A DNA stretch of 64,000 nt from Psychromonas sp. psych-6C06. Its GTDB lineage: Bacteria > Pseudomonadota > Gammaproteobacteria > Enterobacterales > Psychromonadaceae. The notes under the pieces are model-generated. The model ran no database searches, was not told the origin of the DNA, and saw nothing but the letters and a program-made list of their open reading frames with translations. A program made the position numbers and the translations under genes. Shown here one piece after another: positions 1 through 64,000 of this stretch (positions are counted from its first letter, which is position 1; each line of letters starts with the position of its first letter). The stretch spans positions 362,398-426,397 of the forward strand of contig NZ_PIZM01000002.1 of NCBI RefSeq assembly GCF_002835465.1, read 5' to 3'.

Positions 1-20
1 AGCTGTTAGCTGTTAGCTCA
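1..20. repeat. short tandem repeat AGCTGTT
   Basis: The first 18 bases read as two and a half copies of the heptamer AGCTGTT. The repeat lies downstream of the cold-shock gene, outside any reading frame, and is cut by the window edge, so its full length cannot be judged. Confidence 0.4.
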
Positions 21-40
21 AACATTTTCTTACAGGCACA

Positions 41-101
41 AAAAAAGGCAACCCCTTAGGATTACCTTCTATTCAAACATAATGAGCTAGTTTTAGCTCA
101 T
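41..101 (-). terminator. two hairpins downstream of the cold-shock gene
   Basis: Directly after the csp stop on the minus strand there is a perfect 8-bp hairpin (ATGAGCTA, loop GTTT, 82-101). It is followed by a weaker AAGG/CCTT hairpin (45-68) that runs into a T tract on the minus strand (41-47). The second looks like a Rho-independent terminator; the first may be a 3' protective hairpin. Confidence 0.4.
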
Positions 102-111
102 CGAAGCAATA

Positions 112-321
112 TTAAAGAGCTACGATGTTTTCTGCTTGAGGACCTTTTTGACCTTGAGTAACAGTGAACTGTACTTTTTGGCCTTCAGCAAGAGTTTTAA
201 AACCAGTGCTTGCGATTGCAGAGAAGTGTGCAAATACGTCTGGACCGTTTTCTTGCTCAATGAAACCAAAACCTTTAGATTCGTTGAACCATTTTACTGT
301 ACCAGTAGTAGTTGTAGACAT
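112..321 (-). CDS. CspA-family cold-shock protein
   Basis: A 69-residue single cold-shock domain, the usual length for this family. RNP1 is visible as KGFGFI (residues 16-21) and RNP2 as DVFAHF (28-33), with the aromatic W11/F12 strand before them. Such proteins bind single-stranded RNA and DNA and act as RNA chaperones in the cytoplasm. The gene is transcribed alone and has a long leader of about 145 nt from a strong-looking promoter at 472-499, which resembles the long 5' UTRs of cold-inducible csp genes. A GGAT element precedes the ATG. Whether it is cold-inducible or constitutive cannot be read from the protein. Confidence 0.95.
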
Positions 322-471
322 AATAGTATCCTATTTAATTTTTGAGTAATTTAACCTTGCTATTCAAGGCATTTTTGCTAGAAGTGTTGCTATTACTTAT
401 GAAGTATAGGATTCGGTACATAATACGGAACAATGAACATAAATATAAAACTAACTCTCAAGCTGTGAAAG

Positions 472-499
472 AGTATATATGGCTTTAAATAGCTGTCAA
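472..499 (-). promoter_or_regulatory. sigma-70 promoter of csp with long 5' UTR
   Basis: On the minus strand a perfect TTGACA (494-499) lies 16 bp before TATACT (472-477). Transcription would start near 465 and leave a leader of about 145 nt before the csp ATG. The leader contains a CCTTG/CAAGG hairpin at about 351-365. I did not find the E. coli cold-box sequence in it. Confidence 0.65.
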
Positions 500-617
500 C
501 ACCTATTTATTTAAAATATAAAATTTTTAAAAATAAAAGCCTTCTATTATATATTCCTCACATTATTGGAAATTCCGGTATAAAATGGCACACATATTGT
601 TTATCAGGAAATAAAAA

Positions 618-1067
618 ATGACGATTTGGATAGATGCAGATGCTTGCCCAGTTCCAGTACGAGAGATAGTAATAAGAGCCAGCGAACGAACTAGTACGCC
701 ACTTATTTTTGTTGCTAATAGTACATTACCAGTGCCACGCAGGGCGTTAATAAAAACCGTGCAAGTTGCACAGGGCTTTGATGTGGCAGATAACTACATT
801 TCTCAACATGTTGGAAAAAGTGATCTTGTTGTTACACAAGATATCCCTCTCGCTGCCGAGATAGTAGAAAAAGGGATCACGGCACTTAACCCTCGTGGCG
901 AGCTATATACTGCCGAAAATATCCGTCAACGATTAGCAATGCGCAATTTTGCACAAGAGATGCGGGATATCGGGCAGATGACGGGTGGACAATCTAAGTT
1001 TGCTGATAAAGAGAAGCAGGCATTCGCAAATGCCTTAGATAGATGGTTACAAAAGAATAAGGCTTGA
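618..1067 (+). CDS. yaiI: YaiI/YqxD family protein (UPF0178)
   Basis: 149 residues, normal for UPF0178. The N-terminal IDADACPV motif (residues 5-12) and the later acidic cluster (DLVVTQDIPLA) are the family signature and resemble the acidic active site of PIN/NYN-type folds. The biochemical function is not established. An AGGAA ribosome binding site precedes the ATG by about 8 nt. The gene is monocistronic, divergent from csp and convergent with nqrM across a repeat-rich spacer. Confidence 0.9.
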   Translation: MTIWIDADACPVPVREIVIRASERTSTPLIFVANSTLPVPRRALIKTVQVAQGFDVADNYISQHVGKSDLVVTQDIPLAAEIVEKGITALNPRGELYTAENIRQRLAMRNFAQEMRDIGQMTGGQSKFADKEKQAFANALDRWLQKNKA

Positions 1068-1216
1068 AAAGACAAGAAGGTTTGAAAGCAAGAAAGTAAT
1101 AAGGCTAGAAAGCGGGAAAACTCTCTAGCCTTCAAGCCTTTAACCTCTCCAGCCTTCTAGCCCTCTAGCCTTTATGCCTTACCGCTTTTAAACCTTCCAG
1201 CCTTTAAGGCTAATAC
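1068..1216. repeat. GGCTAGAA/GGCTGGAA-type repeat cluster between convergent genes
   Basis: The whole spacer between yaiI and nqrM is built from variants of the words AAGGCTAGAA and TTCTAGCCTT or TTCCAGCCTT. Purine-rich copies lie on the left and pyrimidine-rich copies on the right, so the strand can fold back; AAGGCTAGA (1101-1109) pairs with TCTAGCCTT (1124-1132). The same words fill the spacer at 20359-20482, also between convergent genes. It probably serves both genes as a terminator-like element. Confidence 0.6.
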
Positions 1217-1441
1217 CTATAATATTTGTTCGGCACTTTTAAGCTTCGCAATACGCTCAGCTTCTGCGTTTTTCTTTTTTCGATTATCACAAGGTTCCGG
1301 ACAATCACACTCTTTATCGATACCTACCGATGCTAAGCCTCCGCAACTTCCTCCAATGGTTTTTTTATTAACAATATAACCAATGGCCATCGCCACGATC
1401 ACCACTAAAAAGACCACAAATGTAGCAATAAAATAAATCAT
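1217..1441 (-). CDS. nqrM: Na+-NQR maturation protein NqrM
   Basis: 74 residues: one N-terminal transmembrane helix (about 3-24) followed by a cysteine-rich tail with C33, C45, C47 and C51, the family pattern (DUF539). NqrM is needed to assemble active Na+-NQR, probably by delivering iron for the Cys-coordinated Fe centre of NqrD/NqrE. It is the last gene of the nqr operon here; its start abuts the apbE stop, so the two are likely co-translated. Confidence 0.93.
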   Translation of the reverse strand: MIYFIATFVVFLVVIVAMAIGYIVNKKTIGGSCGGLASVGIDKECDCPEPCDNRKKKNAEAERIAKLKSAEQIL

Positions 1442-2478
1442 TATTTTTCCTCAAATAGATAAGGCTTAAATTCAGCAGTAAACTGCTCGATATATTCATC
1501 GCCTTGTTTAACAAGTAAAAATACCGCTAATTTTTGTTGTTTAGCAAAGGTAAGCCCTTCTTCTGGCCCTAATACGCTAATCACCGTAGCTAATCCATCA
1601 GCCATCATACTACTTTCATGAATAACGGTCACCGAGACTAGTTTGTGATTAATCGGTTTTCCCGTTTTAGGATCAATGGTGTGAGAATACCTAATACCAT
1701 CAAATTCATAGTAATTACGATAATCACCTGAAGTTGCAATAGCATTATCACCAATTTGAAGCAGTCGCTGTACATTTTGTCCAATGTTAGGTCGCTCGAT
1801 AGCAAGCATCCATTGTTCGTTCTGAGGCTTAACACCTTTAGCACGTAACTCCCCACCAATATCAACAAGATAATCATTAATACCGCGACTTTCTAAATAT
1901 TGAGCAACCACATCAACGCCATAACCTTTAGCGATAGATGACAAATCAACATATAGTTCAGGTTTCGCTTTATACAGCGTATTGTCCCTCACTCCTAAAT
2001 ACTGACTTCCAACCCATTGTTGTCTTTTTTTGATAGTTTCATCACTCGGAACTTTAATTGGTTTTTTATCAGGACCAAAGCCCCATAAATTAACCAACGG
2101 CCCGACCGTCACATCAAAAGCACCATTAGATTGATTAAATAATGCTAAAGAAGCTTTAACAACATAAGCTGTCGCAGGTGATACCTCTAAGGTTTCCTTA
2201 GCTTTGTTAAATCGACTTAACTCTGAATCAGGCCTGTAGGTAGACATCTGATCATTCACCAATTCTAATTGTTTATCTATTTCGACTTGAATTGCTGAGA
2301 TCTTATAAGCTGCGTCAAGTTGTTGCTGCTCATTGAGAGCCATAGTCACCTGGTAATAGGTCCCCATGGTTTTCCCCTGCACTAAAACAAGTTTAGTTTT
2401 TGGTGTGGGGTCACTACAGGATGAAATAAAAAAGGCTAGCCCTATTAAGGCTAGCCATTTAGTTATCTGATGCATCAT
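1441..2478 (-). CDS. apbE: FAD:protein FMN transferase (ApbE), lipoprotein
   Basis: 345 residues with a type II signal peptide ending in ISSC (lipobox Cys21), so an inner-membrane-anchored periplasmic protein. ApbE transfers FMN from FAD to threonine in [S/T]GAT motifs of NqrB and NqrC; both targets are encoded upstream in the same operon. The TMGTYYQVT segment near residues 37-45 and the ATSGDYRNYY and SHTIDPKTGKP segments are typical ApbE active-site regions. Two ATG codons occur at the start; either gives the same signal peptide. It begins 6 nt after nqrF. Confidence 0.95.
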   Translation of the reverse strand: MMHQITKWLALIGLAFFISSCSDPTPKTKLVLVQGKTMGTYYQVTMALNEQQQLDAAYKISAIQVEIDKQLELVNDQMSTYRPDSELSRFNKAKETLEVSPATAYVVKASLALFNQSNGAFDVTVGPLVNLWGFGPDKKPIKVPSDETIKKRQQWVGSQYLGVRDNTLYKAKPELYVDLSSIAKGYGVDVVAQYLESRGINDYLVDIGGELRAKGVKPQNEQWMLAIERPNIGQNVQRLLQIGDNAIATSGDYRNYYEFDGIRYSHTIDPKTGKPINHKLVSVTVIHESSMMADGLATVISVLGPEEGLTFAKQQKLAVFLLVKQGDEYIEQFTAEFKPYLFEEK

Positions 2479-2484
2479 TAATGA

Positions 2485-3708
2485 TCAACCGAAGTCATCA
2501 AGCATGATATTTTCATCTTCAACACCTAAGTCTTTCAGCATTGAGATAACAGCAGAGTTCATCACCGGTGGACCACACATGTAAAACTCACAATCTTCTG
2601 GCGCTTCATGATCTTTCAGGTAATTTTCTAACAATACGTTATGGATGAAGCCAGTGTAACCTTCCCAATTATCTTCTGGTTGCGGATCACTTAGTGCAAC
2701 ATGCCATTCAAAGTTTTCATTCTCTTTCGCGATAGTGTCGAAATCTTCTACGTAGAACATTTCACGCTTAGATCGGGCACCGTACCAAAAGCTACATTTA
2801 CGTTTTGTATGTAAGCGACGGAACTGGTCGAAAATATGTGAACGCATTGGTGCCATACCAGCACCACCACCAACAAATACCATCTCATTTTCAGTTTCTT
2901 TAGCAAAGAACTCACCAAATGGGCCTGAAATAGTGACTTTATCGCCAGCTTTAAGACTAAAGATATACGATGACATTTTACCACATGGTAGAGATAGATC
3001 ACGCGGAGGTGGCGTAGCAATACGCACGTTCAACATGATAATACCTTCTTCACCAGGGTAGTTCGCCATTGAGTAAGCACGAATCGTTTCTTCGTCTACT
3101 TTTGACTCTAAATCGAAAAACTTAAAGTGCTCCCAATCACCACGGTACTGCTCTTCAATATCAAAGTCTTTATATTTAACATGATGTGCAGGCGCTTCAA
3201 TTTGGATATAACCACCGGCTCTGAATGGTACTGATTCACCATCTGGGATTTGAAGTTTAAGCTCTTTAATAAAGGTTGCTTCATTACCATTAGAGATAAC
3301 TTCACATTCCCATTTCTTAACACCAAAGATCTCTTCAGGTAGCTCAATGTCCATATCTTCTTTAACATTTACCTGACAAGAAAGACGCTCACCCTCCTTC
3401 GCTTCTTTTTTACTAATATGATCTAATTCTGTAGGTAGAATATCGCCGCCACCAGATTTAACTTTAACGCGACACTGACCACATGTACCACCACCACCAC
3501 AGGCAGAAGATACAAAAATACCCGAGTTTGCTAATGCACCCAGTAGTTTTCCACCTGCTTGTGTTGTGATGTTTTTATCTGCATCACCATTAACAGCAAT
3601 TGTAATGTCACCAGAGCTTACTAGTTTTGCTTTTGCCGATAAAATAATTACCACTAACGCCAAAACAACAATTGTAAACATGGCAACGCCGAGAAATATT
3701 TCTATCAT
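2485..3708 (-). CDS. nqrF: Na+-NQR subunit F (NADH dehydrogenase, 2Fe-2S, FAD)
   Basis: 407 residues. An N-terminal TM helix (about 3-25) is followed by a ferredoxin domain with ligands C70, C76, C79 and C111, at the same positions as described for Vibrio NqrF. A ferredoxin-reductase module follows, with the FAD motif RAYSMANYP and the NADH motif [12 protein letters not shown]. It takes electrons from NADH and starts the chain that pumps Na+. It lies in nqrABCDEF order with a 65-nt gap to nqrE. Confidence 0.97.
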
Positions 3709-3773
3709 CCGACTTTTTCCTTGTTCTGTGGAGGCCTAAGCCTCCGAAATTACTAATAGATTAAACAGTGCAA

Positions 3774-4382
3774 TTACAACTGAATACCAGAGAATGACAT
3801 GAAACCTAATGCCATTAAACCTGTTGTTACGAATGTAATACCCAGACCACGTAAACCATCTGGCACGTCTGAATATTTCATTTTTTCACGAATACCCGCT
3901 AGGGCAATAATTGCTAATGTCCAACCAACACCACTACCAATACCGTAGACCGCTGACTCTAATAAGTTATATTCACGTTGTACCATAAATGATACACCAC
4001 CGAATATTGCACAGTTAACGGTAATAAGCGGCAAGAAAATACCTAATGCTTGATACAAAGCAGGGAAGTATTTATCTAATACCATCTCTAGTATTTGTAC
4101 TAGCGCAGCGATTACACCGATGAATGTGATAAAGCCTAAGAAGCTTAAATCTGCATCAGGGAAACCAGCCCACTCTAGTGCGCCAGGTGCTAATAAGTTA
4201 AAGTAAATGATTTGGTTAACCGGTACCGAGATACCTAGTACCACGATAACCGCGACACCTAAACCCATCGACGTTTTAACTTTCTTAGATACAGCTAGGA
4301 ACGTACACATCCCTAAAAAGAAAGCTAATGCCATATTTTCCATGAAAATAGAGCGAACAAATATGCTTAAATAATGTTCCAT
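3774..4382 (-). CDS. nqrE: Na+-NQR subunit E
   Basis: 202 residues and six predicted TM helices, standard length. NqrE pairs with NqrD in the membrane; conserved cysteines of the two subunits hold the intramembrane Fe centre (here in the FLGMCTF and TVNCAIF segments). It starts 5 nt after nqrD, and the operon order is standard. Confidence 0.96.
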
Positions 4383-4387
4383 TCAAA

Positions 4388-5020
4388 TTACTCCTTTGGC
4401 TCTACTTGTTCAGGTTTAACGGTACGAATCGCCCAAATAATGCCACCAATGATAAAGAAGGCACTTGGTGGTAATAGCAATAGACCGTTACCTTGGTACC
4501 AACCACCATTAGAGATTAATGGCAAGATTTCAAAACCAAACAGTGCACCAGAACCAAATAGTTCACGGAAACCACCTACAAGGATAAGAATGAAACCGTA
4601 ACCTAAACCATTACCGATACCATCCATTAAACTTGGGAAAGGTTTGTTCTTCATCGCAAATGCTTCAGCGCGGCCCATTACAATACAGTTTGTGATGATA
4701 AGACCAACATATACTGATAATTGCGTCGATAAGCCGTATGCATAAGCACGTAGCACTTGGTCAACTAAGATAACCAATGAAGCGATAATAGCCATCTGCA
4801 CGATGATACGTACACTATTTGGAATAAAGTTACGAATCATTGAGATAAACAAGTTAGAGAATGCAGTTACAAAGACAACCGCCAGCGTCATTACAAACGC
4901 TGTTTCTAACGTTGCAGTTACTGCTAGTGCAGAACATACCCCTAGAATTTGTAGTGCAATCGGGTTATTGCTGACTACAGGAGAGGTTAGTACCTCTTTC
5001 AATTCACTTGATTTAGCCAT
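4388..5020 (-). CDS. nqrD: Na+-NQR subunit D
   Basis: 210 residues, six TM helices, homologous to NqrE in inverted topology. Conserved Cys-containing helices (LGVCSALAV and ITNCIVMGR) match the Fe-binding half sites of the family. The start codon overlaps the end of nqrC by 8 nt, indicating translational coupling. Confidence 0.96.
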
Positions 5021-5780
5021 TATTTAGCGCTCCTTCACGTACTTTGCTAAGAAATGGACCAAATCCATTCTTACCTAACCAGAAGTCAAAGGTGTTCTGT
5101 ACGCCATTTGCCGTTAATGTTGCGCCAGATAATCCATCAACATCATGCTTTGACTCTGGTGCAGCTTGACCTTTAACAACGTTAATTGCAGGTTGACCAT
5201 TCTCATCAAATAGCTCTTTACCTACAAACACAGCACGCCAGCGAGGGTTTTGAACCTCACCACCTAGCCCAGGTGTTTCACCTTGATCGTAGTAAGTAAG
5301 ACCTTCGATAGTATTGCCATCAGCTTTAATCGCCACAAATGCATACATCGTTGACCATAGACCAGCACCATGAACAGGCAATATGATACGTTGTAGTTGA
5401 CCATTATCGTCATTCACTAAATAGACAGTTGCCAGGTTTGCACGACGTCCAATTTTAGCTACATCTTGCTCAGCATCTAGCTTAATACTTTTTGCCGGAT
5501 CTTTGGCAGCAATACGTTGGTCGTATTTGGCATTATCAGCAACAAATTCACCTGTGTTTAAATCAACAATTTTCATTTTAATATTTGATTTAAAGGCTTC
5601 TTCTACTGTTTTTTCGATACCTGCAACGGCAAGAATATTACTTTGTTTATCAAGCTCTTTATTCTTAACCTGCATAGGACGTAAACCAACAGCTGCGCCC
5701 GCTACAATAATTGAACATACTAGACACACTGCTAGTACAACAATCATCGTTTTGCCGAATGTTTCTTGTTGATTAGACAT
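5013..5780 (-). CDS. nqrC: Na+-NQR subunit C (covalent FMN)
   Basis: 255 residues: one N-terminal TM helix (about 12-33) and a periplasmic FMN domain. The flavinylation motif SGAT is at 218-221, so FMN is expected on T221, attached by the ApbE encoded in this operon. It overlaps nqrB by 8 nt and nqrD by 8 nt. Confidence 0.97.
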
Positions 5781-6978
5781 TACGTGTCAACCTCCGTTTG
5801 ATGTTTCCTTGCACTACAAAGTAGTCAAATAATGGAGCGAATAGGTTAGCAAATAAGATAGCCAGCATCATACCCTCTGGGAACGCAGGGTTAACCACAC
5901 GAATAAGAACAACCATTACACCAATCAAAGCACCGTAAGCCCAGCGACCTTTGTTTGTAAATGATGCAGACACAGGATCTGTTGCCATGAATATCATACC
6001 AAAGGCAAAACCACCCATTACTAAGTGCCAATACCAAGGTAATTGGAACATATGGTTAGTATCACTGCCAATCGCGTTAAATAATAATGAAGTCGCAATC
6101 ATACCGATCATGACACCACTTATAATTCGCCACGATGCAATGCCAGTAATAACAATAAATGCACCACCGATTAAGATTGCTAGCGTTGAAACTTCACCAA
6201 CACTACCCTGCATATTACCGATGAAAGCATCCATCCAAGATAAGTTAGCCTGAACAGCTTCTAAACCGCCTTGAGACATTACACTTAGTGATGTTGCACC
6301 AGAGAATCCATCAACTGCAGTCCACACTGCATCACCAGAAATATCAGTAGGATAAGCAAAGAATAGGAAAGCACGGCCAGCAAGCGCAGGATTTAAGAAG
6401 TTACGACCTGTGCCACCAAATATCTCTTTAGCAACAACAACACCAAAGGTAATACCTAGGGCAACTTGCCAAAGTGGAATAGTTGCAGGTACGATCAATG
6501 CAAACAGTACAGAAGAAACGAAGAAACCTTCATTAACTTCATGCTTACGCACACTTGCAAATAATACTTCCCAAAAGCCACCAACAATAAATGTTACGGC
6601 ATAAATAGGTAGGAAATACATTGCCCCGAACAGGAAGTTATCAAATAAATTAGCACCAGACCCCATGGTCACGCCTAACATATTTAAGATAGCAACACGC
6701 CAATCGTCAAGTGCAGCATAACCGCCAATGATTGCCTCATTAGCTTGTAAGCCGGTGTTATACATACCGTAAAACATCGCAGGGAATGTTGCTAACCAAA
6801 CAAATATCATCATTCGTTTAAGGTCAAGGTTATCACGCACATGCGTGATCCCTTTTGTAACATATCCAGGAGTATAGAAAAATGTCGCAGCAGCTTCGTA
6901 CAGAGCGTACCATTTTTCATGGCGTCCCCCTGCCTCGAAATGCGGCTCCATTTTCTCAATTATATGTTTAAGCCCCAT
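5773..6978 (-). CDS. nqrB: Na+-NQR subunit B (covalent FMN, Na+ channel)
   Basis: 401 residues, polytopic membrane protein. The motif SGATS at 226-230 places the covalent FMN on T229. NqrB also carries riboflavin and the Na+ path in known complexes. It is separated by 2 nt from nqrA. Confidence 0.97.
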
Positions 6979-6980
6979 GT

Positions 6981-8321
6981 TTAGCCTTCCTTCTCAATTT
7001 TATTTAGGTTAGCACGTAGGTAATTACCGTAGTCATACTTACCTGGACATGCATAAGTACATAACGCTAAATCTTCTTCATCTAACTCTAAACAGCCTAG
7101 TGTTTGAGCACCATCGCTGTCGCCAACAATTAAGTCTCGTAATAATACCGTAGGCAAAATATCCAGAGGCATAACACGTTCATATTGACCAATTGGCACC
7201 ATTGCACGTTTACTGCCACCCGTTGTGGTAGTGAATGCAAAACGTTTAGCTTTATTTAAAGCAGAAAGGAATACACGTGCAACAGAATGTTTGTTTACAC
7301 CAGGAGCCCCCCAGCCAAACAGCTCTTTTTCGTAACCTTCTAGTAAGACAGACACTTGGTTATGGTAACGACCAAGGAAAGCATGAGGGCCGTAAGCGGT
7401 TACACCACATAAAACCGAACCAGAAATAACTCGCACATCACCAGCGACCAATTCATTTGCAGTTAATTGAGCAGTTGAAGCACCTATTACTGTACGTAAT
7501 AAACGTGGTTTTGTGGCAGCAGGGCCAGCAAGAGAGATAACTTTATTTACATAAAGCTCACCCGTTACAAACAGTTGACCAAATGCAATCACATCTTGGT
7601 AATTGATTGACCATACTTGCTTATTAATTGAAACCGGATCAATGAAATGAATATGTGTTCCAGCCAGGCCTGCTGGGTGAACACCAGAGAATAACTTCTC
7701 TTCAACACGACTTATGTCAGAGGTAGGTAATTTACCTTCGCCTTTACAAACATAAACATTACCAGCCGTTAGTTGCGATAACACAGCTAAACCATCGGTA
7801 AATGCTTGTTGGTTTTCATTAATAATCAACTCAGCATCTGCAGCTAGTGGATTAGTATCCATAGCAGTAACAAAAATCGATGCAGGTATTGCATCAACCG
7901 CTGGTACTTTACTGAAAGGACGCGTACGAAGGGCTGTCCATGCACCAGAATCAACTAAGTTTTCAACGATCGAAGTGCGCTCAAGTTTTGCCAGTTGTGC
8001 ACTTTCATATTTTGGGAAAGAGACTGACTCTTGACCTTCAACTGAAATAACAACAGATTGCAAAACACGTTTTGCACCACGATTAATCTCTTTAACTACA
8101 CCAGATGCTGGAGCGGTAAATTTAACACCAGGGTTCTTTTTATCAGCAAAAAGAACTTGGCCTTTCTTTACAGTATCGCCGGCTTTAACAGCCATTGATG
8201 GACGCATACCAACATATTCTTCGCCTAGTATAGCTACTTCAGTAATGGCTGGACCATCCTGAATAACTTGCTCTGGTGCTCCGCTAATAGGGAGATCCAG
8301 TCCTTTTTTTATAGTAATCAT
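6981..8321 (-). CDS. nqrA: Na+-NQR subunit A
   Basis: The start at 8321 ([12 protein letters not shown]) gives 446 residues and matches the family N terminus; a GTG four codons upstream (8333) is possible but would add four unlikely residues. NqrA is a soluble cytoplasmic subunit with a biotinyl-lipoyl-like fold near the N terminus, docking to NqrB and implicated in quinone binding. It is the first gene of the operon; the roughly 245-nt region upstream, up to bolA, must hold the promoter, but I saw no convincing -35/-10 pair there. Confidence 0.96.
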
Positions 8322-8567
8322 ATTTATTTGCACTATGTTTACGGGAAGAAGAGTTAGATGCCTTTCGGCATAAAAACATTACAAGTTACGCGATTGTGAA
8401 AAATAACTTTAACAATCGATTAACAAGTAGACTAAAAAATTCCGCGCTATATTACCATTATTTGCCCTGAGATTACCATCGCTATTGCATCTAGTAACTC
8501 TATTGAGTTCAAACTTTTATGTGAAATAATTTTACATAACCGATACTGTTTTAACATTTTCTCTTTG

Positions 8568-8879
8568 CTACTTACCGCCTCCCATACAATCAGCTGAGAG
8601 CGGTGAACGATTGCCTTTCTCTTGCCATTGCAATGGTGTGTATGTATGCATAGCGAGCGCGTGCACGGGGCCAGCTAACTGTTCTGCTAATAATTCATTA
8701 ATTAACCGATGTCTTGCAATGAGCATTTTTCCATTAAACTGCTCGCTCACAACGGTCACTTTAAAATGGGTTTCTGAATTAGCAGGAACAGCATGTCGAT
8801 GACTTTCATTTTCAACCTGTAAATATAGACAATCTATATTTTCCGTTAATATTTTTTCGATAATACCTTGTACCTTCAT
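8568..8879 (-). CDS. bolA: BolA family protein
   Basis: 103 residues with the BolA core: an N-terminal helix (VQGIIEKIL), the SHRHAVP loop and the FNGKMLIARHRLINELLAEQL segment. BolA proteins work with monothiol glutaredoxins in Fe-S trafficking and also influence morphology and biofilm genes. Its own ATG follows TAAGGATAGATCA, a reasonable ribosome binding site. It precedes nqrA on the same strand but is 246 nt away, so separate transcription is likely. Confidence 0.9.
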   Translation of the reverse strand: MKVQGIIEKILTENIDCLYLQVENESHRHAVPANSETHFKVTVVSEQFNGKMLIARHRLINELLAEQLAGPVHALAMHTYTPLQWQEKGNRSPLSADCMGGGK

Positions 8880-8977
8880 TGATCTATCCTTAAGCTATTA
8901 ATTTCACTTTATATATTTTAAAGGTAGCCGATTAGCCTGAGCCTATACCTTTATCAAATCACAATAGCAGGTGTTTT

Positions 8978-9700
8978 TTGTCGACTCAATCTACTTCCCT
9001 TAATGTAGGGATTACAAAGCCATTCCCTTGCTCCTATTTAGCGGATCATCAAGAAACATTAATCATGTTAATTGAACCCGAAATAAATGCTAAAACCTAT
9101 TATCCAACATTGTTAGCGAATGGTTTCAGACGAAGTGGCGATCAAGTTTACCGACCTCACTGTGAAAATTGCCAAGCGTGTCAATCGCTTCGTATTCCTG
9201 TGAGCCACTTTTCACCATCACGAAGTCAAAAACGTTTAACAAATAAGAATAAGCATTTCATTATTAAAATCGCAAAAAACACCTCAGCTCAATATTTTTC
9301 CCTTTACCAGCGCTACATCTCTGAAGTTCATGCAGATGGCCCAATGTTCCCGCCCTCAAAATCACAGTATGATGATTTTATCCAAAGCCAATGGAATGAA
9401 GCATTGTTTATTGAAATTTATGATCAAGAAAAATTAATTTCGGTGAGTATTACAGATCAAATTCAGAGTGCTACCGGCATTGCATGGAGTGCATTTTACT
9501 GTTTTTATGATCCTGATTATCAAGCATTTTCACTGGGGAAATTTGCAGTATTAACACAGTTAAGGCTCGCCAATGCCCATAAAATTGACTGGCTCTACCT
9601 TGGTTATTACATCGCATCCTGTCAGAAAATGAATTACAAAACACAATTTAATCCACACCAGCGTTTTATTGATGGCGATTGGAAAAGTTTTCAATCGTAG
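8978..9700 (+). CDS. bpt: Leucyltransferase Bpt / arginyltransferase family (N-end rule)
   Basis: 240 residues, full length. N-terminal ATE domain with the YRPHCENCQACQSLR cysteine cluster (about 60-75) and C-terminal GNAT-like domain (SAFYCFYDP, LGKFAVL, LYLGYYI). The enzyme attaches Leu to N-terminal Asp/Glu of proteins, marking them for ClpS-ClpAP. The start is a TTG preceded by AGCAGG, which fixes it although it is not ATG. infA follows, the same order as in many gammaproteobacteria. Confidence 0.93.
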   Translation: MSTQSTSLNVGITKPFPCSYLADHQETLIMLIEPEINAKTYYPTLLANGFRRSGDQVYRPHCENCQACQSLRIPVSHFSPSRSQKRLTNKNKHFIIKIAKNTSAQYFSLYQRYISEVHADGPMFPPSKSQYDDFIQSQWNEALFIEIYDQEKLISVSITDQIQSATGIAWSAFYCFYDPDYQAFSLGKFAVLTQLRLANAHKIDWLYLGYYIASCQKMNYKTQFNPHQRFIDGDWKSFQS

Positions 9701-9802
9701 ATATTTTAGTAAATAGCACAATAAACAAGCAACAAACCTTTACCCATTCATATAATTCTGGCATGATGCGCCGATTGAAATTAGCACTATTCCTCGAAAT
9801 GA

Positions 9803-10057
<255 letters not shown>

Positions 10058-10076
10058 TTAATAATTAACGTCCATG

Positions 10077-10103
10077 AAAAAACCAGCCTAGTGCTGGTTT
10101 TTT
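10077..10103. terminator. bidirectional Rho-independent terminator
   Basis: AAAAAACCAGC and GCTGGTTTTTT form an 11-bp stem around a CTAGT loop, with A and T tracts on both sides. It serves infA on plus and arfB on minus. Confidence 0.9.
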
Positions 10104-10129
10104 AGTTCTTAGACTTATATTTTAGCAAC

Positions 10130-10549
10130 CTAATAATCAATCTTTTTACTTCTCAGATTTTTAGTCGCTCCACGTTGTGTTTTTTTATCAACGCGTCTTA
10201 CCTGTGAATTTCGTGTCGCTCTTGTGGGACGTCTTGCTTTTTGTACCACTACCGCAGATAAAATCAGCGTTTTCAAGCGTTCCAAGGCATCTGAACGATT
10301 TTTTTCTTGAGTACGGTGATTTTGTGCTTTTAGTACAATAACACCATCACTAGTGATACGCGCATCAGAAAGCTGCAATAGACGCTCTTTATAGAACGCA
10401 GGTAATGTTGACCTATTAACATCAAATCGTAAATGTATTGCTGAACTAACCTTATTAACATTCTGTCCACCTGCCCCTTGAGCACGAATAGCCGTTAATT
10501 CTATTTGCCAATCGGCAATTTCGACGCCGTTAGAAATTTTCAGTGGCAT
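10130..10549 (-). CDS. arfB: Alternative ribosome-rescue factor ArfB (peptidyl-tRNA hydrolase)
   Basis: 139 residues: catalytic GGQ at 27-29, followed by NVNKVSSAIHLRF as in release factors, and a basic C-terminal tail (KKTQRGATKNLRSKK) that enters the mRNA channel of stalled ribosomes. It hydrolyses peptidyl-tRNA on ribosomes stuck at mRNA ends. It starts 4 nt after tapT, on the same strand. Confidence 0.95.
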   Translation of the reverse strand: MPLKISNGVEIADWQIELTAIRAQGAGGQNVNKVSSAIHLRFDVNRSTLPAFYKERLLQLSDARITSDGVIVLKAQNHRTQEKNRSDALERLKTLILSAVVVQKARRPTRATRNSQVRRVDKKTQRGATKNLRSKKIDY

Positions 10550-10553
10550 TATA

Positions 10554-11162
10554 TTAATCCTTTGTTTTATCTAAATAATGGCGACGGTATAGATCCGCTG
10601 GCATCTTAGATATTTGATAATCGATCATATATTCAAAGCTTTCCAGAAGTGGGAAAAACTTATCTGTGTCGTCTTCTAATTGTGATAGCAGATAATACCC
10701 CGCTTCGACTGTTGATAATCCATCATCCCGGGGAGACTTACGTAAACGATAATTACTCTTTGCGTCAGCATCAATAGAAACCCTAGGTAAGGCTTGCAAA
10801 AAAGGGTTACTCATTAAAAGCTTATAGGCTTTTTTCCAGCTCCCATCAAGTAATATAAATACGCTTTGATCGTTTAATCTAAATTGTTTATTACATTGAG
10901 TTGCGGAGATCGCTTCGTCACTCGGGAACAAGAGATAACAGTTATTGAGATCGAACTCTTGTTCATTAAACAACTCTCCCACCGAAAGTTGTACATTTTT
11001 TAAAGAGAGCTTTAAAATGCGCGCCGTTCCAATCGCTTTTTTCTCTTCACTGGGATCTTGTAAAATATGTAAGCGATGTACATTATTAATTGCTTTGATA
11101 GTGTGACAAATACAAGCAGAGCTCGCTTTTAAACAGTTATCGCAACGCGCTCTTTTAGCCAT
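10554..11162 (-). CDS. tapT: DTW-domain tRNA-uridine aminocarboxypropyltransferase
   Basis: 202 residues. The N-terminal Cys cluster C7, C10, C17 and C19 fits the zinc site of the TapT/YfiP family; the family DTW motif appears as DGSW (about 105), and the STVEAGYYLL motif follows. TapT makes acp3U47 in tRNA from S-adenosylmethionine. It forms an operon with arfB and is divergent from rrtA with a 30-nt gap. Confidence 0.85.
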   Translation of the reverse strand: MAKRARCDNCLKASSACICHTIKAINNVHRLHILQDPSEEKKAIGTARILKLSLKNVQLSVGELFNEQEFDLNNCYLLFPSDEAISATQCNKQFRLNDQSVFILLDGSWKKAYKLLMSNPFLQALPRVSIDADAKSNYRLRKSPRDDGLSTVEAGYYLLSQLEDDTDKFFPLLESFEYMIDYQISKMPADLYRRHYLDKTKD

Positions 11163-11192
11163 TATTTAACCTTAATGTAGAAATGAAAACAC

Positions 11193-11759
11193 ATGCGCTC
11201 ACTTTATATTGAAACCACTGTTTATGTTTTACTTTGCATCAGCATCTACCTGTTTGAACCAAAAACAAGTCATTGGCTAGCATATTACCACAGCGATATC
11301 TCCCAATTCGAGCTTTGGCGATTAATAACGGCCACTTTTTGCCACACCAACTTTAATCACCTTGCCATGAACCTACTAGGATTATTAGTCACAATCGGGC
11401 TATTTTTCGAATCGTTCAAAATAATGACGCTCACGATGTTAATTATTTTTAGCTCCGTTATCATCGGCCTATCACTCTTTTTCCTTGAGCCATCTCTCAT
11501 CGGGTATGTTGGACTTTCCGGAGTATTACATGCGTTATTTAGCTTCGGGATTGCTTGCGATATACAGCGTAAGACGGCATGGGGATATTTATTAGCAGTG
11601 GGACTGTTACTTAAGCTTGCGCATGAACAATTTTTTGGCGCAACACAAAGTACCATGGAATTAATTGACGCTCCTGTCATGGTAAATGCACACCTATATG
11701 GCGCAGTAGCAGGGTTACTCTTTTTTGCATTATTAAATGCAATAAATAGAAAAAGGTAG
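11193..11759 (+). CDS. rrtA: Rhombosortase (rhomboid-family protease)
   Basis: 188 residues, six TM helices. HxxxN-type element in HTNFNHLAMNLLG, nucleophile serine in GLSGVLHAL, and general-base His in VNAHLYGAVAG: the rhomboid catalytic set in the short rhombosortase form. RrtA cleaves proteins bearing the C-terminal GlyGly-CTERM signal for surface sorting in Vibrio and Shewanella. I see no GlyGly-CTERM substrate in this window. There is no clear Shine-Dalgarno before the ATG. Its stop codon lies inside the terminator stem. Confidence 0.85.
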   Translation: MRSLYIETTVYVLLCISIYLFEPKTSHWLAYYHSDISQFELWRLITATFCHTNFNHLAMNLLGLLVTIGLFFESFKIMTLTMLIIFSSVIIGLSLFFLEPSLIGYVGLSGVLHALFSFGIACDIQRKTAWGYLLAVGLLLKLAHEQFFGATQSTMELIDAPVMVNAHLYGAVAGLLFFALLNAINRKR

Positions 11760-11774
11760 CCATAGGCTACCTTT
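11752..11774. terminator. bidirectional terminator at end of rrtA
   Basis: AAAGGTAGCC, loop ATA, GGCTACCTTT: a perfect 10-bp stem with A tract before and T after. The rrtA stop codon is within the left arm. Confidence 0.8.
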
Positions 11775-11838
11775 AAATGGGCGAGTCGTCGGAGAAAATG
11801 AGAGTAAAAACCAAAGAAATTTTCACCCATTTTTCTGC

Positions 11839-11867
11839 GATGGAAAGCTGATGTTCAGCTTCTCATC
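11839..11867 (-). terminator. hairpin downstream of flagellin gene
   Basis: GATGGAAAGCTGA and TCAGCTTCTCATC pair with one 2-nt internal mismatch around a 3-nt loop, 17 nt after the flagellin stop. The T tract is weak, so it may be a stabilising 3' hairpin rather than a full terminator. Confidence 0.4.
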
Positions 11868-11883
11868 GGCTATTACTTAACGT

Positions 11884-13905
11884 CTACCCTTGTAGGAGCG
11901 ATAATACGTTTTGTGTACTTGCATTCGCTTGCGATAGCATAGAAGTACCAGCTTGTTGCAAGATTTGCGCTTTACTCATTTTCGACGTTTCAGCAGCAAA
12001 GTCTGCATCATAAATACGTGATTTTGCACCCGATAAGTTTTGCGATACATTTTCAAGATTCGAAATTGTTGAGCCTAAACGGTTTTGAATCGCACCTAGA
12101 TTTGCTCGTGAATCTGATATTTTTTGTAGCGCGTCATCAATACGATTGATGGAGTTCGACGCATTAGCTGCAGTATTCACACTTAAGCCTTTACCCACAG
12201 CACCAGAGTTTCCGCCCATATCTGTTAAGCCAAGCTTATCAAAGGCTTGTTCCTTTTCTGCCTCTGTTGATGCTGTGCTAGTAATTGTAACATCAGCTCC
12301 ATCTTGACCTGTAAGCGTTATTTCACCACGGGTTGTTAGACCAGTACCAGTCGTAGTATTACCAACAAATGGGTTACCTGTTGTTGTCGTCACATTAACG
12401 TCATTGCCTGACTGTGAGGTTAATATTAATTTACCATCTTCACTTGCGCTTGCAACTACACCTTGAATACCAGAAGCATTAATTGCCCCTACAACCTCAT
12501 CAAGCGTAGTGGGTGGAGCAGCAAGGGCACTGTTAGTGGCCGTCATATCAATAACCGCACCATTAATGGTAAATCCTGTCGCCCCTTCAGCCGCCATAGT
12601 TGAAATTTCTACAGAGTACTCGATTGTTGTCGTTGCAGAAGCTGATACACCAGTCTCATCTGAAATTGCATTAATAGCAAAGGCTTTATCTGCTGCTGAA
12701 GTCCCCGTTACAGCGCCTAACTCAACACCGTTAATAACAATACCGTCATTAGCTGTAATTGCACCATTGCTCACTTTTACTTCGCCACCTTTAATGACAT
12801 CCGACCCTACAGAGACATTAAAGCCCATATCTTGAACATCAGAAACAGTTCCGTTCGTCCCCGTAGATACTTCCACCGGGCTTCCGTCTGCACTAGTTAA
12901 TGACACGTAGCCTTCGTAGCTATCAGCAACTAGGCCTACTTGAGCAGCACCAGCTCCACCTATAGTAATAGATTTACCAGTATCATTACTTAATATCAAA
13001 CCACCTTCACTATTAAGTGCAGCTGTCACTCCACCTACATCACGGTTAATGGTATCAACTAAATCTTGAGGACTTGATGTCGCACCAATCGGAATTGCGG
13101 TCGCCCCATCAACGGAAATTGTTAAAGATCCATCAGTCTTACCATCTATGCCAGCAGCACCTTCTACAACATTGTATGCCGTTGCAGTGACACCTGTTAA
13201 GCCTTGTTTGTCATTAATCGCAGTTGCAATTACATTAGCGCTTGCAATGGTACCTGCGGTTGTTGCAACAGCGCCAATATCAACACCATTAATAGCAACC
13301 GTACCTTCGGGAATAGCACCAGCCGTACCAACAGGGGAAACAGCACCAGAAACACGTCCACCATTTAAATCACCCAAACCAGAGACTGCATTTAAGTTAA
13401 GATCGGTGGTTGTTACCGCATCAATAGAGAACGTTAAACGCTCACCGGAGTTGGCACCAATTTGAAGTGTTGTACTACCACCACTACCATCAAGTAAGTT
13501 AACGCCATTAAATTGGGTAACCGTTGAAATTCTGTCTAACTCTTCATAAAGTTGGTCAACCTCTTTCTGGATTGATGCTCTGTTTGATGATGAGTTGGTA
13601 TCATTGGCAGCCTGAATAGATAGCTCACGCATACGTTGCAAAATATTGGTCATCTCATCCATCGCACCCTCAGCGGTTTGCGACATTGAGATACCATCAT
13701 TGGCATTACGAACCGCTTGGTTAATACCACGAATTTGAGATTCCATACCGGTTGCAATGGCAAGACCAGCTGCATCATCTTTAGCACTATTGATACGTAA
13801 ACCTGAAGAGAGACGCTCCATCGCTTCATTTTGCGTATTTTGACTTTTGTTTAACTGACGCTGTGCATTTAGCGACATTATGTTGGTATTTATCATTTGA
13901 GCCAT
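11884..13905 (-). CDS. Flagellin, long form with expanded surface domain
   Basis: 673 residues. The N-terminal D0/D1 region (about 1-165, INTNIMSLNAQRQL, SGLRINSAKDDAAGLAI) and the C-terminal D1/D0 region (about 585-673, ending NVLSLLQG) are standard. About 400 residues lie between them, rich in Ala, Thr, Val and Gly. They contain repeated blocks with a [TI]-x-ING-[VA]-x-[IL]-G-A core, about 200-250, 385-430 and 445-510, each resembling the flagellin IN motif. Most Vibrio-type flagellins are 370-390 residues. A sigma-54-type promoter lies 90 nt upstream. It is the only flagellin in the window. Confidence 0.95.
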   Translation of the reverse strand: MAQMINTNIMSLNAQRQLNKSQNTQNEAMERLSSGLRINSAKDDAAGLAIATGMESQIRGINQAVRNANDGISMSQTAEGAMDEMTNILQRMRELSIQAANDTNSSSNRASIQKEVDQLYEELDRISTVTQFNGVNLLDGSGGSTTLQIGANSGERLTFSIDAVTTTDLNLNAVSGLGDLNGGRVSGAVSPVGTAGAIPEGTVAINGVDIGAVATTAGTIASANVIATAINDKQGLTGVTATAYNVVEGAAGIDGKTDGSLTISVDGATAIPIGATSSPQDLVDTINRDVGGVTAALNSEGGLILSNDTGKSITIGGAGAAQVGLVADSYEGYVSLTSADGSPVEVSTGTNGTVSDVQDMGFNVSVGSDVIKGGEVKVSNGAITANDGIVINGVELGAVTGTSAADKAFAINAISDETGVSASATTTIEYSVEISTMAAEGATGFTINGAVIDMTATNSALAAPPTTLDEVVGAINASGIQGVVASASEDGKLILTSQSGNDVNVTTTTGNPFVGNTTTGTGLTTRGEITLTGQDGADVTITSTASTEAEKEQAFDKLGLTDMGGNSGAVGKGLSVNTAANASNSINRIDDALQKISDSRANLGAIQNRLGSTISNLENVSQNLSGAKSRIYDADFAAETSKMSKAQILQQAGTSMLSQANASTQNVLSLLQG

Positions 13906-13996
13906 AATTTACTCCTAGTTCCTTTGCTATCCCGTTTTGGGGGGAATCGGCAATTGTTCATTAATTACCGTCAATTTTTACTCTCATGGTTTACAA

Positions 13997-14013
13997 TGCG
14001 ATTTGCATGCCAA
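13997..14013 (-). promoter_or_regulatory. sigma-54 promoter of flagellin gene
   Basis: On the minus strand TTGGCATGCAAATCGCA has GG and GC 10 bp apart, as required for -24/-12 elements. It would start transcription near 13985, about 80 nt before the ATG. In Vibrio the main flagellin flaA is also RpoN-dependent. Confidence 0.7.
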
Positions 14014-14121
14014 CTTTTTAAACAGGTTGTTTTTTAAACAACAGCACTGCTAAAACAAGGGGTTAGGGGTAAAGACTATCTGTCAAAAGATCTTTTTTTA
14101 GATAGTGAATAGGGGGCAAAA

Positions 14122-14149
14122 AAAAAGAGGCAATTAATTGCCTCTTTTT
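14122..14149 (-). terminator. terminator after flgL
   Basis: AAAAAGAGGCAATT and AATTGCCTCTTTTT form a perfect 14-bp palindrome with T tract, 20 nt after the flgL stop. It ends the flgJKL unit and separates it from the flagellin promoter. Confidence 0.88.
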
Positions 14150-14168
14150 AATCATAGAAAAACATGAG

Positions 14169-15674
14169 TTAAATAAGTTTAAACAAACTTAATGATTGCA
14201 TCTGTACAAATGTTTGTTGCGAGACTTCAAGTAAGCTCATCTGCATTTTAAACTCACTAATAGCGGCAGCCATATCTAGATCTTCCAAATTCGACAATGT
14301 TTTTTGATTGGTTAAATTAAAGTCCTGCGTGGATTCACTTTGATTATCGATAGTTCGCATACGCGCACCTACTGAGGTACGAATACCCGAAACATTTTCC
14401 ATGGCATTATCAACTTGCAGACGTGCCATGTTAAAACGCATTTCACGCTGAGCGGAGGCAACATCATCTTCACCAGGTATTCTTAAGGTATCAATGGCAT
14501 CTTTAATGGTAGAAAAAATATCTTTTTCGCCACTTTGACGCAGGGCAAATGAATCGGTATTCATCACATTACCTTTTAGCTCTGTTTTAATACCATTAAA
14601 TTCAATTGACTGGCCTTCCGTATATTTAGTCGGTTCAACATATTTATTAAGTGTATAACTATCAGTAACATCAGGTACCCCCTGAATGTCAAAGTTTAAT
14701 CCATTCAAATTAACGCTTTGCTGATTCGTATCAGCAGGATCATACATAGCAGCTGGCGTTGCGGAAACACCGTTAACTGTGACCTCGAATAATGGCCCTA
14801 CGGCAACAAAGCCAACGGTGACACCATTCGCAACGGCGGGATCATACAAAGCGGGATCGAAGCTAGCAAAGTTTGGATCGCTAATATCAACGGAAGCTAG
14901 ATTGATGGTCGCATTCCCAGTCACCGTTGTTTCTTTTAAACCATACACAGAGTAATCAGGATCGGCGCCAGCGGCAGTTTCAGTGATAGCAACAGTGTAG
15001 TCTTCACTTAAAAAACCATTCGCAGCTTTGCTATCAATGACTGATGCCTCATTGATTACGCCCGAGCCATTATTGTTGATATTAGCCTCGGAAACAAAAG
15101 TCCCATTACCCTCTGCGATTTCATTAAATACAGAAGCACCAGAATCATTACCTTGCACGAAGACACCTGGTCCCACTTTGTAATTACGATCGCCGTTATC
15201 ACCGTGGTATTCAATGGTGCCAAACTCATTGCTTTGGTAGGGCTGAGTATCAACTTCAAAACCGGCAAAAATAAACTGACTATTGCCATCGCGAGTATTA
15301 GCTACTCCCATGAGTTCTTCACGTAAGCCTTCCAATTCAACGGCAACCGCTTCACGGTTTTGTGCGTTATAAGTTTCGTTACCCGCAGTCACTAACAGTT
15401 CACGTACTCTTTGTAGAATATTTGTAACTTGTTGTAAGGAGGTTTCTTCCAACGCATTAGCCGTTTCAGCCATCTCACCATTCTTTAAAAATTGCTCACC
15501 CATGCTTAAATCTTGCTTCAATCGCTGAATAGTGGAAATTGCAACGGCATCATCAGAGCCATGAATGACGCGTTTAGATGTAGATAAATGCATGTTTTGC
15601 TGGCTTAATTTAGTTTGTTGCCCCAATACACTATCAACATTACGTTGGAAAAAGACCTGTGTGGAAATACGCAT
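14169..15674 (-). CDS. flgL: Flagellar hook-filament junction protein FlgL
   Basis: 501 residues. N-terminal MRISTQVFFQRNVDSVL and C-terminal flagellin-like coiled-coil (MQMSLLEVSQQTFVQMQSLSLFKLI) define FlgL (HAP3). It joins hook-associated FlgK to the filament. It is longer than enterobacterial FlgL (about 317) owing to an inserted middle domain at roughly 180-380, rich in Asn, Asp and Ala. It has its own sigma-54-like promoter in the 144-nt gap after flgK. Confidence 0.93.
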   Translation of the reverse strand: MRISTQVFFQRNVDSVLGQQTKLSQQNMHLSTSKRVIHGSDDAVAISTIQRLKQDLSMGEQFLKNGEMAETANALEETSLQQVTNILQRVRELLVTAGNETYNAQNREAVAVELEGLREELMGVANTRDGNSQFIFAGFEVDTQPYQSNEFGTIEYHGDNGDRNYKVGPGVFVQGNDSGASVFNEIAEGNGTFVSEANINNNGSGVINEASVIDSKAANGFLSEDYTVAITETAAGADPDYSVYGLKETTVTGNATINLASVDISDPNFASFDPALYDPAVANGVTVGFVAVGPLFEVTVNGVSATPAAMYDPADTNQQSVNLNGLNFDIQGVPDVTDSYTLNKYVEPTKYTEGQSIEFNGIKTELKGNVMNTDSFALRQSGEKDIFSTIKDAIDTLRIPGEDDVASAQREMRFNMARLQVDNAMENVSGIRTSVGARMRTIDNQSESTQDFNLTNQKTLSNLEDLDMAAAISEFKMQMSLLEVSQQTFVQMQSLSLFKLI

Positions 15675-15732
15675 AATTGCCTCTCTTAATACCTTTCTAA
15701 AGCGGGTGGCTTAATCTAAGTATTTAAAAGAA

Positions 15733-15748
15733 TGCAATAATTATTCCA
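15733..15748 (-). promoter_or_regulatory. sigma-54-type promoter of flgL
   Basis: Minus strand TGGAATAATTATTGCA keeps the GG-N10-GC spacing and the TTGCA -12 element; the -24 element differs from TGGCAC at two positions. It lies 59 nt upstream of the flgL ATG. Confidence 0.55.
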
Positions 15749-15818
15749 GTTTGAAATTTAAAAGTATTTTTTTGAAGTGGCAAAGCGATTCAATTAATAG
15801 TTATCGCTTTGCTTAGTG

Positions 15819-17891
15819 TTATCGCGCGGCTTGTAAAATGGTATCAAAGATTTCAGTCGCCACAGAAATGACACGGGCAGCCGCACTATAATGCTGTTGG
15901 TATTGCAATAAATTAGCTGCCTCTTCATCCATGTTGACACCACTAGAACTTTGAATACGTTCAAATGATTGATTTTGAAGAATAGCAGTTGATTGCATCG
16001 ATACGTCAGCATTAGCAGTTTTAGCACCAATTTCTGAAATCATGCCACTGTAGACATCGGCAAAAGTTGCCTTTTTATTATTCATTATTTTCTGATTCTG
16101 AAGATCAGCAATCTTCATCATATTGCGGTTATCGCCATCACCCGTTTCATTATAATTAAGCTTAAATGTATCTCCTGCTTGTGGTGATCCTTTTGTCATT
16201 TCGACTTCGACACCGGCAAGATCAAAGGTGACTTTTCCTGTTAATAGATCAGGCGTGACCGTTAAACCTGTTAATGGTGCACCAACGGCAACCGCAGGTA
16301 CATAGTTGTTCGCTGAGCCTGCAGGTAATGTAACTGGAGTGCCGTTTTTATCAACGATATCATAGGTGATCACGCCACCTACATTACCTGTTACGACTAT
16401 CTCTAATGGATTATCTTCATCCATATAGAGTGGATCTAAAGGGTTATTAATTGCGCTTGTGCGCAATACAGCATCACCAGTATTAGCATCATTAGCAACG
16501 GTTTTTATTTCCGCGTCCGCTGCCGCAATTTTTTCAGGATCTTTATGCTGTAGGCTTGCCTCTTGTGCAGCTAGCCTTGTAGGGCGAAGAGTAAACGTTT
16601 TACCAGGCTGTGGAAGATCTGTTGCCACAATAGTATCTATACCTAAACTTAACCCCGTATTAGGAATAGAAACGCGCTCTGTCACAGACATATCAGGAAT
16701 AGAAATTGTTTGTGATGCGCCTGTAGTCCGGTTTGTAGAGATAAATGAGATGCTCTCGGGTGGCCCCACTTGGTAATCATCCACAACCAATTCATATTCA
16801 TCTGGGGTTAAGGTACTTAAATCATCCACTCTTAAACTAAGTTGCATGCTTCCTAAGCCATCGTTATGCGCAAGCACTCGATTTTGCATAGATTGTAATG
16901 AATTAATATCGTTAAAGAGATCTTCACCAATCTTTCCTTCTAGCGTCATTCCCTCTTTTTGTTGTTCATTAATAGAATGTGTTAAGCCAATAATATTTTG
17001 TCCAAGCTGATTAAAGGCACGCTCCACATCGTTATTACGAGTATCGAATAACCCCGCGACAGATCCCCCTAAACGGCTCCCGTCAACAAGCGCCATATTA
17101 CCATCAATATTTAATGCCAACTCTTTACGTGAAGGATCTGGGTCGCCATTAACAGAGATCATTTGTAGTGAAGTACCGCCCATCACTAAAGATTGACCAC
17201 TACCAATATAGATATTTACCATTCCGTTATCAGCAGGGACAACAGAAACGTCAACATATTGACTTAACTCAGTAATAGCTTGATCACGTTGATCTAAAAG
17301 ATCGTTGGCATTACTTTGTCCACCTGCTCCTAACACAGCAGAAATTTGTCTATTAATATTGGCGAGGTTATCGGCGAGGGTGGTTATCGTATCTGCTGTA
17401 TTAACGATATCATTATTAATGCCGTTATATTGAATCTCTAAACTGTCATATAATCGGTTATACTGATTAATCATATTCGTAGCAGACTCAAGAAATACTT
17501 TTCTTGATTCAAGCATATTTGGGTGATCAGCAACCCCATTGATCGATTCAAACACTTCTAATACTGGTTTGGTAACTGCAGTACTTTCATCAGAAAGCAA
17601 CATATCTAATTGACTAGTTTGCTGATATACCTCTTTAGAATAGCCATATTGTGAAGTATTCATAATGTTTTCAGTGAAAGCAAATTGATCGTATGCACGC
17701 TCAATGCCGGCAACAATTGCACCACGACCAACAAAATAACCGCCAAACCGATCCGCTCCCGCGGTATTCACTTCAACACTTTGACGTGAGTAACCAGCCG
17801 TATTTACATTGGCAATATTATGACCCGTTGTCGCAAGGCTTGCTTGAGAGGTGTAAATTCCCGATAGACCAATTTGAAATAGATCAGCCAT
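15819..17891 (-). CDS. flgK: Flagellar hook-associated protein FlgK
   Basis: 690 residues. The N-terminal rod/hook motif LFQIGLSGIYTSQASLATTGHNIANVNTAGYSRQ and the C-terminal GVNMDEEAANLLQYQQHYSAAARVI are FlgK hallmarks (HAP1). It forms the junction at the end of the hook. The ATG overlaps the stop of flgJ by 8 nt, so the two are coupled. Confidence 0.96.
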   Translation of the reverse strand: MADLFQIGLSGIYTSQASLATTGHNIANVNTAGYSRQSVEVNTAGADRFGGYFVGRGAIVAGIERAYDQFAFTENIMNTSQYGYSKEVYQQTSQLDMLLSDESTAVTKPVLEVFESINGVADHPNMLESRKVFLESATNMINQYNRLYDSLEIQYNGINNDIVNTADTITTLADNLANINRQISAVLGAGGQSNANDLLDQRDQAITELSQYVDVSVVPADNGMVNIYIGSGQSLVMGGTSLQMISVNGDPDPSRKELALNIDGNMALVDGSRLGGSVAGLFDTRNNDVERAFNQLGQNIIGLTHSINEQQKEGMTLEGKIGEDLFNDINSLQSMQNRVLAHNDGLGSMQLSLRVDDLSTLTPDEYELVVDDYQVGPPESISFISTNRTTGASQTISIPDMSVTERVSIPNTGLSLGIDTIVATDLPQPGKTFTLRPTRLAAQEASLQHKDPEKIAAADAEIKTVANDANTGDAVLRTSAINNPLDPLYMDEDNPLEIVVTGNVGGVITYDIVDKNGTPVTLPAGSANNYVPAVAVGAPLTGLTVTPDLLTGKVTFDLAGVEVEMTKGSPQAGDTFKLNYNETGDGDNRNMMKIADLQNQKIMNNKKATFADVYSGMISEIGAKTANADVSMQSTAILQNQSFERIQSSSGVNMDEEAANLLQYQQHYSAAARVISVATEIFDTILQAAR

Positions 17892-18879
17892 TTGACTCTC
17901 CTTCTACTAGTGCAGCTTTAAACGACTCGTTGTTCATGATTTGTTTAATTTTTTCAGCATATTGTGGATCGGTTGCATAACCTGCTTTTTGTAGCTCTTC
18001 AACATATGCATCCGCATTAGTTCCCTGCTTTAAGGCTTCTTGATAACGCTGATTATGAGTAATAAAGTGTCCGTAATCCGCAAAACTTTGTGCAAAGTTT
18101 TCATAAGCTCTAAAGTCTGAACGACGTTTAATACCAACACCATTTTCAACCTCAAGGCTATCCTTAGCGACCTTATCGCCCTGCCAGCTTTTATGTGCTT
18201 TGATATTAAAAAGATTAAAGCTACTTTGATTATCAGCACCATTGATTATTTTCTTACCCCAGCCTGTTTCTAATGCAGACTGCGCAATAAGTGCAATGGG
18301 TGAAACACCTAATTTATTGGCTACTTTTTTGGCAAATGGCATTAAGGTTTCAATAAATGATTTTTGATCTGTAAACACTTGGTTTGGGGCTTGGTTATTT
18401 GAAGTCTCATTGTTTACCTTCAAAACACCAACGCTAGGTTGCATTTTATCTGGTTGATTTAAATCAACCGCAGGCTGTGATTTATTAAGCGTCATCAAAG
18501 TGGCAGCTTGCTCACTGTTTGGCATCACCAACTGTTCCTGATCAATCGCCTCAGGACGCGCAATCGAGGTAGGGTCAAGTTGTCGAACTAAAGCATCTGC
18601 AAGCCCTAAAGATCCATGACGACTAATATCAAGCGCTAATTGTTTGTCCTGCATATCGGTATAAAACTTAGTATTTTTGTTATTAAAGGGGCTGTCAGTT
18701 TCAAAGGCTTCATTCGCTTGGCGCATCGACTTAATAAGCATGCTGGCAAACATAGATTCAAACTGATTAGCAACTTCGCGGATAGATTCTTTGCTATTAC
18801 CCTGCGCTTTTTGACGCAGTTGATCTAACCCCTGTAGGTCAAAGTAATTGCTTGATTGTGTTACCGCGTTATTACTCAT
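17884..18879 (-). CDS. flgJ: Flagellar rod-capping protein and muramidase FlgJ
   Basis: 331 residues. The N-terminal rod-binding domain (about 15-110, VANQFESMFASMLIKSMRQ) is followed by a linker and a C-terminal glucosaminidase domain (about 165-325, ISPIALIAQSALETGWGKK with the catalytic Glu). It caps the growing rod and opens peptidoglycan in the periplasm. Here it is the first gene of its unit (flgJ-flgK-flgL), with a sigma-54-type promoter, instead of following flgI directly. Confidence 0.95.
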   Translation of the reverse strand: MSNNAVTQSSNYFDLQGLDQLRQKAQGNSKESIREVANQFESMFASMLIKSMRQANEAFETDSPFNNKNTKFYTDMQDKQLALDISRHGSLGLADALVRQLDPTSIARPEAIDQEQLVMPNSEQAATLMTLNKSQPAVDLNQPDKMQPSVGVLKVNNETSNNQAPNQVFTDQKSFIETLMPFAKKVANKLGVSPIALIAQSALETGWGKKIINGADNQSSFNLFNIKAHKSWQGDKVAKDSLEVENGVGIKRRSDFRAYENFAQSFADYGHFITHNQRYQEALKQGTNADAYVEELQKAGYATDPQYAEKIKQIMNNESFKAALVEGESNG

Positions 18880-18922
18880 TATCAGCCCCCGCTTTATCTA
18901 TTTTTACTCTCCACATAGATAA

Positions 18923-18938
18923 AGCAATAATAATGCCA
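18923..18938 (-). promoter_or_regulatory. sigma-54 promoter of flgJKL
   Basis: Minus strand TGGCATTATTATTGCT fits TGGCAC-N5-TTGC[AT] with one mismatch and correct GG-N10-GC spacing, 44 nt before the flgJ ATG. Confidence 0.65.
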
Positions 18939-19035
18939 GTATTAAAATGCAAGGCTGATACGCTGTAAGTAATAAGGTTGATATAGTGCTCGAGTCACGT
19001 AGAATGCCCTCATCATTTTTAAGGGGAATATGTTT

Positions 19036-20358
19036 ATGAATCCAGTTTTATTAGCCGTGTGCCTGATGCTCATTCTGTCAATGATGCGTATTAATGTTGT
19101 CATTGCATTGACACTGAGTGCACTCGTGGGTGGTTTAAGTGCAGGGTTATCACTCACCGATACGGTCAGTGCCTTCGAGGGGGGCTTAGGGGGAGGTGCA
19201 ACGATTGCATTAAGCTATGCAATGCTCGGTGCATTTGCAGTTGCTATTTCAAAGTCAGGAATAACCGATCTATTAGCACAAACCGTTATTAAACGTTTGC
19301 ATGGCCACCATCCAGATAAACTGTCTTTGACCATTAAATATGCAGTATTATGTAGTATTTTATTAATCACCATTTCATCGCAAAATATTATTCCTGTACA
19401 TATCGCTTTTATTCCTATCTTAATTCCACCACTTCTAACCGTATTTAATAAATTACGTTTAGATAGACGCTTAGTGGCTTGTATTCTGACCTTCGGTTTG
19501 ATAACCCCTTACATGGTATTACCTGTAGGTTTTGGTGGTATTTTCTTACATAACATTCTTCTTAAAAACCTACATGACAATGGCTTACAAGCGACTGCTG
19601 CACAAGTACCAACAGCGATGATTTTGCCGGCACTTGGTATGTTAACAGGATTGCTAATTGCAGTATTTATTAGCTACCGTAAACCACGCGAATACCCCAT
19701 TAGTGAACAAGATGAAACAAAGCCTGAATTAAAGTCACTGAATAAACGCCATATTAGTGTTGCAGCAGTTGCCATTGTTGCCACTCTCGGTATACAGCTT
19801 TATTCAGGCTCTATGATTATTGGTGCATTAGCAGGTTTCACAGTGTTTACCGTCGGTGGTGTTATCGCATGGAAAGAGACCCAGGATGTATTCACTAAAG
19901 GGGTACATATGATGGCTATGATCGGTTTTATTATGATTGCAGCAGCCGGTTTTGCAGCGGTCATGAAAGCAACCGGTAGCGTTGAAACCTTGGTGGCATT
20001 TTTAAGTGATAGCATTGGTGATAACAAAGCATTAGCCGCATTATTAATGCTCATTATTGGTCTGTTAGTGACAATGGGAATTGGCTCTTCATTCTCAACC
20101 ATCCCAATTATTGCCACTATTTATGTACCATTAGCCATTGCATTTGGTTTCTCACCAATGGCGACCATCGCATTGGTTGGTACGGCTGCGGCACTAGGTG
20201 ATGCAGGTTCCCCAGCTTCAGACTCAACCTTAGGGCCGACATCAGGCTTAAATAGTGACGGTAAACATGATCATATCTGGGATACTGTTGTACCTACTTT
20301 TGTTCATTACAACCTTCCATTAATCGTATTTGGTTGGGTTGCTGCGATGACACTTTAG
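19036..20358 (+). CDS. Na+/H+ antiporter family protein
   Basis: 440 residues, about 11-12 TM helices, resembling the YuiF-like/NhaC-related antiporter family of the ion transporter superfamily (conserved [14 protein letters not shown] and [18 protein letters not shown] segments). I take the ATG at 19036 because AAGGGG sits 9 nt before it; the ATG at 19030 is too close. The gene lies on the opposite strand between flgI and flgJ, and so breaks the flagellar gene order. Its substrate is a family-based guess; amino-acid transport is an alternative. Confidence 0.8.
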
Positions 20359-20482
20359 AAAACGCTCGAAGGCTAGAAGAAAAAAACGCTGGAAGGCTAG
20401 AAGGCTGGAAAACCCTCAAGCTTTTAAACTTTCCTGCCTTTAAGCCCTCAAGCTTTCCAGCCTTTAGACCATCCTTTATAAG
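20359..20482. repeat. GGCTAGAA/GGCTGGAA-type repeat cluster between convergent genes
   Basis: Same repeat vocabulary as 1068-1216: several AAGGCTAGAA/AAGGCTGGAA words followed by their complements. AAGGCTGGAAA (20401-20411) and TTTCCAGCCTT (20454-20464) give an 11-bp stem. It lies between the convergent antiporter and flgI genes and probably ends both. Confidence 0.6.
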
Positions 20483-21583
20483 TTATATAATAATTAATTC
20501 GCCCTGTATCGCTCCCGCTTGTTTTAATGCTTCAAGTATCGCCATTAAATCTCCCGGTGCAAGACCGACCTCATTTACAGCACGAACTAAGTCATTCAAA
20601 CTCACGCCAGTATCAAATTTAAACATGCGACTATCTTCTTGCGTGATATTAATTGTACTGTTATCGGTAACTTCCGTATTTCCTCTGGCAAAAGCATTCG
20701 GTTGTGAAACTTCTTGATTTTCACTAACAGTGACGCTAATCCCCCCATGAGTGATAGCTGTAGGTAATAACTTCACATCTTGACCAACCACAATGGTACC
20801 TGTTCTCGAATTAACAATAATCTTTGCATTACCACGAGCGGGCTCAAAGGTTAAGTTTTCAAGCGTTGATAAATACGAGACACGTTGCGAAATTTCACGG
20901 GGCGCTAACACTTTAATCGAAGTTGCATCTAATAATGATGCGGTGTTCGGCCCAACTAAATTATTAATTGTATCAGCTAAACGCTTTGCCGTTGTAAAAT
21001 CAGACTGATGTAAGTTAAAGGTAATGCTATCGCCACTTGCAAAGGGCGATATCACTTCACGCTCCACAATTGCACCATTTGAAATACGACCAACTGTTGG
21101 GGTGTTAATCACCACCTTTGAGCCATCAGCACCTTCTGCACCTAAACCACCAACCACTAAACTTCCCTGTGCGAGCGCATAAACTTTTCCGTCAACCCCC
21201 TTTAAAAAGGTTTGTAATAACTCGCCACCACGTAAGCTTTTAGCTTCACCAATGGCTGACACTGTAACGTCAATGGTTTGACCTCGCTTTGCAAAAGCTT
21301 CTAAGTTTGCAGTGATCGCAACAGGTGCGACATTTTTAATTTTCAATGTCTGCCCTGCTGGAATATTGATACCAAAATTTCTCAGCATAGTGGCAAATGC
21401 TTGCTCGGTGAATTTACTACTTTTTTCACCTGTACCCGGTAAACCAACGACTAAACCATAACCCACTAATTGGTTACTACGAACACCTTGTACACTCGCG
21501 ACATCTTTAATGCGTGCAGCAAATGAAGTACTCGCAAAGCTAGCTATGATGAGACTAATGAGTATTTTTTTAAATGATGTCAT
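20483..21583 (-). CDS. flgI: Flagellar P-ring protein FlgI
   Basis: 366 residues with a cleavable signal peptide (ending STSFA-A) and the FlgI signature [25 protein letters not shown] at the mature N terminus. It builds the periplasmic P-ring around the rod. Last gene of the flgFGHI unit; flgH is 33 nt upstream. Confidence 0.97.
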
Positions 21584-21616
21584 GAAAAACTCCTTGAGTG
21601 AGACTCAATAGGTAAA

Positions 21617-22300
21617 TTAGATTGGCCAATAAGGGCCATTGAAAAATGCAGTTAACCAACCTTGTTTTTGCGTATTAGCAAAGTCCCCAGTACCACCGTA
21701 TTGAATACGTGCATTGGCAACACGCATTGACGATACAGTATTATCAGAGCTCACGTCTTCCGAACGAATAACCCCTTTAATACGGACATACTCTTCGCCG
21801 TTATTCAGCATCAACCACTTTTCTCCTCGAATAACGAGGTTGCCATTGCTAAGTACACGTACCACATTTACAGTGATACTACCTTGTAGGTTATTGCTTT
21901 GGTCAGCATCAGCATCGCCTTCAAATTTACTATTTTGATTTGCTCCAATAGACAAACCTGAAAGCGCTAATGGGTTAGTACCACTGCCTGGCAATGTCAT
22001 CGGATCAATATCTAAGTTATAACTGTTTTTCTTTTCTTGGCTAGAGCCTGCTTTTTTACTCGCCGAAGTAGCTTCCTCTAAATAAACAGTAATAATGTCA
22101 CCAATACGGTGAGCTTTAATATCAGAATAGAGATTATTAACGTAGTTATCTTGAAATAGTGAACCAGTATTAACCACATCAATACCCGCCTCCGTAGGTT
22201 CGATAGGCGCGAACTCAGGATCATTTTTCACTTCAGTATCTGGTAATGAAGTACAACCTGAAACGAGCATTAAGCCGACTAACGAGATAAACTTAAGCAT
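21617..22300 (-). CDS. flgH: Flagellar L-ring lipoprotein FlgH
   Basis: 227 residues; lipobox VSGC at about residue 16, so an outer-membrane lipoprotein. The core HRIGDIITVYLEEATSASKKA and VRSEDVSSDNTVSSMRVANARIQYGG match FlgH, which forms the L-ring. It starts 11 nt after flgG. Confidence 0.96.
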   Translation of the reverse strand: MLKFISLVGLMLVSGCTSLPDTEVKNDPEFAPIEPTEAGIDVVNTGSLFQDNYVNNLYSDIKAHRIGDIITVYLEEATSASKKAGSSQEKKNSYNLDIDPMTLPGSGTNPLALSGLSIGANQNSKFEGDADADQSNNLQGSITVNVVRVLSNGNLVIRGEKWLMLNNGEEYVRIKGVIRSEDVSSDNTVSSMRVANARIQYGGTGDFANTQKQGWLTAFFNGPYWPI

Positions 22301-22311
22301 AAATCCTCCTA

Positions 22312-23100
22312 TTATAACTGCTGACTAACGTAAGAGAGCATTTCATCAACGGCAGAAATCACTTTTGAGTTCATCTCATACACTCGTTGACTTTCAATCA
22401 GGTTAACCAGCTCTTCAGTTACATTTACATTAGATGTTTCGAGCATTCCTTGACGCATAAACCCCATGCCATCAGCACCAGGAACACCTTGCAATGGCGC
22501 ACCACTTGCTCCTGTTTCTGAATATAGATTCTCCCCTAAAGGTTCAAGACCCGATGGGTTAACGAAATCATTAACGTTGAGCTGGCCAACAACTTGGTTT
22601 TCTGCTTGACCGGCAACACGCACAGAGACTTCTCCCTCTGCACCAATACTGATTGATTGTGCGTCATTAGGGATTTGAATTTGCGGTAATAATGGGTAAC
22701 CTGAACCTGGCGTAACAATAATCCCTTCTTCATTTAACTGAAATTGGCCATTACGCGTATATGATGAACTACCATCAGGCATCTCTATTTCAAAAAAACC
22801 ACGACCATCAATCATGATATCTAAGGAGTTATTGGTTGTAAGTGCATTACCCTGTGTAAAATTCTTTTGTACGGCAACCACTTTTGCACCCGCACCAATC
22901 ATCAAACCAGAGGGAAGCTTTGTATTTTGCGTCGCATTAGCACCAGGCTGATTAATATTTTGATAAAGTAAATCTTCAAAAACTGCGCGACTCTTTTTAA
23001 AACCAACGGTACTCGCGTTGGCTAAGTTATTAGAAATAGTGGCTACGTTAGTTTGTTGGGAATCTAACCCTGTTTTACTTATCCATAAAGCGGGATGCAT
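22312..23100 (-). CDS. flgG: Flagellar distal rod protein FlgG
   Basis: 262 residues, the typical length. N-terminal ALWISKTGLDSQQTNVATISNNLANASTVGFKKSRAVF and C-terminal NVNVTEELVNLIESQRVYEMNSKVI are the rod/hook family ends. It builds the distal rod. It lies 42 nt downstream of flgF, in one unit with flgH and flgI. Confidence 0.97.
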   Translation of the reverse strand: MHPALWISKTGLDSQQTNVATISNNLANASTVGFKKSRAVFEDLLYQNINQPGANATQNTKLPSGLMIGAGAKVVAVQKNFTQGNALTTNNSLDIMIDGRGFFEIEMPDGSSSYTRNGQFQLNEEGIIVTPGSGYPLLPQIQIPNDAQSISIGAEGEVSVRVAGQAENQVVGQLNVNDFVNPSGLEPLGENLYSETGASGAPLQGVPGADGMGFMRQGMLETSNVNVTEELVNLIESQRVYEMNSKVISAVDEMLSYVSQQL

Positions 23101-23142
23101 AAATTTCTCCTTAGATTAATTAAAATGACAGTGATGACTTGT

Positions 23143-23889
23143 TTACACAACACGCAATAACGTTTCAGAACTTTTATCGATCTCTTCTGCGTTTTTCATC
23201 ATTTTTATCTGCATTTCAAAATGTCGTTGCAAGTTAATTAAACTGGTTAACTCACTACTTAAATTCACATTGGACGCCTCAAGCGTTCCACTTTGTACCC
23301 GAACAGTTCTATCCCATTCAGGATCCTGACCGTCGATTTGTCTAAACAGACCATCCTCTCCACGCATCAAACCTTTTACATCTGGATTTACTAATTTTAT
23401 TTGTGCAATCTCTTCCATCGCTTCCGCAGGTGCGCCCTCAGGACGTACTTCGACCATGCCATCTTGACGTATATTAAATTTTTCAACAGGTAGTTGGATA
23501 TAAATAGGGATCCCCTGTATATCAAGTACCTGACTACCATTACTATCCACTAACATGCCGTCATTATTAATATTAAGACCACCTGAACGGCTCATACCTT
23601 CACCGCCTAGCTCGCTTTCTACGACAAACCAGCCATCGCCCTGTATGGATATATCTAAATCACGGCCAGTGGTTTGCATAATGCCACTTTCAAAGTTTTG
23701 ACCAGGCTCCTCTGTCAAAGCAAAAACACGAGTAGGTTGCCCTTGTCCATAAACTTGCATGCTGCGTGCTTGTTCGAAACTGGCTTTAAATCCGGTCTTA
23801 TTAGCATTAGCTAGGTTGTTAGAATGGATAGCTAACGCATTCATATTCTCTTTTGCACCAGACATTGAGATGTATAAAAACTTATCCAT
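23143..23889 (-). CDS. flgF: Flagellar proximal rod protein FlgF
   Basis: 248 residues with rod-protein N terminus (MDKFLYISMSGAKENMNALAIHSNNLANANKTGFK) and matching C-terminal helix. It is first in the flgFGHI unit, with a sigma-54-type promoter upstream and a terminator beyond that closing flgE. Confidence 0.96.
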   Translation of the reverse strand: MDKFLYISMSGAKENMNALAIHSNNLANANKTGFKASFEQARSMQVYGQGQPTRVFALTEEPGQNFESGIMQTTGRDLDISIQGDGWFVVESELGGEGMSRSGGLNINNDGMLVDSNGSQVLDIQGIPIYIQLPVEKFNIRQDGMVEVRPEGAPAEAMEEIAQIKLVNPDVKGLMRGEDGLFRQIDGQDPEWDRTVRVQSGTLEASNVNLSSELTSLINLQRHFEMQIKMMKNAEEIDKSSETLLRVV

Positions 23890-23954
23890 ATGTATTCCTT
23901 AACCGAACTCATTCGATAGATAGTGACGATTGATGTGACTTATACAAATAGAAA

Positions 23955-23970
23955 TGCAAGAGGTATGCCA
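23955..23970 (-). promoter_or_regulatory. sigma-54 promoter of flgFGHI
   Basis: Minus strand TGGCATACCTCTTGCA matches TGGCAC-N5-TTGCA with one mismatch, 66 nt before the flgF ATG and after the flgE terminator. Confidence 0.75.
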
Positions 23971-23996
23971 AAGAAAATAAGATGCTAATAAAAACA

Positions 23997-24024
23997 AAAA
24001 GGCACCTAAAATTAGGTGCCTTTT
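23997..24024 (-). terminator. terminator after flgE
   Basis: AAAAGGCACCTAA, 2-nt loop, TTAGGTGCCTTTT: a perfect 13-bp stem with T tract on the minus strand, 27 nt after the flgE stop. It divides flgBCDE from flgFGHI. Confidence 0.9.
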
Positions 24025-24050
24025 CAAGGAGTAACAGTTATAGAGATTGT

Positions 24051-25445
24051 TTATCTGATCTGTAGAATAGTTTGCTGCAAGGTATTATTAATCTCTAAAG
24101 CACGTGAATTTGCCTGGAAATTACGTTGAGCGGTTATAAGGTCCACAAGCTCTGTCGTTAAATTGACGTTTGATTGCTCAAGCGCAGCTGAGTTAATGGA
24201 TCCAAATGAACCAGATGAGGCCTCTCCGGCAATCGGTTCTCCGGAGTTTTGCGAAGCTATCCAATTAGACCCTGTCTGTGCGAGCCCCTGTTCATTACGA
24301 AAACGAACAATTGCAACTCGTGACAATGGCTGTGAAGTACCATTACTGTATGTCGCTTTCACTAACCCATCATTGCCAATCTCAACTCCCGTTAAGCGCC
24401 CTACTGTTAAGCCATCTTGCTCTAGTGCCGTTACTTCAAACGCAGAAGCAAATTGTGTCGGCTCTTTAAAGTCCAAATTAAATGCTTGAGTTCCATCTGC
24501 CCCAGGGTCAAGCACATTTGCACCACCGACACCTAGTGGCGCAAAATCTAATGCAGCAGGACTACTGCCAGTGTAAGCACCTACTGAGTCAAAAGTTAAG
24601 ACAGCACCAGTACGCACGACACCATTCGCATCAGTGTAAGTGGCTTGTGCAGTCGTATCCTGTAGACCATCACCAGTAGTATCTTGGCCATAAGTACCAC
24701 TCACCGGTGCTGGTGGTGTTGCATTTTTATCCCAAGCATCAACAGGTTTGCCATCAACGGTTACAAAAGTAACCCATTGGTTGGTGCCAGTAAAAGATGC
24801 ATCGTCAGGTTTAATATAATAAGTACTCGTTATATGTGCTTCACCCAGTGAGTCGTAGATAGTCACAGAGGTAGCATTGTTATAAGTAGAAGGATCATTT
24901 GGATCAAAATTTGCCGGATCAAGTGTGCTATCACCAGCGGGTAAGTTAAGGGTAATACTAATTTCTGATGTTGAAACCGGTGTACCTGCCGTTTCAGGAA
25001 TCTGAATCGGTTGTGTCGTACTTAAACTAACCGAAGATGATGTTCCATCAGGATTCACAGGAAATGCTTGTAAATAGTTACCACTATTATCAACAATGAA
25101 ATTTTCATTATTAAGTTTAAAGGTTCCTGCTCGTGTGAAACTTAAGTCACGATCGCCAATATTGCCAGACGTTGCAAAGAATCCACTACCAGTGATCGCA
25201 AGATCTAACGGGTTATTTGTGAACTTTAAACTACCTTGATGGAACTGTTGTGCCACAGCGGCAACAGAAACGCCATCACCTGTTTTTGTTTTACTATTAG
25301 AAAATAGAGAGTTCGCATAAACACTGTCAAACTCTGCACGGGACTCTTTAAAACCTACCGTCCCAACATTGGCAATATTATTTGCCGTTGAATCCAAATC
25401 TGTTTGCGCAGCCGCGATACCACTTAATGCAACGTTAAAAGACAT
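24051..25445 (-). CDS. flgE: Flagellar hook protein FlgE
   Basis: 464 residues. N-terminal MSFNVALSGIAAAQTDLDSTANNIANVGTVGFKESRAEF and C-terminal QSNVNLTTELVDLITAQRNFQANSRALEI are the hook-protein ends; a central DUF/FlgE D2 region carries the DSLGEAHITSTYYIK motif. It polymerises into the hook, capped by FlgD encoded 12 nt upstream. Confidence 0.97.
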   Translation of the reverse strand: MSFNVALSGIAAAQTDLDSTANNIANVGTVGFKESRAEFDSVYANSLFSNSKTKTGDGVSVAAVAQQFHQGSLKFTNNPLDLAITGSGFFATSGNIGDRDLSFTRAGTFKLNNENFIVDNSGNYLQAFPVNPDGTSSSVSLSTTQPIQIPETAGTPVSTSEISITLNLPAGDSTLDPANFDPNDPSTYNNATSVTIYDSLGEAHITSTYYIKPDDASFTGTNQWVTFVTVDGKPVDAWDKNATPPAPVSGTYGQDTTGDGLQDTTAQATYTDANGVVRTGAVLTFDSVGAYTGSSPAALDFAPLGVGGANVLDPGADGTQAFNLDFKEPTQFASAFEVTALEQDGLTVGRLTGVEIGNDGLVKATYSNGTSQPLSRVAIVRFRNEQGLAQTGSNWIASQNSGEPIAGEASSGSFGSINSAALEQSNVNLTTELVDLITAQRNFQANSRALEINNTLQQTILQIR

Positions 25446-25457
25446 AATATTTCCCTC

Positions 25458-26150
25458 TTATTTATTTTCTGCAACTTCAATTGCATCTGAAAGCTCAATA
25501 CCACCTAACCCTTGAAGGTTGAGGTATACACCAGCTTGCCCGCCACCTAAGCTCACACTTTGTACATGTGCATAACTTGCGACCATTAATTCTTCACCTT
25601 GACCATTAACTGTGCCATTTGCGTTGAAAGTATAAGTATCTTCAGGTAAACGCTCACCTGCATTATCAAGGCCATCCCAAGAAAAGCGCTTATTACCCGC
25701 ACCAATATCGCCTAAACTAATTGTTCGTACCACCACACCCGCGCTATTCTCTACCGAGACCATTGCACCGTAAGCACCAGTAGCACTATTAATCGAACCA
25801 TCTATACCACCAGTTTCTGCAAGATAACCCTGATTACTTGGGATCAATACCTTTTTACCTACTAAAGAAGAAGCTTGTAACGCTTGACTTGAACTTAATA
25901 CTTCCTTCATGCCTGCAAACTCTGTCCCCATTGTTGTGATACCTTCAGCAGTGGTGAAAGAAGCCATCTGCGCAATCATTTCTGAATTATCAACGGGTTT
26001 AAAAGGGTCTTGATAAGCTAACTGTTGAGAAAGCAGTGCAAAAAAGTCCTCTTGTTGTAGTTTTTGCTGAGCATCAACCTCTTTATTCGCTTCAATCTGT
26101 TCATTGGTTAGCGGTGTATTGAGGTTTAGCAATGGATTAATTGCAGTCAT
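25458..26150 (-). CDS. flgD: Flagellar hook-capping protein FlgD
   Basis: 230 residues. The N-terminal segment QQEDFFALLSQQLAYQDPFKPVDNSEMIAQMASF is the FlgD signature; the C-terminal half holds a FlgD Ig-like/Tudor region (FSWDGLDNAGERLPEDTYTF). It caps the hook during FlgE assembly. The gene lies 10 nt after flgC. Confidence 0.96.
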   Translation of the reverse strand: MTAINPLLNLNTPLTNEQIEANKEVDAQQKLQQEDFFALLSQQLAYQDPFKPVDNSEMIAQMASFTTAEGITTMGTEFAGMKEVLSSSQALQASSLVGKKVLIPSNQGYLAETGGIDGSINSATGAYGAMVSVENSAGVVVRTISLGDIGAGNKRFSWDGLDNAGERLPEDTYTFNANGTVNGQGEELMVASYAHVQSVSLGGGQAGVYLNLQGLGGIELSDAIEVAENK

Positions 26151-26160
26151 AAGTTACCCC

Positions 26161-26580
26161 TTAGCTTTTGCCCATTTGTAATGTACGGCTCAACATCTGC
26201 TTAGCAGCATCGGCAATTTGTACGTTGGTTTGGTATGAACGTGAAGCACTGATCATATTTGCCATCTCTTCCATCACATTTACATTAGAATGATAAATAA
26301 ATCCATTTTCATCAGATTTAGGGTGGTTAGGTGCATACTCTTGATTCAGCGGTGCAGCACTCTCTACAATCCCCTGCACTTTTACACCAACACTGCTGCC
26401 TAGCCCGCCTTTGGCGCGATTAAGTTCTGCAGCAAATACTGGATGACGCGCTTTATAGGTTTCTTCACGATTACTACTCACGCTGTTCGCATTTGCCAAG
26501 TTACTGGCAGTGGTATTTAAGCGAAGAGACTGCGCGCTCATACCGGTTGCAGATACATCTAATACTCTTAATAAGCTCAT
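26161..26580 (-). CDS. flgC: Flagellar proximal rod protein FlgC
   Basis: 139 residues; rod N terminus (LRVLDVSATGMSAQSLRLNTTASNLANANSVSS) and the NVNVMEEMANMISASRSYQTNVQIADAAKQM C terminus identify FlgC. It lies 20 nt downstream of flgB. Confidence 0.97.
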   Translation of the reverse strand: MSLLRVLDVSATGMSAQSLRLNTTASNLANANSVSSNREETYKARHPVFAAELNRAKGGLGSSVGVKVQGIVESAAPLNQEYAPNHPKSDENGFIYHSNVNVMEEMANMISASRSYQTNVQIADAAKQMLSRTLQMGKS

Positions 26581-26600
26581 AATAATTCTCCTCGCATCAA

Positions 26601-27002
26601 CTACTGCCCTTTAATCGCTTTACGCAGACCTGAAATTTTACTATTTAAGAAATCTAAACTAGCTTGATATTCCATGCTATTTTTCATAAACAGGTTACGC
26701 TCCACTTCTGTATCGACAGAGTTACCATCGCCTGTATCAGGCTGATTTCCTACACGGTATAATTCACCTGATTGTGCCATTGAAAATGATTGAGCAAATT
26801 TATGACTTTCATGAGTACGATTTAAAAATACACCAGATCGAGATTTAGCCTGTTGTAACGCATCTTTAAAATCAATATCTCGCGCCTTATAACCTGGGGT
26901 ATCTGCATTAGCAATATTACCCGCTAAAATTTCAGTTCTTCGCGAACGAATGCCTATTGTGTGCTGATGAATACCTAATGCTTTTTCAAAGTTAATCGCC
27001 AT
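26601..27002 (-). CDS. flgB: Flagellar proximal rod protein FlgB
   Basis: I use the ATG at 27002 (MAINFEKALGIHQHTIGIRS, 133 residues). AGAGGAG lies just before it, and the longer frame would start upstream of the promoter. FlgB is the most proximal rod protein. First gene of the flgBCDE operon, driven by the best sigma-54 site in the window. Confidence 0.96.
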   Translation of the reverse strand: MAINFEKALGIHQHTIGIRSRRTEILAGNIANADTPGYKARDIDFKDALQQAKSRSGVFLNRTHESHKFAQSFSMAQSGELYRVGNQPDTGDGNSVDTEVERNLFMKNSMEYQASLDFLNSKISGLRKAIKGQ

Positions 27003-27025
27003 AAATTTCTCCTCTGTAAATATAA

Positions 27026-27042
27026 TGCAAGGCATGTGCCAA
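27026..27042 (-). promoter_or_regulatory. sigma-54 promoter of flgBCDE
   Basis: Minus strand TTGGCACATGCCTTGCA is a perfect match to TGGCAC-N5-TTGCA. Transcription would start about 13 nt before the flgB ATG, leaving room for the ribosome binding site only, which supports the 27002 start. Confidence 0.9.
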
Positions 27043-27207
27043 AAGAGAAAATAAGTGTAATTTATAGGGTGGGGTTAGATAATAAGTATTAAAGGGCAAG
27101 TATACTAAGTGGAACAATGGTGACCTTCTTACCAGAACATCTAAAGTGCCATAAAAGAAAGCCAGAATGGCAATAAATTGTCGCTGTTTTTAATACGGGG
27201 ATAAATA

Positions 27208-27228
27208 GGGAGGCAACTATTGCCTCCC
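27208..27228 (-). terminator. hairpin after cheR
   Basis: GGGAGGCAA and TTGCCTCCC form a 9-bp stem with a 3-nt loop, 27 nt beyond the cheR stop; a second GAGGCAAT copy (27230-27237) could pair alternatively. The T tract is short. Confidence 0.55.
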
Positions 27229-27255
27229 TCAAAATGAAAGAGGCAATGAAAAAGC

Positions 27256-28086
27256 TTAACCTTTAAGTTTATAGATGATACCTGGATTGCAACGCACCAT
27301 ATCAAACTTATCCGTCAAGCCAGTGAGGGATTCTGAAGCCCCAAGTATTAAATAACCACCAGGATTAAGGGCACTAGCAAATTGATTTAAAATGCGAGAT
27401 TTAACATCACTTGAAAAATAGATTAAAACATTACGGCAGAAAATAATATCGAACTTTCCAAGCCCAGCATAACTGTCTAGCAGATTATAATTTCTAAAAC
27501 TGGTCAATTTTTTGACTTCCGGCTTAACCTGCATTTTTCCAGAGCCGTCATTTACAGGAGAGAAGAACTGCTTTTTACGCTCTTCAGATAAACCGCGTGA
27601 CAATGCTAAGGTATCATAAATGCCATTTTTACACTGTTCTAGCATGGTATTAGAGATATCTGTACCAATTATTTGGACATTCATTCCTAATTGCGACTGT
27701 TTCTTTTGGTACTCCATGGTAGTCATAGCAATAGAGTAAGCTTCTTGACCTGATGAACTAGCTGCAGACCATAGTTTTAAGCTTTTTTTCTTCGCTAACA
27801 GTTCAGGGTAAATTTTGTTGGTTAATAATTCAAAGGGATACCTATCTCTAAACCACAATGTTTCATTAGTGGTCATTGCGTCAATGACCGCGGTTCTCAG
27901 CTCTCTATTTTTATAACTCATGGATTGATGAATTAAATCAGCAAGTGACAAAATAGAAAACTGAGTCATTAATGGAATCAACCGGCTTTTCACTAGGTAC
28001 TGTTTATTCGCACCTAGGACAATGCCACATTGCACCTCTAAAAAGTCGGAAAACTGCTTATAAATATCATCAGAAAGTGCTCTCAC
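27256..28086 (-). CDS. cheR: Chemotaxis protein methyltransferase CheR
   Basis: 276 residues. N-terminal helical domain, then the SAM-binding domain with LKLWSAASSSGQEAYSIAM (motif I) and FDIIFCRNVLIYF. It methylates glutamates of chemoreceptors from S-adenosylmethionine. It lies 17 nt downstream of cheV; the cheV-cheR-flgB order is that of Vibrio. Confidence 0.96.
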   Translation of the reverse strand: MRALSDDIYKQFSDFLEVQCGIVLGANKQYLVKSRLIPLMTQFSILSLADLIHQSMSYKNRELRTAVIDAMTTNETLWFRDRYPFELLTNKIYPELLAKKKSLKLWSAASSSGQEAYSIAMTTMEYQKKQSQLGMNVQIIGTDISNTMLEQCKNGIYDTLALSRGLSEERKKQFFSPVNDGSGKMQVKPEVKKLTSFRNYNLLDSYAGLGKFDIIFCRNVLIYFSSDVKSRILNQFASALNPGGYLILGASESLTGLTDKFDMVRCNPGIIYKLKG

Positions 28087-28103
28087 AGATAATTTCTCAC
28101 TTA

Positions 28104-29039
28104 TTAATTAATAATTTGATCATCTAAATTGATAACCTTTTGCACTGCAGTTGCTAACTCATCAGGGTTAAACTTAGCAATAAAGTCATCCGCCCCTACC
28201 TTTTCAACCATTGCTTGATTAAATATGCCACTTAAAGAGGTATGTAAAATAACATGCAAGGCAGATAAATCTGGATTTCCCTTCACTTCTGAAGTTAATG
28301 TGTACCCATCCATTTCAGGCATTTCAACATCAGAAATCATTAAGGCATATCGTTCAATGACAGGTTGGGTTTTAGCCACTTCTTTAAGCAGGTCTAACGC
28401 CTCTTTACCATCTTTTACTAAGTCGCATTCAATACCTAATGCACTAATTGCACGTTGTATTTGCTTTCTTGCAACAGAAGAGTCATCTGCAACCAATATT
28501 TTTTTATTAGCCATTTTTTCTTGAATATCTGTCTCAATTATTTCAGCATCAACCTCAGTATTTACGGGCGCGATCTCATCTAAAATTTTCTCAACATCTA
28601 AAATCTCAACTAACGACCCATCAATATCGGTGACAGCAGTTAAATAGTTATATCGACCCACACCATTTGGTGGTGGTAATATATTTTCCCAATTAATATT
28701 AATAATTCGCTCAACAGATCCGACTAAAAACCCCTGAATAGAGCGGTTATATTCGGTAATGATAATGAAGCGCTCTTCGATATTTTCGATAGCACGCCCC
28801 CCCGTAGCTAAATTCATATCAATGACTGAAATAGTTTGTCCACGAATATGTGCAATGCCTCGAATAGCATGGTGTAACTTAGGTAGCGCGGTCAAAGGGG
28901 GGCATTGTAAGACCTCTTTTACTTTAAACACATTAATACCATAACGTTGAATACCACCGAGCTTAAATAGCAATAATTCAAGTCTGTTTTGTCCTACCAA
29001 TTGAGTTCGCTGATTCACCGAATCTAACACACCAGCCAT
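28104..29039 (-). CDS. cheV: Chemotaxis coupling/response protein CheV
   Basis: 311 residues: CheW-like domain (about 20-165) followed by a receiver domain (about 178-305) with the phosphoacceptor Asp in LMISDVEMPEMDGYTL. It links receptors to CheA and may tune adaptation. First gene of cheV-cheR, divergent from flgA; I found no clear sigma-54 or sigma-28 element for it. Confidence 0.96.
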   Translation of the reverse strand: MAGVLDSVNQRTQLVGQNRLELLLFKLGGIQRYGINVFKVKEVLQCPPLTALPKLHHAIRGIAHIRGQTISVIDMNLATGGRAIENIEERFIIITEYNRSIQGFLVGSVERIININWENILPPPNGVGRYNYLTAVTDIDGSLVEILDVEKILDEIAPVNTEVDAEIIETDIQEKMANKKILVADDSSVARKQIQRAISALGIECDLVKDGKEALDLLKEVAKTQPVIERYALMISDVEMPEMDGYTLTSEVKGNPDLSALHVILHTSLSGIFNQAMVEKVGADDFIAKFNPDELATAVQKVINLDDQIIN

Positions 29040-29158
29040 ATCATATTCCTTTTATCTTAGTTAGGCATTTACAAGCAAATCGTTCTATAATGGAGGTATT
29101 TGCATCGTTATTATTACTGCATTAACAGTAATATCTAACTTCAAATAGGACCACTATT

Positions 29159-29848
29159 TTGATACGTTTTGTCTTTCTTTTTCTTAGTTTAGCTTGCTCT
29201 TACAGTTTTGCTGAGGCTAATTACCGAAAAGAGTTAGAAAACTTTGCCCAATCACTTGTTTTTGACAAATATCATTCTCTCTATGAGCTACAAGATGATG
29301 AACGCCTATCGGTAAAGTCCGCCCCCTTAGACAAGCGTATTAACTATCCTGAATGCATCACAGGACTCACCGGCGAAGTAATTAAAAACAGTATAAAATC
29401 AACCACTTCAGTGAAGGTTACCTGTGCCGATGAAACACCTTGGACCACTTATTTGCGAGTTCGAGTCAAATTACTCAAACAAGCAGTTGTTGTCAGCCGT
29501 TCATTAAGCAAAGGACAAGTACTCAATTCAGAGAATATTGCCATCGTTTATATGAGCAAGTCGCAAATTAGAAATGGTAGCTTCTCCTCTCTAGAAAACC
29601 TTTATGGCGCTCGCTTAAAACGTAATTTAAACAGTAATAAAATAATAAAAAACCGCGATGTGTGTTATGTATGTACTGGCGATAAAGTCACTATTAAAGC
29701 GACAAAAACAGGACTTTCAATTAAAGCGTCAGGTATTGCATTAAGTGATGCTAATATCGGCGGTACTGTAAGGGTAAAAAACAGCCGAACAAAGCGCATT
29801 GTGGTAGGTACAGTGTCAAACCTTAAAGAAGTAAAAATCTCATTTTAG
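29159..29848 (+). CDS. flgA: Flagellar P-ring assembly chaperone FlgA
   Basis: 229 residues with a signal peptide (LACSYSFAEA) and a C-terminal SAF domain (VVVSRSLSKGQVLNSENIAIVYM). It is a periplasmic chaperone for FlgI. The start is TTG, supported by TAGGA 9 nt upstream and by the signal peptide directly after it. Divergent from cheV with 119 nt between. Confidence 0.92.
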   Translation: MIRFVFLFLSLACSYSFAEANYRKELENFAQSLVFDKYHSLYELQDDERLSVKSAPLDKRINYPECITGLTGEVIKNSIKSTTSVKVTCADETPWTTYLRVRVKLLKQAVVVSRSLSKGQVLNSENIAIVYMSKSQIRNGSFSSLENLYGARLKRNLNSNKIIKNRDVCYVCTGDKVTIKATKTGLSIKASGIALSDANIGGTVRVKNSRTKRIVVGTVSNLKEVKISF

Positions 29849-29887
29849 AAATAGTTACTCTTTTAATCAAATTAAAGCTAAAATAAC

Positions 29888-29914
29888 TAAAGAAAAAGTT
29901 TAACGTGCCGACAT
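29888..29914 (+). promoter_or_regulatory. sigma-28 promoter of flgMN
   Basis: TAAAG at 29888-29892, then GCCGACAT at 29907-29914, with the exact 15-nt spacing after TAAA expected for FliA. This gives the usual late expression of the anti-sigma factor. Confidence 0.75.
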
Positions 29915-29945
29915 TATTAATATGTAATCTTATTGGAAGATAATT

Positions 29946-30254
29946 ATGAGTATAAATATCAATCGCCAAACGACACAAAAAAATATTGTTATTGAGCAAA
30001 ATAATACTCAAAAACAACAGGATGTAAACAAGAAAGGTGTCAATGAAACTGCTAAGAACCAAGATTCAGTGCAGTTAACATCACAGGCTAAAAACTTAAA
30101 TAAAATGCAACCTACTGCCGAGCCACAAGTTAATAAGCAACGAGTAGAAACACTGAAAGCGGCTATTTTAAATGGTGATTATAAAATCAACACAGAACGC
30201 TTAGCTGAAAAACTGACTAAGTTTGAGAGTGACTTTAGCAAGGCTTTTGCATAA
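29946..30254 (+). CDS. flgM: Anti-sigma-28 factor FlgM
   Basis: 102 residues; disordered, Asn/Gln-rich N terminus and a C-terminal helix region (KAAILNGDYKINTERLAEKLTKFES) that matches the FliA-binding part of FlgM. It holds sigma-28 inactive until it is exported through the finished hook. It is followed 38 nt later by flgN, under a sigma-28-type promoter. Confidence 0.93.
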   Translation: MSININRQTTQKNIVIEQNNTQKQQDVNKKGVNETAKNQDSVQLTSQAKNLNKMQPTAEPQVNKQRVETLKAAILNGDYKINTERLAEKLTKFESDFSKAFA

Positions 30255-30292
30255 AATTAATTAGTAATAATACAATACAAACTTAAGCGATA

Positions 30293-30715
30293 GTGATGTT
30301 AGCCTTACAATTACAACAACAGTTAAAGAATCTAAATGAACTACAAGCTTCTCTAGAAGAGGAGAAACGCTGTCTAACAGAAAAAGATTTTAGTGCCTTT
30401 AATGACATCCTATTTAATAAGCAAAAATTGCTACAAAACATTGCTAATACTGATAAACAAATAAGCACAGAAAAAAACTTAACCATCATCAGCAAAGATG
30501 ACCAATTAAGCCAAGCAAAAGAATCACTTGAAAATCAGCTACGCGACTGTCAAAAACTGAATGCGATCAATGGTAGGTTAGTTGAGCTAAACATGAAAAG
30601 TAATAAGCATTTAATGCAGTTGATGACTCAGGCAACTGGAAAAAATAGCGTGACTTATAATCAAAAAGGCCTTCTTAAAGGTGGCCAACTTCTTGGTAAA
30701 AATATTCAAGCCTAG
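30293..30715 (+). CDS. flgN: Flagellar export chaperone FlgN
   Basis: 140 residues, nearly all alpha-helical, with the FlgN pattern LNELQASLEEEKRCLTEKD and a C-terminal amphipathic helix. It escorts FlgK and FlgL to the export gate. A GTG at 30293 and an ATG at 30296 are both possible starts; the ribosome binding site is weak. Probably co-transcribed with flgM. Confidence 0.88.
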   Translation: MMLALQLQQQLKNLNELQASLEEEKRCLTEKDFSAFNDILFNKQKLLQNIANTDKQISTEKNLTIISKDDQLSQAKESLENQLRDCQKLNAINGRLVELNMKSNKHLMQLMTQATGKNSVTYNQKGLLKGGQLLGKNIQA

Positions 30716-30743
30716 TCTTCCTACTTTTCATTCTGCACAACAT

Positions 30744-31208
30744 TTAATAATAAACAGCCTCTTCCACTTTCAATATTGAAACTCCTTGCTCATTGAAGGA
30801 TGCGTTGCTTGCAAAGGGGAGCGCCTGCATATCTAACGTCAACTCTGTAATATAAAAATCTCCTTCATGATAACTTTTTACTACACGTGCACCTTTGACT
30901 AAACCTTTAACCTTCGCTTTTATTTTATCTTCTTTTAACATAGCCCCCTCTACACGGTTATCAGCACTGAGTAAAACACCGTATATCTGTTCCGCCATTT
31001 CTTTATAAGCCTCTAGTTTAGAAGCCTTAATAGCATTCAGCATTTTTACATCAAAGCTGTCGCCTGACTGAATCTCAATTGGCGCGTAACCAACAGAGTA
31101 AAAGCTATGTTCGTAGTTAGCCTGTGATTGTGTATCAGAATTATGTGAGTTGCTACTGCAGGCCGATAAAAGACAGATCGCCAATAAAGCGGGTAGATGA
31201 TATTTCAT
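30744..31208 (-). CDS. flgP: Flagellar outer-membrane lipoprotein FlgP (LPP20 family)
   Basis: 154 residues, lipobox LSAC at about residue 16. The SKLEAYKEMAEQIYGVLL segment and the acidic/basic region after it fit the LPP20/FlgP family. In Vibrio, FlgP lies with FlgO and FlgT around the flagellar base and is needed for motility or an outer ring. It lies 101 nt downstream of flgO, so it may be part of the same transcript. Confidence 0.85.
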   Translation of the reverse strand: MKYHLPALLAICLLSACSSNSHNSDTQSQANYEHSFYSVGYAPIEIQSGDSFDVKMLNAIKASKLEAYKEMAEQIYGVLLSADNRVEGAMLKEDKIKAKVKGLVKGARVVKSYHEGDFYITELTLDMQALPFASNASFNEQGVSILKVEEAVYY

Positions 31209-31309
31209 AACAGTTTCCTTGCATGGTTAATAGCTCTAACTTTAAACCAAGCAAGAAGTAAGCCAGTTGAGGTTAAATTTGTAATATTAACTGGTCAAAT
31301 TAAATTGGG

Positions 31310-32113
31310 CTACTTGACCAGACGAACTTGAGTTTTTTTGCCTTGAACATTTCGACTATCACGCGCAAAATATTTTTTACTACGATAATCATACTCACCG
31401 CCAACAAACATACTGTGTGGAACAAAAGCGCTACTGGTTGATTCAACGATATTGGTATCTGCATTAACAATACGAATATTAAAAATCATTCCCTCTTCAT
31501 TTCTAGACATTGTTCCTGTCAAAATACGTTGTACATCTAAATTTTTATTTAGCTTTTTCCAGTCACGTGTTAATGCAAATTCCCCCGCTTCAGTTAATTG
31601 AATATTACCTGTTAACTTGAAATCGATAACACGTAATTGCCTGATATGTAACTCATGAATAAACTGCTCAGAAATAGTTTGCCCTAGCCAGTTGGTCACC
31701 GAGTGATCATTAAGATCAACAATTGAAGTTAATGCTATATTTTCATTATGAAATTTTTTGGGAAAATTATATAAAAGTTGATCTGCCATTTTACTGACAA
31801 CTTCCGACAAAATTAATGATTTCTCGCCGTTAAAAGAATACAAGTGCCCATAACCATTGGACTCTGTTTGTACACCAGACTTTTCTCGATTAGCATCAAG
31901 CGCCTCTTTTTCAACATCAGCTTGGCTGAAAGAATGAGCGACATAATAGTACAAATAATCATCACTATTTTTACGTACTGCATTTAATTCCGCCTGTTTT
32001 GCTACTTGCGCTTGTTTTGCCTGCGCTGCAGCATCTTCTTTACTTGTTTCCGATGTCGTTGAACAGCCCTGTAACAATAAAAGAACCGCACTAATTAGCA
32101 TTATTTTTTTCAT
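31310..32113 (-). CDS. flgO: Flagellar outer-membrane lipoprotein FlgO
   Basis: 267 residues, lipobox LQGC (C17), then a long Ala/Gln/Lys-rich linker (25-50) and a FlgO domain (about 90-240; LILSEVVSKMADQLLYNFP and VQRILTGTMSRNEEGMIFNIRIVNADT). It works with FlgP and FlgT at the flagellar base. A near-perfect sigma-28 promoter precedes it, so it should be a late gene. Confidence 0.88.
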   Translation of the reverse strand: MKKIMLISAVLLLLQGCSTTSETSKEDAAAQAKQAQVAKQAELNAVRKNSDDYLYYYVAHSFSQADVEKEALDANREKSGVQTESNGYGHLYSFNGEKSLILSEVVSKMADQLLYNFPKKFHNENIALTSIVDLNDHSVTNWLGQTISEQFIHELHIRQLRVIDFKLTGNIQLTEAGEFALTRDWKKLNKNLDVQRILTGTMSRNEEGMIFNIRIVNADTNIVESTSSAFVPHSMFVGGEYDYRSKKYFARDSRNVQGKKTQVRLVK

Positions 32114-32157
32114 AAAAGCCTGCCTTGGAAAAATATTAATTCATCAATTCAATTAAT

Positions 32158-32184
32158 TTATCGGCACCTTAAAGAATAACTTTA
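32158..32184 (-). promoter_or_regulatory. sigma-28 promoter of flgO-flgP
   Basis: Minus strand TAAAGTTA, then GCCGATAA with exactly 15 nt after TAAA: both elements match the FliA consensus. It lies 45 nt before the flgO ATG. Confidence 0.88.
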
Positions 32185-32223
32185 ACCGATATAAAGATAA
32201 ATAAATGAATAATTAATAGGGAG

Positions 32224-32239
32224 TGGTATAAATTTTGCT
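32224..32239 (+). promoter_or_regulatory. sigma-54-type promoter of flgT
   Basis: TGGTATAAATTTTGCT keeps GG-N10-GC and the TTGC -12 element; the -24 element deviates at two positions. It is 55 nt before the flgT ATG. FlgT would then be expressed one tier earlier than FlgO/FlgP, which has its own sigma-28 site on the other strand. Confidence 0.5.
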
Positions 32240-32293
32240 TTCTATATAAGTAACTATGTTGAAAAGTAAATATGCAATTAATAAAGGTTACCC

Positions 32294-33442
32294 ATGAATA
32301 AATATGTGCTGTTTTTTTTCATTTTTTTCTCGACACTTACTCATGCGCAATGGTTTGAGTCCTCAGCAAGTGCACTAGTCATCGACAATGACTGGGAAAA
32401 TGCACGCGAGCGCGCACTCAAAAAAGCGGTAAAAAATGCCCTTCTTTTTTCAGGTGGCGCAATATCTAGCTTGCAACAAGTAAATAATGGGGTGTTGATC
32501 GAAAATCGTTTAGTATTAAATAGCGAAGGTGAAATAAAAGCACTCAACATCACTAACGAAAGTAAGAATTCTGATAGTTTAACCTTGACTATAAAAGTTG
32601 ATATTCAATCACCAGAGAAGGTCTGTTACGGTAGTAACTTCGCAAAATCGATCGCAATCACCCGCTTTAAGCTCAACACACCAGAGCAAGCTGTAGACGG
32701 TAATATATTTGATATACATAAACAAATAAGCACGACTTTATTTAATCAACTTAACCTTTCCCCTCAAAGCCTGGATGTTCGCCAGTACATTGATGCACCA
32801 GTTAAATTAGGAGAGCAATACAAAAATAATAACCAAACAGATACTCTTCGTTCGCTCGCCACAAATAGCGATAGCCAATACCTCATCTATGGTGAGATCA
32901 ATGATATTTCAGTGAAGTTTGACAGTAAGAACTCAATCTCATACTGGGTAACGGATCCAATGCGACATTTTTATCTCACTATTTATCTATATGATGCATT
33001 ACAAGGACAGCTCCTTTCTAGCAAGCAATATCGTACGAAAGCAGCTTGGCAATATAATCAACATGAACAAGCAAACCTAAAAAGTAAAATGTTTTGGCAA
33101 AAAGACTATGGACAAGCAATTATTTCACTACTTGATGATGTAAGTGTCGATATAGAAACACAATTACAGTGTGAAGCACCGACTGCTAAAGTAGTCTCCA
33201 TTGACAGCAATAGTTTACAAATAAATCTTGGTAAGAAAAATGGACTAAATAACGGTACTATTTTATCGTTATTCTACTCCAGCAACTACAAAGACCAATT
33301 TGGCATCGAACGAAGTTCAAAAAGCCAATACCAAGGTACTATGAAAGTAATTGAAACAACGCACAATAGCGCAGTATTACGTACATTAGATAACTTACCC
33401 TTAGGTAATATTCAAATTAATGATTTAGCGCGTATTAAATAG
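32294..33442 (+). CDS. flgT: Flagellar H-ring protein FlgT
   Basis: 382 residues with a signal peptide (ending THA-QWF). It has the three-domain layout of Vibrio FlgT: N-terminal domain with repeated LKKAVKNALLFSGG, a middle domain, and a C-terminal SH3-like part (IDSNSLQINLGKKNGLNNGTILSLF). It forms the H-ring outside the basal body of polar sodium-driven flagella. Followed by tRNA-Arg. Confidence 0.92.
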   Translation: MNKYVLFFFIFFSTLTHAQWFESSASALVIDNDWENARERALKKAVKNALLFSGGAISSLQQVNNGVLIENRLVLNSEGEIKALNITNESKNSDSLTLTIKVDIQSPEKVCYGSNFAKSIAITRFKLNTPEQAVDGNIFDIHKQISTTLFNQLNLSPQSLDVRQYIDAPVKLGEQYKNNNQTDTLRSLATNSDSQYLIYGEINDISVKFDSKNSISYWVTDPMRHFYLTIYLYDALQGQLLSSKQYRTKAAWQYNQHEQANLKSKMFWQKDYGQAIISLLDDVSVDIETQLQCEAPTAKVVSIDSNSLQINLGKKNGLNNGTILSLFYSSNYKDQFGIERSSKSQYQGTMKVIETTHNSAVLRTLDNLPLGNIQINDLARIK

Positions 33443-33460
33443 TTGATATACTAAGGAAAT

Positions 33461-33536
33461 CTCTTCATAGCTCAACAGGATAGAGCACCCGCCTCCTAAG
33501 CGGATGATCGGGGTTCGAGTCCCTGTGAAGAGACCA
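33461..33536 (+). tRNA. tRNA-Arg (anticodon CCT)
   Basis: 76 nt including CCA (33534-33536). The acceptor CTCTTCA pairs with TGAAGAG; the anticodon loop CTCCTAA sits in a CCGC/GCGG stem; the T stem CGGGG/CCCTG encloses TTCGAGT. It reads AGG codons. I found no repeated copy of its 3' end that would mark an island inserted here. Confidence 0.95.
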
Positions 33537-33608
33537 CCCCCCATGTAACCACATACATAGCTATTACCCGAAAAAATTTAAAACCTATTATCGTTGAAGA
33601 AAGATCTC

Positions 33609-33773
33609 TAATTCCAATCGAGTTGAGTGTGTGATGCTCTAAACTTCACGCAGGGAAAGCGATTTAGCCAAAGGCCAAATATAACGTAAACATCTGTTTT
33701 ATATGCGATATTTTTAACGAACAGATAAGGATTTTTAACCAGTTAGATAGGTCTGCTATTTATTTTGCTATAA
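33609..33773. mobile_element. MITE-like 165-bp repeat, copy A
   Basis: 165 bp beginning TAATTCCAATCGAGTT and ending TTTTGCTATAA. It aligns end to end with 33890-34054, sharing blocks such as GCTCTAAA, ACGTAAA, TTTAACCAGT and GCTATTTATTT. It has no reading frame. It resembles the non-coding taataccaat-type repeats of marine gammaproteobacteria. Confidence 0.6.
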
Positions 33774-33889
33774 GCATAAAGAATATTTACTACACGCCTC
33801 TCACCATACCTATCAAAAATAATGTTCAACTCCAATTATAAACTCAGTGTTAAGTCATCTTAACCAAAAGTTGATTGATAAAACTTTAT

Positions 33890-34054
33890 TAATACCAATC
33901 GAATTAAGTATGCGCTCTAAATTTTGCACTGGAAAAGTGACTTAACTCAAGGCGAAACTGACGTAAATAGCTGTTCCCTTTACGAAAGTTTCAACGAAGA
34001 GGTAAGTTACTTTAACCAGTAAAATAGATCAGCTATTTATTTCATTCGGTATAA
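33890..34054. mobile_element. MITE-like 165-bp repeat, copy B
   Basis: Exactly the same length as copy A, beginning TAATACCAATCGAATT and ending ATTCGGTATAA. The ends are imperfect inverted repeats (TAATACC...GGTATAA), suggesting a non-autonomous transposable element. Copies A and B have diverged, so they did not arise by a very recent duplication. The rest of 33537-34205 holds no gene that I can support. Confidence 0.65.
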
Positions 34055-34205
34055 CAGGGACTTATCGATAAAAAATAGCTGAACTCCTTAGTTTTCGCTA
34101 AATAGCCAAAAGATAACACTCAACAATCATTTGACATTATATGCCACAATGATAATGTATCACCACTTGCTTTTTATGTTACTTTTTACTGACAGGGATT
34201 TTACA

Positions 34206-34490
34206 ATGGCTAATTATCAATTCTTTAAACACAACGGTGAAGGTCCACTTGTTCATTTAGATGTTGATTCAAATACTTATTACCACGAGAAAGAACAATT
34301 GATTAAACAAGGCTTTGAAACTTTTGGAGATACTATTCAAGCGGCAACAACTGAAGAAGCCTACCAGCGCGCTAACAGTATGATGGATGAAGCAGTGCAA
34401 CAATACGGCATGGCCCATCCAATGGGTGGCTTGTATTATTTTGTAACAGGCATGTTTGAGCTGCTATTTAAGAAGAAAAAAAGTAGCTAA
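34206..34490 (+). CDS. Conserved-looking small protein, unknown function
   Basis: 94 residues from the ATG at 34206 (MANYQFFKHNGEGPLV), chosen because CAGGGATTTTACA lies just upstream; the longer frame from 34131 starts with an unlikely hydrophobic extension. The protein is acidic in the middle (YQRANSMMDEAVQQYG), has a Gly/Phe-rich hydrophobic stretch (MGGLYYFVTGMFELLF) near the C terminus and a lysine tail, so it may attach to membranes. I do not recognise the family. Confidence 0.7.
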   Translation: MANYQFFKHNGEGPLVHLDVDSNTYYHEKEQLIKQGFETFGDTIQAATTEEAYQRANSMMDEAVQQYGMAHPMGGLYYFVTGMFELLFKKKKSS

Positions 34491-34810
34491 AAATAAGCTT
34501 GGCTAAAAGGTATTGTAGCTATGCAAAGTGTCTCCCAAAATATGCCAAACACTTAAACTTACTTTATAAGTTTAAGTGTTTGCTTAATAAAAAATGGAAT
34601 TTATAAAGTGCTCGAGTATTGCGTAGCGAAATTTCCACTACACAAACGATAGGTGCAGAAGTGAGTTACTCTCCCTTCAAAACTCACAACACAGGTAGCG
34701 TAAATTTTAGCAAGTAAGAGCGATCACCTTTTTAATTTTTTTACTATAAGTGTTAATACTGCAAAAGATTAACCTTTCAACATTATCTAGCGACCAAATT
34801 TTTATTGTCG
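34491..34810. other. intergenic region, 320 nt, with one strong hairpin
   Basis: Between the small gene and the HAD gene. A 16-bp perfect hairpin (CAAACACTTAAACTTA, loop 5 nt, 34546-34582) probably ends transcription on plus. I see no reading frame or repeat that I could assign in the rest. Confidence 0.6.
34546..34582 (+). terminator. long-stem hairpin terminator
   Basis: CAAACACTTAAACTTA and TAAGTTTAAGTGTTTG pair over 16 bp around CTTTA. No clean T tract follows, so efficiency is uncertain. Confidence 0.5.
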
Positions 34811-35455
34811 TTATTTTGCCAATAACTCTACAAAGCTAGGTAAATCTTCTGTTTTGTAGCAAGCATCATGCTCTTCAACATCCGCACGATTAACTAATAC
34901 TGTACGCATTCCTAAGGCCTTTGCAGTAGCAATGTTTGAGGTTTGATCATCATAAAAAGCGGCATCAGAAGCTTTAAAACCAAAGTGTTGGCAAATAGTA
35001 TTGTATGCATGTGGCGCTGGTTTCATTTGATAACCGGTTAATTCAACACTAAAAATACCATCAAAACAGTCGTATAAGTCGATATGTTTTAAGACTCGAG
35101 TTGCATAAGGTAACGGTGAATTGGTAAACACGTAACGTGATTTTTTAAATGCATGTAGGGCATCTTTTAACTTTGTCGCCTTTTCAACCTTGTCTAAATT
35201 AACTTGATGCGAGAATTCAGAGAACTTATTAAGGTCAACCTTGGAGTGATGTAATTGGATACCTCGTATTGTCCCACCATAGCGCTGATAATAACTATCA
35301 CATAAAGCATTAGACTCTGTAATAGAAATACCAAGTTCATTACTAATAAACTCACGCATTCTAGGGGCTATTTGTTCTAAAATAGCACTCTTAGGTGGAT
35401 ATAAAGTATTATCAAGATCGAATAGGTGTACATCACGCTCTAATAGTGGAGTCAA
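34811..35455 (-). CDS. HAD-family pyrimidine 5'-nucleotidase-like protein
   Basis: 214 residues. HAD motif I FDLDNTLYP (12-20, nucleophile first Asp), motif II FTNSP, and motif III/IV FYDDQTSNIATAKALGM. The DNTLYPP form and the helical cap match the SDT1/Phm8-like pyrimidine 5'-nucleotidase group, which hydrolyses nucleoside monophosphates; the exact substrate cannot be read. Divergent from the RRF-family gene across a CRP-like palindrome. Confidence 0.88.
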   Translation of the reverse strand: MTPLLERDVHLFDLDNTLYPPKSAILEQIAPRMREFISNELGISITESNALCDSYYQRYGGTIRGIQLHHSKVDLNKFSEFSHQVNLDKVEKATKLKDALHAFKKSRYVFTNSPLPYATRVLKHIDLYDCFDGIFSVELTGYQMKPAPHAYNTICQHFGFKASDAAFYDDQTSNIATAKALGMRTVLVNRADVEEHDACYKTEDLPSFVELLAK

Positions 35456-35520
35456 AGGATCGCCTCTTTTTAATTGATAAAAATTGATACTATCATTGTT
35501 TGTTTGAAAAACCCAACAAG

Positions 35521-35534
35521 GTGATCATGATCAC
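35521..35534. promoter_or_regulatory. CRP-like palindrome GTGATCATGATCAC
   Basis: A perfect 14-bp palindrome with the core GTGA-N6-TCAC of CRP sites, in the divergent spacer between the HAD gene and the RRF-family gene. Confidence 0.45.
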
Positions 35535-35619
35535 TATTTTTGACCTAAGTCTAAGCAGCACACTGACAATCACGGGCAAAATTTACAATTAACTAAAGGA
35601 TATATTTTGAAGGCGTTTT

Positions 35620-35988
35620 ATGACAATTAATCATTCAACAATACAATCAGTGAAACTCAATAATTTTATACATCGCATTGATTGCAAAGTCGCAATAACA
35701 AAAATTGTCCAGCAACATGGTGGTAACCTAAAACGTATTCGTCGCTCGAGAAACTGGCAAATAACGGGCACTGATAAACAACTGACAGTATTAGCGGAAA
35801 AGTTACGTGCGCATGGAGCTAAATGGGTTGCAGATGCAATTGAAAAAGCGCTACCAAACCCTACCATTAATTTTGCTCACGTCCTGCGCGATAATCCTGC
35901 AATCACCGTCAATGCATTAATGGCTAAATCTGGTTGTACGTTAACGGAGGCACGAACTGCTATCGATGATGCAGAAAACTTCACTTGA
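35620..35988 (+). CDS. Small protein of the so-called ribosome recycling factor family
   Basis: 122 residues. It resembles a family in Vibrio and Shewanella that databases label as ribosome recycling factor family (FIHRI, GGNLKRIRRSRNWQITG, KLRAHGAKWVADAIEKAL, NPAITVNALMAKSGCTLTEAR). It is far too short for true RRF and lacks its fold, so the label should not be taken as function. The C-terminal part looks like a helix-turn-helix. The recall is from memory. Confidence 0.6.
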   Translation: MTINHSTIQSVKLNNFIHRIDCKVAITKIVQQHGGNLKRIRRSRNWQITGTDKQLTVLAEKLRAHGAKWVADAIEKALPNPTINFAHVLRDNPAITVNALMAKSGCTLTEARTAIDDAENFT

Positions 35989-36019
35989 GCGCATAGCTTC
36001 CATTAATCACAGGATATTT

Positions 36020-36112
36020 TTAGGCATTATAAAATAACTGACAATCCAATAAACATAGCAATCCTCCATAAATAATTGCCACAGCAAAATAAATCATTGA
36101 TCTATTTTTCAT
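36020..36112 (-). CDS. possible 30-residue membrane peptide
   Basis: A short frame starting with ATG at 36112, after TAGGTGATT. It encodes 30 residues with one hydrophobic helix (MIYFAVAIIYGGLLCLLDC). The good ribosome binding site and clean TM helix are the only support; it could be chance in AT-rich DNA. Confidence 0.3.
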   Translation of the reverse strand: MKNRSMIYFAVAIIYGGLLCLLDCQLFYNA

Positions 36113-36133
36113 AATCACCTAGACTACAAAAAA

Positions 36134-36146
36134 TGACGAAGCGTCA
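36134..36146. promoter_or_regulatory. palindrome TGACGAAGCGTCA upstream of tetR
   Basis: 13-bp palindrome 94 nt before the tetR ATG. It differs at only two central bases from the two operator-like palindromes before the transporter gene (37063-37079 and 37127-37141), suggesting autoregulation. Confidence 0.55.
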
Positions 36147-36239
36147 CAAATATTCACGCCGTCACCAAATGTATGTTAATTATTCATTTTATAGCGAGCT
36201 TTGAGTTATACTTAGCCCCAAATAAAAAGGCCACATGCA

Positions 36240-36995
36240 ATGAATACAATACAAACAAATAAAACACAGACCAGAAAAGCACGAGAAGTTGCAGACAGAG
36301 AACAACTGTTACTTAATATTGCACTTGAGATTATCGAGGCACATGGCTTTTCAGCGTTAACAATGGACAAACTAACGCAACAGTCAGAATACTCTAAAGG
36401 AACGGTTTATAACCACTTTTCGAGTAAAGAAGATTTATTAACAGCGCTTTGTTTGCGTGCGATACGCGTGCAACAAGTGTTATATAACAAGCTAGTTGAC
36501 TTTGGCACTAATTCTCGTGAACAAGTAGTTGGTTTTGCGTTTGCCTATGAATTGTTTGCCAAACTTTACCCAGCTTTATTTATGGTTGGCTTAACCGTTA
36601 AAACTTCTGCAATTAGGGAGAAAGCATCACCACAACGTGGAAATGCGATCACCGAAGCAGAAAATGAAATGATTGAAATGATGAAATCACTGGCTAAAAA
36701 TGCCATTGATGCCAATGAGCTCGACAAAAAATATGCAGATAACCTATATCAAGTCACTTTTTCAATTTGGTGCATGGGTTTTGGGACGGTTTCACTTATG
36801 CGAACATTAGGTGAGTGTGGTGCATCATCATGCATGGAAAACATCTGCGTTCATAATAGCTTGTTATACCATGTATCACTGCTATTAGATGGTTTAGGTT
36901 GGCAACCATTAAACAATAACTTTGATTATACAAAGACTTGGGAAACATTAAAAAATGAAACCTTTGCAGCAGAGATTGAGCAATTACGACAATAA
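36240..36995 (+). CDS. TetR-family transcriptional regulator
   Basis: 251 residues, a little long for TetR. N-terminal HTH at about 22-70 (LLLNIALEIIEAHGFSALTMDKLTQQSEYSKGTVYNHFSSKEDLL). The C-terminal ligand domain has several Met and Cys residues and no recognisable ligand signature. The transporter gene follows after a strong terminator and two palindromes of the type TetR dimers bind, so it is probably the repressor of that cassette and of itself. Confidence 0.93.
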   Translation: MNTIQTNKTQTRKAREVADREQLLLNIALEIIEAHGFSALTMDKLTQQSEYSKGTVYNHFSSKEDLLTALCLRAIRVQQVLYNKLVDFGTNSREQVVGFAFAYELFAKLYPALFMVGLTVKTSAIREKASPQRGNAITEAENEMIEMMKSLAKNAIDANELDKKYADNLYQVTFSIWCMGFGTVSLMRTLGECGASSCMENICVHNSLLYHVSLLLDGLGWQPLNNNFDYTKTWETLKNETFAAEIEQLRQ

Positions 36996-37020
36996 TTGTA
37001 AAGAGCACATTAATACAGAG

Positions 37021-37061
37021 AAGATAAATAAAAAAGGCAGTTAGCCTTTTTTATTTATCTT
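37021..37061. terminator. 18-bp perfect hairpin after tetR
   Basis: AAGATAAATAAAAAAGGC, loop AGTTA, and its exact complement; the T tract is within the right arm. It separates tetR from the transporter promoter region. Confidence 0.88.
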
Positions 37062-37062
37062 T

Positions 37063-37079
37063 ATTGACGATTCGTCAAT
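37063..37079. promoter_or_regulatory. TetR-type operator 1 (ATTGACGATTCGTCAAT)
   Basis: A 17-bp perfect palindrome around one central base. It shares the 13-bp core TGACGATTCGTCA with the next site; their centres (37071 and 37134) are 63 bp apart, about six helical turns. Confidence 0.7.
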
Positions 37080-37126
37080 ACATAACACTTTAATCAACAG
37101 TTTCGGCTGTTTTTTTATTAAATAAA

Positions 37127-37141
37127 ATGACGATTCGTCAT
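37127..37141. promoter_or_regulatory. TetR-type operator 2 (ATGACGATTCGTCAT)
   Basis: 15-bp perfect palindrome with the same core, 56 nt before the transporter ATG, in a position that would cover the promoter. Confidence 0.7.
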
Positions 37142-37196
37142 ATAAATTCGAATCGTATTTCAACAAGGAATTGGCAATGCCAATAAAGAGGGAAAC

Positions 37197-39530
37197 ATGA
37201 AAAAAGCAGTGTTTAATTATGTAGTTGATAGGCCACTTATAACCATAGTGGCAATGTTTATGGCCATTTTTGCCTTTGCTTATGGCGCTCAGAAACTTTA
37301 TTTCGATGGCGACTATAAGGTTTTTTTTAGTGACGATAATCCTCAAATGCTTGCCTTTGAATCGATGCAAAATGTATATAGTAAAAGTGATAATCTCGCG
37401 ATTGTCATTACTCCTAAATCTGGCAACGTATTTGAACAACAAACCTTAACGCAACTCTACGAAATGACAGAGCAAGCTTGGCAGACCCCCTACTCTTTAC
37501 GCGTTGATTCGATTACTAACTTTCAACATACCCAAGCTGACTATGATGATTTACTGGTTGAGGATCTGTTACTAGAAAAAGAGATGTTATCGCCAAGCAA
37601 GATAGCAAAGATAAAAGAGGTGGCACTTTCTGAGCCTAATTTAGTGAATAAGTTAATCGCGCCAGATGCTTCCGTTGCGATTATTAACGTTACTATTCAG
37701 TTACCTAATGTTAATGAGCTCACTGAAATTCCAGAAGTAGCGGCCTTTGGCCGTGCGCTTAAAACTGAATTTGAGGCGAAATACCCAGACAATAATATCC
37801 GCCTTTCAGGCATGATAATGCTAAATACAAGCTTCGCCGAATACGCACAGAATGATTCCAGCACATTAATTCCAGCTATGTTTTTAGCGATATTAGTGAT
37901 GCTAGGTATTTTACTGCGTTCAATCAGTGCAACTTTTGCAAGTTTATTAGTGATTGTAGGTTCGATCGCTGGTGCGCTCGGCATTTCTGGTTGGCTTGGT
38001 ATTCCACTGACCACCGCAACGGTGAATGTGCCCACGATTGTAATGACACTCGCAGTGGCTGACTGCGTGCATGTTATTAGTACCCTGCTATTTGAGATGC
38101 GAGCAGGAAAAAATAAGAAAGAAGCCATTATTAGTAGTTTAGAGATAAATTTAACACCGATTTTTATCACTAGCATTACCACAGCCTTAGGCTTTCTTGC
38201 ACTGAACTTTTCTTACTCTCCTCCTTTAGCTGACCTGGGTAACTTAGTCGCTGTAGGGGTCATGATTGCCTTTGTATTAGCCATGACTATTTTGCCTGCA
38301 ACCTTAATGTTCTTGCCATTAAGGGTTAAAAAAAGCATAAAAAAAACTACCCTTATGGATCGTTTTGCAGAGTTTGTTATCAAACGTAGTCGTATTATTC
38401 TGCCAGTTTCATTGCTTATTATTGTTGCCCTTGGCACACAAACAGTGAACAACCATGTCAGTGATGACTCACTTAAATATTTCAGTGAGAATACAGAGTT
38501 TCGTCAAGATGCAGACTTTATGGCTAAACATGTGTCTGGAATGACAACACTTGAGTTCAGCTTATCGTCAGGAAAAAGCAGCGGTATTAACTCGCCAGAA
38601 TTTCTTAATGCGCTGAGCAGTTTTACCGACTGGTTACGCGCTCAACCTGAAACAGATCATGTGAGCTCACTGAGCGACACGATTAAGCGTTTAAATCAAA
38701 ATATGCATAACGATGATAGTGCTTTTTATAAGATCCCCGACCAAAGCACACTCTCTGCACAGTACCTATTAATGTATGAGATGAGCCTGCCCTACGGTTT
38801 AGATCTTAACGGCCAAATCAACGTGAAAAAATCTGCAACTCGAGTTATTGCGACTTTCACTAACTTGGGTAGTATCGAGATACTTGATTTAGAGCGTCGC
38901 GCGACACAATGGTTTGTCACCAACGCACCCAATATAAACATCGATATCGCGAGTACGAGCTCTATGTTTGCTCATATTGGCGATCGCAATATGACCAGTA
39001 TGATCCAAGGAACAGCACTCGCTTTAGTGCTTATTTCAGCATTGGTGGGTATCTCTTTACAATCCTTTAGACTTGGCTTTATCAGCTTATTACCTAACCT
39101 TTTACCGGCAATTTCTGGCTTTGGCTTGTGGGCCATTATCAGTGGAGAGATTAACCTCGCTCTGTCGGTGGTTGCCAGTCTGACACTGGGAATTGTGGTT
39201 GATGACACAGTTCATTTTTTAAGTAAATATCAACGCGCTAAAAACCAAGGGAAATCTCCACAGGATTCGGTACGTTATGCCTTTGCAAGTGTTGGGCGCG
39301 CACTGATCATTACCACCGCTATTTTATGCATTGGTTTTGGTATTTTAACGCAGTCCGATTTTGCAATGAATGCAGATATGGGTCTACTTACCTGCATCAT
39401 CATCCTCATTGCGCTGTTTGTTGACTTGCTGCTACTACCAGCCTTTTTAATTATTTTTGATAGACAAAAAGCAACACAACAGACAGCAATCAATCTCCAA
39501 CAGCAACCCGTTTTAGCACAAGGAAAATAA
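37197..39530 (+). CDS. RND superfamily transporter, MMPL-type
   Basis: 777 residues: two repeats of one TM helix, a large periplasmic loop and a five-helix SSD-like bundle (repeat 1 loop about 40-215, repeat 2 loop about 430-610), with GxxxD signatures (TLAVADCVHV, TLGIVVDDTVHFL). The family exports lipids or hydrophobic molecules. AAGAGGG precedes the ATG. The stop is 2 nt before the LolA-like gene, so they are co-translated; the unit is probably repressed by the TetR encoded upstream. Confidence 0.92.
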   Translation: MKKAVFNYVVDRPLITIVAMFMAIFAFAYGAQKLYFDGDYKVFFSDDNPQMLAFESMQNVYSKSDNLAIVITPKSGNVFEQQTLTQLYEMTEQAWQTPYSLRVDSITNFQHTQADYDDLLVEDLLLEKEMLSPSKIAKIKEVALSEPNLVNKLIAPDASVAIINVTIQLPNVNELTEIPEVAAFGRALKTEFEAKYPDNNIRLSGMIMLNTSFAEYAQNDSSTLIPAMFLAILVMLGILLRSISATFASLLVIVGSIAGALGISGWLGIPLTTATVNVPTIVMTLAVADCVHVISTLLFEMRAGKNKKEAIISSLEINLTPIFITSITTALGFLALNFSYSPPLADLGNLVAVGVMIAFVLAMTILPATLMFLPLRVKKSIKKTTLMDRFAEFVIKRSRIILPVSLLIIVALGTQTVNNHVSDDSLKYFSENTEFRQDADFMAKHVSGMTTLEFSLSSGKSSGINSPEFLNALSSFTDWLRAQPETDHVSSLSDTIKRLNQNMHNDDSAFYKIPDQSTLSAQYLLMYEMSLPYGLDLNGQINVKKSATRVIATFTNLGSIEILDLERRATQWFVTNAPNINIDIASTSSMFAHIGDRNMTSMIQGTALALVLISALVGISLQSFRLGFISLLPNLLPAISGFGLWAIISGEINLALSVVASLTLGIVVDDTVHFLSKYQRAKNQGKSPQDSVRYAFASVGRALIITTAILCIGFGILTQSDFAMNADMGLLTCIIILIALFVDLLLLPAFLIIFDRQKATQQTAINLQQQPVLAQGK

Positions 39531-39531
39531 G

Positions 39532-40347
39532 ATGAATTTATTCAATAAATTAAAATTGACTCATGGCTTAGCATTCACTTTAGCGCTGAGCTTCATTATC
39601 CCACTTACCGCCCAAGCGACACAGGATGAAGCACAAATTCGTGGTTTAGAGATAGCCAAGTCTCGTAAAAACATTGATGCCGGATGGAGAGATAGTCAGT
39701 CTTCTTTAGAGATGATACTGAGCAATAAGCAGGGTGAAACGAGTCAACGTGAATTACGCATGAAAAATCTTGAGATTGATAATGATGGCGACAAGTCTAT
39801 CTCTATTTTTGATTCACCAAAAGATATCAGAGGAGCTGCTTTTCTTACCTTTGCACATGTTAAAGGCGCAGATGATCAATGGCTGTATTTGCCAGCCTTA
39901 AAACGTGTAAAACGTATCTCTTCACGCAACAAGTCAGGCCCATTTATGGGCAGTGAGTTTGCCTACGAAGATTTAAGCTCCTTTGAAGTAGAAAAATACA
40001 CTTACCGTTACTTAGGAGAGGAGGAAATAGAGGGGCAAGCTACCTACATGCTTGAATCGGTGCCAACAGATAAGTATTCAGGTTATAGCAAGTTGATTAC
40101 TTGGCTACATAAGAGTGATTACCGCGTGCTGAAGTCTCAATACTACGATCGTAAAGGCAGTTTATTAAAAACCTTAACCGCTAGCGACTATAAGCAATAC
40201 CTTAATAAACACTGGCGTGCTCATAAGATGGTCATGGATAACCACCAAACAGGTAAAAGTACGGAACTGAAATGGCTAAGTTATCAATTTCTCACCGGAT
40301 TAGAAGAAAGTGATTTTAATAAAAACAAACTTAAACGCGCTCGTTAA
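39532..40347 (+). CDS. Outer-membrane lipoprotein-sorting (LolA-like) protein
   Basis: 271 residues with a signal peptide (ending AQA-TQDEAQIRG). The segment DDQWLYLPALKRVKRISSRNKSGPFMGSEFAYEDLSS is the signature of the LolA-like family that travels with MMPL transporters. It has a beta-sheet half-barrel that probably carries a lipid across the periplasm. It follows the transporter immediately and precedes an outer-membrane-like protein. Confidence 0.88.
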   Translation: MNLFNKLKLTHGLAFTLALSFIIPLTAQATQDEAQIRGLEIAKSRKNIDAGWRDSQSSLEMILSNKQGETSQRELRMKNLEIDNDGDKSISIFDSPKDIRGAAFLTFAHVKGADDQWLYLPALKRVKRISSRNKSGPFMGSEFAYEDLSSFEVEKYTYRYLGEEEIEGQATYMLESVPTDKYSGYSKLITWLHKSDYRVLKSQYYDRKGSLLKTLTASDYKQYLNKHWRAHKMVMDNHQTGKSTELKWLSYQFLTGLEESDFNKNKLKRAR

Positions 40348-40398
40348 TCAACAGTCAATAGGGCTAGCTTAGCCCTACACATCTAATTAAGGGATATT

Positions 40399-41574
40399 AT
40401 GCGACTATTATTGATAACTTTAATCGCGCTTTTTACATCAATTGCGAGTGCGGCAGAGCTTCGAGGCTATATGGGAGGGGAAGTAAGGTATTTTTACCAA
40501 GACCCATGGCAAGACCAGCAAACAGACTGGCAAGCCTCTTTTGTAACACAACCTGAGTTTTATTGGGATTTAGACGAAAATGGCGATAACAGTTTAACGT
40601 TCACCCCATTCATGCGCCTAGATAGTGCAGATAAAGAGAGGAGCCACTGGGATATACGTGAATTAAAATGGTTACATTTAGCCGATAACTGGGAACTGGA
40701 AGTCGGTGCGGCGATCGTTTTTTGGGGGGTAACTGAATCACAACACCTCGTCGATGTGATCAATCAAACCGATGATATTGAAAGTATTAATGGCGAAGAT
40801 AAACTCGGCCAGCCAATGATCCATTTCTCATGGATTGATGATTGGGGTGTGCTAGAAACTTTTATTCTGGCAGGGTTTAGGGAGCGCACATACGCTGGTG
40901 AACAGGGGCGTTTACGTTTACCCTTTTTAGTTGATAGCGATGCGAGTCAATACGAGTCCTCTCGTGGCCAAAAACATATTGATATGGCGGTACGTTATAG
41001 CCAAAATATCGATGATTTAGATTTTGGCATCGCCCTTTTTCAAGGGACTAACCGCGATCCGGTGTTAACATTTAACCCGCAGCAGCAAAACTTGACCCCC
41101 TATTACGTCCAGATGACACAATTTAGTAGTGATATTCAGCTCACTCAAAATGAATGGCTCTGGAAACTGGAATGGTTATATCGTGATACTAAACCAACCT
41201 CCTACTATGCAACAGTTGCAGGTTTTGAATATACACTTATTGGTTTATTTGAAAGTAATGCAGACTTAGGTTTATTAAGTGAATATAACTGGGATGAGCG
41301 CCAAGATGAGGCCACCACTCCCTATCAAAATGATCTTTTTGTGGGTGCACGGTTAGTGCTTAATGATGAAGATAGTAGTGAATTATTAATCGGTGTCGCA
41401 CGGGATTTAAGCTATATGAGTTACAGCGGACGATTACAAGCAAGTAAACGTATCGGCGAACGTTATAAATTAAGCTTGGAAGCCTGGGTGTTTAACTCAA
41501 AAGAGCCTGCCGACCCGCTCTATTATTATCAAAATGACGATATGATTAACCTTAATTTGGATTATTATTTCTAA
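40399..41574 (+). CDS. Probable outer-membrane beta-barrel protein of the transporter cassette
   Basis: 391 residues; signal peptide (ending ASA-AEL), then alternating strands rich in aromatic residues and a C-terminal motif ending in Phe (NLNLDYYF) as in barrel proteins. Its closest match in kind is the DUF1302/porin-like partners of MMPL-LolA clusters, but I cannot name a family. The last 4 nt overlap the convergent gene. Confidence 0.75.
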   Translation: MRLLLITLIALFTSIASAAELRGYMGGEVRYFYQDPWQDQQTDWQASFVTQPEFYWDLDENGDNSLTFTPFMRLDSADKERSHWDIRELKWLHLADNWELEVGAAIVFWGVTESQHLVDVINQTDDIESINGEDKLGQPMIHFSWIDDWGVLETFILAGFRERTYAGEQGRLRLPFLVDSDASQYESSRGQKHIDMAVRYSQNIDDLDFGIALFQGTNRDPVLTFNPQQQNLTPYYVQMTQFSSDIQLTQNEWLWKLEWLYRDTKPTSYYATVAGFEYTLIGLFESNADLGLLSEYNWDERQDEATTPYQNDLFVGARLVLNDEDSSELLIGVARDLSYMSYSGRLQASKRIGERYKLSLEAWVFNSKEPADPLYYYQNDDMINLNLDYYF

Positions 41575-41891
41575 AAATCCTCTAATTGTTTCGCTTCGAA
41601 AACGCTGTATGCCGGTGTTTGATAAGGATGTGCTGCGATCAAAGCTTGTATTACTGCTTTAATACAGCGCTTTTCAGACACCATTTCAACACGGTATTCA
41701 GTGACTTGCGATAATGTATCAATGTCGCCAATAAAAGCATTACTGCCTTTTAGAGGGCGAAACTGCCCTCGCCCTTTCACTTGCCAAGCACATTGATCAT
41801 AATCGCCCATCTTTCCCGCACCCGCTTCGAACATGGCAGACTTTACCGGTTGGCAATAATCTTCTGGGACATAAAATATAATTTGATACAT
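41571..41891 (-). CDS. NIF3-like (YqfO C-terminal-type) protein
   Basis: 106 residues, a stand-alone version of the domain inserted in NIF3/YqfO proteins: a metal/PII-like fold with YKIIFYVPEDYC-type start (here MYQIIFYVPEDYC) and GAGKMGDYDQCAWQVKGRGQFRPL, ending HPYQTPAYSV. The function is unknown. It follows pxpC on the minus strand with a 30-nt gap. Confidence 0.88.
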   Translation of the reverse strand: MYQIIFYVPEDYCQPVKSAMFEAGAGKMGDYDQCAWQVKGRGQFRPLKGSNAFIGDIDTLSQVTEYRVEMVSEKRCIKAVIQALIAAHPYQTPAYSVFEAKQLEDF

Positions 41892-41921
41892 ATATTACCT
41901 ATTTTATTTTTCGTGATTCAG

Positions 41922-42887
41922 TTAAGCATGGAAGAATCGTAATCGCTGTAAATAGCGCATCTGCTCTACCTGTAAATTCCCCCGCTTAAACGAAAGCGCT
42001 GTACCGGGAGCTTGTTGAGCCAGTAAACTTAAATCACAGCGAGCCACACAACCTATCTTAGGGTAACCGCCAAGTGTTTGCCTGTCCTGTAATAACACAA
42101 TAGGTTGGCCACCACTGGGGATCTGAATACTGCCAAGTGCAATTCCCTCAGAAACAATCCCCGTTAAGCGCCCTTTAATAGCTTCCCCCTGTAAGCGCAT
42201 GCCCATGCGATCACTTTGTTTATCGATAATATATTCACTATGATAAAAACGCTGTTTTTGGTGCACTGAAAAAGCATCGCACTGGTAAGATTCCAGCACC
42301 GATAAACAGACTGGTTGTTGGTAATCTGGAATAAATTTAGTTGGCATTTTACGAGCAATAAAAGGCGCGTTGGGTTGACTTACATGGGTGTTTTTTATTG
42401 CTAAAAAATCATTATCCTTTAATGCCTGACCATCTTCCTGCAAGCCCCCTATCGCATTACGTTTTACACAACTCAAACTGCCTAATACCGAAGGAGCATC
42501 AATCCCGCCTTGCGCTGCAAGATAAGCACGTACACCACTGCTGGCGAAGGAAAGCTGTAACCTTTGCCCTTTTTCTAAGACAAATGAGCAGTTATTAATT
42601 TGCGAAATTAGTTTTCCAGAGTGCAACTTAATTTGCGCATTCATCGGCGCACCAGTGAGTGCCAATGCAATAGTCTGTGTGGCTTCAAACTCAGCTTGCC
42701 CAAAACAGATCTCTAACACCGCGCAATCGGGTTTATTACCTAACAGATAATTTGCCCAACCGGCAGCAAGTTCATCACACACACCGCCTTGGCTTAGGCC
42801 TTGTTGCGCGTGATTAAATCGGCCTTGATCCTGAATTAAGGTAAACAGCCCAGCTTTAATGACAATTAACCCAGCTTGATCACTCAT
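41922..42887 (-). CDS. pxpC: 5-oxoprolinase subunit PxpC
   Basis: 321 residues, KipA/biotin-dependent carboxylase-like domain; AAQGGIDAPSVLGS and the GGQPIVLLQDRQTLGGYPKIG segments are the family core. With PxpA and PxpB it hydrolyses 5-oxoproline to glutamate using ATP. The ATG overlaps pxpB by 8 nt. Confidence 0.95.
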   Translation of the reverse strand: MSDQAGLIVIKAGLFTLIQDQGRFNHAQQGLSQGGVCDELAAGWANYLLGNKPDCAVLEICFGQAEFEATQTIALALTGAPMNAQIKLHSGKLISQINNCSFVLEKGQRLQLSFASSGVRAYLAAQGGIDAPSVLGSLSCVKRNAIGGLQEDGQALKDNDFLAIKNTHVSQPNAPFIARKMPTKFIPDYQQPVCLSVLESYQCDAFSVHQKQRFYHSEYIIDKQSDRMGMRLQGEAIKGRLTGIVSEGIALGSIQIPSGGQPIVLLQDRQTLGGYPKIGCVARCDLSLLAQQAPGTALSFKRGNLQVEQMRYLQRLRFFHA

Positions 42888-43578
42888 CAGTCACCTTACC
42901 GCCAAGCGCAATAAACTGTTGTCGGGTTATGGGATTAAATTTAACTCGATCTCCTATCTGAAAAGGGCTAATAGGCACTTGTGTTGTATCAAACAACGTC
43001 AGCGGACAATTGCCAATAATATGCCAGCCACCCGGACTATCAGAGGGATAAACGGCGGTTTGTGTATCAGCAATAGCAACGCTGCCAGCAGGAACAAAAG
43101 CGCGTGGAGAGGTATGTCTAGGCTGGCATATTTTTGCATCAAGCGCAGCTAAAAAAGCAAAACCGGGGGCAAATCCTACCGCACAAACTTGATAGGGTTT
43201 ATCACTATGCAAAGCGATCACTTGTTCGATGGATAAGCATTTATCCGATGCGACTTTTTGCAAATCCCAACCAACCGATTGATCATAATAAACGGGTAAC
43301 TCAATCAACTTACCTGTAACCTCACTCAATGTATCAGCCGATTGATTCATCTCATCACACAGGGTAAGTAGTAATGTTTCTGCCACTAACGGTGTGATCG
43401 TTAAAAGGTTTATTTGTACTAACGCCGTGGTGTAGGAAGGGGTCACATCCAATAGGCTACCTTTGGGAAAGGTAGCATCAATCTGTTTAACTAAATGAGC
43501 AATACGAGAGGTAAGAGAAAGGTCGATACGATCACTTAAGGTAATGAGAAAGCTGTTTTCATTAACCGCTTTTATCAT
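42880..43578 (-). CDS. pxpB: 5-oxoprolinase subunit PxpB
   Basis: 232 residues, KipI-like cyclophilin-fold protein, with VCAVGFAPGFAFLAALD and the SVAIADTQTAVYPSDSPGGWHIIG block. It overlaps pxpA by 4 nt (ATGA) and pxpC by 8 nt, so the three are translationally coupled. Confidence 0.95.
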   Translation of the reverse strand: MIKAVNENSFLITLSDRIDLSLTSRIAHLVKQIDATFPKGSLLDVTPSYTTALVQINLLTITPLVAETLLLTLCDEMNQSADTLSEVTGKLIELPVYYDQSVGWDLQKVASDKCLSIEQVIALHSDKPYQVCAVGFAPGFAFLAALDAKICQPRHTSPRAFVPAGSVAIADTQTAVYPSDSPGGWHIIGNCPLTLFDTTQVPISPFQIGDRVKFNPITRQQFIALGGKVTDE

Positions 43579-44291
43579 TTAATCAGCTTAGCCAGTTGCT
43601 CTATTTGTGCTACGGCAATGGGGTTATCGCCATGCACACAAATTGAGTCCACTTGAAGTGGCAGAACATGGCCATTAATGGTAGTGATCGTTGAGTTTTC
43701 AATCAGTTGTTTAACCTGTTTTTGCACCGCTTGTGGCGTTGCCAATAATGCGCCTTTTTCACTACGCTTAAGCAAATAACCCGCATCATCATAGGCACGA
43801 TCAGCAAAGGCTTCTAAGATAAGCACAATGCCATTTTTTTTTGCAATCTCTTGATAACGTTGCAGATTAGGGTGCGCGAGAATCATCAGTGCGAGACTGC
43901 CATGACAATGCAATAGACCATCAATAATCGCACTAAAAACCTGCTCACTTTGCATCATCTGATTATATAACGCACCATGAGGCTTAACATATTGCACTTC
44001 CACTGACTGTTGTTTAGCAATATGTTGCAGGGAACTGACTTGCTCAATAATGAGTTGTTTAATTTGCTCACTGGTTAAGGTCATCGGTAAACGGCCAAAA
44101 TTTTCTCGGTCGTTATAACTCGGGTGCGCACCAATTTGCACGGCATTAGCTTTGGCAATACGAACCGTATTCGCCATTACATCAGCATCACCGGCATGCA
44201 CACCACAGGCGATATTTGCCTGACCAATAAAAGAGATAACGCTTTCATCACTTAGACAACCTTCGCCAACATCACAATTTAATATCATCAT
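43575..44291 (-). CDS. pxpA: 5-oxoprolinase subunit PxpA (LamB/YcsF family)
   Basis: 238 residues. LNCDVGEG at the N terminus, ANIACGVHAGD and YVKPHGALYN are the metal/active-site segments. First gene of pxpABC, 19 nt downstream of an unrelated-looking membrane protein gene. Confidence 0.95.
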   Translation of the reverse strand: MMILNCDVGEGCLSDESVISFIGQANIACGVHAGDADVMANTVRIAKANAVQIGAHPSYNDRENFGRLPMTLTSEQIKQLIIEQVSSLQHIAKQQSVEVQYVKPHGALYNQMMQSEQVFSAIIDGLLHCHGSLALMILAHPNLQRYQEIAKKNGIVLILEAFADRAYDDAGYLLKRSEKGALLATPQAVQKQVKQLIENSTITTINGHVLPLQVDSICVHGDNPIAVAQIEQLAKLIK

Positions 44292-44310
44292 CTACTGCTT
44301 TTTAGTTAGC

Positions 44311-45084
44311 TTACAAACGTGGAACGCTGTAGTTAATAGTATGATCACAGGTATCATCTGATTCACAATCATTGATACCATCATTATTCTCATCCCAAGT
44401 ACTGTGCATTCTTTTTACTTGTTTGAAGTTTAAAAAATTATTTTGCAATTGCAGATAGATAGCACTGTCTTCGGTTGGGTAATCAGAATAGGGCTGATCT
44501 TTAGCATGGCTTAAAAAATCAACCTGTAGGTAATCTTTAATATACGTAATTTTTTCTTCGCGAATACGATTACCCAATAAGGCAGAATCTAAATGCACAC
44601 TTTTTTTACTTTCTAGATCAAACGAAAACAACCCCACGTACACAAACACCCCACTGCCAACCGTATTGACAATAAAAGGCGCCGCATAATGAACCAGTCC
44701 AGCAGGCGACTCATTCAGTATCACCATTTTTGACATATTTAAATACAATAGGCCACGATCATAAACCGCTTCTTGATCTTCAGTCGCTTCCTGTAATACT
44801 TTTTGATAATGACCACGTAGGAAATAAACTTCCTCCGCAACTTCCTCTTTATCAACTTGCACCTGTACGCCAGATTCAGGGTAAGTCATCGTCATCGGAT
44901 AACCAGACGAGAGGTTTTCATAAATGGTCTGAGTCGTACTTCGCTCACAGGTTTCTTCAATTTCATTCCAAACCCCTGCAATTTTTTGGCACTCTTCCGG
45001 TGAATTAATTTTGCTCTGCAAAAAATATAATCCCGCCATTAAAATAACAGCTATAAAAATAATTCGATTGACTAGTTTGTGCAT
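44311..45084 (-). CDS. Membrane-anchored protein of unknown function
   Basis: 257 residues, one N-terminal hydrophobic helix (about 5-24), then a periplasmic part with Cys33 and Cys46, probably disulphide-bonded. The C terminus has an acidic DENNDGINDCESDDTCDHT stretch that looks like a calcium-binding DxNxDG loop with two further Cys. I do not recognise it. It lies between truC and pxpA, with gaps of 2 and 19 nt, so may be co-transcribed with both. Confidence 0.75.
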   Translation of the reverse strand: MHKLVNRIIFIAVILMAGLYFLQSKINSPEECQKIAGVWNEIEETCERSTTQTIYENLSSGYPMTMTYPESGVQVQVDKEEVAEEVYFLRGHYQKVLQEATEDQEAVYDRGLLYLNMSKMVILNESPAGLVHYAAPFIVNTVGSGVFVYVGLFSFDLESKKSVHLDSALLGNRIREEKITYIKDYLQVDFLSHAKDQPYSDYPTEDSAIYLQLQNNFLNFKQVKRMHSTWDENNDGINDCESDDTCDHTINYSVPRL

Positions 45085-45086
45085 AG

Positions 45087-45836
45087 TTAAATATCCAATG
45101 TTAATTCGAGTGTTGCTAATAACGCCTTAAACTTCTTATCTAAAGGTGCATTAATTTCTACTTTTTTGCCACTAACTGGGTGAGTAAAAGCAAGGTATGA
45201 AGAGTGTAATAATAAACGATCTGAATCGAAGTTATCACGAAACATCTGATTATGTTTACCATCGCCGTGGGTTGTATCACCAATAATCGGATGATGCAGA
45301 TGTTTCATATGGCGACGAAGTTGATGGCGACGCCCCGTTTTAGGTGTCAATTCAACTAAAGAGTAACGAGATTGTGGATAGGGGCGAACCGCAATCGGTA
45401 ATTCGGTAAATGATAACCCTTTATAATAGGTTTGTGCCTCCTGCGCTTCTTGGTCTTGATTAGCATGCTTATCGGCAATTTTATCGAGCTTCTTCTTTAA
45501 GGCATAATCAAGCAATCCCTCTCCAATATGCCCTCGCACCACCGCTAAATAGCGTTTTTCTGTTTTCTGCTCAGCAAATTGCTCCATTAAATTGTTGGCG
45601 TAACTTTTATCTAACAGAAACAGTAAAACCCCAGATGTGGGCCTATCTAATCGATGCGCAGGATAAACATGCTCACCAATTTGATCGCGTAGCTTCTGCA
45701 CCGCAAACTCAGTCGCGTGGCTATCTAACCAACTACGATGCACTAATAACCCCGAGGGTTTATTAATGGCGATTAACTGCTCATCACGATAAATAATTTC
45801 TAAGTCCGGTGATGCCTGTGGCAATGTTTCTAACAT
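45087..45836 (-). CDS. truC: tRNA pseudouridine(65) synthase TruC
   Basis: 249 residues, RluA-type fold without an S4 domain. Catalytic Asp64 in HRLDRPTSGVLLF; the KPSGLLVH and TGRRHQLRRHMKHL motifs are typical of TruC. It modifies U65 in tRNA-Ile and tRNA-Asp. It overlaps yqcC by 7 nt, the conserved yqcC-truC order. Confidence 0.93.
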   Translation of the reverse strand: MLETLPQASPDLEIIYRDEQLIAINKPSGLLVHRSWLDSHATEFAVQKLRDQIGEHVYPAHRLDRPTSGVLLFLLDKSYANNLMEQFAEQKTEKRYLAVVRGHIGEGLLDYALKKKLDKIADKHANQDQEAQEAQTYYKGLSFTELPIAVRPYPQSRYSLVELTPKTGRRHQLRRHMKHLHHPIIGDTTHGDGKHNQMFRDNFDSDRLLLHSSYLAFTHPVSGKKVEINAPLDKKFKALLATLELTLDI

Positions 45837-46168
45837 CTATTTTTCTCATTCATTAATAAATCGATACGGGTGATCAGCGCCACTATTTCAAGGTTGCTGT
45901 GTGACGCTGTTTTAAAATACTCACTCGCCATCGGTGCAACCGACATCTCATTCGGTAAAGTTAGGTTTAGTTGTAATATCTGCGTCATTTTTTCGATAAA
46001 GATAAACTGCAACCATTGGGGAAATTGCAAGGTATCTATCGCAAAAGGCATTTCACTAGCGAGTGCTTGCTCACTAGGGCGAGTAGACTGCCAAAGATTT
46101 TCTTTGCGTAATAACGCTTCCAGTTCAGATAATAAAGAAGCTAACCGTTGTCGCTTAATTTGTTGCAT
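45830..46168 (-). CDS. yqcC: YqcC family protein
   Basis: 112 residues; the ENLWQSTRPSEQALASEMPFAIDTLQFPQWLQFIFIEKM segment is the family core. Helical protein of unknown function, always next to truC. Divergent from the DUF3549 gene with a 161-nt spacer. Confidence 0.9.
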   Translation of the reverse strand: MQQIKRQRLASLLSELEALLRKENLWQSTRPSEQALASEMPFAIDTLQFPQWLQFIFIEKMTQILQLNLTLPNEMSVAPMASEYFKTASHSNLEIVALITRIDLLMNEKNRC

Positions 46169-46329
46169 CTATTGTACCGCACCACTGTCACATTCAAACA
46201 GCGTAATATACCCGTTCCCCCGCCGAGAAACAAAATTAAGTCGGTCAAAATGCGACGTTTAATAGTGCATGATAATAGGGCGTATTTTGTTATAATCGTG
46301 TTAATTTACGCATATATGAAACTTCTCTT

Positions 46330-47376
46330 ATGAATATAAATACACTTACCGATTTTTTACAGCAGGCTCAGTGCCAATTTCGCATCTATGATTTAGGGCG
46401 TAAAGTCACTAAAATTTCTAATAGTGCTTTTCAAAAGATAGCGGAAAATAAGCTTCCATACCCCTACCCAATTCAACAACATGCTTACTTTGGTTTAACC
46501 TTTTGGCAAGTTAATAAACAGCTTCAAGACCACTTTATCTGGTTTTTAAAACTGCCTGTTGATGAACAAGGTTTGCTACGCATTACCGCACAAACAAGCT
46601 TCATTAAAATGGTGGTCGAGGCAATGGGTGAAAATTTAACCGGAGAGATCAGCCAAGATCTACAGGAGCGCCTTGCCAGTAACCCTTTTATTTTCAAACC
46701 AAGTACCGAAAAGCTAGCGATTTTTAATGCCATCATGAACACCAATTTTGTTCGTCCAGCTTCGATTTTTTACCCCACAGCACAGGCTTACTTTGCCGGT
46801 AAAAAACAGTGGAATGAGTGGCAAGAATTAGGTATTCAAGGGATTGCCGACCTCGCTGCACGGCTTAATTACGATAATAACCAGCAAATACTAATCAACG
46901 CGTTGCCTCACTTGCCACAACAGCCACTGCAATCATTAGCCCTTTGCTTGGAACATCAGCATGACATAAATACCGATCTTGCAACCGCCATTGCTAAGCA
47001 AGCAGAGATGGAATTAAAGGCGAACCATCAAGACAGTGCGATTTTGTTATTACGTGCCCTTTCAAGTGCCCGCGCTGTTGGCATCACGAAAGCACTGTTA
47101 GAGCAGCAATTTAACTCTGAGCTTATCCATAATGAAAACTGGTATGTCTGTATTGCAGGTCGCTGTTGGTCATTCCTAGAAGATGAAACCTTGTTAAACC
47201 GATTCTTTGAAGCATTAGCTAACCACCATGGTTCGCTATTTCCGCAACTGTTTGTGGATTTAGTGGCGATCCCTTCACTGCGTGAAAACGTATTAAAACA
47301 ATTACGTTTAACCGCTCGCTCGCCAGCATTATCACAGGCGATAGGGTTACTATTTTCAGGTGCACAAGGAGAGTAA
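46330..47376 (+). CDS. DUF3549 family protein
   Basis: 348 residues, helical, with the DUF3549 N terminus (TLTDFLQQAQCQFRIYDLGRKVTKIS) and a KLPYPYPIQQHAYFGLTFW block. Its function is unknown. The gene is followed 2 nt later by the DUF3301 gene; the pair next to yqcC-truC is conserved in marine gammaproteobacteria. Confidence 0.88.
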   Translation: MNINTLTDFLQQAQCQFRIYDLGRKVTKISNSAFQKIAENKLPYPYPIQQHAYFGLTFWQVNKQLQDHFIWFLKLPVDEQGLLRITAQTSFIKMVVEAMGENLTGEISQDLQERLASNPFIFKPSTEKLAIFNAIMNTNFVRPASIFYPTAQAYFAGKKQWNEWQELGIQGIADLAARLNYDNNQQILINALPHLPQQPLQSLALCLEHQHDINTDLATAIAKQAEMELKANHQDSAILLLRALSSARAVGITKALLEQQFNSELIHNENWYVCIAGRCWSFLEDETLLNRFFEALANHHGSLFPQLFVDLVAIPSLRENVLKQLRLTARSPALSQAIGLLFSGAQGE

Positions 47377-47378
47377 CA

Positions 47379-47690
47379 GTGACCGATCTACTTTTTATAT
47401 TATTTGTGGTGCTTTTTTTCACCCTTATTTGGAAATTAAGACAGCAGTCTGAGCATGCCAAAACATTGATTGAACAGCACTGTGTGAAGCTTGATCTACA
47501 ACTATTGAGTGTGTCACGTTCAAACTTTAACTTTAAATTAGGGCCTAATTTTCTACAGGCCAGTTTTGCCTTTGAATTTAGCAGCGATAATGAAAACAGT
47601 TACCAAGGCAAACTTTACTTATCTGGCTTACACCGCCCACGTTATGAGCTTCCTGTTTATCGTTCTTTTGATTCAAACGACTCATTCTAA
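47379..47690 (+). CDS. DUF3301 family membrane-anchored protein
   Basis: 103 residues beginning with GTG; one N-terminal TM helix (about 3-17) and the RQQSEHAKTLIEQHCVKLDLQLLSVSRS core, then a FxSDNENSYQGKLYLSG strand region. Its function is unknown; it works, if at all, at the inner membrane. Start supported by GGAGAG upstream. Confidence 0.85.
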   Translation: MTDLLFILFVVLFFTLIWKLRQQSEHAKTLIEQHCVKLDLQLLSVSRSNFNFKLGPNFLQASFAFEFSSDNENSYQGKLYLSGLHRPRYELPVYRSFDSNDSF

Positions 47691-47701
47691 AAAGGTTACC
47701 C

Positions 47702-48013
47702 ATGGACAGAATTATTTTAATTGCCCAGCAACTGGTAAAAGAGGGGAAAACCCCAAATACGGCGATGATAAAAGCACGTTTACCAAAAAATATCCCGCTA
47801 CCCACCATTATCGCAGGTTTAAAGCTTTGGCAAGAAAACCCAAATAAACAGATAGATACACCAACCGAGCCGGCATTAATCGCCAATGAAAAAGCAGAGG
47901 TTGGTAGCTTTGATCAACTATTAGAGGCCAAAATTAAACAAATGTTAATCCCATTACAGGATGAGATAAAACAATTAAAAGCAGAATTAAGTACATTAAA
48001 GGCGACTAAATAG
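47702..48013 (+). CDS. Small HTH-like protein with C-terminal coiled coil, unknown function
   Basis: 103 residues. N-terminal half (LVKEGKTPNTAMIKARLPKNIPLPTIIAGLKLW) has the look of the KfrA-type winged-helix pattern; the C-terminal third is a coiled coil (LEAKIKQMLIPLQDEIKQLKAELSTLK). Next in line was a DUF2310 gene, of which only the first 23 codons remain here. Confidence 0.75.
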   Translation: MDRIILIAQQLVKEGKTPNTAMIKARLPKNIPLPTIIAGLKLWQENPNKQIDTPTEPALIANEKAEVGSFDQLLEAKIKQMLIPLQDEIKQLKAELSTLKATK

Positions 48014-48085
48014 GTGTTTATTAATGAGTTAAGCTTCGAGTGTTACAAGAATACTCAATATGCGGCTGTTGAACGTGCGATCTAA
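48014..48085 (+). pseudogene. 5' remnant of a DUF2310 gene
   Basis: GTG directly after the previous stop opens a 23-codon frame, VFINELSFECYKNTQYAAVERAI. It matches residues 17-39 of the full DUF2310 protein at 53322 (VFIKELTFECYQNTQYASVERAI) and then meets a stop. This marks the left edge of the island: the native gene was cut after this point. Confidence 0.85.
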
Positions 48086-48594
48086 TATTCACAAACTTTT
48101 TAAAACAAGAATACAGAAAAGAAGGGGTGAATCATTCAATATTCGAGAGTGATTTTGTGGACTAGTGCTGAGTAGCTATGAATAAGTTGTAAAAAAACAT
48201 CGCTTGAGACTGTAATAAAAACTGTGTAACTGCTTATTTATAATCCAACTATTTGGAAGGATAAGCAGTTATGGTTCAAAAACAATTAGAAGCGTTTGCT
48301 CGTGAAGTAGCTAAACGCAGAATTAGATGATCACCTTGGTTATTCTAAGCACAGTAAATCATCGACTAGTAACAGCCGTAATGGCTCTTCCACTAAGACT
48401 ATCATCACTGACGATGGCCCGTTTGAGTTAGAAACGCCAAGTATTCTGTTCGAATAGACTGTATTGGCTTAATAGATTTTACTGCCAATTTAGAGGTGTT
48501 TAAATTATTGCCCATCTCAGCTTTGAAGCGCACCATAGTGGCTTAGAAAGCTATAATGTTGTGGCTAATATTAATCAGCCACAACAATGAAAAA
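48086..48594. other. gene-free stretch, 509 nt, containing an IS remnant
   Basis: Apart from the IS256-family remnant (listed separately) I see no gene. 48455-48594 is AT-rich and carries no recognisable repeat. Confidence 0.6.
48205..48456 (+). mobile_element. degraded IS256-family insertion sequence
   Basis: GAGACTGTAATAAAAACTGT at 48208 looks like an IS256-type terminal repeat. ATG at 48271 begins MVQKQLEAFAREVAKRRIR and then stops; another frame continues with ELDDHLGYSKHSKSS, SNSRNGSSTKTI and DDGPFELETP, the conserved IS256 transposase N-terminal region (LxAHLGYxKH, GNSRNGxSxKT). The remainder is lost, so it is a dead element. Confidence 0.8.
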
Positions 48595-49518
48595 TTAATT
48601 AACTTCTTTAATGATGTTATAGGCAGATGGGCATTTATCATTAGATTTTTTATTTGTCCCAGTACCAACAAGGGCTCTGAAATTAACCTTTAGGCCTACC
48701 TGAACATACTTATGATCTATCTCTAGTTCTTCTGAACTAAAGTGAAAGCTACCTTTGGCTGTCTCTATAAAACCGAACTGCTTCATTCGCTCCCACTTAC
48801 GTATTTTTCCTTTGAGTTGCTTGTAGCTAGAGGTTAATTTTTTCTGCTTTAAATGTATAAAACAGCGATCCACCTGTTCATCAACAATGGTAAAAATATC
48901 ATCTTTCTCTTTAATGAGCTCTTTTAGTCTTAGACAGTTATATGTTCGAGGATCAAATGATGAGTCTAATGTCTTGAGCATGGTACCTAGATCGCCCAAG
49001 TAAACTGGCTCATTCGTTTGAGCACATTTTTTATAGGCGGCCACTAGCAAAGCATCAACATCTTCATGTTGCGCAGGGGATAACTCTGAGGCAATTAAGT
49101 TTGTTGTATAGACAAAGTTGTGACAGGCCTTTCTAAAGCGCTCAGGCGTGTTCTCTTGGCCAATAGCCATAACATGCAAGCCATGTTCTCTAATTCGCTG
49201 TGCAACGCTATAGAAGCCTCCATCGCTTGATACAATACACACTGCATTTATTCGGGTGTTGTTATTAATTAACTCAATAGCATCCATGACTAATGCATGA
49301 TCTGCTGCATCTTTACCATAGTGGAACTGCTGCTTTGGACTAGAAGCAGTAGCGTGGAGTACATCTTTCCAGCCACTTTGTTGCGCAGAGGTCCAGTCAG
49401 CATAAACCCATTTGATAGCTACTAAGCCGTGTTTTTCGACCTCATTCAATATTAAATGGTAATCATTATGTGATGCATTTTCACCATCAACTAATACTGC
49501 AAAATTTAAGTTAGGCAT
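48595..49518 (-). CDS. NYN-domain nuclease-like protein with HTH and cold-shock-like domain
   Basis: 307 residues from MPNLNFAVLVDGEN (49518). Residues about 1-140 are a LabA/DUF88 NYN (PIN-like) domain with the acidic positions LVDGEN, D88/D92-type YGKDAADHALVMDAI and CIVSSDGGF. About 150-235 looks like a winged-helix OST-HTH/LOTUS segment (VYLGDLGTMLKTLDSSFDPRTYNCLRLKELI). The C-terminal part (KIRKWERMKQFGFIETAKGSFHFSS, VGLKVNF) looks like a cold-shock RNA-binding domain. This suggests an RNA-cleaving enzyme. It overlaps the upstream gene by about 8-14 nt. Confidence 0.8.
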   Translation of the reverse strand: MPNLNFAVLVDGENASHNDYHLILNEVEKHGLVAIKWVYADWTSAQQSGWKDVLHATASSPKQQFHYGKDAADHALVMDAIELINNNTRINAVCIVSSDGGFYSVAQRIREHGLHVMAIGQENTPERFRKACHNFVYTTNLIASELSPAQHEDVDALLVAAYKKCAQTNEPVYLGDLGTMLKTLDSSFDPRTYNCLRLKELIKEKDDIFTIVDEQVDRCFIHLKQKKLTSSYKQLKGKIRKWERMKQFGFIETAKGSFHFSSEELEIDHKYVQVGLKVNFRALVGTGTNKKSNDKCPSAYNIIKEVN

Positions 49519-50599
49519 AAACATTCTCCTTAGATAAGGTATCTGCTAACTTCATCATTTCTGATTTATCATTTTCAGATATGTCAGGTAAAGAGATCAT
49601 TTGAAAGCCAACTACTTCCATTGGACCGTAATCATCATAATCCTCACCAGTATTCGCATTTATTGCTCGAAGATCGTCTTTAGTAACATCAACTTCATTA
49701 TTCAACCCGTAAAGATGCCAAAACCACTTTTCATTTACTGATCTTGAATGATAAATTCTTTCTGCAATTGAATAATTACAAGGATTTACGATTATTTCAC
49801 TTCCTAACCAGTCAACATAAACGTCTTTAAATGCGTCTTCTGAAAGTGTTTTATGATGATTAGATAAGTAACCAATTGCATCTAATATCATTACGGGTGC
49901 ATCTTCAAAAAGGTCTGAATATTCTCGATTACAAGCTTCATTAAACTGAGAAACGATAGGTTTAATATTCATTGGAATTGGCAAGTTTGCAGCGTGTTCA
50001 TCCTTTAAAATATTTTGTAGCAGGTCTTTAAAGCGCTTTACATACACAAAGTGCTCAGCAACTTGTAACTGAAAGGAATTTAACTTTTCACCAGATAATC
50101 GTTTCCCATGCCAATACTCACCACCGCGATTGTCAGGGTTATCCTCATAAAAAGATATTTCACCTAGACACATGACTAAAGTGAGTAGGCGTGCCTCTGC
50201 ACAATTATCACCAATCAAAGAACTCAGAGATGCTAAAACATCTTTACTGATGACTTCTGGAGAATTTTCAAGTTCTTGGATCAACTTCTCTATTTGAAGT
50301 GTATTTTGAAGAGGCTGTTGTAATACATTACTAATTATTTTACATGAAGTTAGTCCATCCGCCGCATCAAAGCCTAAAGCAAGGCTTCTGTCAAAACACT
50401 GAGCTTGAGCATTTTCTACTTCATCGGGTGTAATTTTATTAAATGATAAGTCACTCTGATACGCAGCGTAACTGCCATAACCACAATACGCAGATACAAG
50501 CTCATATACGTGACTTTTCTTGAATTTGGGATTCGACTGTTTTAATTCTGAATAAATGGTGTGAACAAGGTTCTTTAACTTTTTCATAAATATATCCAT
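49511..50599 (-). CDS. Unknown protein, partner of the NYN gene
   Basis: 362 residues, acidic, largely helical. N-terminal HTIYSELKQSNPKFKKSHVYELVSAYCGYGSYAAYQSD resembles the short helical domain placed before effector domains in many mobile-element proteins. The remainder matches nothing I recognise. The stop overlaps the NYN start, so they are translated together; this is the reason to treat them as one system. A second ATG at 50587 (MKKLKNL) is the likelier start. Confidence 0.7.
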   Translation of the reverse strand: MDIFMKKLKNLVHTIYSELKQSNPKFKKSHVYELVSAYCGYGSYAAYQSDLSFNKITPDEVENAQAQCFDRSLALGFDAADGLTSCKIISNVLQQPLQNTLQIEKLIQELENSPEVISKDVLASLSSLIGDNCAEARLLTLVMCLGEISFYEDNPDNRGGEYWHGKRLSGEKLNSFQLQVAEHFVYVKRFKDLLQNILKDEHAANLPIPMNIKPIVSQFNEACNREYSDLFEDAPVMILDAIGYLSNHHKTLSEDAFKDVYVDWLGSEIIVNPCNYSIAERIYHSRSVNEKWFWHLYGLNNEVDVTKDDLRAINANTGEDYDDYGPMEVVGFQMISLPDISENDKSEMMKLADTLSKENVYA

Positions 50600-51005
50600 A
50601 CGCTTGAGGCATTTCTGCTGTCAATCATTACCACACGCGATTACGGCTGATTTCTCAAGCCAGATATTTATTAAAAATTAAGTTTTTTGGGGGTATTTTA
50701 TCTTTCGAGATAAATGCTGTTTTTCACTCGCGTGCAAGTGCGGCTAGCGCCATTAAGATAATCCTATCTTATCCTAGGGTGCAGTTCTACAATTTACATC
50801 ACAATAATCAAATTACATCTAATGAAATTATCAATTAACAAATTGATAATAAGAGAAGTTCTCTCTGGTGTTTGAACAGTAACGCCCTTAAAAAATTGCA
50901 AATAAATGCAGATTACAAATATTTCAATCAGGGGAATTCCTGTATTTGACCTACTCACTTTGGTCATCTCCGTGAGTAGGCCTTGGTCGGTGTTTAGATT
51001 TAGTT
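50600..51005. other. intergenic region, 406 nt, with one hairpin
   Basis: CCTACTCAC (50949-50957) and GTGAGTAGG (50971-50979) form a 9-bp stem with a 13-nt loop downstream of the CoiA-like gene; no T tract follows. I see no gene in the rest. Confidence 0.5.
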
Positions 51006-52058
51006 TTATTGCACTATATTCGAAACAACCATTTGCGGGCGCCCATAAACAGTCACCATTTTAAATTCAAACTCTACAACGCAAGGAAAAGTCATAGAGT
51101 CCAGCTTGGGGATTAGGCTTTCATCAAATGACACTTTTTCGATATCATAACCACCATTACCGCGTAAATTGTAATTAGTTGATGAATAGCCCTGAATTAA
51201 CTTGCCACACATTAATAACGAACAATCAAAGTCTCGGCCCTTCTTGCGGGAATAACCATAGCCAGAGCTAAAACCTAGCAGTAAGACTTGATTAGGTTTT
51301 GGCTCTAGTTGCGTGTCTTGAGGGGCCTGAGTAATTGAGCTTCTACAAACCAAGTCATATTTAAGCGTTACCAATTGGCGTATTTTATCATTGATTAGCC
51401 CTATCTCCGCTTCAAGCTCCTCTTTCATTTCTTGTTGTATCTGTTCATGGACAGGATGAAAGACCCAATAACGAGGAGAGTCATACATCACAGCTTGTAT
51501 AAGCTCCTCCATATCACTCATTGCACTACACGCCGAAATATCAATGGATAAGGTAGCAACACCACGCTCTTTTACCTTCTCTGTTTTTTCTGGTGATACA
51601 TCATTGCTAACTACAATTTCTATAAAGATCACCCCATCATCTGTAAAGCATGTTAAGTCCGGTTGAAAGTCTCCAGCTGACTGCTCTGGTATCACGTTGT
51701 TAAATTGTAAGGTGTATTTTCTATTAGTAAATTCTTTACTGTGGTATCTACCAACAATATCTATTTCTTTTACTTCAATCGTTAATGGCGCTATTCCAAC
51801 CACGCATTTATCTTGAATAATTTGCTTACCTAGCTTATGTAAAATAGATTCATTGCAGTTGTTTTTATTGCCATCGTGATGTGCAAAATGATGTACTTTT
51901 ACATCCCCTTTTCTTGCGATTAAGGGGCTACCACATCCAATGCATTCACAACCACAAGCGAGTCCTTTTTCAACTTCACTAATCCTAATTACCTTGTCAT
52001 TTTTCATTCCATAAGCAAATTGAGCTACATTAATTTTCGTTTTAAGTTCAGTATTCAT
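51006..52058 (-). CDS. CoiA-like protein (zinc finger plus nuclease-like domain)
   Basis: 350 residues. Near residues 34-61 it has CxCIGCGSPLIARKGDVKVHHFAHH, the zinc-finger and HHFAH motif of the competence CoiA family; about 130-160 there is a D-(x)n-E pattern in PDLTCFTDDGVIFIEIVVSN, consistent with a PD-(D/E)XK-type nuclease. The C-terminal 140 residues are unassigned. CoiA relatives occur in competence and in defence islands; here the setting suggests defence or DNA processing. It is on the minus strand with no partner in the same unit. Confidence 0.7.
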   Translation of the reverse strand: MNTELKTKINVAQFAYGMKNDKVIRISEVEKGLACGCECIGCGSPLIARKGDVKVHHFAHHDGNKNNCNESILHKLGKQIIQDKCVVGIAPLTIEVKEIDIVGRYHSKEFTNRKYTLQFNNVIPEQSAGDFQPDLTCFTDDGVIFIEIVVSNDVSPEKTEKVKERGVATLSIDISACSAMSDMEELIQAVMYDSPRYWVFHPVHEQIQQEMKEELEAEIGLINDKIRQLVTLKYDLVCRSSITQAPQDTQLEPKPNQVLLLGFSSGYGYSRKKGRDFDCSLLMCGKLIQGYSSTNYNLRGNGGYDIEKVSFDESLIPKLDSMTFPCVVEFEFKMVTVYGRPQMVVSNIVQ

Positions 52059-52214
52059 GTTAATTATCCTTTGTGTATTTCACATAACAGGTGCAAGGGC
52101 TCTCCTTGCGACGCAAATGAATAATTAACTAATAATTAGAGTTCAAACAGAGTATTACTCGGCAATACCCAGTAATATCCACTAAATATCAGTAGGTTAA
52201 TGTAGGTTCAGTAT

Positions 52215-53228
52215 ATGTGTGATAAAACGCAAGCAATGCATGATGCAATTAAAGTGGCAGAGATATTTTGGGATAAATACGATAATGAAAATAAAGGTAA
52301 CTTGTTTTGGAATGTATTTTTAGCCATCATCGAATTAACAAAAGATTCACCAGAGCTTGCTGCCGAAAAAGCTAATGAATGTTATTTTTCAACAGCAGAA
52401 ATGTGTCAGAAATTTGAAGAGTTAGCAGACAAAAAAGAAGGCTCTGTTAACAGTAGCCGGCTATCAAAAGAGTATCGTACACTTGGAGAACATTTAGAAG
52501 CTGTTGAAGTTAGATTCATATCGATTGCAACAGAGTCTGGCAGCCGATTTATTCCAGTGATCACTAAAGATAAAAATTCTGGAGGCCAAGGTAAACAAAC
52601 AAATTACCGTTTGTCATACAAAGAAATAGAAACTAATAACTTAGAAAATCAGCCCGCTACTAATGAGCCTAATACACAAGATACTAATGAAATTGATTAC
52701 TATGTTGAATCAACGCCAAAACTACTTTTCTGGTCAAGCTGGTTACAGAGTTTAAATGTAGAGAGATACCGCATACCAATTATATTATTCACAGCTAGCC
52801 CTTTCATTATTGGATTTAGTGCTCTTGTTATGTTCTGGCTAATGGTAATAGGCATTGGATTAGACATTGGCTGGACAGTGATTGGAATTTGTGCGATTTA
52901 CATTTTGTGTTTTATGATGTTTTTTAGGTATTTCATCACTGCAATAGAGAATAACATAGCGCTTATTCCTGACTGGATGTTACCACTAAATTTAACATCC
53001 GCTGTTCTTCAATACGAACTAAACAAGCCAGGTACTAAGAAAAAAAGGCTTAAAAAGCTATCTGTCAAAGTCTATTCAGCTAAGTGCCCAATATGTGGTC
53101 ATAGAATAATCCTTAAATCAAAAGGTTTACCCTTTAACAAAAGACTAATAGGTGAATGTGATTTAAACCCTGTGGAACACAGGTATAGTTTTGACTTTAC
53201 CAACTTGCGAGGCAAAAAAATAACATAA
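52215..53228 (+). CDS. Two-TM protein with C-terminal zinc ribbon, unknown function
   Basis: 337 residues: cytoplasmic helical N-terminal part (1-190) with a SRLSKEYRTLGEHLEAVEVRF segment that looks like a winged helix, two or three TM helices (about 195-255), then CPICGHRI and GECDLNPVEHRYSFD, half of a zinc ribbon. I cannot name the family. It is the last plus-strand gene before the intact DUF2310. Confidence 0.65.
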   Translation: MCDKTQAMHDAIKVAEIFWDKYDNENKGNLFWNVFLAIIELTKDSPELAAEKANECYFSTAEMCQKFEELADKKEGSVNSSRLSKEYRTLGEHLEAVEVRFISIATESGSRFIPVITKDKNSGGQGKQTNYRLSYKEIETNNLENQPATNEPNTQDTNEIDYYVESTPKLLFWSSWLQSLNVERYRIPIILFTASPFIIGFSALVMFWLMVIGIGLDIGWTVIGICAIYILCFMMFFRYFITAIENNIALIPDWMLPLNLTSAVLQYELNKPGTKKKRLKKLSVKVYSAKCPICGHRIILKSKGLPFNKRLIGECDLNPVEHRYSFDFTNLRGKKIT

Positions 53229-53321
53229 TACCATTGTAGTGGTTAGGTAAAAGTTATTATCGGTATCGAAGTCTCAACTGTTATACTTCCTATATTATAC
53301 CGCCGTTAATTGTGCAGATAG

Positions 53322-54146
53322 ATGAATAAAAAACTGCATAAGCAACCTACAACAGAAGAAAAAAACTACGTGTTTATTAAAGAATTAACATTTGAGTGCT
53401 ATCAGAACACTCAGTACGCAAGCGTTGAAAGAGCCATAAATAGTTACTTCGATATGCTTCGCTACAACGGTCAAATTCTAGGCCGTGAATTTCCCATTGC
53501 CATGTTAGGCGCGGTATTCACAACACGTTTGGTTTGCCCCGAAGAACATAGTCTAGACGAACAGTATAATAGCCCGCAGGTAACACATGCACTTAATCAA
53601 TTAACGCAGGCTGGTTTACTGGCGCCTAAAATTAAAACCGTGGCAGAGGATTTAAACTCACTCGAATGTGCGCCTGACTTTTCGCCAAGCTGGCAGGTGC
53701 TATACACCACCTTTTTAGATACCTGCTCACCGATTAGATGCGGTGAAACGCTACAACCGATCCCACTATATCGTACGCCAGAAGCGATCAGTAATGGCGA
53801 TCGTAAGAGTGTTATAAAATGGCAGGAAGAGTGGATAAACTGTGATGAGTTACAGATGAATGGCTCCGCCGTTTCCACTGCTATTTTAAAAGAGATGGGT
53901 GAGATAGATAGCAAGCTTTTTTATCGAGGTAGTAACCTTGCCAAGCGCATTCAATATGTTACTAAAGTACCAACCTACTACTACTTATACCGCGTAGCAG
54001 GCATCAGTTTAGAAGAAGAAAGAAATAGAAAATGTCCTAGCTGCGGTGGAGAATGGCGACAACCTTCTCCGCTATTTGATATTTTCGATTTTAAATGCGA
54101 TGAGTGTCAGCTAGTCTCTAACCTGTCATGGGATTTTAAAAAGTAA
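53322..54146 (+). CDS. DUF2310 family zinc-ribbon protein
   Basis: 274 residues. The family core (YVFIKELTFECYQNTQYASVERAINSYFDMLRYNGQILGREFP) and the C-terminal zinc ribbon CPSCGGEW...CDECQL are complete. Its function is unknown. It has a 15-residue N-terminal extension relative to the native copy whose 5' remnant lies at 48014. A creA-like frame follows 27 nt later, which suggests the DUF2310-creA pair moved as a unit. Confidence 0.85.
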   Translation: MNKKLHKQPTTEEKNYVFIKELTFECYQNTQYASVERAINSYFDMLRYNGQILGREFPIAMLGAVFTTRLVCPEEHSLDEQYNSPQVTHALNQLTQAGLLAPKIKTVAEDLNSLECAPDFSPSWQVLYTTFLDTCSPIRCGETLQPIPLYRTPEAISNGDRKSVIKWQEEWINCDELQMNGSAVSTAILKEMGEIDSKLFYRGSNLAKRIQYVTKVPTYYYLYRVAGISLEEERNRKCPSCGGEWRQPSPLFDIFDFKCDECQLVSNLSWDFKK

Positions 54147-54173
54147 TCTACAACAATTAAAAAGGAAGTTTTG

Positions 54174-54332
54174 ATGTTAAAAAAGATAAAGATCTATGGT
54201 TCACTATTCATTTTATTAGTGATTGCATTCTTCATTTATAAGGGCTATTCGAAAGATGAAGTGGGTAATGTTTCACTAGGTTTGTTTACTACCAAAGACT
54301 TCCTTAATTTTTTTAACACAAAGTATGCTTAA
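54174..54332 (+). pseudogene. 5' fragment of a creA-like gene
   Basis: A 52-codon frame with a clear AAGGAAG ribosome binding site. After a hydrophobic N-terminal anchor (SLFILLVIAFFIYKG) it reads DEVGNVSLGLFTTKD, the start of mature CreA (compare NEVGDISLGMFTTQD in the intact copy), then runs into unrelated residues and a stop. It lacks the lipobox of the intact copy and all of the CreA core. Confidence 0.8.
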
Positions 54333-54426
54333 AATAGCATAAAAAACCACCTAGTAAACCTTTACAATTTAACTACAATAGCCCTTACCTAAAAACAATA
54401 TTTACAATTATCACAAGGTATTACCC

Positions 54427-54894
54427 ATGAAAAAGATCTTAGCAATTATATGCTTAACAACTTTACTTACAGCCTGCTCAGATAATGAGGTCGGTGATAT
54501 CTCACTTGGAATGTTTACAACACAGGACATAAAATTAAATATTTTAAAAGATGATATTGTGTCTGGTGTAACTTGCCATATTGCTTCAATAGAAGCTGAC
54601 CTTAGTTTTTCCGACCCAAGTGACAGTTCAATCTCTTGTAGACAAACAGGTGAAATAACGCCAGAAATGATTGCTCAAATAGATAAAAGCAAATCAGGTG
54701 AAGTGGTGTTTAAAAAATCAAAAAGCATCTTTTTCAAGACAATGAAAATTAGAAGAATACTGGATGCAGAAAATCAAACACTGATGTATGTTTCTTACTC
54801 AACAAAAGAAACATCGGGTAGTTTCAAACATAGCCTTTCAACCGTTCCGTTATGGGGAACTAAGGCTTATGCAGAACCTGTATTAACCCAATAA
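54427..54894 (+). CDS. creA: CreA family protein (lipoprotein form)
   Basis: 155 residues, full length. Signal peptide with lipobox LTAC (C18), then the CreA core: LGMFTTQDIKLN, VTCHIASIEADL, SISCRQTGEI, GEVVFKKSKSIFFKTMKIRR. CreA is a periplasmic/outer-membrane-associated protein of unknown function. A terminator follows. Compared with the truncated copy at 62991 it is clearly diverged in DNA, so one of the two was acquired from elsewhere. Confidence 0.9.
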   Translation: MKKILAIICLTTLLTACSDNEVGDISLGMFTTQDIKLNILKDDIVSGVTCHIASIEADLSFSDPSDSSISCRQTGEITPEMIAQIDKSKSGEVVFKKSKSIFFKTMKIRRILDAENQTLMYVSYSTKETSGSFKHSLSTVPLWGTKAYAEPVLTQ

Positions 54895-54900
54895 CAAAAA

Positions 54901-54920
54901 AGGCAACCGTGTGGTTGCCT
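54901..54920. terminator. terminator after creA
   Basis: AGGCAACC, loop GTGT, GGTTGCCT; preceded by an A tract, so it can also serve the minus-strand gene at 54938. Confidence 0.8.
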
Positions 54921-54937
54921 CATTACTCTCTTTCAAA

Positions 54938-55171
54938 TCAGATTGTGACTATATCATTTGAAAAGGTGTAATCTAATTTCCCCTTTCTTACAAAAGTAAA
55001 ATTACACTCAGCCTCAGCTATCTCCATCAGCTTTAACATCTGATGCGTATAGTAGAGTCTGTTTCCTTCCAAACAATCCCTGCCAAAAATACTCTCTATA
55101 ATTATTTTCAGCGTCATTTCACCTGTTTTTTCTATTAAGCAAGAGCTAACTTTACCTTCTACGTTTTGCAT
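54938..55171 (-). CDS. small protein, unknown function
   Basis: 77 residues, two beta-rich halves around a helix (YTHQMLKLMEIAEAECN), one cysteine pair-like arrangement (C12, C32, C56). Not recognised. It lies alone between creA and a creA fragment and may be a small island gene; a chance frame is less likely, because its codon use and length are reasonable. Confidence 0.5.
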   Translation of the reverse strand: MQNVEGKVSSCLIEKTGEMTLKIIIESIFGRDCLEGNRLYYTHQMLKLMEIAEAECNFTFVRKGKLDYTFSNDIVTI

Positions 55172-55194
55172 TTATTTTTAACTTCTTATCCCCT

Positions 55195-55325
55195 ACTAGA
55201 GACGCTGTGAAAATTAATTTCTTGCAGACAAACAGGAGAAATGATTGATCAAGCAAATAAACCATACGGCTGCCTCATTCTTTACTCATATAAATTGAAT
55301 AACAGGCATAGTTTAAAACATCCTA
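55195..55325 (+). pseudogene. decayed internal/3' fragment of creA
   Basis: 55217-55240 translates as ISCRQTGE, followed by MIDQANK (intact: MIAQIDK) with a small deletion between. Further on, TACTCATATAAATTG...CATAGTTTAAAACATC aligns with the YSTKETSGSFKHS part. It is too damaged to code for a protein. It is a third creA trace in the island. Confidence 0.65.
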
Positions 55326-55346
55326 TTAACCATAATAAAACTTCAA

Positions 55347-58300
55347 TCATTTAATTTTAAGATCTACAAGGAGGTGGTAAATCGCTATTTTTTTATCCTC
55401 TCGAAAACGATACTCTACGGCAGTGATTAATGCAGGCTCTTTCTTCAAAGAAATAACCTCATGGTTATCTTTGTCTACATCTTTAAATCCATCATATTGC
55501 TTACTTTTTAGATTTAAAAAGTACTCTTGAACTTTTTCGGTAAAGTTAGAAAAATAACAATATGACACAATGAAAACAGGCGATAATCCTGATAAGTCAT
55601 AATCCGAAATTTTGTTTAAATGTGCGTCTATGGTTGTATTGTCAAGGGAGCTTAAGTTTAATGCCTCAAAAATAGAAATGGGGGTGTTTCTATTATCCAA
55701 GATCAAGCCATCACTTTCCCCCACACCAATTCCACTTGGCGCTTTACCTGTTCTTTTTTGATCACAAAGTGTTAAACCGAACCACGATAACCTATGATTC
55801 GCCAATGAAACACACCAATCATTAATTAAATCTTCATTTTTATGTTTATTTAAAATTTCAAGGTTCTTTGCTCTAATTAGTAATTCTTCTACACAAGCTA
55901 AAATTTCTCGATATAGAAAAACCTCTACACTGTTTTTCTCATCATTTGATAGGATACATGCAAGGTCAGTCACTGACTTAGCTTTAATCTCTCTAAAAAT
56001 AACTCTCAGATCATCATTTGATTTATGTGCATTAATCACTTCATGTTTCATCATCTCACGCTGAAGGGGTTGAAGCTTTTCTTTTATGGATGTTGCAATT
56101 AGTTCAACCTCTTCAATTAAGTCAGAATCATTGTCTTCTATTGCGTGATATTTTTTGTAATTATCAATTAATTCTTGAGCAACAAGAATGTTATTAGTAA
56201 GTCGTAATACCTTACAGTAAGTAATAGTTACTGGTTTGTAATTGATCTCTAACGTATTTAGTTTTGAACATAAACGAACTAGATGGTCATACTTCTTTGC
56301 CAAGAACAATGCATATAAGTAATCAGATTTGTAATTGAGAGGTAATGAATCAAACGAAAAGTGGTCACTTTGATTAATATATTCATTAATTGTATTTTCA
56401 AATTCACACACAGTTGCATCATCACTAATTAACCCCTGTATTTTCGATGTGAAAATCAAATGAGAAAACAGACTGGATTTATTCTCATTAAATAGGCGTT
56501 GAAATATTACACTTGATAATTTTGGATTGTCATGGAGATGTATTAACCCGATGACATAATTTCGAAAAATATTTGCTTCCCGCACCCAATGTTTGAAACT
56601 GCTATTGTTTTTAAATTTCACATCTAACTTTGGAATAGACAGTTCATTTATTGATTTCTCTTTTTCAAGAGGTTGATCATCAGAGTAGTATTGAACAAGC
56701 AATTCATACTTGTATTCTAAAGTAGTCCATTTAAAAATTAGTTCTTGCACTGAAACATGATTTTTATAGCGATGATTTTCAAAAAATTGTTTAGATTTAT
56801 TTAAAGCAAGTTTAGCTAAATCCAATTTTGAAGACTCTAAGGCTAACGAAAATGACTTTTCAATAAAATCTAAGCTAGATTCATTTTTCTCTGAATAGTC
56901 ATTAGAATCAATTTCTGATAATACTCTTTTACGCCTACTGCTAATATGCGTATTTGAAAGTAGGGTTAGCATCGCTGATAATGGGGCTTTTGAACTTAAA
57001 CCATTTAATAGTTCATCAAATAAATCATCATTAAAATCGTTGAAAATATTTGTTAGCTTATCCCATAAATCGTAACTTTCTTCATTGAGCCTTGTATAAC
57101 TATCATTTAAAAGTGGAAAGCTGATATCTTGATTCTCAAAGCCAAAATCAAGGATAGTATCCCGAATCAATCTTCCAATTTTATTTTTGTTTGCATTAGG
57201 CAAGGAAAATATATTAATTAAAACTTGGATGTAATTTTTAATTGTTTCCGTGTATTGAATAGGGTTATCTTTATTAGTTGAAGAAAAACCTAATGCCATT
57301 TTCATTGTTGTTGGCATTAGACTTGTGAATTTGTCTGTAAATTCTCCTTCACCAACCCCTGACCAATATAGTTCATCATAAAATTTCTCAGCCTTCAAAC
57401 ACGATGATTTCTTTAAAAGACTAAATTCAAAGAGCTTTTTATAATGCAGTAATATCTCACCTTTAATTTTATCTACGATACTTATCTCAGATATATTGAA
57501 CTTTCTTTGGCTGCAATCCAACATCTTGAATAATACGTAGAGCGTATACTTTTCTCTTATAGGATCTAACTCAATAGTTTTAATTTCGTTTAATAAGTGA
57601 GGATAAACCTTCACTGCATTGTCTTTGTTAATGCAAGAGATGAGTATATTTAGGCAACTCAAGTTAATTGAATCATCTCGTTCATAACTATTAATACTAT
57701 CTTTTGCTAAAAAGAGTATTAACTTCGACAATTCCCTTTCTCTGTTATGCTTTATTCCCATATTAATGGTTGTAATACAAAGCAGTTCTAAAATATTTTC
57801 TATTGTTTTAACATAATCATTGTGAACTCTGTTACTCGTATATTTTCTTTTAATTTGTCCTATCAGCTTATAAAACCCTGCCAGAAAAGCATCAGGTCTT
57901 GAAAGGAGGTATAAATAATAGGTGTTCGTATTTTTTACAAAAGTCTCATTCAGTAAAAAAAATCGTAACACAACGTTATCTTTTGCTTTTTCGTACAATT
58001 CATCTACAACTCCATGACTGCTAGCTTCAGAGTAATGGATAAAAATATCATGATCTATAATTGAACGTAATGAAGAACAAACCAGATTCTGATGATCATG
58101 CATTTCATGATTGCGATCTGCCCAGTTAATTAAATCAATATCAGTTTCAAAGCTAATGCAGCGATTAACACTATAACTTTTAACGACTTCATCTATATGG
58201 ATGGTTTTTTCTACGACTTCATCAGCTCTCCTTTTATCTTCTTCATTACCCAAATCTATATTAATATGCATAGTTCGAGAAACAGAAATAATACTGTGAT

Positions 58301-59117
58301 CAAAGCCTCTGTGGCTCCAGAGGATGTTTTTATAACGTTCAAACGGAATTGTTAATAAAGTTGAACACTCAATATTTTCCTTACAAAAATTTATGAATAT
58401 TTGTTTTTCTTCATGGTTAAAAATATCTTCGTTCGGCATGCCTAAAACATCAATATATGATTGTCTTAAGTCATAATATTTTTCTCTTATCTCCTTTTTA
58501 TTTTCGTAATGAACGAATTTTTTCCAGAAATAATAATTAATTAGATGTCCATTATGCCATCCATCTTCTGAGATAATAACGGTGTATAATTCACTCTCTT
58601 TAGTAATTTCAATATTGAAAAACTTAAACTCATAACTAGAAGGAACAATTTTTTCAAAAAGCAATTTATCAATAGAAAATTGTGTTGGGTTTAAGATCAA
58701 ATGACGACTATCTATATCTTGAAGGTTTTTAGCAAACCTTATAATAGGTTTTACTGATTCATCAATTACTTCATATCGGCTTTCATTAGGTAAATGTGCG
58801 CTTATGTGTACCCATCCATGTTCAAAGAATAGTATGCCTAGCTCTTCAAGAAGAGAAAAATCAAAACTCTCAGCTAAAGATACATCTTCACCATTAATAT
58901 TTGTCCAAGACATTTCGCCAGAGTGCAATTTTTTTACAACATCACGACTCAATCGAGGAGTTTTCAGTTTTAACTTAAGTAATATGTCTGCGATATAATC
59001 AGCTTCTACATGCTTGCTAGCATTAAGATCTTGCCCATTTTCCGACTTATAAAGATCGCTCTGGGTTAATAATTCATTAAGTTCTGATATTTTTAGAGGG
59101 TACATATCATAATGCAT
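55347..59117 (-). CDS. 1256-residue protein of unknown function with possible C-terminal nuclease domain
   Basis: Very large and mostly alpha-helical; the middle (about 400-1050) looks like a helical-repeat scaffold. The last 130 residues read GVGESDGLILDNRNTPISIFEALNLSSLD, then THINKI-like and SPVFIVSYCYF strands: the layout of a PD-(D/E)XK fold, with D1136 and E1151 as candidate catalytic residues. I find no P-loop. AAGGCC lies before the ATG at 59117; a second ATG at 59105 is possible. It lies downstream of the ABC-3C operon, 336 nt away, on the same strand, within the island. Base composition is more AT-rich than the flanking core genes. Confidence 0.75.
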   Translation of the reverse strand: MHYDMYPLKISELNELLTQSDLYKSENGQDLNASKHVEADYIADILLKLKLKTPRLSRDVVKKLHSGEMSWTNINGEDVSLAESFDFSLLEELGILFFEHGWVHISAHLPNESRYEVIDESVKPIIRFAKNLQDIDSRHLILNPTQFSIDKLLFEKIVPSSYEFKFFNIEITKESELYTVIISEDGWHNGHLINYYFWKKFVHYENKKEIREKYYDLRQSYIDVLGMPNEDIFNHEEKQIFINFCKENIECSTLLTIPFERYKNILWSHRGFDHSIISVSRTMHINIDLGNEEDKRRADEVVEKTIHIDEVVKSYSVNRCISFETDIDLINWADRNHEMHDHQNLVCSSLRSIIDHDIFIHYSEASSHGVVDELYEKAKDNVVLRFFLLNETFVKNTNTYYLYLLSRPDAFLAGFYKLIGQIKRKYTSNRVHNDYVKTIENILELLCITTINMGIKHNRERELSKLILFLAKDSINSYERDDSINLSCLNILISCINKDNAVKVYPHLLNEIKTIELDPIREKYTLYVLFKMLDCSQRKFNISEISIVDKIKGEILLHYKKLFEFSLLKKSSCLKAEKFYDELYWSGVGEGEFTDKFTSLMPTTMKMALGFSSTNKDNPIQYTETIKNYIQVLINIFSLPNANKNKIGRLIRDTILDFGFENQDISFPLLNDSYTRLNEESYDLWDKLTNIFNDFNDDLFDELLNGLSSKAPLSAMLTLLSNTHISSRRKRVLSEIDSNDYSEKNESSLDFIEKSFSLALESSKLDLAKLALNKSKQFFENHRYKNHVSVQELIFKWTTLEYKYELLVQYYSDDQPLEKEKSINELSIPKLDVKFKNNSSFKHWVREANIFRNYVIGLIHLHDNPKLSSVIFQRLFNENKSSLFSHLIFTSKIQGLISDDATVCEFENTINEYINQSDHFSFDSLPLNYKSDYLYALFLAKKYDHLVRLCSKLNTLEINYKPVTITYCKVLRLTNNILVAQELIDNYKKYHAIEDNDSDLIEEVELIATSIKEKLQPLQREMMKHEVINAHKSNDDLRVIFREIKAKSVTDLACILSNDEKNSVEVFLYREILACVEELLIRAKNLEILNKHKNEDLINDWCVSLANHRLSWFGLTLCDQKRTGKAPSGIGVGESDGLILDNRNTPISIFEALNLSSLDNTTIDAHLNKISDYDLSGLSPVFIVSYCYFSNFTEKVQEYFLNLKSKQYDGFKDVDKDNHEVISLKKEPALITAVEYRFREDKKIAIYHLLVDLKIK

Positions 59118-59453
59118 TGTAGAGGCCTTACAATGTCAGTTCAGTAACTACTGAACTGCATTTATTTAATAGGAGAAAACACAAAATACTCAGAGTTATT
59201 TACACCATCTTATATAAATCAGATGCTGCATCTTGATTTTTCGGAGCGTCCCTAGAGAATAAAGAATACCCGTTTTAAACAATTAATCATAAGTACGATT
59301 TATTGACAAACTAAAGCTACCGATCAACCTTGCTATTCCTTTAGAAAATTAGGTCGTATTTTTATCCTCCTACTTCATACTTAGATATAGGTTCGATTGG
59401 TAGACAAAGCACACCATCACAATAAAGTCGTAGTAAAATTATCTTTCAAAAAT
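59118..59453. other. intergenic region, 336 nt
   Basis: Between the ATPase gene of the ABC-3C operon and the 1256-residue gene. AT-rich. I see no gene and no strong hairpin; it must hold the promoter of the large gene if that gene is not read through from the ABC-3C operon. Confidence 0.5.
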
Positions 59454-61208
59454 TTAAAATGAAGGCATTTTAAATAGCCTGCCATCAGTGCCACGATCAT
59501 GTAACTCTCGAATAATTTCATCTTTTTGAAAGTATTCTTTTTTATCATCCTTTAAAGGTAGATCGCTATCTAAAACAGTAATAATAAACTGTAAGCCATG
59601 ACTTAAAGACACATCTCGCCACTCCTCGATTAACATCAATTTAAGGCGGTCATCTAAACTTTCTAAAAGACCATCATGGTAACAAAATCTAAAGAAGTCA
59701 TCTTGATAGTTCAATTTCAATAAAGTTGCATCGAAAATAGCTGATAATACCCGTGTATATGAAAAACCTTCATTAACTGAGGTTTGATCTTTTAATCCAA
59801 TTTTAAATTGGATGTTTCCATCTTTATTAGTATCAGTATAAAAGAATGCTGAAAAGTTTAGAATGTGATCTACAAGTTCTGAAAAAATAGTAACCGCACT
59901 AGTCAGCTTTTCATTTCCTCTTACTTTAGTTTCAACTTCGAGTTTTTTAGCAACTTTTCCTTTATCTGTCACAGCTTCTTCCAACTTATCACCAAGCTCA
60001 GATGCCAGATCGATTTTGGCTAAACGCTCTTTCAATACAGCCACTCTAGAGTCTTCAACTCCGAGTCTGCTTTGTAACTTTTTATATTTTTCAAATGCAT
60101 CTTTTTGAAGTAAAACAGAAGTCAATTCTTGTTGCCTTTTCCTCTCTCTGGCTAGTGTTAACTTGACCCCCTCCCTTTCATTTAAAATCGAACGCTTTGT
60201 TTTGACTAATCGATCTTTTCTACCTATAGACATTTCTTGGTTTATTTTTATAAGATCTTCATATGATTTGGTTAAACTCTCAGGAAAGTATAATTCGACT
60301 TCTTCAAACAGAACTAACACTTTTTCCATTTCAAAAGAGAACTCTGCTTTTAGGGATTTATCAATCGCATAAATTTTTTGATCAAGAGAGTAAATTACAG
60401 AAAGCATCGATGAGATTTTTTCAGATACATCATCAATTAACTCTTTGCTTACATTTTCATCTGATTTTTTGAAATCAAACTTGTCAAGCTCAAGCCTCAT
60501 TCTACTGACTGACGCTTCAATCTGGGTTATTTCAGCTTCTAAGCTTTGTCCGCTATCACTAGGTAAATTCTTAACTTCTTTAATTGCATTTTTTAAAGAC
60601 TCTACACGCCTATTTGCCCCATACTTTTCTTCAACTGAACGAGAGTTGATACCGATTACGGATGCTAAATATGGAGCCCAAGATGCGTCTCCCTCTCTAC
60701 TATTATTTACCTTAAAAGTATTTTCATATTGCGTTTGTTTTCTAAAACAATAACGCAGACCATTTCGATAGTTAAACCCTAATTCAAATGCTTTTTTCGG
60801 GCATATTAGACTATTTAATTTTTCTTTAGCAGTTTTGAAGGCTAATTCTGGATGGTCCCAATTGTGACTATCACTTAAACTAAACCTAGTTTTTTGAGAG
60901 GTAGAAGTGATTGATATTTTCCCAACTACAGGTCGTTTTATAGTTACAAAACAACACTCGCTGTATTGAACTTCTAGAAAAAACTCAAAATCAAGGAAGC
61001 AATTTTTCTTTAATATATGCTCTTTTGAGATCTGTTTTAACAAACAAAATTCTATAATATCAATTAGTGTTGTTTTTCCAAGACTATGAGATGACTTGTT
61101 ATCAGCATGATTACTCACACTAGCAAAAATAACATTTAACCCATCTTTAAACTCTATATCAGGGAAAATATTCTTTTTGTTAGAGTATACTTTACTTAAT
61201 TTAATCAT
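59454..61208 (-). CDS. ABC-3C system ATPase (DUF2326, SMC-like)
   Basis: 584 residues from MIKLSKVYSNKKNIFP. The ATG (61206-61208) overlaps the stop of the preceding gene by 8 nt; the longer frame is unlikely. It has an N-terminal extended P-loop ending SLGKTTLIDI (G44-K45-T46-T47), a long coiled coil (about 200-430) with a hinge, and the C-terminal half of the ATPase. It ends in GTDGRLFKMPSF, the hallmark of DUF2326. In ABC three-component systems this is the ATPase that senses or clamps nucleic acid and triggers an effector. No effector is fused. Confidence 0.9.
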   Translation of the reverse strand: MIKLSKVYSNKKNIFPDIEFKDGLNVIFASVSNHADNKSSHSLGKTTLIDIIEFCLLKQISKEHILKKNCFLDFEFFLEVQYSECCFVTIKRPVVGKISITSTSQKTRFSLSDSHNWDHPELAFKTAKEKLNSLICPKKAFELGFNYRNGLRYCFRKQTQYENTFKVNNSREGDASWAPYLASVIGINSRSVEEKYGANRRVESLKNAIKEVKNLPSDSGQSLEAEITQIEASVSRMRLELDKFDFKKSDENVSKELIDDVSEKISSMLSVIYSLDQKIYAIDKSLKAEFSFEMEKVLVLFEEVELYFPESLTKSYEDLIKINQEMSIGRKDRLVKTKRSILNEREGVKLTLARERKRQQELTSVLLQKDAFEKYKKLQSRLGVEDSRVAVLKERLAKIDLASELGDKLEEAVTDKGKVAKKLEVETKVRGNEKLTSAVTIFSELVDHILNFSAFFYTDTNKDGNIQFKIGLKDQTSVNEGFSYTRVLSAIFDATLLKLNYQDDFFRFCYHDGLLESLDDRLKLMLIEEWRDVSLSHGLQFIITVLDSDLPLKDDKKEYFQKDEIIRELHDRGTDGRLFKMPSF

Positions 61209-61449
61209 TATTAATCTCACAAATACAAACTAAATCCGTTTCATTTTTATATTCAACCTTTCCAAGTAAATACAAAAAACTTATAGCCAGCATTACATCT
61301 TGTTCATTGATTTCCTCACAGCTAGTTTTCGCATATGAAAGCACCTCATGTAATTGCTTATTACCTCTTTCTTTCAAACACTGTAAAACTTGCGATGCGA
61401 CATGCACTAGCGAATAATCTAAATTCATAAAGCGATGAGGTTTTAACAT
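61201..61449 (-). CDS. ABC-3C system middle component
   Basis: 82 residues from MLKPHRFMNLDYSL. That ATG is preceded by GAGGAG and overlaps the CTD stop by 7 nt. It is a small winged-helix-like protein, with SLVHVASQVLQCLKERG and DVMLAISFLYLLGKVEY, the pattern of ABC-3C middle components. It probably bridges ATPase and CTD protein. I cannot assign the MC subfamily by eye. Confidence 0.8.
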   Translation of the reverse strand: MLKPHRFMNLDYSLVHVASQVLQCLKERGNKQLHEVLSYAKTSCEEINEQDVMLAISFLYLLGKVEYKNETDLVCICEINND

Positions 61450-62024
61450 ATAAGCTCCTCTTCTATTTTTCTTCCTATAAAACAATTCGCATACAGGTAA
61501 AATAAAAACAAGCTTATTGAATCTTCTTTATTACATAAGGAAGCATATTGTGAGTCTAATAAAACATTTTCAATTGACATCAGAAGCTCTTCGAAAGTAT
61601 CAAATTGCTTATGTCCAACCAATATTTTTTTGTTTAAACTTTTAATAATTTTACCGACAAGACCTTGTAAATTTTCACTTGCTCTTTGCTTCAAAAAACA
61701 ATCTAACTCAAAAAAATATGGTTCATAATCTCTGGAGATTATTTCATCATAGAAAGACTGGCTTAAATTATTTAGCTCATTTTTCTTTTCAATGCTGATA
61801 GAGCCAAAATCACAAGGTTTCTGCTCCAATTCATGGTATTCATCAGCGATCGCTACAATAACATCACGTAAAGAATTAGGATCAAACGTTATAGCTCCCT
61901 TATGCGTCTTCACAAGGTTCTCATATACCAATGGGTAATTATGAATACTTTTATCTATATTTATACTCTGAGAGCCAGAACTACCAAAAGCTTGGGATTG
62001 ATTAACACTTAACTCATTTGTCAT
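61443..62024 (-). CDS. ABC-3C CTD protein with N-terminal Asn/Gln/Ser/Gly motif
   Basis: 193 residues. Residues about 45-193 are a helical domain ending at EEELIC, in the place of the C-terminal domain of ABC-3C effectors. Instead of a large effector domain, only a 30-residue Asn/Gln/Ser/Gly-rich leader precedes it. In it, V7-N-Q-S...S15-x-G-x-Q-x-I21-N-I matches the tail of the neighbouring TM peptide. The start overlaps the stop of that gene by 11 nt (ATGACAAATGA). Confidence 0.75.
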   Translation of the reverse strand: MTNELSVNQSQAFGSSGSQSINIDKSIHNYPLVYENLVKTHKGAITFDPNSLRDVIVAIADEYHELEQKPCDFGSISIEKKNELNNLSQSFYDEIISRDYEPYFFELDCFLKQRASENLQGLVGKIIKSLNKKILVGHKQFDTFEELLMSIENVLLDSQYASLCNKEDSISLFLFYLYANCFIGRKIEEELIC

Positions 62025-62202
62025 TTTGATCTACTTTCAAATCGATTTTTTGGTCACCTTTTGAGAAAGTACCCGAAGTTTGGTTTATATTAAATTTTGC
62101 AGACTTCGAGGCATTGATACGGAAAATTTGAATCAATCCAATTAATATAGCGACAACAATTCCAATTATTGCAATCCATTCACCTGTTGATAAATCACTC
62201 AT
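62014..62202 (-). CDS. 62-residue single-TM protein of the ABC-3C operon
   Basis: One TM helix (about 8-27, WIAIIGIVVAILIGLIQIF), followed by a basic NASKSAK linker and the tail FNINQTSGTFSKGDQKIDL. The tail resembles residues 7-23 of the CTD protein over 17 positions without gaps. This small membrane protein is a candidate effector or anchor. Its short length and overlap with the CTD gene argue that it is a real operon member. Confidence 0.75.
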   Translation of the reverse strand: MSDLSTGEWIAIIGIVVAILIGLIQIFRINASKSAKFNINQTSGTFSKGDQKIDLKVDQNDK

Positions 62203-62238
62203 TTAAATACTCCATTGGTCGTAAACGATTTGTAGATA

Positions 62239-62670
62239 TCACTCAATTTCACACTTTATCTTCTCTATTTTAGCTTTCATTGTTTGCATAGAGTCTTTGG
62301 GTTTATTTGCCTTACTCAGCAAAATAAATAACTCAATTAAAACAAGCCCTGAACCAATATAAACACCAGCAATGAACAAATCGAAAAATTTTAAACATGC
62401 TTGAGTAAGGAGAAAGAACATAGCAAATGATTTAATTCCTAGAGTTATCAATACGACACCACCAACATAACTAAACGTATGAAAACAATCATGTAACATG
62501 TTTTTATAGCCAGTTTGACTGACGTAAGTTTCTATTTTAAAAAGTTTATTTTCGTGTTCAACTAGTTTTTTCTTTAAACGTATATTTCTTGTGCCGTAAT
62601 ACCAAGCAAGTAAAACGGATATCAACCCCAAAGAAACACCTAATAACTCTGCAATAGTAATAATGTTCAC
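62239..62670 (-). CDS. multi-TM protein, first gene of the ABC-3C operon
   Basis: 143 residues from a GTG start (62670). It has three to four TM segments (about 5-24, 65-90, 93-115) with a basic loop between (RNIRLKKKLVEHENK) and a lysine/glutamate-rich tail. Not recognised. It lies 36 nt upstream of the TM peptide, probably in the same transcript, and could be part of a membrane effector. Its role in the system is inferred only from position. Confidence 0.65.
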   Translation of the reverse strand: MNIITIAELLGVSLGLISVLLAWYYGTRNIRLKKKLVEHENKLFKIETYVSQTGYKNMLHDCFHTFSYVGGVVLITLGIKSFAMFFLLTQACLKFFDLFIAGVYIGSGLVLIELFILLSKANKPKDSMQTMKAKIEKIKCEIE

Positions 62671-62990
62671 CTCATAAAATGCAACAGTGTAAATGGCTTA
62701 ACATATTTTTATCGTATGACTTTAATATACCGCCACTGAATTTTTAATCAAAAACATACTTTATATTTTCTAGCAAGAATAACAATGACCTAGCGTTATA
62801 TCTGAAAAGAAAGTGAATACTGTAGTGTTATTTGCGGGGGGAGTCACTTGAAGTTGGTAGGAGTCTGATTTGAAAAATAATAAATAAGCCAACCTTAATC
62901 ATAAGGGTTCCAAATTCTTAAATAATATCAACACCTCATGATAAGATACTGATTAAAAATAAAAAGAAAACTGTTATAGTTTGTGTAATA
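62671..62990. other. intergenic region, 320 nt, between the ABC-3C operon and the creA remnant
   Basis: Holds the operon promoter (listed separately) next to the island edge. I see no gene in it and no clear repeat marking an integrase site. Confidence 0.5.
62724..62751 (-). promoter_or_regulatory. putative sigma-70 promoter of the ABC-3C operon
   Basis: Minus strand TTGATT (62746-62751), 16 bp, TATATT (62724-62729); start about 47 nt before the first gene. In AT-rich DNA such matches are common. Confidence 0.4.
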
Positions 62991-63374
62991 GAGGCAACAT
63001 CAAAAGATATTAAAATCGAAAAACTCAGCGATCCGCAAGTGAATGGTGTTACCTGCCATATCTCTAACATTGTTGCTGATTTAGATTTTGCAGATCCTTC
63101 TGAGTCTTCAATTAGTTGTCGTCAAACCGGACAAATAACCGCAGATATGCTGGCTAATATTGATAAATCAGCCACGGGTGAAATCGTTTTTAAAAAGTCT
63201 AAAAGTATTCTTTTTAAAAGCTTAAAGATAAGACGTATTTTTGATCAGTCTACCCAAACGTTGATGTATATCTCGTATAGCACGAAGGAAGTTAATGGCA
63301 GCTATAAACACGCTATGTCGACGGTACCTCTCTGGGGAACAGAGGCTTATACCACGCCTGTTGTTACGCCTTAA
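62991..63374 (+). pseudogene. creA gene lacking its 5' end
   Basis: The frame reads ATSKDIKIEKLSDPQ, VNGVTCHISNIVADLDF, SISCRQTGQITADM and onward to the normal CreA C terminus (ending TTPVVTP). Everything before the T[TS]KD point, including the signal peptide, is missing. A GTG at 63039 could start a shortened cytoplasmic form, but it would lack export. It marks the right edge of the island and probably is the native copy, as the following terminator and cybB-like gene look like core sequence. Confidence 0.85.
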
Positions 63375-63384
63375 AGACGCATAA

Positions 63385-63419
63385 AAAATGCCCGCTAAGT
63401 TCAACTTAGCGGGCATTTT
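63385..63419. terminator. bidirectional terminator
   Basis: AAAATGCCCGCTAAG, loop TTCAA, and its exact complement: 15-bp stem with A and T tracts on both sides. It ends creA on plus and the cytochrome gene on minus. Confidence 0.9.
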
Positions 63420-63441
63420 ATTGTTAACTTAATAAAATTTT

Positions 63442-63978
63442 TTAACGATGGAAATTACCTAACATACGACTAATCGTGCCATCTTTATCAATCAGTTGAT
63501 GCTTTAATCCGCCCGCGACATGCAAAAAGAGTAAAACCAAAATAACGATAACCGCACCGGTATGAATACTGTTGGCTAATTGAGCTAGCCACTCAACTTT
63601 ATTCTCGCTACCAGCAACCACTTCGAAACCAAACACATTCAACCCGCGCCCGCCACTAATACTCATTACGATACCAGATAGTGGCATCATAACCGTCGCG
63701 AGCAACAACAAATGGTGTACCGATGTAGATACAATCGACTGTAGTCGGCTTAATTCTGATATAGGCTTAATACTACCCTCTTTAAAGCGCCATATTAACC
63801 TTGCAACGGCGACCACAAATACAATCGCACCAAATGATTTATGTAAGCCCATGATTTCACCTTTCTCTGGGCCTCTTGGCAGGTAATCAAAATAGAGGCC
63901 TAATGCGAGTACCAAGATAAAGGTTAAGCCGGTTAACCAATGCAAAAGAATGGTCATTTTTGATAAGTTATTGTTCAT
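63442..63978 (-). CDS. cybB: Cytochrome b561 family protein
   Basis: 178 residues, four TM helices. Haem-ligand candidates are H13 (LHWLTG), H45 (GLHKSFGA), H87 (HHLLLLA) and the last helix (FLHVAGGLKHQ). It carries two haem b and transfers electrons between quinone and periplasmic partners; superoxide oxidation is known for the E. coli form. Confidence 0.9.
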   Translation of the reverse strand: MNNNLSKMTILLHWLTGLTFILVLALGLYFDYLPRGPEKGEIMGLHKSFGAIVFVVAVARLIWRFKEGSIKPISELSRLQSIVSTSVHHLLLLATVMMPLSGIVMSISGGRGLNVFGFEVVAGSENKVEWLAQLANSIHTGAVIVILVLLFLHVAGGLKHQLIDKDGTISRMLGNFHR

Positions 63979-64000
63979 TGCTATGCGCCTTTTACGATAA

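Follow-up and report, generated by a model that had tools for sequence, protein, structure and literature searches.

The sequence analysed here, a 64,000 bp stretch of the Psychromonas sp. psych-6C06 genome that we refer to as the window, contains an island that is an insert splitting the native creA gene. The features in and around the island are:

54174 to 54298, plus strand: 5' remnant of native creA, immediately following DUF2310
54299 to 63002, no strand assigned: inserted island of approximately 8.7 kb (ends uncertain by a few bases), which carries the minus-strand genes listed below and a second creA
54427 to 54894, plus strand: complete second creA, within the insert at its left end
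55347 to 59117, minus strand: CDS for a 1256 aa solenoid-nuclease protein (ATG start, 1256 codons and a stop)
59454 to 61220, minus strand: ABC ATPase of an ABC-3C system (DUF2326; PADLOC PDC-M68B)
61201 to 61485, minus strand: ABC-3C middle component (MC6/MC8)
61443 to 62024, minus strand: ABC-3C CTD12 protein, 193 aa
62239 to 62670, minus strand: protein of 143 aa, role unknown, resembling a membrane protein by eye
63003 to 63374, plus strand: 3' remnant of the native creA

The GC content is 30.7% for the gene encoding the 1256 aa protein and 31.5% for the island, against 39.4% in positions 1–48000 of the window, which served as the baseline; an earlier note on this DNA had described the gene as AT-rich. 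Promoter-like sites were fewer in the island (26) than in shuffled sequences (41.5), a count that is uninformative.

The earlier note had reported a 1256-residue open reading frame at 55347–59117 without a strand; the frame was found there, on the minus strand. As 18 other relatives longer than 1150 aa exist, we conclude that it is a real gene. The nearest relative shares 38% identity across 1237 columns. Near-duplicates (L019 and L023, of L018 and L024), a plasmid match (H5) and the N-terminal half of the interrupted member L015 were left out of the family set. No Walker A pattern was found in the 1256 aa protein, consistent with the lack of an NTPase motif claimed previously. Neither was a known defence domain detected, again as claimed, with no families matched in Pfam, NCBIfam or PADLOC-DB 2.0.0 (2023; 5027 profile models) at E ≤1, and none in PHROGs at E ≤0.01. 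PDB sequences searched with the single 1256 aa protein and with three profiles returned no significant match.

Most of the protein is accounted for by a long helical-repeat region, proposed in the earlier note and recovered here as an AlphaFold2 prediction over residues ~187–1056, for which the following feature was recorded:

55932 to 58559, minus strand: helical-repeat scaffold, residues 187–1062 (AlphaFold2, pLDDT 80.5, pTM 0.67; VIA-align)

The model is almost entirely helical, with a part at ~390–860 that is HEAT-like and a part from ~720 that is TPR-like. In VIA, the scaffold aligned to a TPR chain of the APC/C with a Z-score of 12.0 (244 aligned residues, 6.6 Å) and to Kap121 with a Z-score of 11.0, both under the tool's caution threshold of ~13 for helical repeats.

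The candidate nuclease had been suggested by the spacing of D1136 and E1151 and by the strands flanking them, and both the AlphaFold2 model of residues 1045–1256 (pLDDT 80.3, pTM 0.82; protein residue = model residue + 1044) and column conservation agree with it. The model has a predicted PD-(D/E)XK-type core in the order helix A (1095–1111), strands 1–3 (1116–1119, 1137–1140 and 1146–1155), helix B (1160–1173) and strand 4 (1181–1187). Structure models used 18 of 23 sequences (without L002–L006) and 15 of 19 (without L002–L005), and a wider alignment of 24 sequences combined 18 of the 23 family members with six remote sequences. The domain and its conserved positions are:

55350 to 55985, minus strand: C-terminal domain of predicted PD-(D/E)XK nuclease type, residues 1045–1256, core ~1095–1187 (AlphaFold2 and conservation)
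55833 to 55835, minus strand: E1095, at the start of core helix A (position of motif I), 24/24
55758 to 55760, minus strand: Q1120 of the D-Q motif, directly after core strand 1, 24/24
55710 to 55712, minus strand: D1136, motif II acid, directly before core strand 2, 23/23 and 24/24
55665 to 55667, minus strand: E1151, motif III acid within core strand 3, 23/23 and 24/24
55611 to 55622, minus strand: H1166-x-x-K1169 in core helix B (motif IV), both 24/24; K1169 is the candidate migrated lysine

D1136, E1151, H1166 and K1169 are invariant in all 23 family members and in all 24 sequences of the wider alignment, and homologues without the D and E were thus not found in either set. A lysine two residues past the motif III acid is absent, F or L occupying that position across the family, and position 1154 is arginine in 18 of the 24 sequences and N in the window protein and its nearest relative. 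The restriction-like fold put forward earlier is supported by the predicted core and by the motif II and III acids, and neither outcome that the earlier note had named as refuting its reading was seen. The motif III lysine may be replaced by K1169 on helix B. Its absence weakens the case for membership of the PD-(D/E)XK superfamily without overturning it, as recognised members also lack this residue. According to excerpts of PMC1913061, the lysine has migrated to motif IV in the PD-(D/E)XK families DUF506, DUF790 and DUF1626, and excerpts of PMC4081073 describe BglII as an active enzyme in which it is replaced by Q.

When the domain was used to query structures with VIA, 34 of 50 rows, including all of the first 12, were nucleases of 14 kinds (restriction enzymes and others), all of which we take to be PD-(D/E)XK, and 16 were not nucleases. 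The top row was BglII (134 aligned residues, 3.8 Å), with a Z-score of 7.8 that lies at the level unmatched models commonly reach according to the tool, and further rows included McrC (7.1), BsaWI (6.7) and EcoRV (6.3). Foldseek found no match at E ≤0.001 in the PDB or among viral models. The structure-search scores are, by themselves, not significant for the PD-(D/E)XK assignment. The top Foldseek rows were tyrosine phosphatases (TM ~0.25); the phosphatase signature C-x5-R requires a cysteine and, as no cysteine column reaches ≥90% conservation, a phosphatase reading was dropped. Profile searches with an Escherichia coli member of the domain gave weak matches to PADLOC CARF_PDDEXK (E 0.0042) and, over the same residues, to Pfam PDDEXK_4 (E 0.034), the latter in one of 12 members and below the cut-off in a scan where unrelated families score E 0.048–0.14. 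Pfam scans of 18 and 12 domain copies yielded weak matches only, mostly to unrelated families. Matches to rhinovirus coat, YLR351C and FAF1 sequences were at chance level and were set aside.

The same domain is found in several other architectures. In E. coli P2 prophages it forms the end of a protein paired with an ATPase, a version present in 4 of 5426 E. coli genomes by near-identity search, and it lies beside ABC-type ATPases in both prophage and CRISPR contexts. It also ends two Roco-type GTPases, a Roc-COR GTPase and an annotated COR-domain protein, one of which is encoded inside the operon of a Tn7-like CRISPR transposon. Further copies end a large protein encoded between cas1 and cas2-3 in a type I-F cas operon, an uncommon arrangement (1 genome among 101 from that family) at a locus where three stretches showed no CRISPR array, and occur on a large protein next to a Hhe-like helicase.

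Restriction enzymes and McrC occupy the top VIA rows, and a restriction-type enzyme, either Type II or IV-like, whose solenoid would read DNA sequence or modification and whose nuclease would cut invader DNA directly, requires no separate trigger. However, no methyltransferase match was present among the ten window proteins scanned, and the occurrence of the domain on Roco-type GTPases and in pairs with ATPases associates it with signalling or sensing modules rather than with sequence readers. We therefore consider a restriction-type enzyme unlikely.

Few genomes carry the domain (6 of 394 in a sample of the host order). Relatives of the 1256 aa protein occur sporadically, and host orders are intermingled in their trees. 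A query with the nuclease of L036 returned only itself and three solenoid relatives from 294 genomes, and a wider domain profile (12 of 24 sequences) found no further members in 158 genomes. Two enterobacterial relatives used as DNA queries detected no full-length family member in E. coli. Among phage records there was one match for the Roco-nuclease domain, and none for the full 1256 aa protein or the L036 nuclease. Of the 11 loci scanned, 7 have a PADLOC match at E ≤1e-10 no more than 5 kb away, where neighbours were chosen by eye without a random baseline; of the 12 of 23 loci outside that scan, several have housekeeping or transposase genes on their flanks, as judged by eye. A conserved partner gene was sought by clustering neighbours within 9 kb, and no defence partner recurred. 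The clusters were small, by eye comprising transposases, LysR regulators, transporters and integrases, or were pairs from near-identical genomes (L018/L019 and L023/L024).

In the window, the DUF2326 ATPase is the next gene upstream on the same strand, in agreement with the position downstream of the ABC-3C operon given in the earlier note. The operon, a predicted defence operon on the same insert, nevertheless looks like a separate system, since the window neighbours have no homologues (E ≤1e-4, >40 bits) among the neighbours examined within 9 kb of the other loci, which include short ones. The 1256 aa protein could instead be a trans-acting effector that supplies what the CTD12 protein is missing. 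CTD12 fills residues 46–184 of 193, leaving no space for an effector domain, 336 bp separate the ATPase stop from the start of the 1256 aa gene, and there is no terminator-like site between the two genes on the minus strand, so read-through is possible. Against this, in addition to the missing homologues, relatives adjoin Thoeris, Qat, OLD or NERD-helicase genes, with no fixed partner and with ABC-3C in the window, and we regard an ABC-3C effector as very unlikely. There is an even slighter chance that the domain retains the fold and not catalysis, making the protein a binding scaffold or regulator, as the missing motif III lysine and the N in place of arginine 1154 might suggest, because a pseudo-enzyme is not expected to keep E1095, Q1120, D1136, E1151, H1166 and K1169 in 24 of 24 sequences, and active enzymes with a replaced lysine, such as BglII, are known (excerpts of PMC4081073).

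We conclude that the 1256 aa protein is probably a stand-alone, one-gene defence protein with a solenoid sensor and a nuclease effector. Gene context lends support to the conflict role proposed for it earlier, as does the presence of the domain in other defence architectures. The gene and its family, the conservation, the predicted fold, the context and the domain's reuse are shown by the analysis, from which catalysis, metal use, substrate, trigger and phage protection are inferred. The long alpha-solenoid (~870 residues) would sense or bind an invader-derived molecule and hold the C-terminal nuclease inactive; binding would release or oligomerise the nuclease, which would then cut the DNA of the invader or, in the manner of abortive infection, the DNA or RNA of the cell. 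With no NTPase recognised in the protein, a ligand rather than an NTP should drive the switch. The predicted active site would consist of E1095, D1136 and E1151, binding metal, with K1169 on helix B replacing the motif III lysine.

The attachment of the domain to quite different defence machines in other bacteria makes the 1256 aa protein a good candidate for an anti-virus system not yet recorded. More broadly, the chances are about even that the domain, with the signature E...N - DQ - G(E)xD - EA - HxxK...Y, serves prokaryotic immunity as a portable nuclease effector not recorded before, in at least five settings, namely the stand-alone solenoid, the pair with an ABC-type ATPase in P2 prophages, the Roco-type GTPases, the type I-F cas-operon protein and the neighbour of a Hhe-like helicase, with the window solenoid alone replacing an NTP-driven switch. 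If so, the window protein would be an NTPase-free immune receptor, a nuclease effector missed by the PADLOC library would be added, and an NTPase-free solenoid would have one effector in common with Roco GTPases and with ATPase pairs. The general question of how a nuclease is turned on by a repeat scaffold that lacks an NTPase would become testable, and the natural E. coli prophage version permits direct testing in laboratory strains.

The accessions of four relatives are not named in the literature searched. In excerpts of PMC9122126, which concerns P2/P4 hotspots, 'ORF333' does not appear, and PMC12799240, judged from excerpts, concerns another nuclease. Excerpts of the DefensePredictor paper (PMC13092281) report PD-(D/E)XK domains in 13 of 31 validated systems and include TPR proteins in figure legends; those systems and the 1256 aa family may overlap.

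Comparison with known systems revealed partial likenesses. An ABC-3C operon is carried in the same insert, but the 1256 aa protein includes no CTD, middle-component or DUF2326/ABC domain (no Pfam families at E ≤1), and such adjacency was not seen beside relatives at the other loci examined. BglII and McrC gave the highest VIA rows, and BglII likewise has Q instead of the motif III lysine (excerpts of PMC4081073). However, their sequence similarity to the domain is not detectable in PDB profile searches, no methyltransferase or McrB partner was seen among the window proteins scanned, and the domain in the 1256 aa protein is fused to a scaffold of ~1000 residues. DUF506, DUF790 and DUF1626 share the predicted core fold, the motif II D, the motif III acid and a positively charged residue shifted to the helix after strand 3 (excerpts of PMC1913061), whereas neither the protein nor the domain matches such a family in Pfam and the signature D-Q, G-E-x-D, E-A, H-x-x-K is its own. 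The LRR-Roc-COR (Roco) GTPases resemble the 1256 aa protein in having an N-side repeat region and a C-terminal end with the nuclease domain, but their GTPase switch is absent from it. The ATPase and nuclease cassettes (P2-EC5 ORF555-ORF333 and L036) have the nuclease domain in common with the 1256 aa protein and, in place of a fused solenoid, a separately encoded ABC-type ATPase that resembles NsnB, HEC-03B, PDC-M55A and AriA.

The 1256-aa protein, encoded on the minus strand at window positions 55347-59117, contains neither an NTPase motif (the Walker A pattern is absent) nor a known defence domain (no Pfam, NCBIfam or PADLOC family at E<=1), as the earlier note had concluded. No PHROGs family was matched at E<=0.01, and a comparison with PDB sequences returned nothing above chance. 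Structure prediction, which that note had proposed for the C-terminus, was performed with AlphaFold2 on residues 1045-1256 (18 sequences; pLDDT 80.3, pTM 0.82) and yielded a core of strands and helices in which D1136 immediately precedes strand 2 and E1151 lies within strand 3. Both residues are at the positions originally assigned to them. The elements of the model are:

1095-1111: helix A
1116-1119: strand 1, followed by a poorly defined loop
1137-1140: strand 2
1146-1155: strand 3
1160-1173: helix B
1181-1187: strand 4, followed by one helix and three strands

The family, namely the 1256-aa protein and its relatives, has 23 members, and all of them retain E1095, N1099, D1119, Q1120, H1166, K1169 and Y1173 as well as D1136 and E1151, the two acids proposed for checking in homologues. 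When 18 of the 23 (alignment A2) were aligned with six remote proteins that carry the C-terminal domain, E1095, Q1120, D1136, E1151, H1166, K1169 and Y1173 were present in all 24 sequences, N1099 and D1119 in 23 each, E1134 in 22 and R at 1154 in 18. The lysine usually found two residues past the glutamate (here E1151) is absent, and K1169, invariant in the family, is on helix B. In DUF506, DUF790 and DUF1626 the motif lysine is reported to have migrated to this helix (PMC1913061), and in BglII the lysine position is occupied by Q (PMC4081073).

Foldseek found no match to the domain model in the PDB at E<=0.001, with phosphatases ranked highest (TM ~0.25). When 999 of its 1000 highest chains were passed to VIA-align, the best match was BglII (Z 7.8, 134 aligned, 3.8 A), followed by McrC (Z 7.1) and BsaWI (Z 6.7), though Z values of 7-8 are common for unmatched models, so the case for the fold depends on how consistent the list is and on where the invariant acids lie. 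Restriction enzymes and other nucleases of 14 kinds, all of which we take to be PD-(D/E)XK, make up 34 of the 50 VIA-align rows shown, including the first 12, and EcoRV alone accounts for 18 of the 34. The other 16 are unrelated, e.g. RNA polymerase subunits, acetyl-CoA carboxylase, gephyrin and Rep15. An E. coli protein with the domain had a single, weak PADLOC match, to CARF_PDDEXK (E 0.0042), and was the only one of 12 members to match Pfam PDDEXK_4, below the cut-off (E 0.034, in a scan where unrelated families score down to E 0.048). Both matches cover the same residues and, at the sequence level, would agree with a PD-(D/E)XK domain. We conclude that the C-terminal domain very probably has a nuclease fold, and that the nuclease is likely to be active.

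The long helical-repeat region reported earlier was recovered when residues 1-1062 were modelled (15 sequences; pLDDT 80.5, pTM 0.67), with residues 187-1056 nearly all helix. Residues ~720-1028 resemble TPR chains (APC/C, Z 12.0, 244 aligned, 6.6 A) and residues 390-860 resemble Kap121 (Z ~11). Both are below 13, the tool's caution level for helical repeats, so the region is a predicted helical repeat and its resemblance to any particular repeat class is tentative.

Relatives were found at 16 loci in the genome collection, in five plasmid records (each <60% identity) and at three viral-contig loci. Among 99 related genomes, the protein is in the home genome and one other. Nineteen family proteins, the window protein included, exceed 1150 aa. 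The closest relative, 38% identical across the full length, is in a prophage-like contig with NinB/Orf, Ant anti-repressor and Rha-like genes; 288 bp upstream of it is the gene for a DUF2806/Abi_alpha protein. One well-supported tree group unites Edwardsiella, Shewanella and Acinetobacter hosts, and a second Acinetobacter, an Enterobacteriaceae genome and Comamonas. The domain was detected in 1/369, 6/394 and 4/398 genomes sampled from the class, order and phylum, respectively, samples that overlap and each include the home genome. Three relatives (L006, L015 and L018) appear truncated or interrupted, which fits a costly accessory gene.

At every one of 16 loci examined in the same genus, creA comes immediately after DUF2310. 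A single creA match was obtained in 21 of the 23 other genomes of the genus and no match in the remaining two. In the window, creA sequences are found at:

54174-54298: 5' part of the native creA
54427-54894: complete second creA, at the left end of the insert
~63003-63374: 3' part of the native creA

Joined, the two native parts encode a single 163-aa CreA colinear with a relative at locus L079. The splitting of the native creA by the insert is direct evidence that insertion brought in the gene for the 1256-aa protein; the gene's AT-richness, noted previously, is borne out by a GC content of 30.7% against 39.4% in window 1-48000. The ~8.7 kb insert begins with the second creA, continues with the 1256-aa gene and the ABC-3C genes, and then encodes a membrane-like protein; none of its ORFs was recognised as an integrase. 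On the minus strand, no terminator-like site separates the ABC-3C genes from the 1256-aa gene, so they may be transcribed together. A further creA-like scrap near 55216-55261 suggests repeated insertion at the creA site. Relative to the genus, 48014-53321 is a second insertion, between a 103-aa gene at 47702 and DUF2310, and includes genes for a CoiA-like protein (51006-52058) and, by eye, an NYN-like protein (48595-49524).

Neighbouring proteins, selected by eye, were scanned with PADLOC at 11 of the 23 distinct loci. Seven had a match at E<=1e-10 within 5 kb, a count made without a random-control baseline:

Window: ABC-3C ATPase
L003: OLD, ~70 bp upstream
L008: NERD protein
L010: PDC-S06 ATPase
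L013: Thoeris ThsA and ThsB
L015: NERD-helicase, ~25 bp upstream
L022: QatA

Matches at L004, L005, L009 and L024 were weaker or absent. Several of the other 12 loci, e.g. L011, L012, L016, L017 and L018, are, by eye, flanked by housekeeping or transposase genes. The lack of any recurring partner gene among the neighbours favours a system of one gene.

Profile and tblastn searches found the domain at the C-terminal end of the six remote proteins:

L036: 335 aa, adjoining an AAA_15 ATPase
L037 (8117-11851): 1245 aa, between cas1 and cas2-3 (63 and 72 bp away) in a type I-F locus that also has csy1-csy4
L038: 1217 aa, beside a PDC-S37/Hhe-like helicase
L088: LRR-Roc-COR protein of a Spirosoma (Bacteroidota) plasmid, with a CAP12-type TIR gene ~4 kb away
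L089: ORF333 of P2-EC5 (AM157364.1), paired with the ABC-type ATPase ORF555
L090 (3727-6462): annotated COR-domain protein in a Tn7-like element, flanked by tniB and tniQ

In profile comparisons of L036, L037 and L038, only the C-terminal part aligned, so similar length need not imply the same scaffold. At the L037/L082 locus, cas2-3 and csy1 are separated by an opposite-strand gene for a YobI/Tmn-like NTPase, and the stretches examined yielded no CRISPR array. Near the Spirosoma Roco-nuclease are genes for a CAP12/PCTIR TIR protein and a reverse transcriptase (L088:1240-1692 and 3189-4712). The L090 element, in Photobacterium toruni plasmid NZ_CP101696.1, includes csy2, csy3 and cas6f and is a type I-F CRISPR-associated transposon; the LRR and Roc of its COR-domain protein were read by eye only. 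ORF555 and ORF333 are a two-gene accessory cassette, found in this version in 4/5426 E. coli genomes; in E. coli E308 (L091), it is part of a P2-type prophage, with the replication endonuclease gene on one side and the portal gene on the other.

The combination of a repeat scaffold and a C-terminal nuclease with no recognisable NTPase, the lack of a fixed partner, and the occurrence of this nuclease also on Roco GTPases or beside ATPases point to a protein that is both sensor and effector. A defence role following this logic is fairly likely, and the nuclease would cleave nucleic acid of either the invader or the host. The pairing of a repeat-scaffold sensor with a nuclease effector is already a known plan. 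As far as our searches go, the protein family and its lysine-on-helix-B signature are new, as is the observation that several defence architectures share one nuclease.
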